Positions 1 to 64,000 of a stretch of DNA of 64,000 nt are shown here, piece after piece; positions within the stretch are counted from its first letter, which is position 1; each line of letters starts with the position of its first letter. The stretch is from Spiroplasma phoeniceum (GTDB taxonomy: Bacteria > Bacillota_I > Bacilli_A > Mycoplasmatales > Mycoplasmataceae), in contig CP110830.1 in assembly GCA_026239495.1 (NCBI GenBank), positions 1,488,001 through 1,552,000 on the forward strand. The letters run 5' to 3'. The notes under the pieces are model-generated. The model ran no database searches, was not told the origin of the DNA, and saw nothing but the letters and a program-made list of their open reading frames with translations. The position numbers were made by a program, and so were the translations under genes.

Positions 1-869
1 GCTAAATCTTTAAAAAGCCCAGCTTGGAATAAACTTAAAGATGCTACTTCACATACAATGTAGGTCAAATCATCAGGTCCTTTCCCTCGTAATGTTTGTA
101 ATGCTTCATAAATTTCAATTGCATTACCGATAGCACGACCTAATGGTTCTGTCATATTAGTAATTTCAGCAGCAATCTTCTTATTAAATTTAATTCCAAG
201 TTCAACCATAATTTGTGCTAATTTCCGTGCATCAGATATTGTTTTCATAAAAGCGCCACTACCACATTTAACATCTAACACAATTCCATCACTACCAGTC
301 GCAATTTTTTTACACATAATACTTGCTGCCACTAATGGTAATGAATCAACTGTTGCCGTCACACCCCGTAAGGCATAAATCTTTTTATCAGCAGGAACAA
401 GATTATCAGATTGGGCCATAATTGATAAATTTGTTTTATTAATAACATCCTTAAATTCATTAAAAGAAAGTTCAACTTTAAAGCCGGGAATACTTTCCAA
501 CTTATCAATTGTTCCTCCTGTTTGGCCTAATCCCCGCCCTGACATTTTTGCCACTTTTAAACCAAATGCAGCAACTAAAGGTGCATAAATTAAACTAACC
601 TTATCACCAACTCCACCAGAAGAATGCTTATCAACTTTAAAACCAGGAATCGTAGTTAAATCATATACTTCTCCCGAATTAATCATTGCTTCAGTTAAAA
701 ACGAAATTTCTGTAACTGACATTGATTGAAAATAAATTGCCATTAAAAAAGCTGACATTTGATAATCTGGAATAACCCCTGATGTATATCCTTTGATAAT
801 AAAGTTAATTTCTTCTCGTGATAACTCTTGTCCATTTTTCTTTTTATCAATTAATTCTAAAATATTCAC
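1..869 (-). CDS. deoA: Pyrimidine-nucleoside (thymidine) phosphorylase, 3' end outside window
   Basis: Cytoplasmic enzyme that splits thymidine/uridine/deoxyuridine with phosphate into base plus (deoxy)ribose-1-phosphate in pyrimidine salvage. About 289 residues are visible; the C-terminal third lies beyond the left edge. The family's phosphate/glycine-rich motifs are seen: DKHSSGGVGDK about residues 84-94, KMSGRGLGQTGGTIDKLES just after it, and DVKCGSGAFM further on. The start is taken as GTG at 869, with AAGAAGG 8-10 bases upstream; no ATG fits. It follows plsC by 19 bases and is the last visible gene of the thyA-folA-plsC-deoA run, so it is probably co-transcribed with thymidylate metabolism. 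Function is confident from family motifs; pdp is an equally valid symbol. Confidence 0.93.
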   Translation of the reverse strand, partial: MNILELIDKKKNGQELSREEINFIIKGYTSGVIPDYQMSAFLMAIYFQSMSVTEISFLTEAMINSGEVYDLTTIPGFKVDKHSSGGVGDKVSLIYAPLVAAFGLKVAKMSGRGLGQTGGTIDKLESIPGFKVELSFNEFKDVINKTNLSIMAQSDNLVPADKKIYALRGVTATVDSLPLVAASIMCKKIATGSDGIVLDVKCGSGAFMKTISDARKLAQIMVELGIKFNKKIAAEITNMTEPLGRAIGNAIEIYEALQTLRGKGPDDLTYIVCEVASLSLFQAGLFKDL

Positions 870-888
870 TATTCGATACCTTCTTTTT

Positions 889-1680
889 TTAAGTTGTTTT
901 TTTCTTTAATAAAGTTTTATATTCTTCATAAGATTTTTTATGATCAACATCTTGATATTGATCAATTCCTTTTTGAATAATTTGTTTAACATTATTTGCA
1001 ATTAATTCGGTTGATTTGGTCATAAACGTATCTGGCTTAATTGGCTTATGAAACATAACATGAACATACTTTTTCCCTCTTTTTTTAAATTCTTTATTAA
1101 AAATTGGATAAGAGTTAACAATTGAAACAGGAATAATTGGAACATGTGCTTTCTGGGCATTTTTAAAACTTCCAGAATGAAATTCTCCCATTTCTTGCCT
1201 GCCACTTCGTGTTCCTTCCGGAAAAACAACCATTGTTCGTGGTATACGAATTAAATAATTTGCCTCTTTAATAACTTCTAAGGCCTGGCGAGGGTTCCCC
1301 CGATCTAAAAATAAAACATCAATTAATTTTAAGAAATTTCGATACGTTCGGTTATCTTGTAATTCTTTTTTAGCAATAAATGCGCAAGGTGCGGTTTTAT
1401 TAAAATCATTTAGAACAAATAATAATGCCGGATCCACATTCGATTGATGATTTGCAATCATTAAACAACCCTTATCAATTCAATTATCACGATCATGAAC
1501 AATTATTTTAACATCGTGCACTCATAACATATAGCGTGTTCGTTTTTGTAATCAATGATAACGATATTCTTCTGAAACAATATTTGGATCTCGTTTAATT
1601 TTTTTACTAATACTTCTTGCCTTAGTAATTGTTCGTAAAAATAGTGGTCATGTCAGAAGAATTTTTCAAATATTTAACAT
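889..1680 (-). CDS. plsC: 1-acyl-sn-glycerol-3-phosphate acyltransferase
   Basis: Membrane-associated enzyme that adds the second acyl chain to lysophosphatidic acid to make phosphatidic acid. 263 residues when TGA is read as Trp; without this the N-terminal third would be lost. The catalytic HX4D motif is seen as NHQSNVD (His78, Asp83) and the substrate-binding FPEGTRS motif about 70 residues later. Trp-rich basic N-terminus (MLNIWKILLTWPLFLR) is a likely membrane-associated helix. Start ATG at 1680 lies one base after the folA stop, with the ribosome-binding site inside folA (AAAGAAAGGAAC), indicating translational coupling. PlsC is the normal mollicute route to phosphatidic acid, so the call is strong. 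Confidence 0.93.
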
Positions 1681-1681
1681 T

Positions 1682-2164
1682 TTAACTTTGTTCCTTTCTT
1701 TTATAATATTTTATTACAAATTGCTGATATTCGTTTGATTTAATTAAAGTAAATTTGTTTAAATCAAACGAAGGAAAATAAGTATCACCTTGATATTTTC
1801 CCTTAATATAAGTAATGATTAATTCATCAGCATATGGTAATGTTGCATCATAAATTTTTTTCCCCCCACAAATATAAATATCTTCGTTTGGATTTTGATG
1901 ATAAAAATTAATAATTGCTGTTAAATCAGTTACTACTTCCACATCCGGATGATTAATTTGATAATCAAGTTGTCTTGTTAAAACTAATGTTTTTCGTTTC
2001 GATAATGGTCGTCCAATTCCTTCATAAGTTAATCGACCAAATAAAATTGTTTGTCCTAATGTTGTTTCTTTAAAATGCTGTAATTCTTCTCTTAAATGTC
2101 ATGGTAGTTGGTTATTTTGACCAATTAAATTATTTTTATCCATTGCTCATAATAAATTAATCAT
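1682..2164 (-). CDS. folA: Dihydrofolate reductase
   Basis: Reduces dihydrofolate to tetrahydrofolate with NADPH, recycling the cofactor oxidised by thymidylate synthase. 160 residues, the usual length. Seen in order: MINLLWAMDKNNLIGQNNQLPWHL (substrate pocket and Met20-type loop, Trp encoded by TGA), FGRLTYEGIGRPL (NADPH-binding loop), and IYICGGKKIYDATLPYADELIITYI, the conserved GG and C-terminal strand. The start ATG overlaps the thyA stop by one base (TAATG), the tightest possible coupling, so ThyA and DHFR are made from the same message. A conventional chromosomal DHFR. Confidence 0.94.
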
Positions 2165-3036
2165 TATACTGCGACAGTTCCTTTAATTAATGGGGCTGGG
2201 TCATAATTTTCCAACATAATATCTTCAAATTTAAAATCAAATAACGAAGTAATGGTTTGATTTAACTTCAAAGTTGGTAATTTTCGCGGATAACGTGTTA
2301 ATTGTTCTTTAATTTGATTAAAATGATTTTTGTAAATATGACAATCTCCTAAAGTATGGACAAAATCGCCAACATCTAAACCAACAACTTGGGCAATTAA
2401 ATGGGTTAATAAAGCGTAGCTTGCTATATTAAAAGGGACTCCTAAAAAAACATCCGCACTACGTTGATATAATTGACAACTTAATTTATTATATTTTGAA
2501 ACATAAAACTGAATTAAAGTATGACATGGTGGTAAAGCCATCTCATCAACTTCTACTGGATTTCAGGCACTAATAATATGACGACGTGAATATGGATTCT
2601 TTTTTAAATTTTCTAATAATTTTGCTAACTGATCAACTCCGTTAAAGTTTCGTCATTGTTTCCCATATACTGGTCCTAAATCACCAAATTCAAAAGCAAA
2701 ATTTCCATCAGTTTTAATTTTTTCAACAAAATCAGCTAATGTTTCATTATTATATTTTGCTGATGCTTGATATTTTTCATATGGTCATTCATTTCAAATT
2801 CGAACATCATGATCTACTAAATATTTAATATTAGTATCGCCTTTAATAAATCATAATAATTCATAAACTACTGACTTAAAATGAACTTTTTTTGTTGTTA
2901 AAAGCGGAAAACCTTTGCTTAAATTAAAACGCATTTGATAACCAAAAAAAGAAATTGTTCCCGTATTTGTTCGATTATCTTTTTCTTGCCCGTGTTCTAA
3001 AATAAAACGAGCCATATTAAGATATTGTTCCATCAT
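2164..3036 (-). CDS. thyA: Thymidylate synthase
   Basis: Methylates dUMP to dTMP using methylene-tetrahydrofolate. 290 residues counted from ATG at 3036; the next codon is also ATG, and GGTGA lies 2-6 bases further upstream, so 3033 is an equally good start. The active site is LPPCHT with the nucleophilic Cys at about residue 171; DNRTNTGT near the N-terminus and [22 protein letters not shown] after the active site are the family's phosphate- and folate-binding segments. Two stretches are joined only when TGA is Trp ([12 protein letters not shown]). First gene of the thyA-folA-plsC-deoA unit. Confidence 0.95.
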
Positions 3037-3140
3037 TTTCACCATATTTTCTATTCTAATATACTTAAATCTTACCTTATTTAAAAATAAAATCATCTGA
3101 AAAAATAAAAAAATCTTAATAATGAATATCTAAAATAAAA

Positions 3141-3153
3141 TTGACATTGTCAA
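3141..3153. promoter_or_regulatory. Palindromic TTGACA element upstream of thyA
   Basis: TTGACATTGTCAA is a near-perfect palindrome that gives a consensus -35 hexamer on both strands. It is 105 bases upstream of thyA. The same 13-mer (ending in T) with the same AT-rich surroundings occurs at 13873-13885 beside an IS3 element. It could be the thyA operon promoter or an operator; no good -10 at 17 bases is obvious, so this is weak. Confidence 0.3.
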
Positions 3154-3206
3154 CAAGATTATTTTTTTTATTTTATCATATTACTAATTAAAAGAAGTTA
3201 GCAGTA

Positions 3207-3694
3207 ATGAATAAATTTTTAAAAAAAATAATTAAAAAAATTAAATTTTCATTAAGTTTATTTATTCCTGGCACATTTAATCCTCTGCTAAGAAAATATG
3301 AAAATGACGCCGAATTTGATTATGCATATATTTTAAGCAATTCAATTCACCAACAAAATGTTATTGATAAAACTAAAATTAGACTTCTTGCGATACTAAC
3401 AAAAACAAATAAAATTACAAATTAAAAAATTTAAATTAAACCTTAAAATAAGCATTTTTAAAAATTTTAATTGCTTTTTAAGCATAAATAATCAAGTATC
3501 GCAAGAAGTCTATTATATTAGAAGAAAAATATAATAATTGTTAATATGATAAAAAAAATATTAAAAAAAATAATCGTTTTAAAAAACCTAATAAAAATAA
3601 TATTTTAGTAATTTTAGATTTTGTTGTTTTTTTTAAAATCAAAAATAGTACATTACCACCACAAGATTTTAAAAAGACAATACAAGCAAAATAA
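3207..3694 (+). pseudogene. Unrecognised small protein gene split by a 131-bp element
   Basis: If the 131-bp inverted-repeat element at 3381-3511 and one ATT target copy are removed, a single frame of 118 codons runs from ATG 3207 to TAA 3692-3694, interrupted by one TAA at 3542-3544. The N-terminus is very lysine-rich (MNKFLKKIIKKIKF) with a short hydrophobic stretch, and the tail reads NILVILDFVVFFKIKNSTLPP. AGAAG 12 bases before the ATG could be a weak ribosome-binding site. I do not recognise the family. That both sides fall in frame after removal of the insert supports a real gene, now dead. Confidence 0.45.
3381..3511. repeat. 131-bp MITE-like element with IS5-type ends
   Basis: Non-coding element bounded by AGACTTCTTGCGATACT and its inverse, the same ends as the type A IS5 elements of this window, with an ATT duplicated on each side (3378-3380, 3512-3514). 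The interior does not match the IS transposase; it is AT-rich and self-complementary. Likely mobilised in trans by the IS transposase. Confidence 0.75.
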
Positions 3695-3908
3695 ACTAAC
3701 GACTTAAAATAATAAATTAACTTTTTCAAGTAAAAAACCTTTCAAATTTTAAATAATAGTTAAAACTCTGTTGTATGTATTATTTTGGGGTTTTATATAT
3801 CTCAGAAACTGTGAAATAAAATACCACTTACTTATTTAGATTTTATTACTTTTAATTTTAATGTCAATATATTTTTCTGTTTTTTTAAAATTTTTCCACA
3901 ACAAAAAT
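3695..3908. other. Non-coding AT-rich DNA, possible left end of a viral IS3-type element
   Basis: No gene is seen. The block at about 3771-3820 (TTGTATGTATTATTT followed by a GGGTTTT tract and a CTCAGAAACTGTG motif) resembles 57729-57787 downstream of the plectrovirus coat gene. With the IS3-like orfA on the far side of the next insertion, this is probably the upstream part of the same viral transposase unit. Confidence 0.4.
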
Positions 3909-4988
3909 AGACTTCTTGCGTAACCTATTAAAAAATTGCAAATATTTGTAAAAAAACGCTAATAGAAAAATATAATTTTAATTAATTATGTTTTTTATTT
4001 AAAAATTTAATATTTTGCTACAACAAAAAATGAATTTATTATTTAAATTCTTTAATTTTAAATAAATCTTCTATGCTAACTGCAAATTATAAATTGAAGC
4101 AATTAAATTAAATCTTAAACTAAATCGTTTTCTTCGATTACGATATTTTTCTGTAATAATTTTAAATTTTTTAAGAATAGCAAAAATATTTTCAATAATA
4201 ATTCTCATTTTTGAAACTATTCTATTACGTTGTTTTTGTACTTTATTTAAAGGATTTTTCTTTGTTTTTTTTGTAGGTATTAGAACATTATTGTGAATTT
4301 TTTGAATTCCTTGACAACCACTATCAACTATTAATTTGGTATTTTTTAAAATTGATATTTTTGATTCTTTAAATAAAGCATAATCATGTTTTTTTTCCAA
4401 GCGAAAAACTTGTTGCAATAATTTTTTTAGTTTCTTGTTCGATAATTACTTGTTTTTTAATAATGTGTTTTTTCTTTTTACGAGAATAAGATTGTTTTTT
4501 GTCTTTTTTGGGCGTTGGATTGGGTTTTCGGTAACATCAATAATAATAGTTTTATCATTAAAATAATCATTTATTAGTGATTTTTTACCAGCGAGTTGTT
4601 GAAAATCAGAGTGTTTAATTAAAATATCTTCAATTCACTTGATATTGCGATAACAACTAGATTAACTAATATCAAAACTTTTGGTAGTAAGATGAAAATA
4701 AGTCCGATATTCTCGTCAATACGATAAGGTCATCAGTAGCCGATTTTCTAGTGATAATTTATTAGTTTTGCCACCTTTTTTAAATTTTTCTATTTCAGCT
4801 ACTTGTAAAATATTTAACATTTTATTAAAAGTAGCTTTTTTTGCTCCGGTTAATCGCAATAATTCTTTATCATTAATAAAATTAAATTTATCAAATTTCA
4901 TAATTTTAATATCCTATAATTTCTATTTTAATTTAAAAATATTTTATAGTAATTTTAAAATAATTAGATTAGGTTGTGCAAGAAGTCT
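3909..4988 (-). mobile_element. IS5-family (ISL2 group) element, type B, inactive
   Basis: Ends AGACTTCTTGCGTAACC and TTGTGCAAGAAGTCT, with AAT duplicated on both sides (3906-3908, 4989-4991). The transposase would run from ATG 4901 to TAG 4071. It carries the type B N-terminus (MKFDKFNFINDKELLRL), TGA-encoded Trp, and a second frame with DSGCQGIQKIHNNV and the RIIIENIFAILK glutamate motif. A TAA at 4662-4664 replaces the GAA found in the related copy at 57792, and the A-runs at the frameshift site are altered, so it cannot make an active enzyme. Confidence 0.88.
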
Positions 4989-5515
4989 AATAAATCAATA
5001 TCTTTAATATCTAAAGAATATGAAATAAGTACTGCAACTATTTCTAGATGAATTAATTTTTTCAATAAAGATAAAAAATTTGATAAACGAACATATATTA
5101 AAAAAATGCCAATTTTTAATAATCCGCATGATGAAACTATATATTTATTAACAAAATAAAATGAACAAATAAAAGCAGAAAATAATATTTTAAAAAAAGC
5201 TTGAATATTTTCCAAAAACAAAAACAAAGATGAATATTAGAAAACAAATTGATTTTATTAAAAACGAATTAAATAACAACTCAATCTCACCATTAAGATG
5301 ATTTTTAAAAATATTATACATTTCATATGATACATGAAATAAATATAAAAATATTCATGAAAAATATGAATGAAAAATTGATTACAATATATTAGAAATA
5401 ATTAAAATAATTTTAAAAAACAATAAAAATAAAGGTCATCGACAAATAAAACTTGATTTGGAAGAACAAAAAATAAAAATATCAGCAAGTACTGTATATC
5501 GTTATATTAGACTTC
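4989..5515 (+). pseudogene. IS3-family-like transposase (orfA plus start of orfB), remnant
   Basis: The first frame reads a helix-turn-helix orfA lacking its start (KEYEISTATISRWINFF) followed by a coiled-coil-like NEQIKAENNILKKAW segment with one in-frame TAA. The second frame, from about 5230, starts MNIRKQIDFIKNEL and ends in an HTH_21-type motif, KGHRQIKLDLEEQKIKIS then STVYRYI, where the type A IS cuts it. The catalytic DDE part is missing. The layout is that of an IS3 orfA/orfB pair; similar transposases are carried by some SpV1 plectroviruses, which would fit the upstream block shared with 57729-57787. Confidence 0.6.
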
Positions 5516-5518
5516 TTG

Positions 5519-6578
5519 CGATACCTGGTTTTATTATTAAAATATTATTATAAAATATAATTTATGAGAATATTAAATTATGAAATTTGATGAATTTAAA
5601 AATATTAATGATAAAGAATGATTAAGATTAACAGGAATAAAACAAGATATTTTTAATAAAATGTTAGATATTTTACAAGTAGCTGAAATAGAAAAATTTA
5701 AAAAAGGTGGCAAAGCTAATAAATTATCACTAGAAAATCGATTATTGATGACTTTATCGTATTGACGAGAATATCGAACTTATTTTCATCTTGGAAAAAA
5801 TTTCGGAATTAGTGAAGCTAATTGTTATCGCAATATCAAGTGAATTGAAGATATTTTAATTAAACACCCTGATTTTCAGCAAGTTGCTGGTAAAAAAGCA
5901 CTAATAAATGATTATTTTAATGATAAAACTATTATTATTGATGCTACCGAAACCCCAATCCAACGCCCAAAAAAAGACAAAAACAATCTTATTCTGGTAA
6001 AAAGAAAAAACACACTATTAAAACACAAGTAATTATCGAACAAGAAACCAAAAAAATTATTGCAACAAGTTTTTCACTTGGTAAAAAACACGATTATGCT
6101 TTATTTAAAGAATCAAAAATCGCAATTTTAAAAAATACCAAATTAATAGTTGATAGTGGTTATCAAGGAATACAAAAAATTCACAATAATGTTATAATGC
6201 CCACAAAGAAAACTAAGAAAAAACATTTAAATAAAGAACAAAAACAACATAATAGACTAGTTTCAAAAATAAGAATTATTATTGAAAATATTTTTGCTAT
6301 TCTTAAAAAATTTAAAATTATTACAGAAAAATATAGAAATCGTAGAAAACGATTTAGTTTAAGATTTAATTTAATTGCTTCAATTTATAATTTACAATTA
6401 TTATAGTTATCATAAAAGATTTATTTAAAATTAACAAATTTGAATAATAAAATAATTTTTCGTTGTGGCAAAATATTAAATTTTTAAATAAAAGACATAA
6501 TTAATTAAAATTATAATTTTATATTAACCCTTTTTTACAAATATTTGAAATTATTTTAATGGGTTATGCAAGAAGTCT
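5519..6578 (+). mobile_element. IS5-family (ISL2 group) element, type A, coding-competent
   Basis: Full-length element with ends AGACTTCTTGCGATACC and GGGTTATGCAAGAAGTCT. ATT is present on both sides, but the left flank is IS3-like orfB and the right flank is the middle of a type B element, so the two flanks do not rejoin into one sequence: this copy probably formed by recombination between two separate insertions. Confidence 0.93.
5580..6406 (+). CDS. IS5-family (ISL2 group) DDE transposase, -1 frameshift
   Basis: Cuts and pastes the surrounding element. 275 residues if the ribosome slips -1 at CCA AAA AAA G (5967-5976): frame 1 gives the N-terminal DNA-binding half ending IIIDATETPIQRPKK, with the first catalytic Asp, and frame 2 gives RQKQSYSGKKKKHTIKTQ, then LIVDSGYQGIQ (second Asp) and SKIRIIIENIFAILK (Glu). 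The joined sequence matches the family without gap at the junction. TGA codons are Trp (KEWLRL, SYWREY, IKWIED). No internal stop is present, so this is one of three copies in the window that could be active. Confidence 0.88.
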
Positions 6579-6903
6579 ATTCACTAATATCAAAACTTTT
6601 AGCAAGATGAAAATAAGTCCGATATTCTCGTCAATACGATAAAGTCATCAGTAGCCGATTTTCTAGTGATAATTTATTAGTTTCGCCACCTTTTTTAAAT
6701 TTTTCTATTTCAGCTACTTATAAAATATTTAACATTTTATTAAAAGTAGTTTTTTTTGCTCCGGTTAATCGCAACAATTCTTTATCATTAATAAAATTAA
6801 ATTTATCAAATTTCATAATTTTAATCTCCTATAATTTCTATTTTAATTTAAAAATATTTTATAGGAATTTTAAAATAATTAGATTAGGTTATGCAAGAAG
6901 TCT
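6579..6903 (-). mobile_element. Type B IS5-family element, 5' fragment
   Basis: Contains the type B left end and the transposase N-terminus (start about 6817; MKFDKFNFINDKELL), truncated where the neighbouring type A copy begins. The right boundary is GGTTATGCAAGAAGTCT at 6903. The missing 3' part is not adjacent on the other side of the type A copy. Confidence 0.8.
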
Positions 6904-6999
6904 ATTGTAACATTTTCAAAATATATTTTATTAATATATGCTATTATTTAATTAATAGATTTGTTGAGCGTGCATTTACAATTTAAAAAACAAAATTTT

Positions 7000-8146
7000 T
7001 TCTTTAATTTTGTCGAAAACTCTTGATGAAATAAAAAAAATCATCAATATGACAATTTAAAAACTAATTTTGTGTAAGATTATGATTTTGTTTTAAATTT
7101 TTTAAACGTTAAAATATAATACCGTTGATTGTTGGTTTGGTGTTAAACCTTTATGTTGGTATTTTCATTTTCAGAGCTTTAAATAATTTTGAATATTAGT
7201 GAAACCCAAACCATGATAATGAATTAAGGCTTCTTTAAGACTGGATTGTAATTTATTAATCTTATTTAACTTTCGATAACTAGTATCAGGGTTTGTACTA
7301 GTTTTGGTGGAATATAGAGTAGAATTTGTTTGTTTTGCTACTAATAAATATAGTGGTTGCATGTCAGAAATAATCGTTGATTTTTCTTTAATCAATTGCT
7401 TATTCATATTTTCAATAATTCATTGTTTTTGTAATCGTTTGGTATTGGTAGATTGAACAAAAATATTATTATTGCTATCAACTGCCATTTGAATACAGCA
7501 TTTGGTATTGGTTGAAAATGGATCGAGATGAGTTTTTCGTTTATCAAATTTATCTTTAAAATTACCTTTATGGATTTCTTTAATAAATGTTTCATCCATT
7601 TGAATTTGACCATTTAATTTTTTAAATTTTAATTGGGTATTTTCTAATTGTTTTGATTGCATTAATTTTTGTCGATTATACCAAGCAGTTTTTGGGGTTG
7701 TTTTAATAAAACGAGAAATTATTTTGCTAGATTGTCCTAATAATGCAATTTGAATTAATAAATTTCATTGTTCATAATTTAAATGACTTCAATAAGTAAA
7801 ATGATGACGAAAAGCATCAAAACTAGCACGACATTTTTTACATAAATATTTTTGTTTTCCTTCAGGATTATGACCATTTTTAACACAATGAAAAGATTTG
7901 CAATTAGGACATGTAATGCCTTTATCTCTAAATTTTTGATCAATTTCATTTAAACGTTTTTGTTTTTTGATTACCTTTACTTCTTTTTTTATTTTTTCAT
8001 AAAATTCTAAAAATTGATCATCTGTAAAACTGTTTTTTAATTCTGTAATTATTTTTTCCATCAATTATTTACCTCTATATATTAAAAATATACCTAAAAT
8101 TAGGTATATTCTATAAATATCAAGAGTTTTCGACAAAATTAAAGAA
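7000..8146 (-). mobile_element. Insertion sequence with zinc-ribbon DDE transposase (IS1595-like)
   Basis: Bounded by perfect 28-bp inverted repeats at 7000-7027 and 8119-8146 (inner ends ATCAAGAG / CTCTTGAT). Flanks are T- and A-rich, so no target duplication can be read with certainty. One gene fills it. Confidence 0.82.
7102..8061 (-). CDS. Zinc-ribbon transposase, IS1595-like
   Basis: 319 residues with TGA as Trp. The N-terminal third has a CPNCKSFHCVKNGH ... CKKC zinc ribbon, followed by a helix-turn-helix region (LLIQIALLGQSSKIISRFIK) and the DDE core: GQIQMDETFIK (first Asp), IISDMQPLYLLV (second Asp) and a C-terminal YHGLGFTNIQNYLKLWKW segment. Start chosen at ATG 8061 with GAGGT ten bases upstream; the preceding TTG at 8064 is possible. 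Zinc ribbon plus ISXO2-like core is the pattern of IS1595 relatives, but the exact family is not certain. No stop or frameshift seen, so it may be active. Confidence 0.75.
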
Positions 8147-8152
8147 TTTTTT

Positions 8153-8183
8153 TTGGTAATCTTACTAATCTTTATGTTATAAT
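8153..8183 (+). promoter_or_regulatory. Candidate promoter for the RNase J gene
   Basis: TTGGTA, 19 bases, TATAAT about 100 bases before the rnj start. The -10 is a perfect match; the -35 and the spacing are poor. It lies just outside the IS right end, so the insertion may have altered upstream control. Confidence 0.35.
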
Positions 8184-8283
8184 TTTTTGGATACTAGTAA
8201 ATTAATTTTTTTCTTTTTAATAAGATCCAATTTAATAAAGAAAAACTGTGCGTTAATTTTAGAATTATGAGGTGATAATTTCA

Positions 8284-10044
8284 ATGAATGAAGAAAAGAA
8301 AGAAACAATTGAAAACAAAGCAATAGTTACAAAACCAACTAGTATAGTAACAAAACAACCAATCCAAAATATTGTTAAAAATAAAATTCCAACAAAAGTG
8401 TTTGCTTTAGGTGGATTAGAAGAAGTTGGAAAAAATACATATTGTATCGAGCATGATGAAGAGTTAATTATGCTTGATGCAGGAGTTAAATTTCCAAGTT
8501 CAACAATGCTTGGGGTTGATGCTGTTATTCCGAATTATAATTATTTAAAAGAAAACCAACGAAAAATAAAAGCATTATTTATTACACACGGCCATGAAGA
8601 TCATATTGGTGGAATTCCCTATTTATTGCGGGAAGTTAATATTCCAATTATTTATGCACCACGATTAGCAGCTGCTTTAATTCGTGATCGTCTAAAAGAA
8701 GCAAAATTGGAACAAACAACAATTATTAAAGAAATTGATAATATGAGTGTTATTAAAACAAAAAACTTTAAAATTAACTTTTTTGCTGTTAACCATAGTA
8801 TTCCTGATGCTTTTGGAATTTCAGTAGTTACTCCAAATGGAAAAGTTGTTTCAACTGGTGATTATAAATTTGACTGAACACCATTAGGACATAGTGCTGA
8901 TATTGAACGAATGGCAAATATGGGGCAAGAAGGTGTTATGTTGTTAATGGCTGATAGTACCAATGCTGAAGTTGAGGGTTACACTAAAACTGAAACAAAA
9001 ATTATTAAAAATATTGGTGAATTATTTGTTAAAGCTAAGGGGCGAATTTTAATTTCAACTTTTGCTTCAAATGTTCATCGAATTCAACATATTGTTGAAA
9101 TTGCGAATAAATATGGACGAAAAATTTTAGTGTTTGGTCGAAGTTTAGATCGCATTATTAAAATTATTCGTCAAATGGGACATTTAAAAATTTCTGATAA
9201 GGCAATTATTAAAGCTAATGATGCTAAAAACTATAAAGATAATGAAATATTAATTATTTGTACCGGAAGCCAAGGTGAACCAATGGCAGCATTATCCCGA
9301 ATTGCAAATAATCAACATCAACATATTTCTATTATTCCTGGTGATACTGTTATTTTTTCATCATCACCAATTCCCGGCAATCAAGCTGATGTTGAACGAG
9401 TTATTAATAAACTAGTTCGTGCTGGTGCTATTGTGCAAGAAAATAGTCCTTTAAATCAAATCCATACGTCTGGTCATGCTTCACAAGAAGAACAAAAATT
9501 ATTATTTACCCTATTGAAGCCAAAATACTTTATGCCAATGCATGGTGACTATCGTATGCTTCGCCAACATGGTGAAACAGCAATTAGTGTCAATGTCCCA
9601 AAGGATAATGTCTTTATTTGTGCTAATGGCGATCAAATTGAACTATTAAATGGAGCAGCAGCAATTGGTAAAAGAATTGAAGCTGAAGCTGTTTATGTTG
9701 ATGGAAAAGATTTGTCAGGGCAAACAACCGCTGTTGTTCGTGACCGTGAAATTTTATCAAAAGATGGGTTAATTGCTGTTGTTATTTCAATTGATTCGCA
9801 AAATAATCAATTACTAGCGCAACCACGCATTATTTCAAGAGGAAGTTTCTATGTTAAAGAATCTGGAAATATTATTAATGAATCAATTCGTTTAGCAACA
9901 GAAGCAGTTAATGAAGTTTTAAAAACCCAAAAACCAACTTTTGGCGCTCTTAAAAATGCTATTAAGCAATCATTATCTCCTTTCATTTACCGTTATAAAC
10001 GTCGTAATCCATTGATTATTCCAGTAATTTTAAATAAAAAATAA
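8284..10044 (+). CDS. rnj: Ribonuclease J
   Basis: Metallo-beta-lactamase-fold 5'-3' exonuclease/endonuclease for mRNA turnover and rRNA maturation. 586 residues, slightly longer than the usual 555-560 because of a polar N-terminal tail of about 35 residues rich in Thr, Lys and Ile. Zinc site THGHEDH at His102-His107; later RNase J motifs are STGDYKFDW, MADSTNAE, ICTGSQGEPMAALSRI, HTSGHASQEE and MPMHGDYRML. A TGA Trp interrupts the naive reading frame at 8875. Start is ATG 8284 with AGGTGA eight bases upstream; an in-frame ATA at 8272 is not used. Flanked by mobile elements on both sides. The paralog number (J1/J2) cannot be told. Confidence 0.95.
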
Positions 10045-10058
10045 AAGAATATGTAAAT

Positions 10059-11493
10059 AGACTGCGCCCCAAAAAGTAATTAAAATTAAAAAAGAACTTT
10101 ACCAAACTTTTAGAGAAGGTGGATTTTTATATGGCAAAAAAAAGGACAAAAATTTAAAAAAAATACCGCAGAATTTAAAAAAATCAAGTAAAAAAATTGA
10201 AAAAACATAGCTTACTTTATATTTCAAAAAAATATAAAGTAAGTATAAAACACTTAATTCATGACAAATAAATTTTAAAAAAGGAATTTTAAATACATTA
10301 AAAGACCCAAAAAAACCATTTGGAAAAAAGATGTAAACTATTACAAAGTTAGATATGAATTATTAAAAAAACTCCATGACTTTTACAATTAAATAAAAAA
10401 AATACTATCTTTTATAAAAGAAAATCGTGCTAAATATTCATTAAAATTATTGCTTGATATAACAGGCTTAAAGCGTATTTATTGAGATAAATATAAAAAT
10501 TATTTAAGGTAATGGTAAGGATAATGAACCATTAAAGAGTATTGTAAAAGTCTATGAAGAAAATTTAAAACAATTTGGATATCGTCGGATAACTAAATAT
10601 TTAAAAGAAGATTATAGCATTATTTATAATGCTAAAAAAGTATTACGAATTATGAATGAAAATAATATTCAAGCTGAATATGTAAAACGGATGCGTAAAA
10701 AAATATTAATAAAAAAGGCCAAAAATAAAAATATAATTAAATATCCTGATTTAGTAAATCGTAAATTTAATAAAATTAAAGAAAAATTTAAAGTTTTATT
10801 TACTGATGTAGCTTATTTAATTTGAAGTGGTAAAAAACATTATCAATCAACAATAATTGATTGATATACTAAAGAAATTGTTGATGTGCAGTAATCAAAA
10901 TATAATGATAACAAAATTGTTATGAACAATTTAGCTGCTGCAATTAATAAAATTAAACAAACAAAAAAGATCTCAGTAACATAATAATTTATTCAGATCA
11001 TGGATTTCAATACACATCAAAAATATATAATAATAAATGTATATGTAATGAAATTAGAATTTCTATGGGCAAAAATTATCATTGTGCTGATAATATTGTT
11101 ATTGAAAGTTTTCATTCTTTATTAAAAAAGCAACAATTCATAACGATATTTATTTATCTCATGATGAATATATTAATGTGTAAATTGTACTATGAAGTGT
11201 AGCGCTTTTTATATGAATAAAAATCTTAGTTTTAAGTTTAATATTTAATTTTAGTAATTAATTAACGAAAATAAGCCATAAAATAAAAGATATTTTTGCT
11301 TTAATTTTTATAACAGATCTTTAAAAATTTAAAAAGCTTGATTTTATAGTTCATAAAGTGTTACATTTGCATTTACAATTTACACTGATGTTAAAAAATG
11401 AAATAAATGGTATTCAAGTCGTAAAGAAAAATATATAATAAATAAAATTTTATAGCTTTTTTTTATTAATACTTGCTAAACTGGGTACAGTCT
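10059..11493 (+). mobile_element. IS3-family element (first type), degenerate
   Basis: Starts AGACTGCGCCCC right after rnj and ends GGGTACAGTCT. orfA remnants have many stops; orfB is recognisable as FGYRRITKYLKEDYSI, KVLFTDVAYLIW, IIDWYTKEIVDV, IYSDHGFQYTS and CADNIVIESFHSLLKK, the IS3 DDE landmarks, but with stops and frameshifts. A 206-bp element sits in its 3' part (11179-11384). Similar copies are at 13885-19370 and 47385-47711. Confidence 0.8.
11179..11384. repeat. 206-bp MITE-like element inside the IS3 copy
   Basis: Ends TGTAAATTGTA and TACAATTTACA (11-bp inverted repeats), non-coding interior. Comparison with the uninterrupted IS3 copy (reverse of 13949-13964) shows ATG as target on the left; the right copy is altered here (CTG ATG), but the second occurrence at 47397-47602 is flanked by ATG on both sides. 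Confidence 0.72.
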
Positions 11494-11612
11494 ACAAAAT
11501 GTCTTTTTTAATAGATGGATTCAAAATTCTGTACCAAATAATTTTAAATTTTAAATGAATTTTTAACCAATTTATTATATAATAAAAATTACGATTTAAA
11601 GGAGTAATAAAA

Positions 11613-12572
11613 ATGATTAATAATGATAATGTTTATAATCCTAAAAGAGCATGATATGAGTTAAAGCCAACATTAGTTGATCGTAATGCTCCCTTTGATT
11701 TTAATTTAGTTAAACTTAAAAATACGGGTTGTATTTTTTTAGGAACAGCTATTTTTGTTCCCTTTTTTATTAATATTATAATTTCATATATTTTTACAAA
11801 TAATGAATATGCTTTAGCAGGAATGAACTTTATTAGTTGGATTATTGTTGCAGTTGGTTCATATTTTGTTATTGGTGGTGCAAAAAATGAAATTATGCGG
11901 TTAGGTGCTATTGCCTTTTATTCTTTTTATTTTATTCCAAATATTATTTGTTTAGTAGCTTTAACCATTGTAAACCGTTTTCATCCATATGATAGTCTTA
12001 AAACAACAATTAATTTATTAACATTAATAATTGCGGGGTTGATGACAATTTTTATTCTTTATCGGTCATCACCATTAATTTTTAAAAAAATTAAATTAAC
12101 TTTAAAAAAAGATTTCAACCGTCTTTTTGTTGTTTGCTCAATTAGTATTATTGCTGTTTTTTCAATTCATTTATTTTTTGTTTATTTACAATCATTAATA
12201 ACAGCAACAACTTCAAACAATCAAAATAATTTAATTAAAGGACTAGATAAGTGGTGGAATATTGCTTTCTTATTTATCTATACAATTTTAATTGCTCCAG
12301 TTGTTGAAGAATTAGCAACTAGACACGGGGTTTTTATTTTAAGTGGCAACAAATGACTTGGATTTGTTTCATCAACAATTTTCTTTGCTGGAATGCATGT
12401 AGCTGGAACCGGTGATTGAGAACATTTTATTGGATATATTGGAACATCATTAACACTAGGAATGATATTTATTATTGTTAACGGGAATGTTACATATACC
12501 ATAATTCTGCATGCTGGTTATAATTGCATTGTTGCAATTTTAATGCTTGCTGCACCAAAATTTTTATCATAA
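11613..12572 (+). CDS. CPBP-family intramembrane metalloprotease
   Basis: 319 residues, multi-spanning. Hydrophobic segments at about residues 32-60, 70-90, 98-120, 128-150, 170-195, 220-240, 255-275 and 285-318. The CPBP (CAAX protease / bacteriocin-processing) motifs are APVVEELATRHGVF (paired Glu with following Arg), FFAGMHVAG (His) and IILHAGYN (His), in the right order in the C-terminal third. Starts at ATG with AAGGAG seven bases upstream. Substrate unknown; in other bacteria such proteins process prenylated proteins or peptides or give self-immunity. Standing alone between IS elements, it gives no context clue. Confidence 0.85.
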
Positions 12573-12610
12573 TTAATTTTAAAAAAGCACTTTATAGTGA
12601 ATATTTAAAA

Positions 12611-13870
12611 TAAAATTGACAGAAAAAAGAGACAAACATTTTCTGTTATATAATTTTATTGAAAGGACGTTCTTTTCTTGTGGCAAAACAATGAAAAAAA
12701 TGAAAAACTAGAAATTTTAACATTTGCTGAGTTAAATGGCATTAAAATAACAGTTCAAAAATATAACATAGCCAAATCTACCATACATAGATAGATGACG
12801 TGTAGACTCACAAAACAATTTTGATAACCTAGAATGAGGTCTTGGATTTCAAAGTAAACAAAAGACAAAAAGAATAATTAGTATTTCAACGATTGACTCA
12901 AATGATTTCAAAAAAATGTCACGTTCTGAATTAGAAGAGATTGCTAAATTACATTTTGCATTAAAAAAGTATGAGGCGAAGACTATTAAATAAAAGTTCT
13001 TCGCAGTAAATAAATTATCAACAGAATAATCTGCTGATTTTCTATGTAGAAAATTAGGTATTACTAGACAAGGTTATTACTTATGGATTAAAAAAAGGGC
13101 TATGTATAAAAACTATAATTTTTTTATCAGAAATAATGCTTTAAATATTTAATAAATTTAAAGGTGTTTATGGGCACCTAATGATTACGATTTTGTTAGA
13201 AAAATATAAAAATATAAAAGTTAACAAATGCGTAGTCTATCGATATATGAAAATATTAAAAATTAAGTATATTCGGAAGAAAATAAAACCGAATTATTTT
13301 AAATCAGGTCCTCTAAGATTCCCAAGTATCTTAAAACGAGATTTTGTTACATATGAACCAAACAAAAAATGATTGAATGATATAACATATTTACCTATTA
13401 ATAATTGCGTGGTATATTTATCAATTATCCGTGACTTATTCAATGGTGAAATAATAGATTGAAAATTATCAAATCATGCTGATTCTAATTTAATTTTTAA
13501 GAATTTAGTATCAGCTTAAAATTATGCAGGACGTCCCAAAAAATTAATTATTCATTCAGATCAAGGCTATGCATATACATCGCCGCAATAAAAAGAATTG
13601 TGTGAAAAAAATGGGAATTATTATTTTGATGTCTCGCCGTGGTAATTCACCAGATAATGGTGCTTGTGAAACTTGATTCAGTTCATTTAAAAATTAATTT
13701 TTTTTCTTATATAAACGAAGCAGTCTTAATTTTAGTAATATTATGAACATTGTTTCAAATTATGTTGATTTCTATAATTTTGTCAGACCTAGAGTTAAAC
13801 AAATAAAAACTCCATTTGAACAACGAATGGAGTTTCAAAATAAAAATGTCTCTTTTTTCTGTCAATTTTA
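12611..13870 (+). mobile_element. IS3-family element (second type), degenerate
   Basis: Inverted ends TAAAATTGACAGAAAAAAG and its inverse. A short orfA (LTFAELNGIKITVQKYNIAKSTIHR) is broken by stops. orfB fragments read FLCRKLGITRQGYYLWIKK, WLNDITYLPINNCVVYLSII, IIDWKLSNHADSNL, KKLIIHSDQGYAYTS and FNFVRPRVKQ-like terminus with INNTPFEQR-type ending, the usual IS150-group pattern, with several stops and frameshifts. It has inserted next to, and appears to have removed, the terminal ~60 bp of the first-type IS3 copy that follows. Confidence 0.78.
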
Positions 13871-14037
13871 ATTGACATTGTCAATAAAATTTTATTTATT
13901 ATATATTTTTCTTTACGACTTGAATATCATTTGTTTCATTTTTTAAAATCATTAATATATTCATCATGAGATAAATAAATATTGTTATGAATTGTTTCTT
14001 TTTTTAATAAAGAGTCAAAAATTTCAATAACAATATT

Positions 14038-15107
14038 AGACTTCTTGCATAACCCATTAAAATAATTTCAAATATTTGTAAAAAGGGGTTAATATAAAAT
14101 TATAATTTTAATTAATTATGTCTTTTATTTAAAAATTTAATATTTTGCCACAACGAAAAATTATTTTATTATTCAAATTCGTTGATTTTAAATAAATCTT
14201 TTATGATAACTATAATAATTGTAAATTATAAATTGAAGCAATTAAATTAAATCTTAAACTAAATCGTTTTCTACGATTTCTATATTTTTCTGTAATAATT
14301 TTAAATTTTTTAAGAATAGCAAAAATATTTTCAATAATAATTCTTATTTTTGAAACTAGTCTATTATGTTGTTTTTGTTCTTTATTTAAATGTTTTTTCT
14401 TAGTTTTCTTTGTGGGCATTATAACATTATTGTGAATTTTTTGTATTCCTTGATAACCACTATCAACTATTAATTTGGTATTTTTTAAAATTGCGATTTT
14501 TGATTCTTTAAATAAAGCATAATCGTGTTTTTTACCAAGTGAAAAACTTGTTGCAATAATTTTTTTGGTTTCTTGTTCGATAATTACTTGTGTTTTAATA
14601 GTGTGTTTTTTCTTTTTACCAGAATAAGATTGTTTTTGTCTTTTTTTGGGCGTTGGATTGGGGTTTCGGTAGCATCAATAATAATAGTTTTATCATTAAA
14701 ATAATCATTTATTAGTGCTTTTTTACCAGCAACTTGCTGAAAATAAGGGTGTTTAATTAAAATATCTTCAATTCACTTGATATTGCGATAACAACTAGCT
14801 TCACTAATTCCGAAATTTTTTCCAAGATGAAAATAAGTTCGATATTCTCGTCAATACGATAAAGTCATCAATAATCGATTTTCTAGTTATAATTTATTAG
14901 CTTTGCCACCTTTTTTAAATTTTTCTATTTCAGCTACTTGTAAAATATCTAACATTTTATTAAAAATATCTTGTTTTATTCCTGTTAATCTTAATCATTC
15001 TTTATCATTAATATTTTTAAATTCATCAAATTTCATAATTTAATATCCTCATAAATTATATTTTATAATAATATTTTAATAATAAAACCAGGTATCGCAA
15101 GAAGTCT
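14038..15107 (-). mobile_element. IS5-family type A element, transposase has nonsense codon
   Basis: Inserted in the IS3 orfB with ATT duplicated (14035-14037, 15108-15110); the undisturbed sequence at 11089-11104 confirms a single ATT. Transposase frame 15036 to 14210. Ser50 TCA is changed to TAA (14887-14889), and the family HPDF is HPYF. Confidence 0.9.
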
Positions 15108-16824
15108 ATTATGAGCACAATGATAATTTTTACCCATAGAAATTCTAATTTCATTAGATATACATTTATTATTATATATTTTTGATGTGTATTGAAATCC
15201 ATAATCTGAATGAATTATTGTGTTACTGAGATCTTTTTTGTTTGTTTAATTTTATTAATTGCAGCATCTAAATTGTTCATAACAATTTAGTTATCATTAT
15301 ATTTTAATTACTGCACACCAACAATTTCTTTAGCATATCCATCAATTATTGTTGATTGATAATGTTTTTTACCATTTCAAATTAAATAAGTTACATCAGT
15401 AAATAAAACTTTAAATTTTTCTTTAATTTTATTAAATTTACGATTTACTAAATCAGGATATTTAATTATATTTTTATTTTTGGCCCTTTTTATTAATATT
15501 TTTTTACGAATCCGTTTTGCATACTCATCTTGAATATTATTTTCATTCATAATTCGTAATACTTTTTTAGCATTATAAATAATGCCATAATCTTCTTTTA
15601 AATATTTAGTTATCCGGCGATATCTAAATTGTTTTAAATTTTCTTCATAGACTTTTACACTATTCTTTAATGGTTTGTTATCCTTGCCGTTACTTAAATA
15701 ATTTTTATATTTATCTCAATAACTATGATTTAAGCCTGTTATATCAAGCAATAATTTTAATGAATATTTAGCACGATTTTCTTTTATAAAAGATAATTGA
15801 CTTCTTGCGTAACCTATTAAAAAATTGCAAATATTTGTAAAAAGACACTAATAGAAAAATATAATTTTAATTAATTATGTTTTTTATTTAAAAATTTAAT
15901 ATTTTGCCACAACAAAAAATGAATTTATTATTTAAATTCTTTAATTTTAAATAAATCTTCTATGCTAACTGCAAATTATAAATTGAAGCAATTAAATTAA
16001 ATCTTAAACTAAATCGTTTTCTTCGATTACGATATTTTTCTGTAATAATTTTAAATTTTTTAAGAATAGCAAAAATATTTTCAATAATAATTCTCATTTT
16101 TGAAACTATTCTATTACATTTTTTTTGTACTTTATTTAAAGGGTTTTTCTTTTTTTTTTTTTTTTTGTAGGTATTAGAACATTATTGTTAATTTTTTGAA
16201 TTCCTTGATAACCACTATCAACTATTAATTTGGTATTTTTTAAAATTAAGATTTTTGATTCTTTAAATAAAGCATAATAATGTTTTTTTCCAAGCGAAAA
16301 ACTTGTTGCAATAATTTTTTTGGTTTCTTGTTCGATAATTACTTGTGTTTTAATGGTATGTTTTTTCTTTTTACCAGAATAAGATTGTTTTTGTCTTTTT
16401 TTGGGCGCTGGATTGGGGTTTCGGTAGCATCAATAATAATAGTTTTATCATTAAAATAATCATTTATTAGTGATTTTTTACCAGCGAGTTGTTGAAAATC
16501 AGAGTCTTTAATTAAAATATCTTCAATTCACTTGATATTGCGATAACAACTAGATTCACTAATATCAAAACTTTTAGCAAGATGAAAATAAGTCTGATAT
16601 TCTTGTCAATACTACAAGGTCATCAGTAACCGGTTTTCTAGTGATAATTTATTAGTTTTGCCACCTTTTTTAATTTTTTCTATTTCAGCTACTTGTAAAA
16701 TATTTAACATTTTATTAAAAGTAGCTTTTTTTTGCTTCTGTTAATCGCAATAATTATTTATCATTAATAAAATTAAATTTATCAAATTTAATAATTTTAA
16801 TCTCCTATAATTTATATTTTAATT

Positions 16825-18967
16825 AGACTTCTTGCATAACCCATTAAAATAATTTCAAATATTTGTAAAAAGGGGGTAATATAAAATTATAATTTTAATT
16901 AATTATGTCTTTTATTTAAAAATTTAATATTTTGCCACAACGAAAAATTATTTTATTATTCAAATTCGTTAATTTTAAATAAATCTTTTATGATAACTAT
17001 AATAATTGTAAATTATAAATTGAAGCAATTAAATTAAATCTTAAACTAAATCGTTTTCTACGATTTCTATATTTTTCTGTAATAATTTTAAATTTTTTAA
17101 GAATAGCAAAAATATTTTCAATAATAATTCTTATTTTTGAAACTAGTCTATTATGTTGTTTTTGTTCTTTATTTAAATGTTTTTTCTTAGTTTTCTTTGT
17201 GGGCATTATAACATTATTGTGAATTTTTTGTATTCCTTGATAACCACTATCAACTATTAATTTGGTATTTTTTAAAATTGCGATTTTTGATTCTTTAAAT
17301 AAGGCGTAATCGTGTTTTTTACCAAGTGAAAAACTTGTTGCAATAATTTTTTTGGTTTCTTGTTCGATAATTACTTGTGTTTTAATAGTGTGTTTTTTCT
17401 TTTTACCAGAATAAGATTGTTTTTGTCTTTTTTTGGGCGTTGGATTGGGGTTTCGGTGGCATCAATAATAATAGTTTTATCATTAAAATAATCATTAGAC
17501 TTCTTGCGATACCTGGTTTTATTATTAAAATATTATTATAAAATATAATTTATGAGGATATTAAATTATGAAATTTGATGAATTTAAAAATATTAATGAT
17601 AAAGAATGATTAAGATTAACAGGAATAAAACAAGATATTTTTAATAAAATGTTAGATATTTTACAAGTAGCTGAAATAGAAAAATTTAAAAAAGGTGGCA
17701 AAGCTAATAAATTATCACTAGAAAATCGATTATTGATGACTTTATCGTATTGACGATAATATCGAACTTATTTTCATCTTGGAAAAAATTTCGGAATTAG
17801 TGAAGCTAATTGTTATCGCAATATCAAGTGAATTGAAGATATTTTAATTAAACACCCTGATTTTCAGCAAGTTGCTGGTAAAAAAGCACTAATAAATGAT
17901 TATTTTAATGATAAAACTATTATTATTGATGCCACCGAAGCCCCAATCCAACGCCCAAAAAAAGACAAAAACAATCTTATTCTGGTAAAAAGAAAAAACA
18001 CACTATTAAAACACAAGTAATTATCGAACAAGAAACCAAAAAAATTATTGCAATAAGTTTTTCACTTGGTAAAAAACACGATTATGCTTTATTTAAAGAA
18101 TCAAAAATCGCAATTTTAAAAAATACCAAATTAATAGTTGATAGTGTTTATCAAGGAATACAAAAAATTCACAATAATGTTATAATGCCCACAAAGAAAA
18201 CTAAGAAAAAACATTTAAATAAAGAACAAAAACAACATAATAGACTAGTTTCAAAAATAAGAATTATTATTGAAAATATTTTTGCTATTCTTAAAAAATT
18301 TAAAATTATTACAGAAAAATATAGAAATCGTAGAAAACGATTTAGTTTAAGATTTAATTTAATTGCTTCAATTTATAATTTACAATTATTATAGTTATCA
18401 TAAAAGATTTATTTAAAATTAACGAATTTGAATAATAAAATAATTTTTCGTTGTGGCAAAATATTAAATTTTTAAATAAAAGACATAATTAATTAAAATT
18501 ATAATTTTATATTAGCCCCTTTTTACAAATATTTGAAATTATTTTAATGGGTTGTGCAAGAAGTCTATTTATTAGTGCTTTTTTACCAGCAACTTGCTGA
18601 AAATCAGGGTGTTTAATTAAAATATCTTCAATTCACTTGATATTGCGATAACAATTAGCTTCACTAATTCCGAAATTTTTTCCAAGATGAAAATAAGTTC
18701 GATATTCTCGTCAATAAGATAAGGTCGTCAGTAGCCGATTTTATAGTGATAATTTATTAGCTTTGCCGCCTTTTTTAAATTTTTCTATTTCAGCTACTTG
18801 TAAAATATCTAACATTTTATTAAAAATATCTTGTTTTATTCCTGTTAATCTTAATCATTCTTTATCATTAATATTTTTAAATTCATCAAATTTCATAATT
18901 TAATATCCTCATAAATTATATTTTATAATAATATTTTAATAATAAAACCAGGTATCGCAAGAAGTCT
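16825..18967 (-). mobile_element. IS5-family type A element split by another type A element
   Basis: Halves 16825-17496 and 18567-18967, inserted in the type B copy with ATT duplicated. Removing the inner IS and one ATT restores an 827-nt transposase region (18896 to 16997), identical in length to other copies, but Glu52 is TAA (18741-18743). Confidence 0.88.
17497..18566 (+). mobile_element. IS5-family type A element, innermost of the nest
   Basis: Opposite orientation to its host copy, ATT duplicated (17494-17496, 18567-18569). Transposase 17568-18394 has Glu64 changed to TAA (17757-17759) and the catalytic-region DSGYQG changed to DSVYQG, so inactive. The same Glu64 stop occurs in the copy at 36489. 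Confidence 0.9.
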
Positions 18968-19383
18968 ATTTAAAAATATTTTATGGGAATTTTAAAATAA
19001 TTATATTAGGTTATGCAAGAAGTCTAATATTTTTTGTTTATTTAATTGTAAAAGTCATGGAACTTTTTTAATAATTCATACCTAACTTTGTAATATTTTA
19101 AATCTTTTTTCCCAAATGGTTCTTTTCGGAATTTTGGTGTATTTAAAATTCCTTTTTTAAAATTAATTGTGAATTAAGTTTTTTATATTTACTTTATATT
19201 TTTTTGCAATATAAATAAGCGATGTTTGTTCAATTTGTTTTCCTGTATTTTTTCTAAATTCTGCAGTATATTTTTTAAATTTTTGGCCTTTTTGCCATAT
19301 AAAAATGCACCTACTCCAAAAGTTTAGTAAAGTTCTTTTTTAATTTTACTTACTTTTTGGGGCGCAGTCTTTTTCAATGTCTT

Positions 19384-20961
19384 TTATTTAATAATTAATG
19401 ATGGCTCTGTCATTTCAGGGGGAATTTCTTCACCTAATAAATCTAAGATTGTCGGAGCAATATCAGCAATTGCCGGATTGTCTTTTCGTAATTGTAACCC
19501 CTCTTTTGTAATAATAATTGGAACCAATTGTGACGTATGCTTTTTATTAGGGCCCCCTGTTTTATCAATCATAATTTCAGCATTTCCGTGGTCAGCAGTA
19601 ATAATCATAATTCCGTTAACTTTCTCAATTGCTGCATAAATTTTACCAAGACAATCATCAATAGCTTTAACTGCTTCGATTGTGGCTGGTAATATTCCAG
19701 TATGCCCAACCATATCACAATTTGCAAAATTTAAAATAATAAAATCAAATTCATTTAGATTAAGTTCAGTAATTAATTTATCAGTAATTTCATACGCTGA
19801 CATTTCTGGTTTTAAATCATAAGTTGCTACTTTTGGTGATGGAATTAAATCTGCTGAAGCCCCTGGTAATGTAATTTCGGCTTGTGTTGCTAGACCATTT
19901 TTAAAATAATCTTTTCCACCATCAAAGAAAAATGTAACATGAGCAATTTTTTCTGTTTCAGCAATTCGCAATTGACGGTAACCTTTTTTACTTAATCATT
20001 CTCCTAAACCATTAATAACTTCAATTGGTTTAAAAGCAACATGTTTTGAAGCAACTGTTTCTGCATATTCCATCATTGAAACAAAATAAATATCATGTAA
20101 TTTTGGTATAAAATAAGTTTGTGCATCATTACCCGGAAAATTAGGATTTGTTAAAGCTGAAGCTATTGCAATAGCACGATCGGGACGAAAATTAGCAAAA
20201 AAGACAGCATCACCTGCCTTAATATAACCTCTTGGCGTATTAATATTATATGCTGGAATTAAAAATTCATCATTACGTCCAGCTTGATATTCACGGTCAA
20301 TATATTCTATTGGGTCACTAAATTCCGGGCCTTTTCTTGAAACTAAAACATCATAAGCAACCTGCACTCGGTCATATTTTTTATCACGATCCATTGCATA
20401 ATAACGACCGCCAATGGTTGCAATTTCGCCAACTTTTAATTCTTTTTGTAATTGTTGAAATTGTTTAAGATAAATTTTAATATATTCTGGTTTCGTATCA
20501 CGTCCATCGCCAAAAATATGCAAGTAAATTTCTTTTGCTCCTTCTTGTGCTGCTAATTTATAAGCAACAAAAATATGGTTTAAGTGTGAATGAACACCAC
20601 CATCTGAAAATAATCCCATAATATGAAAAGCACCATTATTTTTTTTTGCAAAATTAATTGCAGCTAAAAGTTCTGGATTTTGATTAAATGTTCCATCTTT
20701 AATTGCTTTATTAATTAAAGTTAATGATTCATATTTAATGCGACCTGCTCCTAAATGAATATGTCCAACTTCAGAATTTCCCATTTGTCCTTCTGGTAAA
20801 CCAACTCATTCTCCTGCCGCATATGCTGAGACTCATGGATATTTTGCTTTTAGCTTTTCTACATTGACCATATGACCTTGTGTTACAGCATTTCCTTTTG
20901 AATCAGGTGCAATCCCTCACCCATCAAGAATTGCTAATAAAATTGGTTGTTTAACTTTCAT
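19384..20961 (-). CDS. gpmI: 2,3-bisphosphoglycerate-independent phosphoglycerate mutase
   Basis: Glycolytic enzyme converting 3-phosphoglycerate to 2-phosphoglycerate; two Mn ions. 525 residues (family about 510), two TGA Trp codons. Motifs: LAILDGWGI near the N-terminus (metal Asp), MGNSEVGHIHLGAG (catalytic Ser, residue about 62), FGDGRDTKP, FFANFRPDRA, then DFIILNFANCDMVGHTG and IITADHGNAE (second metal site) in the C-terminal domain. GGAGAAATAA precedes the ATG. Essential in this glycolytic organism and intact. An IS3-element end lies 13 bases downstream of its stop, so no native terminator remains. Confidence 0.95.
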
Positions 20962-21358
20962 TTTATTATTTCTCCTCTTTTTATCTTTTCTTAACAATTA
21001 TATAATTATTTTCTATTATTGAGAATATATTTTTCAATCATTTTTGCAACACCACCTGTTTCAACAGTTGTCGTCACTTCTTTTGCTATTGCCTTGATTT
21101 GTTCTTGACTATTCTCCATTGAAATTCCCAATCATACATTTTTAATCATTCAATAATCATTCATACTGTCACCAATTGCCATCATTTCTAATAAAGCAAT
21201 ATTCCATTGGGGTGAAATTCATTTCAAACCAGCTAATTTACTAATATCTGGGGCGTTTATTTCTGCTGTTCCTGATGCATCAATTGCAATTTCAATATTT
21301 TGCCCACGAGCTGCAATGATAAAATCGTCGTTTTCGTGAACATCCATTACAATACATT

Positions 21359-22428
21359 AGACTTCTTGCGATACCTGGTTTTATTATTAAAATATTATTA
21401 TAAAATATAATTTATGAGGATATTAAATTATGAAATTTGATGAATTTAAAAATATTAATGATAAAGAATGATTAAGATTAACAGGAATAAAACAAGATAT
21501 TTTTAATAAAATGTTAGATATTTTACAAGTAGCTGAAATAGAAAAATTTAAAAAAGGTGGCAAAGCTAATAAATTATCACTAGAAAATCGATTATTGATG
21601 ACTTTATCGTATTGACGAGAATATCGAACTTATTTTCATCTTGGAAAAAATTTCGGAATTAGTGAAGCTAATTGTTATCGCAATATCAAGTGAATTGAAG
21701 ATATTTTAATTAAACACCCTGATTTTCAGCAAGTTGCTGGTAAAAAAGCACTAATAAATGATTATTTTAATGATAAAACTATTATTATTGATGTTACCGA
21801 AACCCCAATCCAACGCCCAAAAAAAGACAAAAACAATCTTATTCTGGTAAAAAGAAAAAACACACTATTAAAACACAAGTAATTATCGAACAAGAAACCA
21901 AAAAAATTATTGCAACAAGTTTTTCGCTTGGTAAAAAACACGATTATGCTTTATTTAAAGAATCAAAAATCGCAATTTTAAAAAATACCAAATTAATAGT
22001 TGATAGTGGTTATCAAGGAATACAAAAAATTCACAATAATGTTATAATGCCCACAAAGAAAACTAAGAAAAAACATTTAAATAAAGAACAAAAACAACAT
22101 AATAGACTAGTTTCAAAAATAAGAATTATTATTGAAAATATTTTTGCTATTCTTAAAAAATTTAAAATTATTACAGAAAAATATCGTAATCGAAGGAAAC
22201 GATTTAGTTTAAGATTTAATTTAATTGCTTCAATTTATAATTTACAATTATTATAGTTATCATAAAAGATTTATTTAAAATTAACGAATTTGAATAATAA
22301 AATAATTTTTCGTTGTGGCAAAATATTAAATTTTTAAATAAAAGACATAATTAATTAAAATTATAATTTTATATTAACCCCTTTTTACAAATATTTGAAA
22401 TTATTTTAATGGGTTATGCAAGAAGTCT
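21359..22428 (+). mobile_element. IS5-family type A element, coding-competent
   Basis: Ends AGACTTCTTGCGATACC and GGGTTATGCAAGAAGTCT, ATT duplicated on both sides, inserted in the HAD gene on the opposite strand. Confidence 0.95.
21430..22256 (+). CDS. IS5-family (ISL2 group) transposase, -1 frameshift
   Basis: Same organisation as 5580-6406: frame 1 through IIIDVTETPIQRPKK, a slip at the seven-A run, then frame 2 to YNLQLL. Ala-Val change in the first catalytic segment (DVTE) leaves the Asp intact. No stops, so possibly active; 275 residues after frameshifting. Confidence 0.88.
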
Positions 22429-22941
22429 ATTTATAACTTTTATTTTGAATTGTTAATGCAGAATCATATTGAATAAACTCTCCATCAAAAATGCTAATTC
22501 AGGATTATTTTCAACAACAGGATTAAAATTAATAATAACTTTTGTTAAATCATCAATATAACATCATAATTTTTTATGATATTTTTTTTGCCAATTGGAA
22601 TAAAAAATTAACTTGAAAAGCAGACAAGGTTTGTTGATGAACAATTGTATGTGTCTTAATATCATAAATACATGCACCATTAAAACAAATAAAGTATTGA
22701 TGAAAATAATCCATTTTTACTTTAATAGCTTCTGATAACGAAGTTAATGCTGGTCGTCCTGTTGCAAAAATAACTTGTACCCCATTTTTTTCTTGTGCTT
22801 TAATAATTGGCATAATATTGGCCTCGTGAATCCCTTGGTGAAAGGAACAAGCAGTTACATACATATCTAATGCAATTAATTTAATTTTATTCATAATTCC
22901 ATACTTTCTATTAAAATCTCATAATTATATTGTAAAAGAAA

Positions 22942-22967
22942 AAACCATATTTAAAAATATGGTTTAA
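22942..22967. terminator. Bidirectional intrinsic terminator
   Basis: AAACCATATT TAAA AATATGGTTT hairpin with A-run before and T/A-run after, between the HAD gene start and the Q/N-rich pseudogene end; best placed to terminate the latter. Confidence 0.55.
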
Positions 22968-22996
22968 AAACTAAATTATCAAACAAGAATTATCCT

Positions 22997-23807
22997 TTAA
23001 ACAAATACATTTGCATTTTCATTTGATACTTTATCTTTCAAAAGTCAATCTCTTAATTGAGGACGAAAACCATAAATAGGACCTATACAACCACATAAAA
23101 TTCCTAAAACAATTAAAATAGTAATAAAAACAGTTAATCAAGGCCTATTTTCTTTGCGCAATTTTTACATTGACATTGAATTTTTTCAATATTTGCTTGA
23201 TGTTTTTTGCTATTAGTTCCTTTTTTTATGCTTATCGTCAAATAAATAGGATGGTCCTGGTACTCCAATATTCATATTTTGGCCAAGTCCAACTTTAATA
23301 TTTGGACAAATTGAGGCATTTAAGAAATATGATGGTTTAATTGAAGTGCGATTTTTCATATTAGTAATTCGTTCAGCAATCGTTTGAGATTGAGTTCCTT
23401 GTCCGGATAATTGTTGTGAATTTTCTTGCATAGTATTTATTTGTTGGTTATTTTGTTGTCATAAATTACTAACATTAGGAGAATATTGTTGATTCACATT
23501 TTGTTGTTGATATTGCAGCACTGATTTAACCTTTTGGTTAGTACTAATTTGATTATAATTTTGACTATTACCATTTTTTTGTTGATATTGTTATGAACCA
23601 ATATTTCTTGTTGGTGAATATTGTTGTTGCGAAATATTTTGTCCGAACTGTCCAGATGTTACTGGATTATAATTTTGATTATGTTCTTTTTTGTTAATAA
23701 TTTTGTTGTGAAACATTAAAATTATTTCCCTGGTTAAGAAGAGTTTGCTGTTGGTTACTTTCTGGCTTGTTGACTGAACCATTGTTAAAAGAATGTTTAA
23801 AATTCAT
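22997..23807 (-). pseudogene. Q/N-rich membrane-anchored protein gene, decayed
   Basis: Reading the minus strand through two frame changes and two or three TAA codons gives a protein of about 260 residues: MNFKHSFNNGSVNKPESNQQQ, a Gln/Asn-rich middle (QYSPTRNIGS, QQQNVNQQYSPNVSNLWQQNNQQ), a segment EERITN-like MKNRTSIKPSYFLNASICPNIKVG, a CQCKNC cysteine pair, and a C-terminal membrane segment (LTVFITILIVLGILCGCIGPIYG). At least one stop sits where a Gln codon is expected. GGAAGG upstream of ATG 23807. Not recognised; probably a Spiroplasma-specific membrane protein that has been lost. Confidence 0.55.
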
Positions 23808-23895
23808 TTTATTCCCTTCCATTTCATCAATAATTACATACTCTTTATTTTTTTATACTTCATTTATTAATTATAACATAAAAATGGCCGCAATT

Positions 23896-24906
23896 TTAGG
23901 ATAATATTGCTTTTGTAAAAACATTATTAATAATTACACTTGGTCGTTTATTATGATATAAAATATCATATAAAGCTTCAAATAAAGGTAATGTAATGTT
24001 ATTTGCACGCGCATCTAACACAATTGTTTTACAAGTTAAAACACCTTCTACTGTTTTTAATTGCCCTGATAAAACTTTTTGAGCATCATCAACTTGAGCA
24101 ATTGCAAAACCAAGCAAATAATTTCGTGATTTACTTGAGGTAGTTGTTAAAATTAAATCAGCTAATCCTGCAAAGTTAAAAAAAGTTTTAATTTGAGCTC
24201 CTTTTGTTTTGGCAAAAATTTGAATCTCATTTAACCCCATTGTAATTAATGATGCTTTAGCATTATCAGATTCATAAAGACCATTAAAAATTCCCGATGC
24301 AATTGCTACTGCATTTTTTAAAGCAACCGCATATTCACTACCAATTACATCCGTATTAGCAAAAGTAACAAAATATTCATTATTAAACAAATCACGAACT
24401 TCTTGCGCAATTACTAAATCCTGTGAAACTGCCATAATACACGTTGGTTTTCGTTGTAGAACTTCTTTTGCAATGCTTGGACCATAAATGCCTGCATATG
24501 CTTTTAAAATTTTTGGATTTATTAATTTTATAATTGATTTTGACAAAACTTCGTGTGTTTCAGGATCTAATCCTTTAGCAACATTAATGATAACAACTGG
24601 TTTTGTTACTGTTTGATTAATTTTATCAATTATTAATTTAATAGCAACAACAGGAATTCCTAAAATAATATATTCAGCATCTTCAACTGCTTCAGCAAAA
24701 TTTGTTGTGGCCTTAATTTCTTTATTAATTTTTAAATTACCAAAAAAATGACGATTTAAATGTTCGTTGTTAATATCATTAACTTCTTTCTTATCAATTC
24801 CATACATAATAACGTTATGATCATTATCTGTCAAAACATTTGATAAAACTGTCCCATATGTTCCTGTCCCAATAACAGTAATATTTTTTTGTGTTTTTTT
24901 CATCAT
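23896..24906 (-). CDS. gpsA: Glycerol-3-phosphate dehydrogenase [NAD(P)+]
   Basis: Reduces dihydroxyacetone phosphate to sn-glycerol-3-phosphate, the backbone for PlsC-dependent lipid synthesis. 336 residues. Rossmann motif VIGTGTYGTVLSNVL near the N-terminus, NVAKGLDPETHEVLS, YGPSIAKEV, and catalytic-region VALKNAVAIASGIFNGL with the conserved Lys; NLAD-like GLADLILTTTSSKSRNYLLG later. GAGGAAAATT upstream; the gene begins with two ATG codons (24906, 24903). Follows der by 11 bases, so der-gpsA is one unit. Confidence 0.95.
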   Translation of the reverse strand: MMKKTQKNITVIGTGTYGTVLSNVLTDNDHNVIMYGIDKKEVNDINNEHLNRHFFGNLKINKEIKATTNFAEAVEDAEYIILGIPVVAIKLIIDKINQTVTKPVVIINVAKGLDPETHEVLSKSIIKLINPKILKAYAGIYGPSIAKEVLQRKPTCIMAVSQDLVIAQEVRDLFNNEYFVTFANTDVIGSEYAVALKNAVAIASGIFNGLYESDNAKASLITMGLNEIQIFAKTKGAQIKTFFNFAGLADLILTTTSSKSRNYLLGFAIAQVDDAQKVLSGQLKTVEGVLTCKTIVLDARANNITLPLFEALYDILYHNKRPSVIINNVFTKAILS

Positions 24907-24917
24907 AATTTTCCTCG

Positions 24918-26234
24918 TTACTTTCTATCTCTAAATAATATTTTCACTGGTACTCCCTCAAATCCAAAATATTCTCGAAGTTGATTTGCAAGAAACCTTT
25001 TATAAGAAAAATGAAGATATTTTGGATTATTACAAAACATAATAAAAGTTGGCACAACACCTTCGGGCTGAGTAGCATAATAAATTTTTAAACGCCCGCC
25101 ATTAAAATCTGGTGGTGGATTTAACAATTGTGCTTTTACTAAAATTTCATTTAGAACACTAGTTTTTACTCGCTGCGTTAAACCAACATAAACTTCATCA
25201 ATTGTTTGAAATAAAATATGTAATCGTTTTTTTTCTAAAGCAGAAACAAAAACCATTTTCGCATAATTTAGATATTTAAAATATCCACGAATACTTTGTT
25301 CAATTTTTTTCATTGATCATTCATCTTTTTCCATTACCGCATCTCACTTATTAACTACCAAAATAATTGGTTTATTTTGTTCAAATGCAATACCAGCAAT
25401 ATTTGTATCTTGGTCAGTAATAGGAACTGTCCCGTCAATAATTAATAAAACAAGATCGCTTCGTTCGATTGCGCTAACAGCGCGAAGAACACTATATTTC
25501 TCTAATTTTTCATAAACTTTCCCTTTTCTACGAATTCCAGCCGTATCAATAACAGTATAAATTTGATTATTCCGTTTAAATGATGTATCAATTGAATCTG
25601 TTGTTGTTCCTGCAATCGGTGATACAATGACTCGTTCTTCATCTAAAATAGCATTTGTTAAAGAAGATTTTCCAACATTTGGTTTACCTATTAAAGAAAA
25701 ATTAATTCCTTCTGTTTTTGGTGGCATTGGAATTTGATCTAAATGAGAAATTACTTGATCTAATAAATCACCAATTCCAATTCCATGAGTAGCAGATACA
25801 GCAATTGGCTCACCAAATCCTAATGTCATATATTCATATAATTCACTTTCTTTTTCTTGCTTATCATATTTATTAACAACTAAAAGAACCGGTTTTTTAG
25901 CACGATATAGTATTTTTGCAACGATTTCATCATCTGGAGTAATTCCTTCTTTGTACGATAAAACAAAAATAATAATATCAGCTTCTGCAATTGCAATTTC
26001 TGCTTGCATTTTAATCTCTTGTGCAAACATTGCCGTATTATTTAATGTAATCCCCCCCGTATCAATTATTAAAAATTCTCTTGTTAATCATTCTGAGAAA
26101 GCATAAATTCGATCGCGCGTTACACCAGGGGTATCTTCAACAATTGCAAGGCGATTTTTAATAATACGATTAAATAATGTTGATTTCCCAACATTTGGAC
26201 GCCCTACAATTGCAACATTTCCTTTTTGTGCCAT
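24918..26234 (-). CDS. der: Ribosome biogenesis GTPase Der (EngA)
   Basis: Double GTPase required for 50S subunit maturation. 438 residues. First G domain: [32 protein letters not shown]; second: [37 protein letters not shown] (Trp by TGA); a C-terminal KH-like domain ends [11 protein letters not shown]. Start ATG 26234 is immediately after the cmk stop (TAAATG), with AGCAGGAAAA as ribosome-binding site, so it is translationally coupled to cmk, the order usual in Firmicutes and mollicutes. Confidence 0.96.
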
Positions 26235-26903
26235 TTATTTTCCTGCTTTCTTATAATTACATACTATTTCATAAATTTTATTTACCGTTTGTTCAAATGT
26301 TAACTTACTACTATCCACAATAACTGCATCAGGGGCAATTTTTAATGGTCCAACCGCTCGGGTTGTGTCAACATAATCTCGTTCTTTTAATTTAGCAGTA
26401 ATTTCTGCCAAATTATTCGGAACAATATGGTTTTCTTGATTTTGATTTCATCGGCGATTAGCTCGCGCTGTAATAATCGCTGTTAAGTAAATTTTGACTT
26501 CAGCATCAGGAAGAACAACAGTAGTAATATCTCGCCCAACCACAACATTGCCTTTTTTAATCACTAATTTTTGTTGCAGGCAAACCATTGCTGCTCGAAT
26601 AAAATTAAGTCCGGTAATTTTTTTGATATTATCCAGAACAAGATCAGTTTGCAACTTATCAGTAATATCTTCCCCATTGACATAAACACGGTTATTAATC
26701 ACTTGATACTTAAAATTTGTTAATTGTGCTTGTAAATGATGATGATTTGTAAAATCAACTCCAACTTTTACACAAAAATAAGTAAAGGCACGGTAAGTTA
26801 ACCCAGTATCAATAAACTGATAATTTAGTTTTTTGGCCAATTCATAACCAGCAGAAGATTTTCCACTACCAGCGGGGCCATCAATCGCAATATTTATTTT
26901 CAT
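26235..26903 (-). CDS. cmk: Cytidylate kinase
   Basis: Phosphorylates CMP and dCMP to the diphosphates. 222 residues from ATG 26903 (a preceding ATG at 26906 is also possible). N-terminal P-loop IAIDGPAGSGKSSAGYELAKKL, then IDTGLTYRAFTYF substrate segment, VVVGRDITTVVLPDAEVKIYLTA and ITARANRRW, ending DSSKLTFEQTVNKIYEIV. Its stop abuts der. The next gene upstream ends 14 bases before, so the four genes 27621-23896 probably form one transcript. Confidence 0.94.
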
Positions 26904-26919
26904 CATATAGTCCTATTTT

Positions 26920-27621
26920 CTATAACATAAAGATTAAAACTAAACAAATAGCTAATAAAACAAGAAGAAAAAGCATAGTACTAAATAACATTTTATAACC
27001 TGGTTTTATTTTTCGATAAACAACCAATACATTATTATGTTTTTCTTCTAAAAGAGCACTTGATTCTTTTAACATTTCTGCTGTTGATCGTTGATCATTT
27101 TTACGCATATGTGCAATTGTACTAAATTCAATATTAGCTGAATTAATTTTAAAATCACTATTTTCTGCTTGAATTTTATTACTTACTCGATGATAAGTAA
27201 TTTTTTCTGCTAAAATACTTTCTAAAATTGCTTGATATTTTTGATATGTTGGTTTATTTAACAATGTTTCAGCAATTAAAATATTATGCATAACATCACC
27301 AGCATCTTGATCATTTTTTTGATTAGTTTGAATTGTTGCTTTAGTTGTATTAACAACTTGTTCTAGCAATTGTTGCAAATCATATTTAAAATCAGATGGG
27401 TATGGTTGTTCATCTCGGTTTTTATTCAAATATACTTTTTCTCAACTAAATTCTTGTTCAAAATCTGACTTAACACTACCAAAAAAATTATCATCAATGG
27501 CGTTTAACTTCGCGATGTAACTATTAATGACTTGACTGGTTTGAATAATTTCTTGATCAATCTCAATCTCTTTCTTAATCATTTCACGTAGCTGTGCAAA
27601 TTTTTCCATTCTAGTTTCCAT
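26920..27621 (-). CDS. Hypothetical coiled protein with C-terminal membrane anchor
   Basis: 233 residues, not recognised. Mostly polar and helical, rich in Gln, Glu and Lys (METRMEKFAQLREMIKKEIEIDQE), with a basic stretch before a single C-terminal transmembrane segment (MLFSTMLFLLVLLAICLVLIFML), so a tail-anchored protein facing the cytoplasm. GGAGG lies six bases before the ATG. First gene of the cmk-der-gpsA unit, divergent from the ferredoxin gene. Confidence 0.8.
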
Positions 27622-27716
27622 GTTAAACCTCCAACTTTTTTAAACTACATTAAAATTATATATTATTATTAAAATTTTTGTTATTATTATAGTAAATAAA
27701 TAATGGAGTGATAAAT

Positions 27717-27962
27717 ATGGCAAATCGTTATATATCAAAAAAAAGAACATATGTAAATACTGACTTATGCATTTCTTGTGGTAGCTGTATTATGATTGAT
27801 GAAACTGAAACATTTTTTATGGATGATGATGGTTTTGCAAATACCATTGATAATGATAAGGAGTTAGTGGAATCACAAATGGTGTGTCCAACAGCAGCAA
27901 TTTTTATTAAAACATTAGAAGAATTTAAAGAAAATCGGAAAAGTAATCTTGATACTGATTAA
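27717..27962 (+). CDS. 4Fe-4S ferredoxin
   Basis: Small electron carrier, 81 residues. N-terminal half carries CISCGSC and a distant CPTAAIF, the four ligands of one [4Fe-4S] cluster; the central part is very acidic (DETETFFMDDDGFANTIDNDKE). This is the single-cluster ferredoxin type found near cmk/der-type genes in many Firmicutes. Start ATG 27717 has GGAG nine bases upstream. Electron partner cannot be told from context. Confidence 0.9.
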   Translation: MANRYISKKRTYVNTDLCISCGSCIMIDETETFFMDDDGFANTIDNDKELVESQMVCPTAAIFIKTLEEFKENRKSNLDTD

Positions 27963-28324
27963 AAAAATTTTTTATAATTTTTATAAAAAATTTTTTTAAT
28001 AATTATTTTCTTGGCGAGTAAAATTAATTTTATTTTTTTATTATACGCGATAAGTAGATCGTCTTCAGTAAATTTTAACTGTTCAGCAATTATTAAATAC
28101 TGATTTAAAAATTTAAAATAAGCTTCTGATGTTTGATTTTTAATTAGTTCTTTTGCAACTGCAAAACAATCTAAATAAAGTTTTGTAAAATTAATATTTT
28201 CCTGACAATATTCATTATGGTATTGATATATTTTAAGGTCAACGGTTAAACTATTACCAATAATAATTAAAAAGACCGCGTAAATTATTTGGTTGGTATA
28301 AAATTTTCAAAAAATAATTCTCAG
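27959..28324 (-). CDS. Unrecognised ORF, possibly 5'-truncated
   Basis: Open for 121 codons with a plausible protein composition: an N-terminal hydrophobic stretch (IIYAVFLIIIGNSLTV), then DLKIYQYHNEYCQENINFTKLYLDC and KELIKNQTSEAYFKFLNQYLIIAEQLKF. There is no ATG, GTG or TTG start near the 5' end and it runs through the ferredoxin terminator, so it is more likely the remains of a longer gene cut off where phage DNA begins. Product unknown. Confidence 0.3.
27962..27997 (+). terminator. Intrinsic terminator of the ferredoxin gene
   Basis: Perfect 16-bp AT-only stem (27962-27977 with 27981-27996), three-base loop, followed by T residues, overlapping the stop codon. Confidence 0.6.
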
Positions 28325-28686
28325 TTATTTGAAACTGTGCAAAAAAGAATTTTTACATTTTTGGTCGCATGTAAAAAAGAAGGGTTTTAATAAAATAGAT
28401 AGAAATTGAATAAAAATAATAAACCATTTACTAAAATGGTTTTTTTATTTGTAAAGCCAAAATTATTAATTGATTTAGAGAAAGGACAGCATCTTAAATT
28501 CTTAAAATAGAAACTTTTTATTACAACTTTTTGATACCCTCTTTAAGTTGTTTACACATTTATTAAATATCTTAGAAATCTTTACAAAGTGTACCTGTTT
28601 TTCTCCTAATTTAAGGTGTTGTCCTTTCTCTGTTTCAGTTAATTAATTTGCTAATAAAAAAACTTAATAAAAGAAAGGAGTAAGTA
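28325..28686. other. Intergenic junction between chromosome and phage relic
   Basis: No gene seen. Contains a terminator-like hairpin (28421-28447) and AT-rich sequence up to the first phage gene; the left phage boundary probably lies here but no attachment-site repeat could be identified by eye. Confidence 0.4.
28421..28447 (+). terminator. Intrinsic terminator
   Basis: AAACCATTT ACT AAAATGGTTT hairpin followed by seven T. Confidence 0.55.
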
Positions 28687-28926
28687 ATGGAAATTAATAA
28701 GCAACAAACAATATGTGATGTTGGTAATTGCTATAAAGCAATATCATTCATTACCGAAGAATTTTTATCAAATAAAGTTTTATGAACTTGTGAAAAACAT
28801 AAAGAGTTATTAAATCAAACTAAAAATTGAAAACAAAAGCAGTTTTATCATAAACTGGAAAATTCAAAAATTATCTTTGATTATGAAACTGGTTCTTTAA
28901 AAATTTGATTTAATAAAACAACTTAA
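28687..28926 (+). CDS. Small phage-region protein with Cys/His pairs
   Basis: 79 residues, not recognised. MEINKQQTICDVGNCYKAISFITEE has a CDVGNC pair and WTCEKHKELL a second Cys/His pair, so a small zinc-binding fold is possible. GAAAGGAG lies eight bases before the ATG. Three TGA Trp codons. It stands immediately upstream of the structured leader of the early phage operon. Confidence 0.55.
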
Positions 28927-29432
28927 TGCAGAGTGGGGCGGTCATTTTAAATAACTAAGTGTTTTTATTCCACATGAGGCGGTCTAGCCCAGCGGTAATC
29001 AGTCCGGAAATAATAGACGATTTAACAAGCGATAGTCGTGATAAGTGTGGGGTCAACATCGAACGACAATAAATATTGAGATGGTCACTTTATAAATAAA
29101 TTTGCGATAGATATTAATTCTTAGAAGTGGCAGCGGTTTTTAAAACCACAAAGCCAGCACTGGGCTCTTCAAGGTGCAGGTGAATTTATTTTAAAAAATG
29201 AACGCTTTGACCTGAAATGGCGCGGATGAAGAGAGAGAAAACTCTCTGGCGTAAAAAACAAAAAACAACTGTGGATTATTAAACATTCAAAAAATTAACA
29301 TACCGCTACCTCTCACCTCCAGTGAAGCGGGCGGCGTAGTAAATAAATAGATAAATACTTATTTAACAAACTCTCGCTTTGGCACTTTCACTTGGGAGTG
29401 AGCGCCAGCTAGTTAAAAAAGGAGAATTAAAA
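28927..29432 (+). ncRNA. GC-rich structured non-coding region upstream of phage early genes
   Basis: About 500 bases without a convincing ORF and with markedly higher GC than the surroundings. Visible hairpins: AGAGAG AAAA CTCTCT at 29232-29247, a CACT...AGTG hairpin near 29380-29400, and a tract AGTGAAGCGGGCGGCG at 29324-29339. The last tract recurs inverted at about 38161-38178 and, mutated, at 41600-41617, each time upstream of a phage operon. It could be a phage-encoded RNA, a 5' leader or a replication origin. Not a tRNA: no T-arm is present. Confidence 0.4.
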
Positions 29433-29684
29433 ATGATATGTAATAAAGCATTAAAAATTACAAATAAAGATATTATTTATGCACAAATTAATCGTGGTTA
29501 TTCAGATAATTTGGAATTAAATTTATATCTTAAATTTGGCAATGAAGAACGATATGTAGGTACTTTTCAACCGGTAGACTTTGATTTAAATTACAATTGA
29601 TATGAAATTGATGAAATTAAAGGTTTAATTAGTGATTATTTAGAAGATGAAGAAGCAGATTACGAGGTGATAAATTATGAATAA
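29433..29684 (+). CDS. Small acidic phage-region protein
   Basis: 83 residues, not recognised: MICNKALKITNKDIIYAQIN, GTFQPVDFDLNYNWYEIDEIKG and an acidic tail (DYLEDEEADYEV). AAGGAG seven bases before ATG. Its stop overlaps the next start by eight bases, typical of a phage early operon. Confidence 0.65.
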
Positions 29685-29841
29685 AAGATATTTATTAGTA
29701 ATGAAAGATAAATATAGCCTAAATACTATATATTTTTATACATTTGATGAAGCGAGAATTTATTCTGAAAATTTAAATTATTTTAAAACAACAATTATTG
29801 ATTTAGAAGATAAAAAAATTAAATGACAAGGATGTGAATAA
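29677..29841 (+). CDS. Small phage-region protein
   Basis: 54 residues (MNKRYLLVMKDKYSLNTIYF ... KIKWQGCE), one TGA Trp, not recognised. Starts inside the previous gene with GAGGTGATAA as ribosome-binding site. Early-operon member. Confidence 0.55.
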
Positions 29842-29842
29842 T

Positions 29843-29980
29843 ATGTGAAAAGATGAAGAAGGTAAAGTTTATACAGAAGAAGATTTATTTAATATGGCAT
29901 TAGAAGAATGTCATTCAGAAGATAGTGCATATGAATATATTGATAATTTAATTGAAGAAATGGAATTAGAGGAAATTTAA
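29843..29980 (+). CDS. Very small acidic phage-region protein
   Basis: 45 residues, MWKDEEGKVYTEEDLFNMAL followed by a Glu-rich tail; more than a third are Asp or Glu. Starts one base after the previous stop with AAGGATGTGAA upstream. Small acidic phage proteins often act as DNA mimics or inhibitors, but nothing here proves that. Confidence 0.5.
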
Positions 29981-29982
29981 TT

Positions 29983-31757
29983 ATGGTATATTTAAAGTTA
30001 AATAATGAAGTTAAAAATATTACCTATCCGTTTTATTTAAAAGGAAATAATTTTAAAGAATTAAGTTTAAAAGCATTAACAATTAAAAAATGAATTGATG
30101 AAAATGGACAAGAATTAGCAGAATTTATATATCGACAACAAGCTTGATTAATAAATGGAGAATATAAATCACAATCATTAAAAGATTTAAAATTAGTAGT
30201 TTCAAAAATTGATTATATTTTTAGAGAACCATTAGAATTAATAAAAATTTTTAAAGATGAATTAAATTTTATTAGAAAAGATATTTTGAATTTAGAAAAT
30301 AATATTAAGAGTAATCATGATTCTTTAAAAAATAGTGTAATTAATAGACTTCTTGCGATACCTGGTTTTATTATTAAAATATTATTATAAAATATAATTT
30401 ATGAGGATATTAAATTATGAAATTTGATGAATTTAAAAATATTAATGATAAAGAATGATTAAGATTAACAGGAATAAAACAAGATATTTTTAATAAAATG
30501 TTAAATATTTTACAAGTAGCTGAAATAGAAAAATTTAAAAAAGGCGGCAAAGCTAATAAATTATCACTAGAAAATCGATTATTGATGACTTTATCGTATT
30601 GACGAGAATATCGAACTTATTTTCATCTTGGAAAAAATTTCGGAATTAGTGAAGCTAATTGTTATCGCAATATCAAGTGAATTGAAGATATTTTAATTAA
30701 ACACCCTGATTTTCAGCAAGTTGCTGGTAAAAAAGTACTAATAAATGATTATTTTAATGATAAAACTATTATTATTGATGCTACCGAAACCCCAATCCAA
30801 CGCCCAAAAAAAGACAAAAACAATCTTATTCTGGTAAAAAGAAAAAACACACTATTAAAACACAAGTAATTATCGAACAAGAAACCAAAAAAATTATTGC
30901 AACAAGTTTTTCGCTTGGGAAAAAACATGATTATGCTTTATTTAAATAATCAAAAATCGCAATTTTAAAAAATACCAAATTAATAGTTGATAGTGGTTAT
31001 CAAGGAATACAAAAAATTCACAATAATGTTATAATGCCCACAAAGAAAACTAAGAAAAAACATTTAAATAAAGAACAAAAACAACATAATAGACTAGTTT
31101 CAAAAATAAGAATTATTATTGAAAATATTTTTGCTATTCTTAAAAAATTTAAAATTATTACAGAAAAATATCGTAATCGTAGAAAACGATTTAGTTTAAG
31201 ATTTAATTTAATTGCTTCAATTTATAATTTACAATTATTATAGTTATCATAAAAGATTTATTTAAAATTAACAAATTTGAATAATAAAATAATTTTTCGT
31301 TGTGACAAAATATTAAATTTTTAAATAAAAGACATAATTAATTAAAATTATAATTTTATATTAACCCCTTTTTACAAATATTTGAAATTATTTTAATGGG
31401 TTATGCAAGAAGTCTAATATTCAATTTCAAAAACAAAATGAAATTATTTAAACTCATAAAAAAGAACAATTTTTAGAAATTAAAAGTGTAGCAAAACAAG
31501 AACAAGAATTAAAAATTATTACTAGTAATTTTCGTAAAGATAAACTATTAATTAAAGATATTGAAGTTACAGGTATTAATGATGATTTTTTACAAAAAGC
31601 TGATAAATTAGAACTTATTAATTTAATTAAAAATTATTTAATTGTTGATGAACAAATTATTAAAAATAAAATTAAAGAACAATGAGATAGTAATAAAGAC
31701 ATTAATTTAATTGGTATTAAAGGTATTAATTTTAAAATAAATAAAGGAGAAAAATAA
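29983..31757 (+). pseudogene. Phage early protein (coiled, about 233 aa) interrupted by IS
   Basis: Removing the 1070-bp IS at 30346-31415 and one AAT restores a 702-nt frame exactly: MVYLKLNNEVKNITYPFYLK ... FRKDILNLENNIKSNHDSLK / SVINIQFQKQNEII, then stop TAA at 31449-31451 and KEQFLEIKSVAKQEQELK ... GINFKINKGEK. Helical, charged, with a predicted coiled coil around the insertion site. Lying directly upstream of recT it may be an exonuclease-partner or host-nuclease inhibitor, but the family is not recognised. Confidence 0.6.
30346..31415 (+). mobile_element. IS5-family type A element, transposase has nonsense codon
   Basis: AAT duplicated (30343-30345, 31416-31418). Transposase 30417-31243, with GAA changed to TAA at 30947-30949 in the second frame, so inactive. 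Confidence 0.92.
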
Positions 31758-31758
31758 T

Positions 31759-32790
31759 ATGGCAAATATAGTTGATTTTTTAAGAACAGATAAAGCAACA
31801 GAATGAATTAAAAGTAAATTTTCAAATGAAAATGAAATTGCAAGATTTAAAAGTAATATAGTTGCAATATCAAATAGTAATGAATTATTACAAAAGGCAG
31901 ATCCAAAAACTATAATGACTGCTTGTTATCAAGGAGTATTATTAAACTTACCAATGGAAAGACAATTTGGTTATGCTTATGTTGTTCCATATAACACTAA
32001 AATAACAAGAATTATTAATGGTCGTGAAATACAAGAATGAATTAATCAGGCTCAATTTCAAATGGGTTATAAAGGTTATATTCAATTAGCACAAAGAAGC
32101 GGTCAATATTTAGATATGTCAGTATCAGATGTTAGAACTGGTGAATTAGTAAATTATGATCGTTTAAAGGGAACTAGTTTTAATTGAATTCAAGATGAAG
32201 ATGAACGAGAAAAATTAACAATTATGGGTTATGTAGCATATTTTAAAATGGTTAATGGTTTTGAAAAAACTTTATATATGACCAAAGAACAAACGGAAAA
32301 TCATTTTATAAAATATTCTAAAACTTATGCTAAAAATAAATCATTTTATATTGCTACTTTTGATGAAATGGCACTTAAAACAGTATTAACTAGTTTATTG
32401 CGAAAATGAGGTATTATGTCTGTTGAATTACAACAAGCATATAAATCAGACCAAGCAGTTATTACAACTAATGATGAAAAGATTTATATTGATAATGATA
32501 GTAATATAAGCATAAATAAGAGCCAAATTAGTAATGAAAATACATCAAATAATAATTTATACATGAATCAAGTGAAGAATTAACAGATAATAGACTTCTT
32601 GCGATACCTGGTTTTATTATTAAAATATTATTATAAAATATAATTTATGAGGATATTAAATTATATTTTATAATAATATTTTAATAATAAAACCAGGTAT
32701 CGCAAGAAGTCTAATAATGTAGTAAAAGAAGAAGATATATCAAGTGTAGTTCCAACAGTTAACAATGATGAGGAATGAGCAACTTGATAA
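31759..32790 (+). pseudogene. recT: RecT-family single-strand annealing recombinase, 3' end damaged
   Basis: RecT-type proteins anneal complementary single strands in phage recombination. Residues 1-250 are intact: MANIVDFLRTDKATEWIKSK, MTACYQGVLLNLPMERQFGYAYVVPY, FQMGYKGYIQLAQRSGQY, MGYVAYFKMVNGFEKTLYM and FDEMALKTVLTSLLRKWG, the RecT core in order. Near 32560 the frame shifts so that it stops at 32583; the original tail (HESSEELTDN / VVKEEDISSVVPTVNNDEEWATW, acidic as is typical) continues in another frame and is also split by the 121-bp element at 32592. The core may still be made as a shortened protein. Confidence 0.8.
32592..32712. repeat. 121-bp palindromic MITE made of two IS5 left ends
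   Basis: Left half is the first ~75 bp of the type A IS (ends AGACTTCTTGCGATACC, through GAGGATATTAAATTA); the right half is the same sequence inverted, giving a near-perfect hairpin. AAT is duplicated on both sides. It carries both transposase-binding ends but no gene, so it can only move in trans. Inserted in the recT tail. Confidence 0.88.
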
Positions 32791-33245
32791 AAATAGGTAT
32801 TGACCCACCGGGAACTGGTACTACGGCTGTTGCTATTTTTGAAGATAATAAATTAATTGATAAATCTGAATATACAAATCGTGATTGAATTGCACAAACC
32901 GATATTATTTTAGATAAGTTAAAACAAGATGCAATTATTAATATAGAAGATTGTTTATATACATCTGCTAGTGCGAGTAAAGATAGAGATGATTTATTAA
33001 AACTTATAGGGGCAATTAAATATAAAACAGAAAAATTATTAAATATTAATTGAGTATCACCACGTCATACTAAATCAGTTGTTAAGAATATGGAAAATTT
33101 AAGTAAATATAATGATAGTTGTTTATGAGAATTTGATAAAGATACTAATTTAACCTATCAATATGGTAAAGGTTGATTTTATAATAATGAAAAAATAAGT
33201 AATCATTTACGAGATGCCATTATTATTGCTAATTATAAGGGTTAA
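32784..33245 (+). CDS. RuvC-like Holliday junction resolvase (phage type)
   Basis: 153 residues with RNase H-fold landmarks: LIKIGIDPPGTGTTAVAIFED (first catalytic Asp), IINIEDCLYTSASASKDRDD (Glu), WVSPRHTKSVV and LRDAIIIANYKG (C-terminal Asp). Starts with TTG at 32784, overlapping the recT frame; GAGGAATG is the likely ribosome-binding site. The pairing of recT and a RuvC-type resolvase is typical of temperate phage early regions and suits replication by recombination. Confidence 0.75.
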
Positions 33246-33249
33246 TATT

Positions 33250-33426
33250 ATGAAACATTCATTTAATCAAAAAACAGGAAAATATTATTCTAAATTAATT
33301 CGTAATGTTAATATTTACTTAAATGAAAATGAAGAAAAAGTTTGAAATGAATTTAATGACTTTACTTATTCGCAACGAATTGAACATCTTATTAATTTTT
33401 ATATAAAACACAATAAAGAAAAATAA
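33250..33426 (+). CDS. Small phage-region protein, ribbon-helix-helix-like length
   Basis: 58 residues: MKHSFNQKTGKYYSKLIRNV, then IYLNENEEKVWNEFNDFTYSQRIEHLINFYIK. The order strand (NVNIYL), helix (NEEKVWNEF), helix (SQRIEHLINFYI) looks like a ribbon-helix-helix DNA-binding fold, so it may be a repressor; inference only. Last gene of the plus-strand phage operon, four bases after the resolvase. Confidence 0.5.
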
Positions 33427-33453
33427 AAAATAACCTTAATTGGTTATTTTTTT
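33425..33453. terminator. Bidirectional terminator between convergent phage operons
   Basis: AAAATAACC TTAATT GGTTATTTTTTT; A-run on one side and T-run on the other, placed exactly where the plus-strand early and minus-strand late operons meet. Confidence 0.7.
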
Positions 33454-33745
33454 AAATACTATTTGTTAGTTGTCTAATATCGTCTTTTTGTTGTTGTTTT
33501 TTGTCATTTACTTTAACTTGTTTTTTAACATTTTTAATTTGACCTGTTTTTAATGCTAATTCTGTTGCATAATCAGGTCCCCGTAAATGTTTTTCGTGGG
33601 CAATAACAGCAGTTCTTAATTCTCTAATTTCTGCTTTATATTTTTTAATTTTTTTAGCAGATAATCCTAGAATACCAAGACTACCCATTCCGCCTGCACC
33701 TGCTAATACAAGTAAAGCAATTACTATTTCATTGCTAATTTCCAT
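33452..33745 (-). CDS. Holin-like small membrane protein
   Basis: 97 residues: short N-terminus, one Gly/Ala-rich transmembrane segment (IVIALLVLAGAGGMGSLGILGL), then a highly charged, Lys/Gln-rich cytoplasmic tail ending KKQQQKDDIRQLTNSI. Size and layout fit a class III-type holin or other small phage membrane protein, at the end of the late operon where lysis or release genes usually lie. Start taken as ATG 33745; an upstream in-frame extension to 33850 is open but lacks a clear ribosome-binding site. Confidence 0.5.
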   Translation of the reverse strand: MEISNEIVIALLVLAGAGGMGSLGILGLSAKKIKKYKAEIRELRTAVIAHEKHLRGPDYATELALKTGQIKNVKKQVKVNDKKQQQKDDIRQLTNSI

Positions 33746-33863
33746 TTTAATATTTCTTTTCTTGTCCTTACTCAAACAGTGACCATCTATTCTTTCAAAA
33801 CAAAATAATTTATAAATTAAACTATATAGCCACCCAAAAATATCAACCACCCCTATATATAGT

Positions 33864-34112
33864 CTATTTTAAATTTAATTCTTTGTTATTTTCTTCTGTT
33901 ATACCATCTAATTTGTTTCATGCTTTTGCTATTCTTGGTTGAATAACACGCGGATTAATACGGCAATCTAAACAATGTCTTAAATGGTCTTTTTTTCATT
34001 TTGATTTATCAATTCAAATAATAATTAAAGAAATTATTAAAGTAATTAAAGGTAATATTGTAAATACTAATCCCATTTTAGATATTTTTAATCGTGGGAT
34101 ATCAATTTTCAT
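33864..34112 (-). CDS. Small phage membrane protein
   Basis: 82 residues. N-terminal transmembrane segment MKIDIPRLKISKMGLVFTI... LITLIISLIIIWI, then WKKDHLRHCLDCRINPRVI with a C-x2-C pair, and a Glu/Asn-rich tail. Overlaps the preceding gene by 25 bases. Unknown function; structural or release role possible. Confidence 0.5.
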
Positions 34113-34444
34113 ATCAACTTTGGTTTACTACTAGCAACAAATATACCTTGAATTCCGTGTGTAAATAAAGGTGTTAATAAAATAGCAATTCCATTACCTC
34201 AATATTGACCATAATTATATCAATTAATATTATCTTTTGTTGCATTAATCATCCCATATTCTAATCAACAATTTAATGCTAAAAATATCAATGTATAAAA
34301 ACTAACTACTCAACTACGAATTTTATATTTTCTTTCTCATTCTCTAATATCTTTATGAGTTCAATTATAAGTCGGAATAGGGTCTTTTTTAAATCAATTT
34401 CAAGGTAAGGCACCCTTTAATCAAGTTGTTTTATCTTGTTTCAT
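34088..34444 (-). CDS. Small phage membrane protein with two to three TM segments
   Basis: 118 residues, six TGA Trp: MKQDKTTWLKGALPWNWFKK, YKIRSWVVSFYTLIFLALNCWLEY (membrane), WGNGIAILLTPLFTHGIQGIFVA (membrane). Ribosome-binding site AAAGGAGTTTTAATTA precedes ATG. Not recognised. Member of the minus-strand late operon. Confidence 0.5.
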
Positions 34445-34460
34445 TAATTAAAACTCCTTT

Positions 34461-35770
34461 CTAACTTACTTTTTTTCTTTCAATAATTAATGTTTGCATT
34501 TCATATTTAACTCCATTTTGATTTAATAAATTAATAATAGCATTTTGATAACCTTTTATTAAACTAATAGATATTGTAAAAATAGGTAAACCTGAAAATT
34601 GAAAGGTATTTCCAACTACTATATCATAATTTTTATCAAAGTTTTTTTCACTAAAAATTAATGAACTTTTATAAATAGTTTTATTTTCTTTTAAATACCC
34701 TAATTCAACTTTATATTTATATATTCCATTAGGAGTAATTGGTAAAATATATTGAGTATCATTAGGGACAAAATCGCTAGTATTAACAACTTCTCAATCA
34801 TTACCATCACTAATAGTTACATCACCACTTCCTAATAATGAATTACCATTAATAGTTTTAATATTTGTTCCACTTACTAATTTATCTTGTTTATTAACTA
34901 AAAAATTATCAATCGTATTTGCATCACAATAATATTTACTTAATAAATCTTTTGCTGTTTTTACAATATATTTACCATCAACTTTTTCAATATAATCTTT
35001 ATTTAACTCACTATCTTTAATGACATCTGATGAAACATCGGCACCTTGTTTTGATTTTCATACATTATTTTCATAATAAATACTATCATTATCAAGCGAA
35101 ACTATTAATTTGATATATTCGTTATAATCAATTTTAGAAAAATCATTAATAGTTGGATAAGAAATATTAATACTATTATCAGTTTGTAATCGTTCTTTTA
35201 ATCAAAATAATAATGTTGGATAAAAAGTTTTTTTTACCAATATGTTTATATTCTTCTTCTCATGAATGAACATAATTATCTATACTATAATTATAAGGTC
35301 TAGATACTGTTTTACTAGATATAATATCAATTATTTCACCTGCTAATTTTAAAGCATTTTTAACATCACGAGTAATATTTTCATTTGCCTCAGGGTCATT
35401 AGTTTGGGAATATGCTACACCACCTTGCGAAAATGATGCACTACCAGTTAAATCATTAACTCCTTTTGGTAAATATCAATTCATAACTGTTAATAAACAA
35501 GCAGATTGAATATAACTTAATCATTTATCATATTCAATTAAACCAGTATTATCTTTTTTTTACTCAGGGAAATAAATCTTTTTTATTAATCTTATCGGAA
35601 ATTGTTCCACCTGATAATCTATCCATTCATAAACTAGTTTTTAAAATAGCATTATAAATTAAATTATCATTATAAGCAGATTGTTTTCTATCATTAATAG
35701 GTTGTCAAAGTTTACTTTCTTTAACATCTTCAACTGTTATAAATAACAAATTACTTAAATTATTTTCCAT
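34461..35770 (-). pseudogene. Phage tail-fibre-like protein, two frameshifts
   Basis: Joined over two homopolymer frameshifts (near 35553 and 35228) this gives about 436 residues. N-terminal part: MENNLSNLLFITVEDVKESK ... NDLTGSASFSQGGVAYSQ, typical of phage head-tail or baseplate proteins; C-terminal part has IKTINGNSLLGSGDVTIS, the SLLGSG signature found in tail fibres and other receptor-binding phage proteins. The frame breaks lie in runs of 8 A/T, so they are either decay or sequence error. Overlaps the next gene start by 11 bases. Confidence 0.65.
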
Positions 35771-37646
35771 ATAAAACACCTCTTAATTGATTACGATATT
35801 TATTTTTTAAATTAATTGGCTTATAAATATTAACTCTTGCTTTTGCTTTCTTAATTTTTTTAATAGTTTGATTAGTTTTATAAAACATATTTTTAACTGG
35901 TGTTTTATATAAATTCTTAATATTTTTAACATCACTTTTTCGCTCTCGATACCATTTTTTATTATTAATTTCACTAGCAAAATTAAAATTAAAATGTCCA
36001 ATCTTTAAATTATTAATAAACTTTTTAATTTGTTGTAATTTTTGAACTGTTGGTAATGTTAATTTAATATTTCCTTTTGGGTATTTTTCTTTTAATGCTT
36101 GTGGTAATCGTTTTTTAATATAATTTCTTAAATGACTAGGTAATCATTTTCTTAATCAATAAAGCCAAAATAAAGTCCCTGCATTATATACAGCATTACT
36201 TAATAATTTTCAAATTTCAACTGGAACACTAGGATAAACATAAGGTCTATAAAATTTCGGATGCTTTGGTGTTTTTGTATATATTAAAATAGTTAAATTA
36301 CCTGTTAAAGTTAATTTATTAGTTATATTAAACATTCCACTATCAAGTCAACTACTATTTAAAGGTTGTCAATTAGTATTTAGATAATTTTCATTTTTAA
36401 ATTGTTCTCTATTTTTAATATTATTATCTTTTTCTAATTGACTTAATATTTGTTGTATTTCTTTTTTATGACCTTTTTTTAATTAAATAGACTTCTTGCG
36501 ATACCTGGTTTTATTATTAAAATATTATTATAAAATATAATTTATGAGGATATTAAATTATGAAATTTGATGAATTTAAAAATATTAATGATAAAGAATG
36601 ATTAAGATTAACAGGAATAAAACAAGATATTTTTAATAAAATGTTAGATATTTTACAAGTAGCTGAAATAGAAAAATTTAAAAAAGGTGGCAAAGCTAAT
36701 AAATTATCACTAGAAAATCGATTATTGATGACTTTATCGTATTGACGATAATATCGAACTTATTTTCATCTTGGAAAAAATTTCGGAATTAGTGAAGCTA
36801 ATTGTTATCGCAATATCAAGTGAATTGAAGATATTTTAATTAAACACCCTGATTTTCAGCAAGTTGCTGGTAAAAAAGCACTAATAAATGATTATTTTAA
36901 TGATAAAACTATTATTATTGATGCTACCGAAACCCCAATCCAACGCCCAAAAAAAGACAAAAACAATCTTATTCTGGTAAAAAGAAAAAACACACTATTA
37001 AAACACAAGTAATTATCGAACAAGAAACCAAAAAAATTATTGCAACAAGTTTTTCACTTGGTAAAAAACACGATTATGCTTTATTTAAAGAATCAAAAAT
37101 CGCAATTTTAAAAAATACCAAATTAATAGTTGATAGTGGTTATCAAGGAATACAAAAATTCACAATAATGTTATAATGCCCACAAAGAAAACTAAGAAAA
37201 AACATTTAAATAAAGAACAAAAACAACATAATAGACTAGTTTCAAAAATAAGAATTATTATTGAAAATATTTTTGCTATTCTTAAAAAATTTAAAATTAT
37301 TACAGAAAAATATAGAAATCGTAGAAAACGATTTAGTTTAAGATTTAATTTAATTGCTTCAATTTATAATTTACAATTATTATAGTTATCATAAAAAATT
37401 TATTTAAAATTAACGAATTTGAATAATAAAATAATTTTTCGTTGTGGCAAAATATTAAATTTTTAAATAAAAGACATAATTAATTAAAATTATAATTTTA
37501 TATTAACCCCTTTTTACAAATATTTGAAATTATTTTAATGGGTTATGCAAGAAGTCTAATAAAGCGATACCTAAAAAATAACATAAAATAAAAATTAATG
37601 TTTTTAATCATCATTTTTTAAAAAATATCAAAATTTTCTTTTTCAT
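35760..37646 (-). pseudogene. Phage membrane-anchored protein gene interrupted by IS
   Basis: 5' part: MKKKILIFFKKWWLKTLIFILCYFLGIAL, a basic N-terminus and one membrane segment. 3' part after the IS: HKKEIQQILSQLEKDNNIKNREQFK, NITNKLTLTGNLTILIYTKTPK, FWLYWLRKWLPSHLRN and a very basic C-terminus (KTNQTIKKIKKAKARVNIYK). The join also needs one frame change at a seven-T run. AAT flanks the IS. The basic tail suggests nucleic-acid or virion contact. Not recognised. Confidence 0.5.
36489..37557 (+). mobile_element. IS5-family type A element, transposase has nonsense codon
   Basis: AAT duplicated (36486-36488, 37558-37560). Transposase 36560-37385 carries Glu64 to TAA (36749-36751), as in the copy at 17497, and one A is missing near 37156. 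Confidence 0.92.
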
Positions 37647-37655
37647 ATTTGCCGC

Positions 37656-37940
37656 CTAAATTATTCCTTTGATTTTTTCGTCAATTTGTAATATTTTTCA
37701 TCCATCTGATGATAAATCTAAAACATCGTTAATTTTGTAATTTTGCATATATGAAGCAATAACATATAATTTATCTTTAAATAAATTTAATTACATTTTT
37801 GGTCCTTCTAAACATTTCAAATCATAATGATTTTTATGATGTGAAATACGACAATTAACAGGTTGACAATTAACTCAATCAAATTATGTTGTTATTTCAT
37901 TTCAAGTTTTATTAATATACAAACTTTTATATTCTGTCAT
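37656..37940 (-). pseudogene. Phage protein homologous to 41728-42012, two stops
   Basis: 94-codon frame with TAA twice. MTEYKSLYINKTWNEITT, FDWVNCQPVNCRISHHKNHYD, YKINDVLDLSSDGWKILQIDE. The intact relative on the right side has Ser (TCA) where this copy has TAA. The Cys/His content (NCQPVNCRISHHKNH) resembles an HNH- or zinc-type motif and may bind DNA. Confidence 0.6.
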
Positions 37941-37954
37941 TATATCCATACTAC

Positions 37955-38071
37955 CTAATTCTTTTTGCCTAATACCCAATCCTCATCTGTAATTTCATCT
38001 TTTGATACTGGATAAGCACGTAGCATTAATTCTTGTAATTTACTTTCAATTTTTTTATTTCATTTTTTCAT
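37955..38071 (-). CDS. Very small phage protein, first gene of the late operon
   Basis: 38 residues: MKKWNKKIESKLQELMLRAY then DEITDEDWVLGKKN. GAAAGGAAAA upstream. Followed by the homolog of 41728 after 14 bases. Unknown. Confidence 0.4.
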
Positions 38072-38137
38072 CAAATATTTTCCTTTCTGTAAAAAAACAT
38101 AATATTTCTTTATTTGTTAATATTTTGATATTTAGTA

Positions 38138-38715
38138 AATAATTTATTTTAGTATTTAATTACTTCGCCGCCCGCTTCACTTTGGGCGCGATCGTGGGCG
38201 CGGATAGTATATTTTGATGGAGTTTACCCCCATACGGAAATAAACAAAAAAACAGTTTACCCAGTTATTAATTACGCTTCATCCACCCATAGACAACTTT
38301 ATATAAAGAAAGTAACATTTTGGAATTACAACCCTCTTATTTTTTAGCTTCCGATATTGTTTTTTTTCGGCTTAACAACACTCTTTTTGTGAAAACAAGC
38401 CAAAAAAAACATGCTCTGACATTTCGCAAGTGACTAATATTGCCGAGAATTAAAAAAATAAATAGGGGACTAAATCGAATCGCTTTCACACTTTCTTTAA
38501 GGTTTCGTGCCATAGATGAGTTATCCGTCTTTAAGCATAAAAATATTAAGTTTTAGATTGCATTATTCATCAGATAGTACCTTTATTAAAAATGATATTA
38601 TTAGTTGTTAAAAAAAATATAATAAATAACAGAAAGGAAATTATAAAAATTAACTAATTTTTATGGAAAATAGGTTAATTTTAATTTTAAAGATACTATC
38701 TGATGAATAATGCAA
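38138..38715. repeat. Non-coding inverted arm (left), end of phage relic
   Basis: About 570 bp without a gene, matched in inverted orientation by 41081-41650 (blocks recognisable throughout, e.g. GACATTTCGCAAGTGACTAA at 38419-38438 and its complement near 41351). Contains the AGTGAAGCGGGCGGCG tract (inverted, about 38161-38178) leading into the late operon. Its outer end holds an inverted pair GCATTATTCATCAGATAGTA (38560-38579) and its complement (38694-38713). Probably the upstream control region and boundary of the phage. Confidence 0.65.
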
Positions 38716-38717
38716 AT

Positions 38718-38740
38718 AAAAAAATCGCTCTAATAAGCGA
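38718..38740 (-). terminator. Candidate terminator downstream of the 680-aa gene
   Basis: AATCGCT CTAATA AGCGATT with an A-run on one side that reads as T on the minus strand; it lies about 95 bases after the minus-strand stop at 38836. Confidence 0.6.
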
Positions 38741-38835
38741 TTACTTTAATTTGTATTTAATTAATTTAATTTATATTTTTTTAAAACCTAAGCCCCTTTC
38801 CGACTACCCACATTTTTATATTTTATACATAAATT

Positions 38836-40878
38836 TTAAATATAATTAATATTAAAACGGAAAGTAATTGCTTGAAGATGAGCTGGAACATTTTCTTTTG
38901 CTTTTAATTCTAACTTAATATCAAGAACAGTTAAATTACTATATCTTTCTTCACTGCTAATTTGCAATGCATAAAATCAATCACTAAAAGTAGCGGCACT
39001 ATTATGATAATTATTTAAAGGTGTAAATGTGATAATATCTTCTGCAATTCCATTAGTATAATCTATTTGTGATACATTATCACTAATGTTTAAATTGTTT
39101 CCTGCCATTTGACTAATATTTTGTATAAATTCCCATGTACGATTAACAATTTGTTTTTGTAGTATTGCTTTAAATGAAGTTACATCATGTGGAATATTTC
39201 TAACATCAATATCAATGTAATTTAATGGTTTTTGTGCTCAATATAAATTAGCACTTCAATATTTTGTAAATAAAATATTTCGTTTTTGTTTATCACTAAT
39301 TAAATAGGCATCATGACCACCAGGATTAACTAAATTAGTAATTGAATGTAATGATGGTTGATCAATTATTACATAGTTTGTTTTTGCCACTTTATTATTA
39401 TTAAAACTAATTGCTAAATCACCATTTTCTTGAATCGTTCTTTTAACAACGGTATAATCTGCTTTTTCAATTATTCCATATGATTGAAATGGTAAAATAT
39501 TTCAATCATAAAATCATTTATATTTTGAACTATTAGGGTTACTCAAAACATCTTCTTGTAATTTTCTAATTGCTGTTGCTAATGAATATTTTCCATTTAA
39601 AAAATCTTTAATTTGCTCTCCCAATCGATTTGCAATCACATTTTGAATTGTTTCACCTTGCGGTAAAAACATAAAGTAAAATTGCTCTGGCTGGCTAACA
39701 TTTAAACGTTTTGGTTGAATATGTTCATATCAAAATTGTCATTCGGTTGGTACAAGTTCTTTTGGTAAGACTAAACCACGATTTTGTGATGTTTCTAAAA
39801 TATTAATTAAAAAAATTAATAACTGTGGAATATATTTACCATTAATTTGAGTCTCTTTTTTTGCAAAACTTTGCCCTGAATCACCCTTTTTATCTGCTGA
39901 CTGAATCACTCGATTAATATCAAGCATGTAATGCATACTATCAATAGCATTTCCTGAAAACATTTGATCATTTTTATTAACACTTGAAATAGCAAAATTA
40001 CTATATGGATTATAATCACCAATAAATTCTTTATCACTTCCTTTATTTTCTGCATAAAAAGCAGCAAAACATTCTTTATAGGCAGCATAAACTTGACCTG
40101 CTAACGCCAAACTATCATTAGTGCCACTAATCATAATATTATTAGCTTGTCCACCTAGAACATTTGTTTGTTTTTCTCAAACTGTTGGCTTTAAATCATC
40201 TTTGTTTCTTGTTTCTCATAATTTAAAACTTAAAAAGTTTGATAAAAATCCTTCATTGCCAACAAATAGGGTTGGCATTCAAACCAGATTTTTTTGGATT
40301 ATGTCTTCGTATTTGATTTTTAAAAATAATAAATTTTTCATCAAATTAAATTGGTTTTGTTGCACATCAGCAAGACTTAACTGTTGTGTCCCTCGTGAAT
40401 CAGTATAAATATCTAAAATTTGAATTTGCTTAGGATATTTATATTTATTCTTAAAAAAGATATTGTTTGTAATGTATAAACTAGGTGCTTTTTCAAAAAT
40501 TAAATTATAAGCATATTCTAATCTTAATGATCTCGCAAGAGCGCGAGTTTGTGCAACTTGCCCAGTATTAAGGTCAGGAGGGATTTCATAAGTTTTAAAA
40601 ACCGGAGTTGTTGTTGTATTATCGCGTAGTTTTGTTTTTGCAAAGTTAACTTCAAAATAACCCCCATCATTAACATCTAATAAGGGCCCATCAGTTTCAA
40701 TTCCACCATAATTTAAAATATTTGCTAAAAAGGACACCCCAAAATAAGCAGAGGGAAATAAAGCACAAAGATATAACACAGCACAAATTGCGGCAAGTCA
40801 CCCCTTTTTACGTGATACTACAGTAACATTCTTTGTTAAGTTATTAAGTTTATCTCAACTGCCTGGTTTTCTTGCCAT
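38836..40878 (-). CDS. Large membrane-anchored protein of unknown function
   Basis: 680 residues, intact with TGA as Trp. Basic N-terminus then one membrane segment (WLAAICAVLYLCALFPSAYFGVSFLANIL, about residues 27-55). The rest is a large, probably extracellular domain without repeats or cysteines of note: LARSLRLEYAYNLIFEKAPSLYI, FAAFYAENKGSDKEFIGDYN, PEQFYFMFLPQGETIQNVIANRL, YLISDKQKRNILFTKYWSAN, and a predicted beta-rich C-terminus (LTVLDIKLELKAKENVPAHLQ). AAAGGAGATTTCA before the ATG. Flanked by inverted phage ends yet undamaged, unlike every phage gene around it. I do not recognise the family; a cell-surface or virus-related function are both possible. Confidence 0.8.
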
Positions 40879-41080
40879 TGAAATCTCCTTTAGTAAGCTT
40901 AATAATAGACTTATTGAATGGGTTTATTATAACAAAATTAATATTAAATGCAAAGCAGCCTTTTTGAACAAAATTAACCTTTTTAATTGTTCTTTTTAAA
41001 TAGACGTCCTGTACCATGAACCGGCAAAAAACAATTCTTGTGAGATTGTTTTTTTATTTTTATATTAAAAAACATAAATT
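40879..41080. other. Upstream region of the 680-aa gene, with terminator
   Basis: AT-rich, holds the ribosome-binding site of the divergent gene and a hairpin AACAAT TCTTGTGAG ATTGTT plus seven T (41026-41055) reading on the plus strand. Confidence 0.5.
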
Positions 41081-41650
41081 TATTTGCATTATTCATCGGA
41101 TAGTATCTTTAAATTTATAATTTTTATCATAAAAACGGACGTTATTCTGTTTTCCCTAAACAAAATAAACGATATTTTTATAAATTTCCTTTTAAATAAA
41201 GATATTATCCAATGAATAATGCAGCCCCTAAAAATTAATATTTTTTGATGCTTAAAGATGGACATATAACCCATCTATGGCACTAAGCCTTAAAGAAAGT
41301 GTGAAAGCGATTGGATTTACTCTCCTATTTATTTAATTCTCGGCAATATTAGTCACTTGCGAAATGTCAGAGCGCTTGTTTTTTGCTTGTTTTCATAAAA
41401 AGAGTGATGTTAAACCAAAAAAACAATATTGGACACTAAAAAACAAGAGGGTTGGAACTCCAAAAGGTTATTTTCTTTATATAAAGTTGTCTAGGGATGG
41501 ATGAAGCGTAATTAATAAATGGGTAAATTTGTTTTACTTCCGTTAGGGGATAAGCTCTGTTTAAATATAGAATTTTAGTATCACCATCACTCACCCACAA
41601 AGTGAGGTGGATGGCGAATTAAGCTAATTAAATCAAAATACAAATATTCT
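41081..41650. repeat. Non-coding inverted arm (right), end of phage relic
   Basis: Inverted relative of 38138-38715. Begins with GCATTATTCATCGGATAGTA (41086-41105) and its degenerate complement ending at 41222, then the same blocks in opposite order, then a mutated form of the GC-rich tract (AAGTGAGGTGGATGGCG about 41600-41617) before the first right-hand phage gene. Confidence 0.65.
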
Positions 41651-41727
41651 TATTAAATATCAAAATATTAACCAACAAAGGGATTTTCTGTTTATTTAAA
41701 AAAACAAAAAGAAAGGAATAAAATATT

Positions 41728-42012
41728 ATGCAAAAATATAAAAGTAAATATATCAATAAAACTTGAAATGAAATAACAACATCATTTGATTGATTTAATT
41801 GTAAGCCCGTTGATTGTCGTATTTCGCACCATAAAAATCATTATGATTTACAATGTTTAAAATGAGCAAAAATGTATTTAAATTTATTTGAAGATAAATG
41901 AGATGTTATTAACTCATATATGCAACATTACAAAATTAACGATATTTTAGATTTGGCTTCCGATGTTTGAAAAATATTACAAATTGAGAAAAAAATAAAA
42001 CAAATAAATTAA
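41728..42012 (+). CDS. Phage early/late protein with Cys/His motif
   Basis: 94 residues, intact: MQKYKSKYINKTWNEITTSF, DWFNCKPVDCRISHHKNHYDLQCLKW, YKINDILDLASDVWKILQIEKKI. GAAAGGAATAAAATATT precedes ATG. The C-x4-C ... H-H-x3-H block could bind zinc or be a reduced HNH fold. Its damaged copy is at 37656-37940. First gene of the right-hand phage block. Confidence 0.6.
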
Positions 42013-42467
42013 AATATATTATTGCAATTGAACCCACCGTAAGTGGACAAGCCGGTATTATTATTTATAATGTTTTACAAAAGAAAATAATTAATAATAT
42101 TACTTTTAATTCTAAAAATGAAGATGAAGCAATAAATAATATCTATTTAATATTAAATGAATTTAAAAATAAAACTTGTTCTTATTTAAATAAAGTTCTT
42201 GTAATAATTGAATATTATCAACTTCATAAGGGATTAAAAATAACAAACCCACTATCTAATCCTAAATTTATTGGCGGTTTAAAGGTTTTATGTAACTATC
42301 TATTTAATTTAAAATATTTTTTACAATCGCCAGTTGCTAAGAAAAATTATATTTATAAAGGAAATATTAAAATGACAGAGCACGAATACGATGCATGAAA
42401 ACATTTACAATATTTTTTAACAAAAGGAATTGATAAAAATGGCACAAACAAAAAGCAATTTACCTAA
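42009..42467 (+). CDS. RuvC-like resolvase (second phage copy)
   Basis: Open from about 42009, but with no ATG; the start may be TTA/ATT or lie slightly upstream in the previous gene. Features: LKYIIAIEPTVSGQAGIIIYN (RNase H-type first strand, with Glu in place of the usual Asp), KVLVIIEYYQLHKGLK (Glu), and HEYDAWKHLQYF (C-terminal His/Asp). It differs strongly from the resolvase at 32784 but has the same fold pattern. Overlaps the next gene by 29 bases. Confidence 0.5.
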
Positions 42468-42843
42468 AAAATCAATAAATAATAAACCTAAAATAAAAAG
42501 TAAAAGAGTTAACAAATTAGAACTAACTGTTAGATTACATGAAAATCCGATTAAAACTAAAATTAAGGCACTGGTTGCTGGTGGTGTTGAAGTTGACGCT
42601 TGTTCGGCTAAATGTCAGTGAGAAGGATTAAATTACTCAACATTATCAATATACAACCCATATATTTTAAATGAGTTTTTGAAATTAAAAAAAGATGATG
42701 AGATAAAAATTAAAGGCTCAGTATTTAATCAGTTAAATATAAAAACTAAACGCTATTTTTTATCTTTTAGAGTAGATAGTTTTGAAATTATACAAAAAGC
42801 GATTAGAAAAAGAACAAATACAAATATCAAATATAAATATTAA
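42439..42843 (+). CDS. Phage single-strand-binding-like (OB-fold) protein, tentative
   Basis: 134 residues. Basic N-terminus (MAQTKSNLPKKSINNKPKIKSKR) then a beta-rich part: KLELTVRLHENPIKTKIKAL, YSTLSIYNPYILNEFLKL, KKDDEIKIKGSVFNQLNIKTK, RYFLSFRVDSFEII. The pattern of strands with an interior helix resembles an OB-fold single-strand DNA-binding protein, which would fit beside a resolvase, but there is no diagnostic motif. AAAAGGAATTGATAAAA precedes ATG. Confidence 0.5.
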
Positions 42844-42863
42844 AAAATAGGAGAAAAAAAACA

Positions 42864-43322
42864 ACGGCATTAAAAAATGTAAAATATGTTCTTATTGATG
42901 AAAATAATAAAACTATTAAAAATGAAGATGGTAGTTTAGATATTAAAACTGCTGAAATTATTTTAGAAAATACTGATGAAGTAGAAGAATTTAATGCAAG
43001 TAATTTAGAAAATAGTAATCAGCAAACCAACGAACTACAAACAAAAAATACTGAATTAACTTCACAAATTGAACAACAAACAATTCAATTAAAACAAATT
43101 GAAGTAATTGACTTTATTAATTCTTTAACTGATAATGAAGAATTTAAAAATTTTTTATTAAAGTCTTATGATATTAGTGATGATATTGAAATCATTAAAG
43201 CACAATTACAAAGTGTTTATGATGAATTAATTAAGGTACAAACAGTTAACACTGGTGGCGTACCAAAGTTAGAAAACAAAGAAAAAAATATTTTAGATAC
43301 AAATAATGTATTTAATAAATAG
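42864..43322 (+). pseudogene. Phage scaffold-like protein, start codon mutated to ACG
   Basis: 152-codon frame beginning ACG GCA TTA AAA after AGGAG and eight bases, exactly where ATG is expected; no other start is well placed. The product is acidic and coiled: LKNVKYVLIDENNKTIKNED, ASNLENSNQQTNELQTKNTELTSQIEQQT, VIDFINSLTDNEEFKNFLLKSYD, ending NNVFNK. Size, charge, coiled coil and position just before a capsid-like gene match phage head scaffolds. Otherwise intact. Confidence 0.55.
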
Positions 43323-43339
43323 AAAGAAAGAAGTAAATT

Positions 43340-44571
43340 ATGGCACAAAACCCACAAAGAATTTTCGGAGATATTGCTAATCAAGCAACAAAACAAGACC
43401 GAGAAGCGCTTGAACAATGATATTTACAAACTTATCAACAAAAATTTAGTTGAGAAGCATTATTTGCGCGAAAAGAAGCTAATAAGCTTGGTTTAACATA
43501 TAAAAGAAAGAAAAATATTAAATACAATGAAGTTTTAGGGGCAAATGGTCAAGTATTTAATACTGATGATAAATTATTAAATTATTCAGAAGTAGAATTT
43601 GATGATGGAATTGTTGAATTAGATAAAATTTTAACTTTTGCTCGTAAATTAGACCCTGTAGAAAGTGATTTTAACCATAATCTTTGAGAGCGGCTGATAT
43701 CAAGCAAGCAATGGATACTGAGGTTAATTATAAACGTAATAAAATTTTATAAATTATTAATAAAGAAATAGTTACAACTATTCAAGGACAAAAAGCAAAT
43801 GATACAAACGCTTTACAAATCCACGATGAAATTATGTATAAAATATATGAAAATGGCTTTAACCCATTAGAAAAAGCTGTTTTAGGTTCGGCTGATTTTA
43901 TTCGTGGAATTTCGTAATAAATTACAGTTACAATTTGGAGCAAACGACCAAATAAATATTGTAATCACAACAAGTGTAACAACGAAAACTGTTGAAGGAA
44001 CAACATAATATATGGTTCCTAAAAAATTACCAATTATTAATAAAGATGGTTCAGAAGAAACAATTGAATTATTACCAAATGGAGTTAACGCAATTGCCTT
44101 TAAATTTAGTAAAAAATATGACCCTTTTATTTTACGCAAAAAAAAGACCATACTGCATTAAGGATTGGTGCTGCTGCATTGGGCGCTAGAATGGGCAATA
44201 CTTTTATTATGGAAAGAGCTTTATATTTAGGTGGGGCAGTATTTGAACCCAAAGGAACTATCAAACATATTGTTACAAAAATTGATATTAGTAAAATTAA
44301 TAAATTAGATAAACCAACTATTCATGTTGCAGACCCAACACAAGCAACAACAGAACAGTTAAAACCACAATTTAAAACTGTTGTTTTAGAATCAGTAAAA
44401 GCAGTAAATAGTTCTTTAACCGAAAGTTATTTTGATTACTTTATTGAAAGTAAAGGTGAAGATTGGCCAATTAATATTACAAATAATAAAACTGTTGAAG
44501 TTCAAATTGAAGGCAAAAACAACGCTACTGGCCAAACAAATCCGATTGATGTTAAAATTAAAAATTCTTAA
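43340..44571 (+). pseudogene. Phage major capsid-like protein, multiple breaks
   Basis: Follows the scaffold. MAQNPQRIFGDIANQATKQD, then FARKLDPVESDFNHNLWER, KQAMDTEVNYKRNKIL, VTTIQGQKANDTNALQIHDEIMYKIYENG, NKLQLQFGANDQINIVITTSVTTKTVEGT, and an intact last third: RIGAAALGARMGNTFIMERA, ending NATGQTNPIDVKIKNS. Stops near 43750, 43918 and 44006 plus frame changes near 43685 and 44140. Layout (capsid after scaffold; middle EIMYKIYENG-type helix) suggests an HK97-like coat protein, by context more than by motif. Confidence 0.5.
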
Positions 44572-44599
44572 TAGTACTAAAAAATATTACTTTTTCGTT

Positions 44600-46181
44600 T
44601 GATAGATATACCAATTGGAACATCTAAAACAACCCTTATTTATGCTGTTAAAAAAATCCAACTAGATTGTCAATACAACAACAAGAAAAAAGTTTTGGTT
44701 TACATTTATTATAATTTTTAGGAATTCAAGTTTTAACACTTGGTTTATAAGTTTTAACTGATGGTATTGCTTCGGCTGTTGGTCTTGGCGCGAGATTATC
44801 TAATTTTTCCGCAGCATTTATCTCATTTGGAGTAGAAGCAGCAACCGATTTTGTCGTAAATCAAATATACGATAAATTAACATCAGAATTAACTGCAAAA
44901 AGTACCTCCTTAAATTTGTTACCAGCAATTGGTGGAATTGCTAAATTAACGCGTGCTGCTCGCACAACTATAATTTTAAAATTAGCAAAAGAAACTAAAT
45001 TACTTGAAAAATTAGGTGTAATAACTTCTAATAACTTAGAAGATATCGTAAAACAAGTTACAGGCAAAAAGTTTTTATCTGATAAATTAATATTTGATTT
45101 TACAAAGCAGGCTAATAATGAAATTTTATTATATACAATTGTAAAATTAGCCCGAAACGATTTTTATAAAGGTTTTAAATTTTCTAATTTAGAAACAATT
45201 AATAATTTATTAAAAATTGAGAAAAATATTCAAAAAATAAGCCCTAAATTAGTTAAAAAAATACCACGCGTAAATGAAAAAAATGCTAATAAATGATTGT
45301 CTGAATATGGATTAAATATTGATAAAATAAGCAAAATTAATACTAATGAGTGATATAACATTATGACTAATCTTCATAAAAAAGTTGTTGGTAAAAATCT
45401 ACTATTAAATGCTAATTTAATGCGGGGCAGTAAAATATATAATAATAAATTATTAAATATTTTGCATCAAACATCAATTAAATTAAATAAAATTTTAAAT
45501 CATTTAAACCGAAATTTTTATATTCAAAAAGTAACTAAAAAATTATTAGCCCCCATTGAAAAACAATTAATTACTATTAAACAAAAAGTAATTAGTAAAA
45601 TTACTGAGCAAACTAAAAAAATATTGTCTAAATTTGAAACTAAGGCTATTAAAAAGAGGTAATTGTTACCTTTTGCTTATGGTTCTAATGTTTTTCTTGC
45701 AGTTAAAATTGTTCCTTTATCAGCTGCAGGTTAAGCTGCTTTAACAATATATTATAAGAACCCCAAATATGCCCCTCTTGTTGTTATTACAACTTTAATC
45801 AAAGCAGAACAGTTTGTTTTGAGTCTTGAACCTTTTAAATTCTATATTAACAGCGAACTGTTTATTGGATGAGGTTTTAAAAAAACAAGTTTGTTTAATT
45901 TAGTTTCTTTTACCCCACTTGCTTATCAGCAAGTAGTAAAAGATAGTTTTAAAATATATCGGACAATTGCTAAGATATTAAAAATGCAAGAACAATTTAA
46001 AAATAACTTTAATAAAGATAAATTGTTAAATACGTTAGAAGATAGTGCGGTTACTAGTTTATTGGGCAATGGACTAGTATTTCAAGTATATAAACAACTT
46101 AGAACAAAACAAGATTTAAACAAAATAATTAAAACAAAAACACTATTAAATAGTAAAAGGTTTATTTTAAATAAAATATAA
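44600..46181 (+). pseudogene. Decayed long phage membrane-rich protein(s)
   Basis: Continuous sets of frames: Gly/Ala-rich hydrophobic LGIQVLTLGLVLTDGIASAVG, SNFSAAFISFGVEAATDFVVN, LLPAIGGIAKLTRAARTTII, then KISPKLVKKIPRVNEKNANKWLSEYG, a Lys-rich part ending FETKAIKKR (45662), and a further frame LPFAYGSNVFLAVKIVPLSA to TAA at 46181. Several stops. Possibly one or two tail or minor virion proteins; not recognised. Confidence 0.4.
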
Positions 46182-46182
46182 C

Positions 46183-46311
46183 AGACTTCTTGCATAACCT
46201 ATTAAAAAATTGCAAATATTTGTAAAAAGACACTAATATAAAAATATAATTTTAATTAATTATGTTTTTTATTTAAAAATTTAATATTTTGCCACAACAA
46301 AAAATGAATTT
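46183..46311 (-). mobile_element. Type B IS5-family 3' end, fragment
   Basis: Outer end AGACTTCTTGCATAACC and the following 125 bp of the type B element, cut by the type A copy. Confidence 0.75.
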
Positions 46312-46314
46312 ATT

Positions 46315-47384
46315 AGACTTCTTGCGACACCTGGTTTTATTATTAAAATATTATTATAAAATATAATTTATGAGGATATTAAATTATGAAATTTGATGAA
46401 TTTAAAAATATTAATGATAAAGAATGATTAAGATTAACAGGAATAAAACAAGATATTTTTAATAAAATGTTAGATATTTTACAAGTAGCTGAAATAGAAA
46501 AATTTAAAAAAGGTGGCAAAGCTAATAAATTATCACTAGAAAATCGATTATTGATGACTTTATCGTATTGACGAGAATATCGAACTTATTTTCATCTTGG
46601 AAAAAATTTCGGAATTAGTGAAGCTAATTGTTATCGCAATATCAAGTGAATTGAAGATATTTTAATTAAACACCCTGATTTTCAGCAAGTTGCTGGTAAA
46701 AAAGCACTAATAAATGATTATTTTAATGATAAAACTATTATTATTGATGCTACCGAAACCCCAATCCAACGCCCAAAAAAAGACAAAAACAATCTTATTC
46801 TGGTAAAAAGAAAAAACACACTATTAAAACACAAGTAATTATCGAACAAGAAAACAAAAAAATTATTGCAACAAGTTTTTCGCTTGGTAAAAAACACGAT
46901 TATGCTTTATTTAAAAAATCAAAAATCGCAATTTTAAAAAATACCAAATTAATAGTTGATAGTGGTTATCAAGGAATACAAAAAATTCACAATAATGTTA
47001 TAATGCCCACAAAGAAAACTAAGAAAAAACATTTAAATAAAGAACAAAAACAACATAATAGACTAGTTTCAAAAATAAGAATTATTATTGAAAATATTTT
47101 TGCTATTCTTAAAAAATTTAAAATTATTACAGAAAAATATCGTAATCGAAGAAAACGATTTAGTTTAAGATTTAATTTAATTGCTTCAATTTATAATTTA
47201 CAATTATTATAGTTATCATAAAAGATTTATTTAAAATTAACGAATTTGAATAATAAAATAATTTTTCGTTGTGGCAAAATATTAAATTTTTAAATAAAAA
47301 ACATAATTAATTAAAATTATAATTTTATATTAACCCCTTTTTACAAATATTTGAAATTATTTTAATGGGTTATGCAAGAAGTCT
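46315..47384 (+). mobile_element. IS5-family type A element, coding-competent, unmatched flanks
   Basis: Left flank ATT in a type B fragment, right flank AAT in an IS3 copy; the flanks are from unrelated elements, so this copy is the product of recombination between two insertions. Left end differs by one base (GACACC). Confidence 0.92.
46386..47212 (+). CDS. IS5-family (ISL2 group) transposase, -1 frameshift
   Basis: As 5580-6406, 275 residues through the seven-A slip; amino-acid differences Thr to Asn (EQENKK) and Glu to Lys (LFKKSK) do not touch the DDE residues. No stop codon, so possibly active. Confidence 0.87.
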
Positions 47385-47711
47385 AATATATTAATGTGTA
47401 AATTGTACTATGAAGTTTAGCACTTTTTATATGAATGAAAATCTTAGCTTTAAGCTTAATATTTAATTTTAGTAATTAATTAACAAAAATAAGCCATAAA
47501 ATAAAAGATATTTTTGCTTTAATTTTTATAACAGATCTTTAAAAATTTAAAAATCCTGATTTTATAGCTCATAAAGTGCTACATTTGCATTTACAATTTA
47601 CAATGATTTTAAAAAATGAAATAAATGATATTCAAGTCGTAAAGAAAAAGATATAATAAATAAAAGTTTATAACTATTTTTTATTAACAATTACTAAACT
47701 GGGCGCAGCCT
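47385..47711 (+). mobile_element. IS3-family (first type) right end with 206-bp insert
   Basis: Matches 11164-11493, including the 206-bp MITE-like element at 47397-47602, which is flanked by ATG on both sides. Ends GGGCGCAGCCT. Adjacent to the end of the FtsX permease gene. Confidence 0.78.
47397..47602. repeat. 206-bp MITE-like element, second occurrence
   Basis: Ends TGTAAATTGTA and TACAATTTACA with ATG duplicated (47394-47396, 47603-47605). Same site in the IS3 element as 11179-11384, so it was copied together with the IS. Confidence 0.75.
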
Positions 47712-47743
47712 AGGTTTTACTTAGATTTTTTATTTTGTTAGGT

Positions 47744-50700
47744 TTATACTTCGTTTGCATTAACTTGCTCTTGAATACTCATATGATTAATTTTATAAGT
47801 TAAAATTCAATATGTTATTAAATAGATTCCTGCCATTAAAATAAAAGTAATTGGAATCGTAATTCATGGGAAACCAAATGGAATAATTACTTTAGCAATT
47901 GCAATAAACCCATAAAAACCCATTCATAAGATTAGTCACATTATCCCAACACCTAAAATTCATGCTAGAAAAGCAAAAGGAGTAAATATTCCTAATGTTA
48001 AACTATTAATTTCACGATTTGAATATCCTAAAGCTTTCATCACAGCCATAAATTTTAAGAAAGAATTAACAAATGATTCTGTCATAATATATACAATAAT
48101 AATAGTAGTTATAATCGTAATAACAACAAAAATAATTGATAAGATACTTGAAATTCAAGCAAGTTTTTCAATAACTTGCGATTTAATAATTAAATAATCT
48201 GTTCCTCCAACCCCACTAGTTAATTGACCATTCATAAAATCATTCATTGAATAGGAACCATATGGGGAAGAAAGATTAAATCGTGTTGTTTGATCAACTT
48301 GATCATAATATTTACTAAACTTACCATTAAATCATAACATTGGATTATAATCTTTGTTATCATATAGCTCACTAGAACTTGTATCAAAACCAAGAATTTT
48401 ATTAGCAATAACTTGATTTACATACGCTCTTGGAACATCATATGAATTTTGAATTCCAACAACTTTATATTTAATATTTTTAGTAATTTTCCCAATTTTT
48501 AATAATCCTTGGCGTAATGCTTCTCGATATCAGTTAGTTGGAAAACCGGTTGTTAAATCACCTATGCCATTAATTTCTTTATCAAATTTATTATCAAAAG
48601 GATGAATAATATAATAATCACCGTCTCCAGCTTCTTCTTTAGTGACCACTCTCTGTTCAACAGGACTACTAAGGTCTAACAAACCTGGTAACCGACGCCC
48701 TGTTGTTGGAGAAATCGTTGAATTTTGAAATTCACCCTTTTTAAAAGCATTAACTGGTAATTTTAAAACAAAATTTTTAATATTATAATAATCTTGAACT
48801 TTACCATTTTTATTTTTAAAACCAGCACGTGTTTTGTTTCCAATTGTTAATTTTGTTAAATCAAGGGTAAACGGGTTGAGATTATCATCATACCAACCAC
48901 TTGGTAAATCATATGACCAAGCAGCGTGGTCAACAGCACAATGAAGTGCATCATCACAATATTGTAACTGCTGAACACTAGTAGTAGTTTCAATTATTTT
49001 ATATAACAATAAATTATATTTACTTTCTGCAGCTTTATTTACAACCATTGGAATAAAATCTGTCCTAATATTTAAATTTTTACTATTATCTAAAATTTTT
49101 TTAATTGTTTGACTTGGAAAAATAATTTTTTTATTATTTACATTAATTCCATATGTTGGAAGAATAAAACTTGAATCTGATATATTTGTTTTATATCCGG
49201 TATAAACATCTTCATTTTTTGAATTATAAGTTGAAGTTCCAAAAGTAAAATTAAATTGTAATTTAGCCAAATAATCTTTTAGTCACATTGCTCGAATTTT
49301 GCCTGGCATAATATCACTTGTCGCATATTGTGCACAATAAGTCCAACGGTCAATAATATTTGGGTCTGTTGGATAAACTGGTGATTTACCAAAAGCACGT
49401 GGCATTGTTGAACATAATAACGTATCAATTTGATTTCGAATATCAACATTTTCACCATAACGTTTATACATATCATAAAAAGTACCAATTGATAAACTTG
49501 CTCCTTTTCCAACCATAAAATTAAAAATAATCATATTATTTAATTGCTGTGCATATAAATGAGCATTTTTAGCATTAATATCATTTTTTGTTGATAGCCA
49601 TTCTCCACTATATAAATAATCACTTACTAAAGAATTTTTAATTAATGGATATGCTGCCTCAGATGAAAAACCAGGACCATTTCAGTCATACATTTCATAG
49701 CGACTAAAAGGAACATTACCAATAACTTTTGTATATTCATACTCGTTATTATAATTTAAATTGGCATAGTAATCCTTACTAAATTTATTGATTGCTGTTG
49801 GAATTAAAGTTGCTAATGTTAAAGATAAACTAGCAACAAAAAATGTTAAAAAAAACCAACCAATTTTTTTCATTGAAACAGCCATCATCACGAAACGAAA
49901 TTTTATTGTAAATTTTTTAAAATGAAAAATATTACTAACAGAATAAACTAATTTTGAAGTTTTAATATTTTTATTCGGATTTAATAAATCTAATGGGCTG
50001 ATTATTAATTGCCGAATTGCTGTTACTAAAATTGACAAACTACTAACAAGACCAATAATTACAAAACAAATTGCAAATGGAATTAACGAAAATGAAAAGT
50101 TAGCTGGAATAACAAAATAACTATTGAAAACACTCATAATAGGTAATTGTAAAAATAAACCAATAATTCATCCAACCGGAACTCCAATTCCAGTTACTAT
50201 AATCGCATGAGCTAAATAGGAGCTAGCAATTGTTATTCCACTATAACCATTTGCTTTTAAAATTCCATTTGCAATTTTTTGTTGATTAATATTTTTTTTA
50301 ATTAAAATTACTAATGTAAAAATTAAAATAATTAAGAAAATAACACATAAAATAATTGTAATCGTACTATAAAATTTAATTGTAGTTCCTAACAAAGAAT
50401 AACGTAAGTAAACTAACTTTGTTTCATCACGGCTTTGTAATGGGGCGCTTTTATCACTTGGATTATTTAAACTTCAAAAATCAGCTGCTAAATATTTTTT
50501 GAAATTTTCAAAGGCTGTACCTTTATTTTCCGGTAAACCAACATAATTAATATATAATGTAGAATTTTCTTCAATATCAGTGTTAGCAGCAATAGACTCT
50601 CTACGATAAGCTTTTTCAGAAACATAAATAATACCATCTGTTTTTGGATCTGGGAAAAAATCAGTATCATAAATTGTTGGATAAATATTAGCTGGATCTC

Positions 50701-52003
50701 CACCAATAGCTCCAACAAAAAAAAATGAATTTTCACCAATCGTAAGTTGATGTCCTACTTTTAATTTTTGACTACGCGCAAATTGTGGCGTAATAACAAC
50801 ATACACATCATTAATTGGATTAGCGGGATCAAAGGAATCATATTTTTTAATAAATTTTAATTTATTATCCGATAATAATTGTGTTCAATTAATAATTTTA
50901 TATTTTAAATTTGATGTTAAATCTCAATATGCATATTGTTCACGTAACTGAAATGAAAAGTTTGAAGCTTTAGAAACTAATGCATAATAGGCTTTTGTCA
51001 AACCATAAGGCCCATAAGGTTGATTCCGAAAACTATTATTTTTATTATTTTGATTATAAAAATCATTAACACTAAAAACAGCGCTTTCAATATTATTATT
51101 ATAACCAACATCAAGATTATTATTAATAGTTGGTGAATAATAAAGACTAATTTTTGTTAAAGGCTGTGATATATCTTTTACTAAAAAACTTAAATCACCA
51201 TTTAATTTTTCCTCAAATATTCTATCTTCAATGCTAGCTTTAGTGGGGATTTCATCTACGCTTACTGATAAATCAACATCTTTTTTTCATTTTGTTATAC
51301 CATTTGTTATACCATTATTAACAAAATCAATAACAGCATCTTTTAATTTTGTTTCATCTGTTATTCCTGAATATTTTTTATTTAAATATGCAATAATTAA
51401 ATTTATTGTATTTTGTGAAATATCACTATGCGTAAAATTATTCATAAATTCTTCAATCAAGGGTAAATTATTTTGATTAAAAAGATAGCCTTTCTGATCA
51501 TATAATTGTCCAATTACAGAATTTTGAAAAGCTTTATTATTAAAGTTGAAACGATATAAACCATTATTTAAAAAAAATGGTGCACTTTTATCAAGATCAG
51601 TAAAAATAATACTACTTACTTTATTTGCTTTAGAATCAAAAGTAAATTTTATTTCAACATTATTATCCAAAGCTTTTAATGCGCCATCTTCACCTAAATG
51701 AACATAAGGCAATGTCCACTGCTCCCCATTAACATCAGTAATCAAATGATAATCATTGCTAAAAGCATATCACGGAGTAATTGTTTCAACATTTTGTCCT
51801 GTTTTCTTTTTACTGTCAAATCTTAATAAATAATCATAAACAAAAGTTCCTTCCCCCATAAAAGAATATGCATTAGATAAACGTGTATCAACAATTCACG
51901 AAGAAGTTGTTAATAATGTTAAAAGCGCAGCTAATATTATAAAAATAATTAACTGTGCTTTTTGCTTAAACATACTTTTTAACGTTTGTAAAAACAGCAA
52001 CAT
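47744..52003 (-). CDS. Large FtsX-type ABC transporter permease
   Basis: 1419 residues, intact with TGA as Trp. One N-terminal membrane segment (residues about 15-37), a large extracellular domain (about 40-535), then segments at about 540-567, 586-615 and 636-665, a further segment at 709-735, a second extracellular domain (about 740-1275) and C-terminal segments at about 1277-1303, 1335-1360 and 1370-1400. This duplicated TM-exterior-3TM layout is the FtsX/MacB permease plan and recalls the giant mollicute permeases of the MG468 type. Such proteins do not necessarily transport across the membrane; they often move lipoproteins or transmit ATPase motion to outside enzymes. GAGGAGATCT precedes ATG. 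The lipoprotein gene lies 30 bases upstream. No ATPase follows because IS and phage DNA intervene. Confidence 0.85.
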
Positions 52004-52033
52004 TTTTTAGATCTCCTCTTTTTCAATTAACTA

Positions 52034-54358
52034 TTAATAATAACGAGCATTGTTATAGTATCAAACAAAATCACTTAATAAATATGCATTTTTTGTTAAA
52101 TCATCTTTAATCCCTGGATTATACAAGAAACGAGCTTGGTTATCAAATTGAACAACATAACTATATTTAATTTTGTCACTATTTGTTAAATATTCTTTAC
52201 CCATTCCATCATAATCAACTCAATCTTGATTGTTTCATGTTTCGCCCTCTGGTGCAATATTATGACGTTGTTTTGGGTCTTTTTTTTGTTCAACATATGA
52301 AGGAGAATTCCCTGAAGCAGCATCAGTATATCCTAATGGTTTTTTATGACGTTCTAATTTAGTTGAAGCATCTTTTGGACCATAGTAATCTAATTTATAA
52401 CGAACACCTGTTACAGAACCATCAGTTACAATTGCCCCTAATTTTGAACCATCTAAACCAGTTCCGGATGCTGTAATATATCATTTTCGATCTAAGAAGA
52501 TATTATCAAATCAATCTTCTGCCATTACTCTATTAACTTGACTTGTTAATTCACCAATATAACCATTTTGTGAATCTAATATTTGTGTAATAAATTTATG
52601 CATTGATTCATGATCAGGATAAGTATTATTTCCTCCATGCGCCCAAATATTAATTATATCAAATAATGACCCTTGTTTATATTGACCTGTTTGTTCATCA
52701 AAACCATAAATATTTAAGATAAACTTAGCATATTCACTATTAGGATCAACTGCCATTAAGTCCTCTTTAAAGCCATTTTTATTCGGTCCTTCATTATAAA
52801 CATCATCAATTGATTTAATATTATCAATATTTAAATTATAATGTCCTTCACTATCATTAATGTAAAATCAATTTGCTAATCCTGCAGCTCCTTTTAATAA
52901 ATTAAACAAATCAAAGTTTTGTGCGTTTAACATTTGCAATAATGTTCGAATTAAAGTAACAACACTATCTTCAGCAAAATTCCCAATTAAGCCTTGGAAT
53001 TTTAAAAGACCATCATAAACTGTGTTTGACATTATGCGATTAAATTTTTTAACATCAAAATTTGAACCTTCTATTGCCAAAGCTGCTGTAAATCAATTTC
53101 CTAAAACAGAATACCATTTTAAAAAGGCATTTTTATGTCCTTTTTTATCACTTTTTAGATCTAAATATTGTTTATCCCCTGACATAATCACGGTTAGAGA
53201 TTTTGCCGCAACTGGACTGTTAAAAATATCGTAAAGTTTCATACTTTGAATTGTTTTATCAGGGTTATCTACCTCACCATCACTTTGTTTTTCAACATTA
53301 ATAACTGTTTTTTCAAAAGTATCACGACTAAATATCTCTAATAATGGACTATTTGGTTTAACATTACCTGAATTATCAAAAAACTGGCTTTTTATTTGTT
53401 TTAAAATAAAAAAAGGTGCTGCTAAAAAAATTCCTGCAGTTTTTTCACCAGAACGATTATTTTGAATAAATGGAAATAATTGTGCTAATGAATATAAAAC
53501 TGGTAATTCTAATCCTGGCCCAAATTGGCCTAACATAGTAATTGCTTCATCAAAATATTTTAAACCAAATAAATCATATAATGAACTTGACTGGTTCGCC
53601 ACAGCCTTCCCAAATTTAATTTCTTCACCACCATCTTTATAAGACAATATTGAATTTGTTGGTGGTGTTGAAAGTGAATTATGATATAAAATATTTGATA
53701 CATAAGGACCAGATGATGAATTATAATAATCACTTCATCCGGCCGTTCTGTTAATATAATTAATAACTGATTCTGATTTTTGCGACAATGTATTTGCTAA
53801 AGCTCCAGTATCATATTGAGCTCATGCTAAATTTGGATTTGTAACAAAATCTATGTAACGCCCTGTTGCATCTGTTGCATTGCTAGGATGTCCTTGGTTA
53901 GCTGCTTTATTTGACTTTGAAAAATCAGTCATTGCGGCAATTGATGACATTAAATTATAAGTATTTCGCTCTGGTTGATAATTATTATCTATTGCTTTTC
54001 AAGGATTATAATAAAGATTATTTAATTTTTTATATTCTTCAACATAATCTTTAATTTTAATTTCTTTACCGCTTTTAGTAGTAAAGACTCCTTTTAAATT
54101 TCTTCCAACATTGTTTAAAAAATACTGTAATGTTGGAAACCCATAAGTATTCATATTTTCATGACGAGTAGCAATTAAAATTTTAGCAATTGTACTAGTA
54201 TATTTAACTAAATTTCGAATTGTTGGGTCGATTTTATTAAGTTCACTATCAAAATAATTATTATTTTGACTATTTTTTCCTTTTGCGCAAGAAACTACAC
54301 CTAACATACTTGCTGACATTAAAGTTGTAGACCATAATATAGAAAATAATTTTTTCAT
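52034..54358 (-). CDS. Large surface lipoprotein
   Basis: 774 residues. Signal peptide MKKLFSILWSTTLMSASMLG then lipobox VVSC at Cys24, followed by AKGKNSQNNN. Mature part is hydrophilic with recurrent aromatic segments: WYSVLGNWFTAALAIEGSNF, NAQNFDLFNLLKGAAGLAN, WYITASGTGLDGSKLGAIVT, and a C-terminal YSYVVQFDNQARFLYNPGI. No enzyme motif recognised. GGAG eight bases before the ATG 54358; a GTG at 54367 is unlikely. Between an upstream membrane-protein gene and the FtsX-type permease, so the three probably work together at the surface. Confidence 0.82.
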
Positions 54359-54426
54359 TTCCTTCACTCCTTTTATATTTATTAAATTTTTATAAAAATC
54401 ATTAATTTAAAATTCAGCAGATAACA

Positions 54427-55287
54427 TTAAATTATCATTACCTGCTTATAACCATTAATAAAAATTGTTGTATATTTAATTGGATTATCCATACTCAAAC
54501 AATTATTTTTAATTGCTAAAACAAAATATTTTAAATCATCATTGTTTTTTTTATGATTTTGTGTTTTAGCATTATTTTTATTTATTAAAACAACATTTCA
54601 AAAATAAATTCAAAGTAAAATAATTATAAAAATATTTTTAAAAATTGTTGATAATTTAATATCATTTATATTTTCAATAAAATATAAATTTAAAATTAAA
54701 CACAATAATAACAAAATAAAACCAAACGACAATCTCCGAAAAATTTGTTTTACTTCCATTACGATATTATTAATTACAATAGTACTAATTAAACTTCCAT
54801 AACCAATAATTCATAAAATTAAATAAAATGAGTTATTTTTTGTTTTTAAAAATGCATTAAAAATAAAATTAAAAATAACTGGAGCAAAAATAATTAAAAA
54901 GAAAATAGCAATTAATTTATTAAATAAAATAATAAAATTAAAATATCTTGTATTTGTTGCGTTAAGAAAGATAACAAATAATAAAAAAAGAAAATTTAAT
55001 AAATTAATTGTTGATCTTTCTATTCACCCAAAAGAAAATTGAATAAAAATATTAAGAACAAACAAAATTGATAAATTGCTAATAAAAGTAAAAATAAAAC
55101 TAATAATTGCAAAATTAGTAAAGGTGTTATTAATATTTTTAATAGATTTTATTTTTAAAAAACTAATGCGGATTAAAATGCTAATAATGAAAAAAATAAA
55201 AATTCAAAAAAAAATTGATGAAAAGATATTATTTATAAAGTTAATAAATCTATTAAAAGTGATATTAGATAAAAAATTTATTAGCAT
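54427..55287 (-). CDS. Polytopic membrane protein of unknown function
   Basis: 286 residues with about seven hydrophobic segments: IFSSIFFWIFIFFIISILIR, INNTFTNFAIISFIFTFIS, LLNFLFLLFVIFLNAT, LIAIFFLIIFAPVIFNFIF, LILWIIGYGSLISTIVINNIV, FGFILLLLCLILNLYFI and IFKNIFIIILLWIYFWNVV; hydrophilic C-terminus. Very Asn- and Ile-rich. AGGAG ten bases before the ATG. First gene of the cluster with the lipoprotein and FtsX permease. Not recognised. Confidence 0.7.
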
Positions 55288-55335
55288 TTTTTCTACTCCT
55301 ATATTTTTACATATTAACATTTTACAAAAAAAAAA

Positions 55336-55367
55336 GAAAAAAGCAAAGGACTATTTTTGCTTTTTTT
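55336..55367 (-). terminator. Intrinsic terminator after rplL
   Basis: On the minus strand AAAAAAGCAAA, eight bases, CTTTGCTTTTTT, followed by further T; 13 bases after the rplL stop. Confidence 0.75.
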
Positions 55368-55379
55368 AAGAAAATTAAA

Positions 55380-55745
55380 TTATTTAAGGTCAACTGAAGC
55401 TCCGGCAGTTACTAATTGTCCTTTAATTTCTTCTGCTTCTTCTATCTTTACTTTTTCTTTAATTACTGCTGGTAGTTTATCAACAATTGCTTTTGCTGCC
55501 ATTAATTCTTTTCCAGTAATTTCTTTAACTAACTTAATAATTGCAACTTTACTTGGTCCTGTATCTGTTAACACAACATTAACCTCTGAAGGACCCGCCG
55601 CTGCAGCAGATTCTGCAGGAGCAGCAGTTACTGCTGCTGAAGCTACAACATCAAAATGATCTTCAATTCCTTTTACTAATTCATTTAATTCCGATAATTT
55701 CATTTCTTCTAATGCTTTAATAATCTCATCTTTTGATAATGACAT
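55380..55745 (-). CDS. rplL: 50S ribosomal protein L7/L12
   Basis: Stalk protein recruiting translation factors. 121 residues: N-terminal dimerisation helices (MSLSKDEIIKALEEMKLSEL), an Ala/Pro-rich hinge (AAVTAAPAESAAAAGPSE) and the conserved C-terminal domain (VAIIKLVKEITGKELMAAKAIVD). AAGGAGGG precedes ATG. Follows rplJ by 58 bases in one transcript under the L10 leader. Confidence 0.97.
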   Translation of the reverse strand: MSLSKDEIIKALEEMKLSELNELVKGIEDHFDVVASAAVTAAPAESAAAAGPSEVNVVLTDTGPSKVAIIKLVKEITGKELMAAKAIVDKLPAVIKEKVKIEEAEEIKGQLVTAGASVDLK

Positions 55746-55803
55746 AATATTTCCCTCCTTATTAAGATTTTTCTATAAAATCTTTGAATAATAACATAAC
55801 TAA

Positions 55804-56295
55804 TTATTCAGTTTTTGTTTTAGCAACTTCTTTAACTGCTATTGTAAACATACGTAATGGGTATAGTAAAATTTTCCCAAAAATTGATAATAATTCATCT
55901 TTTGTTGGTAATGATGCAATTTCAACAATTGCTTTTGTATCTAAAACTTTACCCTCATAAGTTCCAGCTTTTAATTTTATTGCTGGATGTATTTTTGCAA
56001 ATTTTGCTAAAGTTTTTGCGGCAGCCATCTGTTCACCTGTACCAAACGCAAAAGCATTAGGGCCTGTTAAAAATTGGTCTAATTCAGCAAATCCTACCTC
56101 TTTAGCAGCCAAACTTACTAAGTTATTTTTATATACTTTAATGTTTACATCTTGTTTTGTAAGCATTCTTCTTAGTTCTGTAAATTCAGCAACCGTTAAT
56201 TTTTGATATTCAACAATAACTGCTGAATTAGAATTTTTAAAGTTATTAACAATTTCATTAACAACTGCTGTTTTAATTTTCATTGCTGGTTTCAT
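55804..56295 (-). CDS. rplJ: 50S ribosomal protein L10
   Basis: Base of the ribosomal stalk; binds the L7/L12 dimers and its own mRNA leader. 163 residues: MKPAMKIKTAVVNEIVNNFK, VIVEYQKLTVAEFTELRRML, KVYKNNLVSLAAKEVG, FLTGPNAFAFG and a C-terminal helix KILLYPLRMFTIAVKEVAKTK. GGGAGGCGA before ATG. Confidence 0.96.
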   Translation of the reverse strand: MKPAMKIKTAVVNEIVNNFKNSNSAVIVEYQKLTVAEFTELRRMLTKQDVNIKVYKNNLVSLAAKEVGFAELDQFLTGPNAFAFGTGEQMAAAKTLAKFAKIHPAIKLKAGTYEGKVLDTKAIVEIASLPTKDELLSIFGKILLYPLRMFTIAVKEVAKTKTE

Positions 56296-56482
56296 TCTTC
56301 GCCTCCCTATAATAATTTTAAAAGCAAAGGCAATTAATACATTGGTTAATTGCCTAAAACATTATTTAAATAATATAAAAACATATCATTGTTCTATATA
56401 TCAATAATGCCTCGGCAACATAATTAAGATTTAATAAAATCTGTTGCTGTCTATGGTATTTTGATGACTATGGTATAATACC
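56296..56482 (-). promoter_or_regulatory. Ribosomal protein L10 leader
   Basis: Between the rplJ start and the promoter the transcript contains AGACAGCAACAG ... GTTGCCGAGGC, the conserved kink-turn-like L10-binding element, and a downstream hairpin GGCAATTAACC ... TTAATTGCC next to the Shine-Dalgarno region. In other Firmicutes and mollicutes L10(L12)4 binds here to repress the operon. Confidence 0.8.
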
Positions 56483-56489
56483 AAATAGT

Positions 56490-56518
56490 ATAATATTATA
56501 ATTTTTGTTAAAAGTCAA
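56490..56518 (-). promoter_or_regulatory. rplJ-rplL promoter
   Basis: On the minus strand TTGACT, 17 bases, TATTAT, placing the transcript start near 56482, just before the L10 leader. Confidence 0.65.
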
Positions 56519-56639
56519 ATGAAAAACTTTATGTTCAAATATTATTTTAGGTACCAGTTTAACAATAATTTTATACTATTTTTAAAAATAGTTAATCATT
56601 AAGACGCTTAATTTAAAAGTTTTCGTAACATCACTGATT

Positions 56640-56895
56640 TTTTAACTACTATCTTACTGCTGTTATTTCTTTTAATGCTTTACTAATACTAGTATTACGA
56701 TAATTAATTACAGTACCCCCCTTTTTTTTAGGTTCATATAATGAATTATTAGTATTATTATTTCACTTAGCCATTTTTATATTTTCCAATGAAATGTTTT
56801 TATTTTTAAGCTGTTCATTAAACATTTCTTTAACTAAGTTTAGTCCATTAATTTTTACTACACGTAGGGCTAAAATGTTTCTAAATTAATCATAC
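56640..56895 (-). pseudogene. C-terminal gene fragment, unrecognised
   Basis: Open frame reading NILALRVVKINGLNLVKEMF, NEQLKNKNISLENIKMAKW and KKKGGTVINYRNTSISKALK to a stop near 56655. No start; upstream frame ends in stops. Lies between the ribosomal operon promoter and the plectrovirus genes, so it may be part of a viral or plasmid gene. Unknown. Confidence 0.35.
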
Positions 56896-57027
56896 GAATA
56901 GATCTTATTCCTATGGCCCAATTGCGCTTTTGTTGTATGTTTAGAAACGACATACATTTTGTACTTTTGTGGTATTTACAGTTTTATAAATAAATTTTAT
57001 TATTATTTTAAATAAGGAGTTGAAATT
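56896..57027. other. Plectrovirus-type intergenic region
   Basis: AT-rich, no gene. The part from 56936 is repeated in inverted orientation at about 62325-62462, showing it belongs to the SpV1-type virus. Confidence 0.55.
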
Positions 57028-57138
57028 ATGCAAAAAAAGCAATATTTTATTTTACGGTCGCTAGTGAAAAAGTATGGTAAAGATATTGTTATTAATACTG
57101 TCAATAAGATTGCAAAAGATATTGAAATTAAAAAGTAA
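57028..57138 (+). CDS. Small plectrovirus (SpV1-type) protein
   Basis: 36 residues: MQKKQYFILRSLVKKYGKDI then NTVNKIAKDIEIKK, basic. AAGGAG eight bases before ATG. A diverged inverted copy of its first 15 codons is at 62330-62375. Position two genes before the coat protein fits the short ORFs of SpV1-type genomes. Confidence 0.6.
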   Translation: MQKKQYFILRSLVKKYGKDIVINTVNKIAKDIEIKK

Positions 57139-57140
57139 AA

Positions 57141-57182
57141 GAATAAACTATCCGCTAATAAATTACGCGGAATAATTTATTC
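57141..57182 (+). other. Stem-loop in plectrovirus intergenic DNA
   Basis: GAATAAACTATCCGC and GCGGAATAATTTATTC pair around an AT loop. Could be a terminator, a viral origin or packaging hairpin; no T-run follows. Confidence 0.4.
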
Positions 57183-57268
57183 AATAATGTTTTTAAGTGG
57201 AGCAAAGTGACAACGAGCGGGGCGAGTTTGCAAATTTAAATTTTTTAATTTATTAAAGGAGCTATATC

Positions 57269-57409
57269 ATGCCAGTATGATTAATATGAATATTTAGTAT
57301 TTTGAGTTTGTTAGGTATTTTTGCGTGAATTGGTTTATCAATTTATCAAAAAATTCGACAAATTCAAGATAAGAAAAAAGAAAAAAAGAACTTGAAAAAA
57401 GAAGGATAG
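57269..57409 (+). CDS. Small plectrovirus membrane protein
   Basis: 46 residues, six TGA Trp: MPVWLIWIFSILSLLGIFAW IGLSI forms one membrane segment, followed by a very basic tail (QKIRQIQDKKKEKKNLKKEG). AAGGAGCTATATC before ATG. This kind of single-TM basic protein sits immediately before the coat gene in SpV1-type phages and is likely a minor virion or assembly protein. Confidence 0.7.
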
Positions 57410-57415
57410 AAAATA

Positions 57416-57634
57416 ATGAATTTATTAACTGAAACAGTTACAAAAATCGGCCTTGGTGATGGAATGAATTCCATTTGAACTGGTTTAGGTAATGCAATGG
57501 GTAAACTAAAAGATGCTATATATGGTATTTTACCACAATTAATGACATTTTTACGTAATGCGTGAATTATTTTAATTCCATTTGGATTATTTATTATCAT
57601 TAAGATATTAAACTTTTTTCCGTCATATGGTTAA
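57416..57634 (+). CDS. Plectrovirus major coat-like protein
   Basis: 72 residues, intact: MNLLTETVTKIGLGDGMNSI, amphipathic middle (WTGLGNAMGKLKDAIYG), then a membrane segment (AWIIILIPFGLFIIIKILNF) and short tail. Amphipathic helix plus single TM is the inovirus coat plan. GAAGGATAGAAAATA precedes ATG, six bases after the previous stop. Named by layout and context; the exact SpV1 ORF number is not asserted. Confidence 0.72.
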
Positions 57635-57644
57635 AGGATTTTAA

Positions 57645-57666
57645 TAGAATATAACACTATATTCTA
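57645..57666 (+). terminator. Hairpin after the coat gene
   Basis: TAGAATATA ACAC TATATTCTA, 11 bases after the coat stop; no strong T-run, so terminator or processing site. Confidence 0.45.
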
Positions 57667-57791
57667 AGTTATTTTAAGCAAAACTAAGGCACACTAGTTT
57701 ATTCATTTTTTATTAATTTATTTTATATAACTTAAAGGTTGTATGTATTATTTAAGGGTTTTAATTAATATCTTAGAAATTGTGTAATAAT

Positions 57792-58863
57792 AGACTTCTT
57801 GCATAACCTAATCTAATTATTTTAAAATTCCTATAAAATATTTTTAAATTAAAATAGAAATTATAGGAGATTAAAATTATGAAATTTGATAAATTTAATT
57901 TTATTAATGATAAAGAATTATTGCGATTAACCGGAGCAAAAAGCTACTTTTAATAAAATGTTAAATATTTTACAAGTAGCTGAAATAGAAAAATTTAAAA
58001 AAGGCGGCAAAACTAATAAATTATCACTAGAAAATCGACCACTGATGACCTTGTCGTATTGGCGAGAATATCAGACTTATTTTCATCTTGCTAAAAGTTT
58101 TGATATTAGTGAATCTAGTTGTTATCGCAATATCAAGTGAATTGAAGATATTTTAATTAAAGACTCTGATTTTCAACAACTCGCTGGTAAAAAATCACCA
58201 ATAAATGATTATTTTAATGATAAAACTATTATTATTGATGTTACCTAAACCCCAATCCAACGCCCAAAAAAAGACAAAAACAATCTTATTCTGGTAAAAA
58301 GAAGAAAACACCATTAAAACACAAGTAATTATCGAACAAGAAACCAAAAAAATTATTGCAACAATTTTTTCGCTTGGGAAAAAACATGATTATGCTTTAT
58401 TTAAAGAATCAAAAATCGCAATTTTAAAAAATACCAAATTAATAGTTGATAGTGGTTATCAAGGAATTCAAAAAATTCACAATAATGTTCTAATACCTAC
58501 AAAAAAAACAAAAAAAACCCTTTAAATAAAGTGCAAAAACAACGCAATAGAATATTTTCAAAAATGAGAATTATTATTGAAAATATTTTTGCTATTCTTA
58601 AAAAATTTAAAATTATTATAGAAAAATATCGTAATCGAAGAAAACGATTTAGTTTAAGATTTAATTTAATTGCTTCAATTTATAATTTGCAGCTAGCATA
58701 GAAGATTTATTTAAAATTAAAGAATTTAAATAATAAATTCATTTTTTGTTGTGGCAAAATATTAAATTTTTAAATAAAAAACATAATTAATTAAAATTAT
58801 ATTTTTCTATTAATGTCTTTTTACAAATATTTGCAATTTTTTAATAGGCCACGCAATAAGTCT
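57792..58863 (+). mobile_element. IS5-family type B element, inactive
   Basis: Ends AGACTTCTTGCATAACC and CACGCAATAAGTCT (one base changed). Left flank AAT, right flank ATT. The transposase lost bases in the N-terminus (about 57940), has GAA changed to TAA just after the first catalytic Asp (near 58246), and an altered A-run. Shows the type B state (SFDISESS) before the nonsense change of the copy at 3909. Confidence 0.85.
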
Positions 58864-59203
58864 ATTAAAATTCTTAAAAAAGTTATTATCAACATTTATC
58901 ATTTTTTACCATCTTTCCTTAGTTCTACACATTAACACAAAAATAATAAAAATGAAAAAAAGATATTATTTTTTATTTATTGTGTTATAATTTAATTATT
59001 AATTATTAGAAAATTAATTTAAATAAAAAAAGTAAAGTAATTTACTTTTTTTATTTTGATGTAAAATATATATAATAAAAAAAGAACAAAATATTATATT
59101 AAGTTCTTTGATATATTGATACAGTTTTATAGCTTTTTATACTCTTTTATTTAATCATATTGTTTAAATAATAGCAATTTTAATATGCAAAAAGGAGTAA
59201 AAA
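58864..59203. other. Non-coding DNA with terminator
   Basis: No gene. A hairpin AAAAAAAGTAAA GTAA TTTACTTTTTTT (59025-59052) is a good bidirectional terminator. The rest is AT-rich spacer before the terminase genes. Confidence 0.55.
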
Positions 59204-59602
59204 ATGAAAGAATTTAATCCAAAAACAGCAAGTTTACAAACATTCTATCGTAAAATAGATGAATTTTGGCAAAATAAATAACCTAATAAACCATATACTT
59301 TAAATGATTTAACCAATGAATTCAACCTTTCTAACAGATGAAAGCACGAAACTTACAAGAGCGAGAAGATAATTCGTTTGCTTGAAAAACAATTTGATAG
59401 AATTGAAAGTTAAATAATTAATTTTATAATGAAAACACCTGATGGTGCTAAATTATATTGACAACGAGCATTTAATTATAAATATTCACTGCAATAAAAA
59501 CAGTTAGAACAAGAATTAAACTTAAATAATCAACAACCAATAATAGTTAATTTATAAACGGCTATTAGAGATATTAAAAAAGAAAGTGATAATAATGCTT
59601 AA
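59204..59602 (+). pseudogene. Phage small terminase subunit-like, several stops
   Basis: A single frame from ATG 59204 (AAAGGAG before it) to TAA 59600-59602 that overlaps the large-subunit start by eight bases. In-frame TAA occurs at four places (first 59279-59281). MKEFNPKTASLQTFYRKIDE, a helix-turn-helix-like NDLTNEFNLSNRWKHETYKS, DGAKLYWQRAFNYKYSLQ and a polar tail. Identity by position and DNA-binding N-terminus, not by a decisive motif. Confidence 0.5.
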
Positions 59603-60237
59603 TCATTTTACTTATTTCTTAGAAACGCCTTATTGATCATTACAAAATAGCAGTATTCGTAATAAACACCCCTTTACTAAAAAGTTTGAATTAGTTAATG
59701 AAATTAATCAAATTGGGACACGATATAGTGGTAAGACTATTTCAAATATTAAAATGTTTGGTGAATTATTAAAAATTAGTTTATTAATCAAAGAACCGAT
59801 TTGTATCATTGCTAGTATGTATTGGAGTAAAGATTTAAAAGATCGTGTATTTCAAAATATATGAAATATGCTAGATAAAAATCACACCCCTTATACTATT
59901 AATTTATCAAATTTTACTTTTACTTTATCGAATGGTAGAAAAATATATTGTAAAGGTTTACATTCAGCAAGTCAGAAAGAAAAATTAAAAGCCTTTGCTG
60001 ATTTGAATAAATATAAATTAGTTATTGATTGAATAGAAGAATGTGACCAATTTCAGCAAAAAGATTTAAGTGATTTAGAGTTTGCCATTCGTGGTTATCA
60101 AAATAAAATAACAATTAAGACATGTACCCCCGAAAGTTTAAAACGATATATTGTTGGTTATTGTAATTAATTAATGCCTTTTGATGAAGAAATAATGCGT
60201 AGTAAATATGAGCAAATTAAGTATATTAGGCTTCTTG
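59595..60237 (+). pseudogene. Phage terminase large subunit, N-terminal ATPase part
   Basis: MLNHFTYFLETPYWSLQNSS, then the Walker A-like NQIGTRYSGKTISN, YWSKDLKDRVFQNIW, GLHSASQKEKLKAFADLN and Walker B KLVIDWIEECDQFQQKDLSDLEFAIRG, as in PBSX/Terminase_3-type large subunits that package phage DNA. A TAA at 60168-60170 interrupts it, and the gene is cut by an IS at 60238, so the nuclease half is missing. Clear evidence for a double-stranded DNA tailed-phage relic. Confidence 0.78.
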
Positions 60238-60868
60238 CGTAACCTATTAAAAAATTGCAAATATTTGTAAAAAAACATTAATAGAAAAATATAATTTTAA
60301 TTAATTATGTTTTTTATTTAAAAATTTAATATTTTGCCACAACAAAAAATGAATTTATTATTTAAATTCTTTAATTTTAAATAAATCTTCTATGCTAACT
60401 GCAAATTATAAATTGAAGCAATTAAATTAAATCTTAAACTAAATCGTTTTCTTCGATTACGATATTTTTCTGTAATAATTTTAAATTTTTTAAGAATAGC
60501 AAAAATATTTTCAATAATAATTCTCATTTTGAAACTATTCTATTACGTTGTTTTTGTACTTTATTTAAAGGTTTTTTCTTTTTTTTGTAGGTATTAGAAC
60601 ATTATTGTTAATTTTTTGAATTCCTTGATAACCACTATCAACTATTAATTTGGTATTTTTTAAAATTGCGATTTTTGATTCTTTAAATAAAGCATAATCG
60701 TGTTTTTTACCAAGTGAAAAACTTGTTGCAATAATTTTTTTGGTTTCTTGTTCGATAATTACTTGTGTTTTAATAGTGTGTTTTTTATTTTTACCAGAAT
60801 AAGATTGTTTTTGTCTTTTTTTGGGCGTTGGATTGGGGTTTCGGTAGCATCAATAATAATAGTTTTAT
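60238..60868 (-). mobile_element. Type B IS5-family element, 3' part
   Basis: Outer end AGGCTTCTTGCGTAACC (one base changed), second transposase frame to the region of the first catalytic Asp, then cut by the next type A element. Homopolymer changes show decay. Confidence 0.82.
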
Positions 60869-60871
60869 AAT

Positions 60872-61941
60872 AGACTTCTTGCATAACCCATTAAAATAAT
60901 TTCAAATATTTGTAAAAAGGGGTTAATATAAAATTATAATTTTAATTAATTATGTCTTTTATTTAAAAATTTAATATTTTGCCACAACGAAAAATTATTT
61001 TATTATTCAAATTCGTTAATTTTAAATAAATCTTTTATGATAACTATAATAATTGTAAATTATAAATTGAAGCAATTAAATTAAATCTTAAACTAAATCG
61101 TTTCCTTCGATTACGATATTTTTCTGTAATAATTTTAAATTTTTTAAGAATAGCAAAAATATTTTCAATAATAATTCTTATTTTTGAAACTAGTCTATTA
61201 TGTTGTTTTTGTTCTTTATTTAAATGTTTTTTCTTAGTTTTCTTTGTGGGCATTATAACATTATTGTGAATTTTTTGTATTCCTTGATAACCACTATCAA
61301 CTATTAATTTGGTATTTTTTAAAATTGCGATTTTTGATTCTTTAAATAAAGCATAATCGTGTTTTTTACCAAGCGAAAAACTTGTTGCAATAATTTTTTT
61401 GGTTTCTTGTTCGATAATTACTTGTGTTTTAATAGTGTGTTTTTTCTTTTTACCAGAATAAGATTGTTTTTGTCTTTTTTTGGGCGTTGGATTGGGGTTT
61501 CGGTAACATCAATAATAATAGTTTTATCATTAAAATAATCATTTATTAGTGCTTTTTTACCAGCAACTTGCTGAAAATCAGGGTGTTTAATTAAAATATC
61601 TTCAATTCACTTGATATTGCGATAACAATTAGCTTCACTAATTCCGAAATTTTTTCCAAGATGAAAATAAGTTCGATATTCTCGTCAATACGATAAAGTC
61701 ATCAATAATCGATTTTCTAGTGATAATTTATTAGCTTTGCCACCTTTTTTAAATTTTTCTATTTCAGCTACTTGTAAAATATCTAACATTTTATTAAAAA
61801 TATCTTGTTTTATTCCTGTTAATCTTAATCATTATTTATCATTAATATTTTTAAATTCATCAAATTTCATAATTTAATATCCTCATAAATTATATTTTAT
61901 AATAATATTTTAATAATAAAACCAGGTATCGCAAGAAGTCT
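60872..61941 (-). mobile_element. IS5-family type A element, transposase has nonsense codon
   Basis: AAT on both sides. Transposase 61870 to 61044; Glu13 GAA is TAA (61832-61834). Left flank is a type B element and right flank is plectrovirus sequence, so a deletion or recombination has joined them. Confidence 0.9.
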
Positions 61942-61942
61942 A

Positions 61943-62284
61943 ATGAAAAAAGATATTTATGTAGTACATGATGAGCGTGTAATAAATGCAAAAAGACCCT
62001 ATGTGTCTGTTTGTGAACAAGTTAAAAAAAGACTTTGTCAAGAATTAAAAAAAGACAATATCGCAATGTGTAAATTAAATTTATATAAAGAATATATTAA
62101 AAAATATCAAAAAGTTAAAGTATGTGTACAAGTTTTAGCAAATGAACCTCGTTTATTAACAGTAAATATTATTAATTATACAATTATTTTAAAATTAAAG
62201 GAGCAAAATAACCATGAACAATACCTATCCAATTGCACATATTCAAATAACGGTAGTAAGAAAAAGGTTGAGGTTTTGGTGTAA
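61943..62284 (+). pseudogene. Plectrovirus (SpV1-type) protein, 5' truncated by IS
   Basis: The ATG at 61943 is created by the IS border (AAT|GAAAA), so the true start is lost. Visible: KDIYVVHDERVINAKRPYVS, VCEQVKKRLCQELKKDNIAM and YQKVKVCVQVLANEPRLLTV with several Cys; about 95 native codons. The last third, beyond about 62215, overlaps another small ORF and runs into a foldback, so is probably not original. Role unknown, likely DNA-binding or replication-linked. Confidence 0.5.
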
Positions 62285-62339
62285 AAAGCATTTTTTCACC
62301 AAAACCTCAACCTTTTTCTTACTACCACTTTTTCACTAA
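62214..62339 (+). CDS. Small basic plectrovirus ORF, 3' end in foldback
   Basis: 41 codons after AAAGGAG: MNNTYPIAHIQITVVRKRLR FWCKKHFF, then residues encoded by the inverted second arm (TKTSTFFLLPLFH). The N-terminal 28 residues look native, basic and Trp/Cys-containing; the rest is chimeric. Confidence 0.4.
   Translation: MNNTYPIAHIQITVVRKRLRFWCKKHFFTKTSTFFLLPLFH
62252..62326. repeat. 30-bp perfect inverted repeat (snap-back)
   Basis: Arms 62252-62281 and 62297-62326 pair without mismatch (arm begins GGTAGTAAGAAAAAGG), loop 15 bases. It lies exactly where plus-strand viral sequence changes to inverted viral sequence. Confidence 0.85.
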
Positions 62340-62550
62340 CGACTGCAAAATAAAATATTGCTTTGTTTGCACAATTTCAACTCCTTATTTAAAATACTAA
62401 TAAAATTTATTTCTAAAACTGTAAATACCACAAAAGCACAAAATTTATGTGGTTTCTACATTTTTTATAATTTTAATTACTTATTATCATCTTGATTTTT
62501 ATTAGATATAAAAATAAAATTAAATTATTAATTAAGAAAGAAGGAACAAT
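62327..62550. other. Inverted fragment of plectrovirus DNA and mutM upstream region
   Basis: 62327-62462 is the inverted, diverged copy of 56936-57075 including the small ORF start (MQTKQYFILQSLVKKW on the minus strand). The remainder to 62550 is AT-rich with the mutM ribosome-binding site. Confidence 0.6.
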
Positions 62551-63384
62551 ATGCCAGAATTACCAGAAGTTGAAACGGTCCGTCGTATTTTAACAAAACA
62601 TGTTGCTGGAAAAACAATTACTGATTTTCAAATTTTTTGAAATAAAATAATAAAATATCCTCTTGATTCAAAGGAATTTATAAAAAAAATTGTTAAACAA
62701 AAAATTAATAGAATTGATCGAATGGGAAAACATTTACTATTTATATTGGATGATTATGTTTTAATTAGTCATTTACGTATGGAAGGCAAATATTATTTTA
62801 CACTAAAAGATGAACACGGTGAATGACAACATATTATTGCTTTATTTGAACTTGATCATCAGTTTCAATTACGTTATCATGATACAAGAAAATTTGGGAC
62901 AATGCATTTATATAATAAAAATGATTATTTACAACAAGCACCATTGAATAAGTTAGGATATGAGCCATTTGATGAAAAAATTATAGTTTCATATTTAAAA
63001 AATGCTTGGCAAAATAAATCACAGCCGATTAAAACAACATTATTGGAACAAAATGTTATTGTTGGAATTGGGAATATTTATGCCAATGAAATTTTATTTG
63101 CTTCTAAAATTCATCCTTTTGAAAGAACAAAAAATTTAGTTGATCAAGATTATCAAAATATTATTGATAATACAAAATTAGTTTTACAAAAAGCCATCGA
63201 TGAAGGAGGAACAACCATCGCAACTTATCATCCTGAACCAGGGATGGATGGTAAATTTTTAAAACAATTAAAAGTACATGGTCGTAATAAAATGGAATGT
63301 GTTAATTGCCATAAATTAATTGATAAAATTTTTGTCAATGGACGAGGAACTTATTTTTGTAATTATTGTCAAAAATTAAAATAA
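62551..63384 (+). CDS. mutM: Formamidopyrimidine-DNA glycosylase
   Basis: Removes 8-oxoguanine and formamidopyrimidines from DNA and nicks the abasic site. 277 residues. N-terminal MPELPEVETVRRIL (catalytic Pro2, Glu3), KHLLFILDDYVLISHLRMEGK with the conserved Lys, YHDTRKFGTMHLY, VGIGNIYANEILF (helix-two-turn-helix), and a C-terminal zinc finger CVNCHKLIDKIFVNGRGTYFCNYC. AAGGAACAAT precedes ATG. Intact, though the region shows many G:C to T:A changes. Confidence 0.96.
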
Positions 63385-63385
63385 A

Positions 63386-63413
63386 AAGGCATTCCTTGAT
63401 TAGAAATGCCCTT
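63386..63413 (+). terminator. Terminator after mutM
   Basis: AAAGGCATT, 12 bases, AATGCCCTTT; imperfect stem immediately after the stop. Confidence 0.55.
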
Positions 63414-63721
63414 TAGAAAAAACTATGAAAAAACTATTTACTAACAGATACCTATCTTTGGGTATTACCTTTTAGGAGCCCCATCTATTATGTAATGATA
63501 AGCTCTGTTTGTTTACTATATGTTGCCATATAGTAATTTATTTATAACACGGGGTTTTTAAAAAAGAGTATAAGAATTCTAAAAATTATATTTTTTTTCT
63601 TTTTTTGGTAAATTTTGGTAAATTAGGTAAATATTAATAAATTACTTTGTTTTATATCATTTTTTAAAATAAAAAGTTTATAATGTTATCGTAACATTTT
63701 ATATTAGAAGGGAAAAGAATT
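63414..63721 (+). promoter_or_regulatory. Structured region and promoter area of fba
   Basis: No gene. Small hairpins ATACC...GGGTAT (63447-63466) and ACTATATG TTGC CATATAGT (63518-63537), then a GGGGTTTTT tract. Next come three GGTAAAT copies at 63607, 63617 and 63626 (9-10 base steps) and a consensus -10 TATAAT at 63679-63684. AGAAGGG lies nine bases before the fba ATG. Possible operator for the aldolase gene; no known riboswitch recognised. Confidence 0.4.
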
Positions 63722-64000
63722 ATGGGACAAAAATATCATGCTAGATTAGTTAATGCTAGTGAAATAATTAAAAAAGCAAATCAAAATAAATATGCTATTG
63801 GTCATTTTAATATTAACAATCTAGAGTGAACAAAAGCTTTATTAGAATCTGCGCAAGCAACAAAAACACCAATTATTTTAGGAGCTTCAGAGGGAGCAAT
63901 TAAATATATGGGAGGTTATAATTTAGTTGTTGCGATGGTTAATGCGCTATTAGATTCATTAGACATTACTGTTCCAGTAGCATTACATTTAGATCATGGT
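63722..64000 (+). CDS. fba: Fructose-1,6-bisphosphate aldolase, class II, 3' end outside window
   Basis: Glycolytic aldolase using zinc. 93 residues visible: MGQKYHARLVNASEIIKKAN, YAIGHFNINNLEWTKALLES, TPIILGASEGAIKYMGGYN and VPVALHLDHG with the first zinc-binding His. Order and spacing are those of class II FbaA. ATG 63722 with AGAAGGG upstream. Confidence 0.93.

Follow-up and report, generated by a model that had tools for sequence, protein, structure and literature searches.

Results

Two prophage ends face each other across a host gene

In the 64,000-nucleotide window of Spiroplasma phoeniceum contig CP110830.1 analysed here, the gene for a 680-aa protein lies between two inverted arms. 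This arrangement is very probably the outcome of two related transposing prophages that entered the chromosome to the left and right of a single host gene in opposite orientations, were moved by their own transposase, and later decayed. The phage/host junctions are exact, the core between them is host chromosome, and relatives carry a collinear locus free of phage. An earlier sequence-only reading had offered two phages integrated in opposite directions or an invertible cassette; the former agrees with our results, as the host DNA has a type-A right end on one side and an opposing type-B right end on the other. The features are listed in Table 1.

Table 1. Features in and around the locus (window positions unless marked as genome positions)
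Feature	Position	Strand	Evidence
Left half of MaM-2019a-type prophage, begins GGTCGCATG after target copy ACATTTTT	28363..36489	+	79-95% identical to OL689227
IS copy at left junction of ~58-kb inversion	36488..37561	+	Opposite IS, genome 1583567-1584799, adjoins the other half (MaM 6606)
Remnant of type-A prophage: non-coding right end (...TTTCCGACTACC) preceded by 94-aa ORF	37657..38808	+	84.8-88% identical to intact element A2
27-bp inverted repeat, ~100-nt loop, inner edge of reported left arm	38558..38714		Stem common to A and B, loop type-specific
Type-A-specific terminal stretch, terminator-like hairpin 38723-38742	38716..38808	+	A/B comparison
Host chromosomal segment between prophage ends	38809..41002		Relatives' alignments; pdhD-lipoprotein gene context in relatives
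680-aa protein, N-terminal membrane helix, single-copy genus-level core gene	38836..40878	-	Code 4 ORF; 13/14 genomes
Type-B-specific terminal stretch	41003..41080	-	A/B comparison
Remnant of type-B prophage from its right end into the middle of the structural operon, IS-truncated at 46314	41003..46314	-	90.5% to A2 10654-15626 over 5 kb
27-bp inverted repeat, type-B loop, inner edge of reported right arm	41084..41223		A/B comparison
Putative RuvC-like resolvase gene of type-B remnant, homologue of 163-aa A2 gene	41967..42467	+	86.5% identity to A2 protein
Capsid-candidate gene of type-B remnant, frameshifted	43340..44571	+	Two pieces, 55% and 85% to 408-aa A2 protein
Remnant of a second MaM-2019a-type prophage with terminase pieces, right end ...CATACAACC	57737..62224	-	Sequence comparison

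Inverted arms and phage/host junctions

The arms (38138-38715 and 41081-41650) had been described as inverted copies of one non-coding sequence. We checked by alignment whether they might be non-homologous, and they are homologous: blocks of 41 to 119 nt are 83-93% complementary, and identity is ~75.6% across 704 aligned columns. The homology runs on outward into a 94-aa phage ORF (37657-37945 vs 41723-42011, 85% over 289 bp). Another ~34 copies of the left arm lie elsewhere in the 2.18-Mb single-contig genome, so the similarity is not due to chance. Good copies of this arm were also found in seven of the 13 other genus genomes, the remainder giving a weak match or none. A search of phage DNA with the arms as query gave no match.

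Alignment of ~30 genomic copies revealed two main types, each with one sharp divergence point. Type-A copies diverge right after ...TTTTTTCCGACTACC and type-B copies right after ...GGTTCATCGTACAGGACGCC; in the window the type-A end falls at 38808 (...TTCCGACTACC) and the type-B end at 41003 (...ACAGGACGCC). The copies stay conserved for ~80-90 bp past the inner arm borders reported earlier and then diverge, and the terminal ~80-90 bp of A and B are unrelated to each other. Alignments of five related genomes to the window are confined to 38809-41002. They stop at 38809-38811 on one side and, in four of the five, at 41002 on the other; the fifth is cut short at 40990 by an IS-like insertion. Copy divergence and the limits of the relatives' alignments are independent lines of evidence and agree to the base. 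The arms are thus phage sequence, as had been proposed, but their inner borders had been misplaced, since type-specific phage sequence reaches 38808 and 41003. In the S. phoeniceum genome G006 (locus L032, position 3664) the same host boundary (41002/41003) also borders foreign phage-like DNA, with ACTACC directly followed by ACTTTTTATTT next to the junction, which suggests an independent insertion into the same short spacer.

Typing of the terminal regions assigned the left arm to A and the right arm to B with no mosaic (0.91 vs 0.62 and 0.94 vs 0.54, one 100-column block). Each arm also contains a 27-bp inverted repeat with a loop of 80-105 nt. The loop type matches the end type wherever both can be scored, and none of the 42 scored copies has an inverted loop. 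A loop inverted relative to the tail (and to the body where present) was observed at L013 (G000 1610634), L190 (G001 599132) and L191 (G006 387147). Of the promoter-like sites in this region, the best one lies in the loop and is directed into the phage operon. Loop inversion could be passive hairpin inversion or a small switch.

The host core and the 680-aa gene

The core is exactly 2,194 bp long and is collinear in five related genomes. A 2.36-kb core with an intact 680-aa ORF had been reported; the ORF is indeed intact (TGA read as Trp under code 4, as in the window genes), but the true core is 38809-41002, and it is host chromosome rather than phage cargo. The gene is present as one copy each in 13 of the 14 genus genomes and has one more distant relative outside the genus. 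In the relatives it is flanked by pdhD (dihydrolipoamide dehydrogenase) on one side and a lipoprotein gene on the other. In the genome studied here the lipoprotein gene has lost its first part and is found 27 kb away on the opposite strand; no match to pdhD was found in this genome. The closest named relative of the protein is from Spiroplasma phoeniceum P40 (91% protein identity), and the host is accordingly taken to belong to the citri clade. The protein matched no Pfam, PHROG or NCBIfam family. The structure model (pLDDT 46) shows one N-terminal membrane helix at low confidence and gave no fold match.

We also asked whether the gene is absent or degraded in all relatives; it is neither, all 13 copies being uninterrupted and without a stop. 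Pairwise dN/dS is 0.16-0.65 (nine of the 13 copies), mostly 0.2-0.5, with higher values among the closest relatives. These values indicate moderate (ordinary) purifying selection. The dN/dS values and the absence of stops bear out the earlier suggestion of selection on an intact gene, but what is maintained is a conserved host gene and not a preserved phage gene.

Prophage remnants and the ~58-kb inversion

The left prophage is present here as a 1.15-kb remnant only, and the type-B remnant measures 5.3 kb. The type-B end (GGTTCAT...ACAGGACGYC) is common to many copies. It had been stated that every phage gene nearby is damaged or fragmentary. This does not hold, since several genes in the right-hand remnant are open, including that at 41967-42467. 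Its product is predicted to be RuvC-like from a sequence motif; the A1 copy of this protein matches phrog_1981 (unknown function). A leftward structural operon is probably controlled from the non-coding arm, which would supply its leader, hairpin and terminator at the right end.

The far ends of both window copies (A and B) are lost. No type-B left end was found in an all-vs-all comparison of B copies (this genome and G012) combined with searches for matching 8-bp flanks. That type B transposes is thus argued by analogy, as its left end was found in no genome searched. The type-B copies in G012 have no more than the last 1.5-2.7 kb in common and appear to be dead.

The MaM-2019a-type prophage to the left of the arms is split. 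The right half is found on the opposite strand at genome position 1570796-1583569 and is likewise flanked by the 8-bp sequence ACATTTTT. At phage position 6606-6609 both halves give way to copies of one IS, which lie in opposite orientations, and the ~58-kb segment with the gene and both arms is therefore inverted. Most simply, the inversion arose by recombination between the IS copies. One IS with two ORFs occurs more than 10 times in the window, complete or in part (36488-37561, 46314-47388, 57834-61942 and others), and its copies border many of the rearrangements there. The ACATTTTT at 28355-28362 and the bases after 38808 were considered as a duplication pair and rejected as a coincidental near-match; the true partner is at genome position 1570797.

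Intact type-A prophages and their transposase

Five type-A prophages of about 15.8-17.8 kb were delimited at both ends. Their intact ends are GGTAGT...ACTACC, and a perfect 8-bp target duplication was found in 5/5, at unrelated sites. MaM-2019a-type prophages gave four same-strand end pairs and two opposite-strand (split) pairs with identical 8-bp flanks, where 0.05 would be expected by chance over all pairs (the probability of a chance match for a random window 8-mer pair is 1.8e-4). The elements thus enter many unrelated sites and duplicate the target there, as expected of a transposable phage in the broad sense.

The product of the gene at the left end of type A is 440 aa long and scores 224 bits against NF046004 (Mbov_0401 family ICE transposase), the cut-off being 162. 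It shows a weaker match to ISLre2 (90 bits), also matches the ISKra4 family, and has no Pfam or PHROG family. Matches to the transposase were found in 11/14 genus genomes with the type-A query and in 24/60 relatives with the family model. The adjacent gene is terminase-like (PF04466, 1.4e-4, just under the cut-off) and matches a Lactobacillus phage terminase. The remainder of type A forms an operon that reads leftward and includes a capsid candidate, a gene that is RuvC-like by motif and the 94-aa ORF, followed by the non-coding arm region. The capsid candidate has a C-terminal domain in common with the MaM-2019a capsid protein (67%), and its structure model is poor (pLDDT 36). Type A, whose phage identity is read from the sub-threshold terminase match and the capsid domain, and the MaM-type elements appear to be transposable phages that move by means of a Mutator-superfamily transposase.

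A variable region between the terminase and tail genes differs among type-A copies and carries genes for secreted and for lipoprotein-like products in A1 and A2. It is also present in the copy at G000 219039-236436 (L078), where a stretch of it reads N. This region is likely a phage cargo slot. Among the capsid candidates L118-L124 the first ~310 residues are common and the C-terminal domains differ. The ~99-residue C-terminal domain also turns up in many further reading frames of the genomes, most of them ~150 aa long.

Comparison with known mobile elements

Guerillot et al. (2014, PMC3942029) found the transposase group p-MULT 5 only in mycoplasma ICEs; a 2020 review agrees on this restriction and treats prophages separately (PMC7466169). 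Like type A, the mycoplasma ICEs (MICE, CDS22/p-MULT 5; PMC3942029, PMC7466169, PMC6813540) have a transposase of the NF046004 family, with its gene beside one end, inverted terminal sequences and 8-bp direct repeats with no obvious target motif. They are larger (22-37 kb vs ~16 kb), and phage genes (terminase-like, capsid candidate) are a feature of type A and not of MICE. No conjugation genes (TraG/VirD4 or TraE/VirB4) were detected with Pfam and PHROGs among 10 of the ~15 type-A proteins, and type A is accordingly not classed as an ICE.

Phage MaM-2019a (OL689226/OL689227/OL689230), known from S. poulsonii particles, encodes a transposase 41% identical to that of type A, and the MaM-2019a-type prophages in this genome show 8-bp duplications as type A does. 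Among these phages, particles are known only for MaM-2019a. It differs from type A in its ends (GGTCGC...CAACC) and size (~19 kb), and the two terminases show no BLAST similarity, so that type A is not placed in the MaM-2019a lineage, to which the prophage at 28363-36489 does belong. OL689227 contains joined prophage ends with ATAAT between them (CAACC-ATAAT-GGTCGC), much as a coupling sequence joins the ends of mycoplasma ICEs in circular form (PMC6813540). In clone MSRO-P1 the annotated transposase is IS30-like. OL689227 and OL689230 (L147, L187), two clones of one phage species, have annotated IS285/Mutator-like and IS30-like transposases, respectively, in the same position, which hints that mobility modules are exchanged.

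The target duplication of phage Mu is 5 bp. Mu and other transposable phages resemble type A in that the prophage inserts at many sites and duplicates its target. Type A differs in its Mutator/ISLre2-type transposase, its 8-bp duplication and a far smaller genome; it has neither a MuA-type transposase nor a 5-bp duplication. The mycoplasma phages MAV1 and MFV1 (~16 kb) are similar to type A in size, mollicute host and multiple integration sites (PMC7466169), and they were absent from the hits of our phage-collection searches. In the full-text literature, whose coverage lacks the paper on MaM-2019a itself, we found no description of a Spiroplasma transposable phage or of a UPF0236, Mutator-like or target-duplicating prophage. 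Part of the finding may already be known, since the MaM-2019a records name a transposase.

Discussion

According to the reading we favor, in which two prophages inserted separately, one would have entered the spacer between pdhD and the 680-aa gene and the other the spacer between this gene and the lipoprotein gene, in opposite orientations. The two right ends would then face each other and resemble a 570-bp inverted repeat because the opposite insertions flank the gene. The transposase presumably cuts the phage ends, inserts the phage wherever it lands and duplicates 8 bp, probably by way of a circular intermediate as in mycoplasma ICEs. Both window copies would later have decayed by IS insertion, deletion and the ~58-kb inversion, whereas ordinary purifying selection would account for the survival of the host gene.

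A flip of the core by homologous or site-specific recombination between the arms, switching the 680-aa surface protein, was part of the earlier reading. Inverted homologous arms of ~570 bp with 75-90% identity could indeed recombine. The arms are, however, pure type A and pure type B up to their unrelated tips, with no recombinant arm in the one genome of the species, and the core has no recombinase gene. The core consists of ordinary host DNA and includes an upstream region of its own, and relatives show the same arrangement in its ancestral, armless context. Nor would a flip obviously switch the gene, because its start and its 3' end move along with it. We consider such a cassette highly improbable and have set that claim aside. 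Hardly more credit is due to a single prophage that was split, with its parts inverted through IS recombination to yield two facing ends. One ~58-kb IS-bounded prophage inversion is demonstrated at this very locus, but the facing ends are both right ends, one of type A and one of type B, which one prophage cannot supply.

The 680-aa gene lies between phage ends, and surface-protein genes do occur in mycoplasma prophages (PMC7466169), so that it could be seen as cargo (a morphon or a lysogenic-conversion surface protein) of one composite phage. We find this the least credible explanation of all: the gene is single-copy in 13/14 genomes while the phage has dozens of copies in some genomes and is absent or nearly so in others, the gene adjoins pdhD in relatives, and the relatives' alignment ends exactly where the phage ends begin.

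A broader interpretation has, in our judgment, about an even chance of being correct. Spiroplasma would carry abundant and diverse transposable phages in which a Mutator-superfamily transposase of the mycoplasma conjugative-element kind replaces the usual integrase or MuA, and in which modules of ends plus transposase are exchanged between phage bodies. The promoter-like loop in each 27-bp repeat, inverted in three copies from three genomes, could switch the structural operon.

The puzzle of the inverted repeat is thus resolved as two separate insertions, and a false claim of an invertible gene is removed. The results suggest a route, an ICE-type transposase acting at many sites, by which prophages multiply and Spiroplasma genomes swell. 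If so, the conjugative elements and the phages of mollicutes would be linked by a common mobility module, and genome expansion in these bacteria would become testable.
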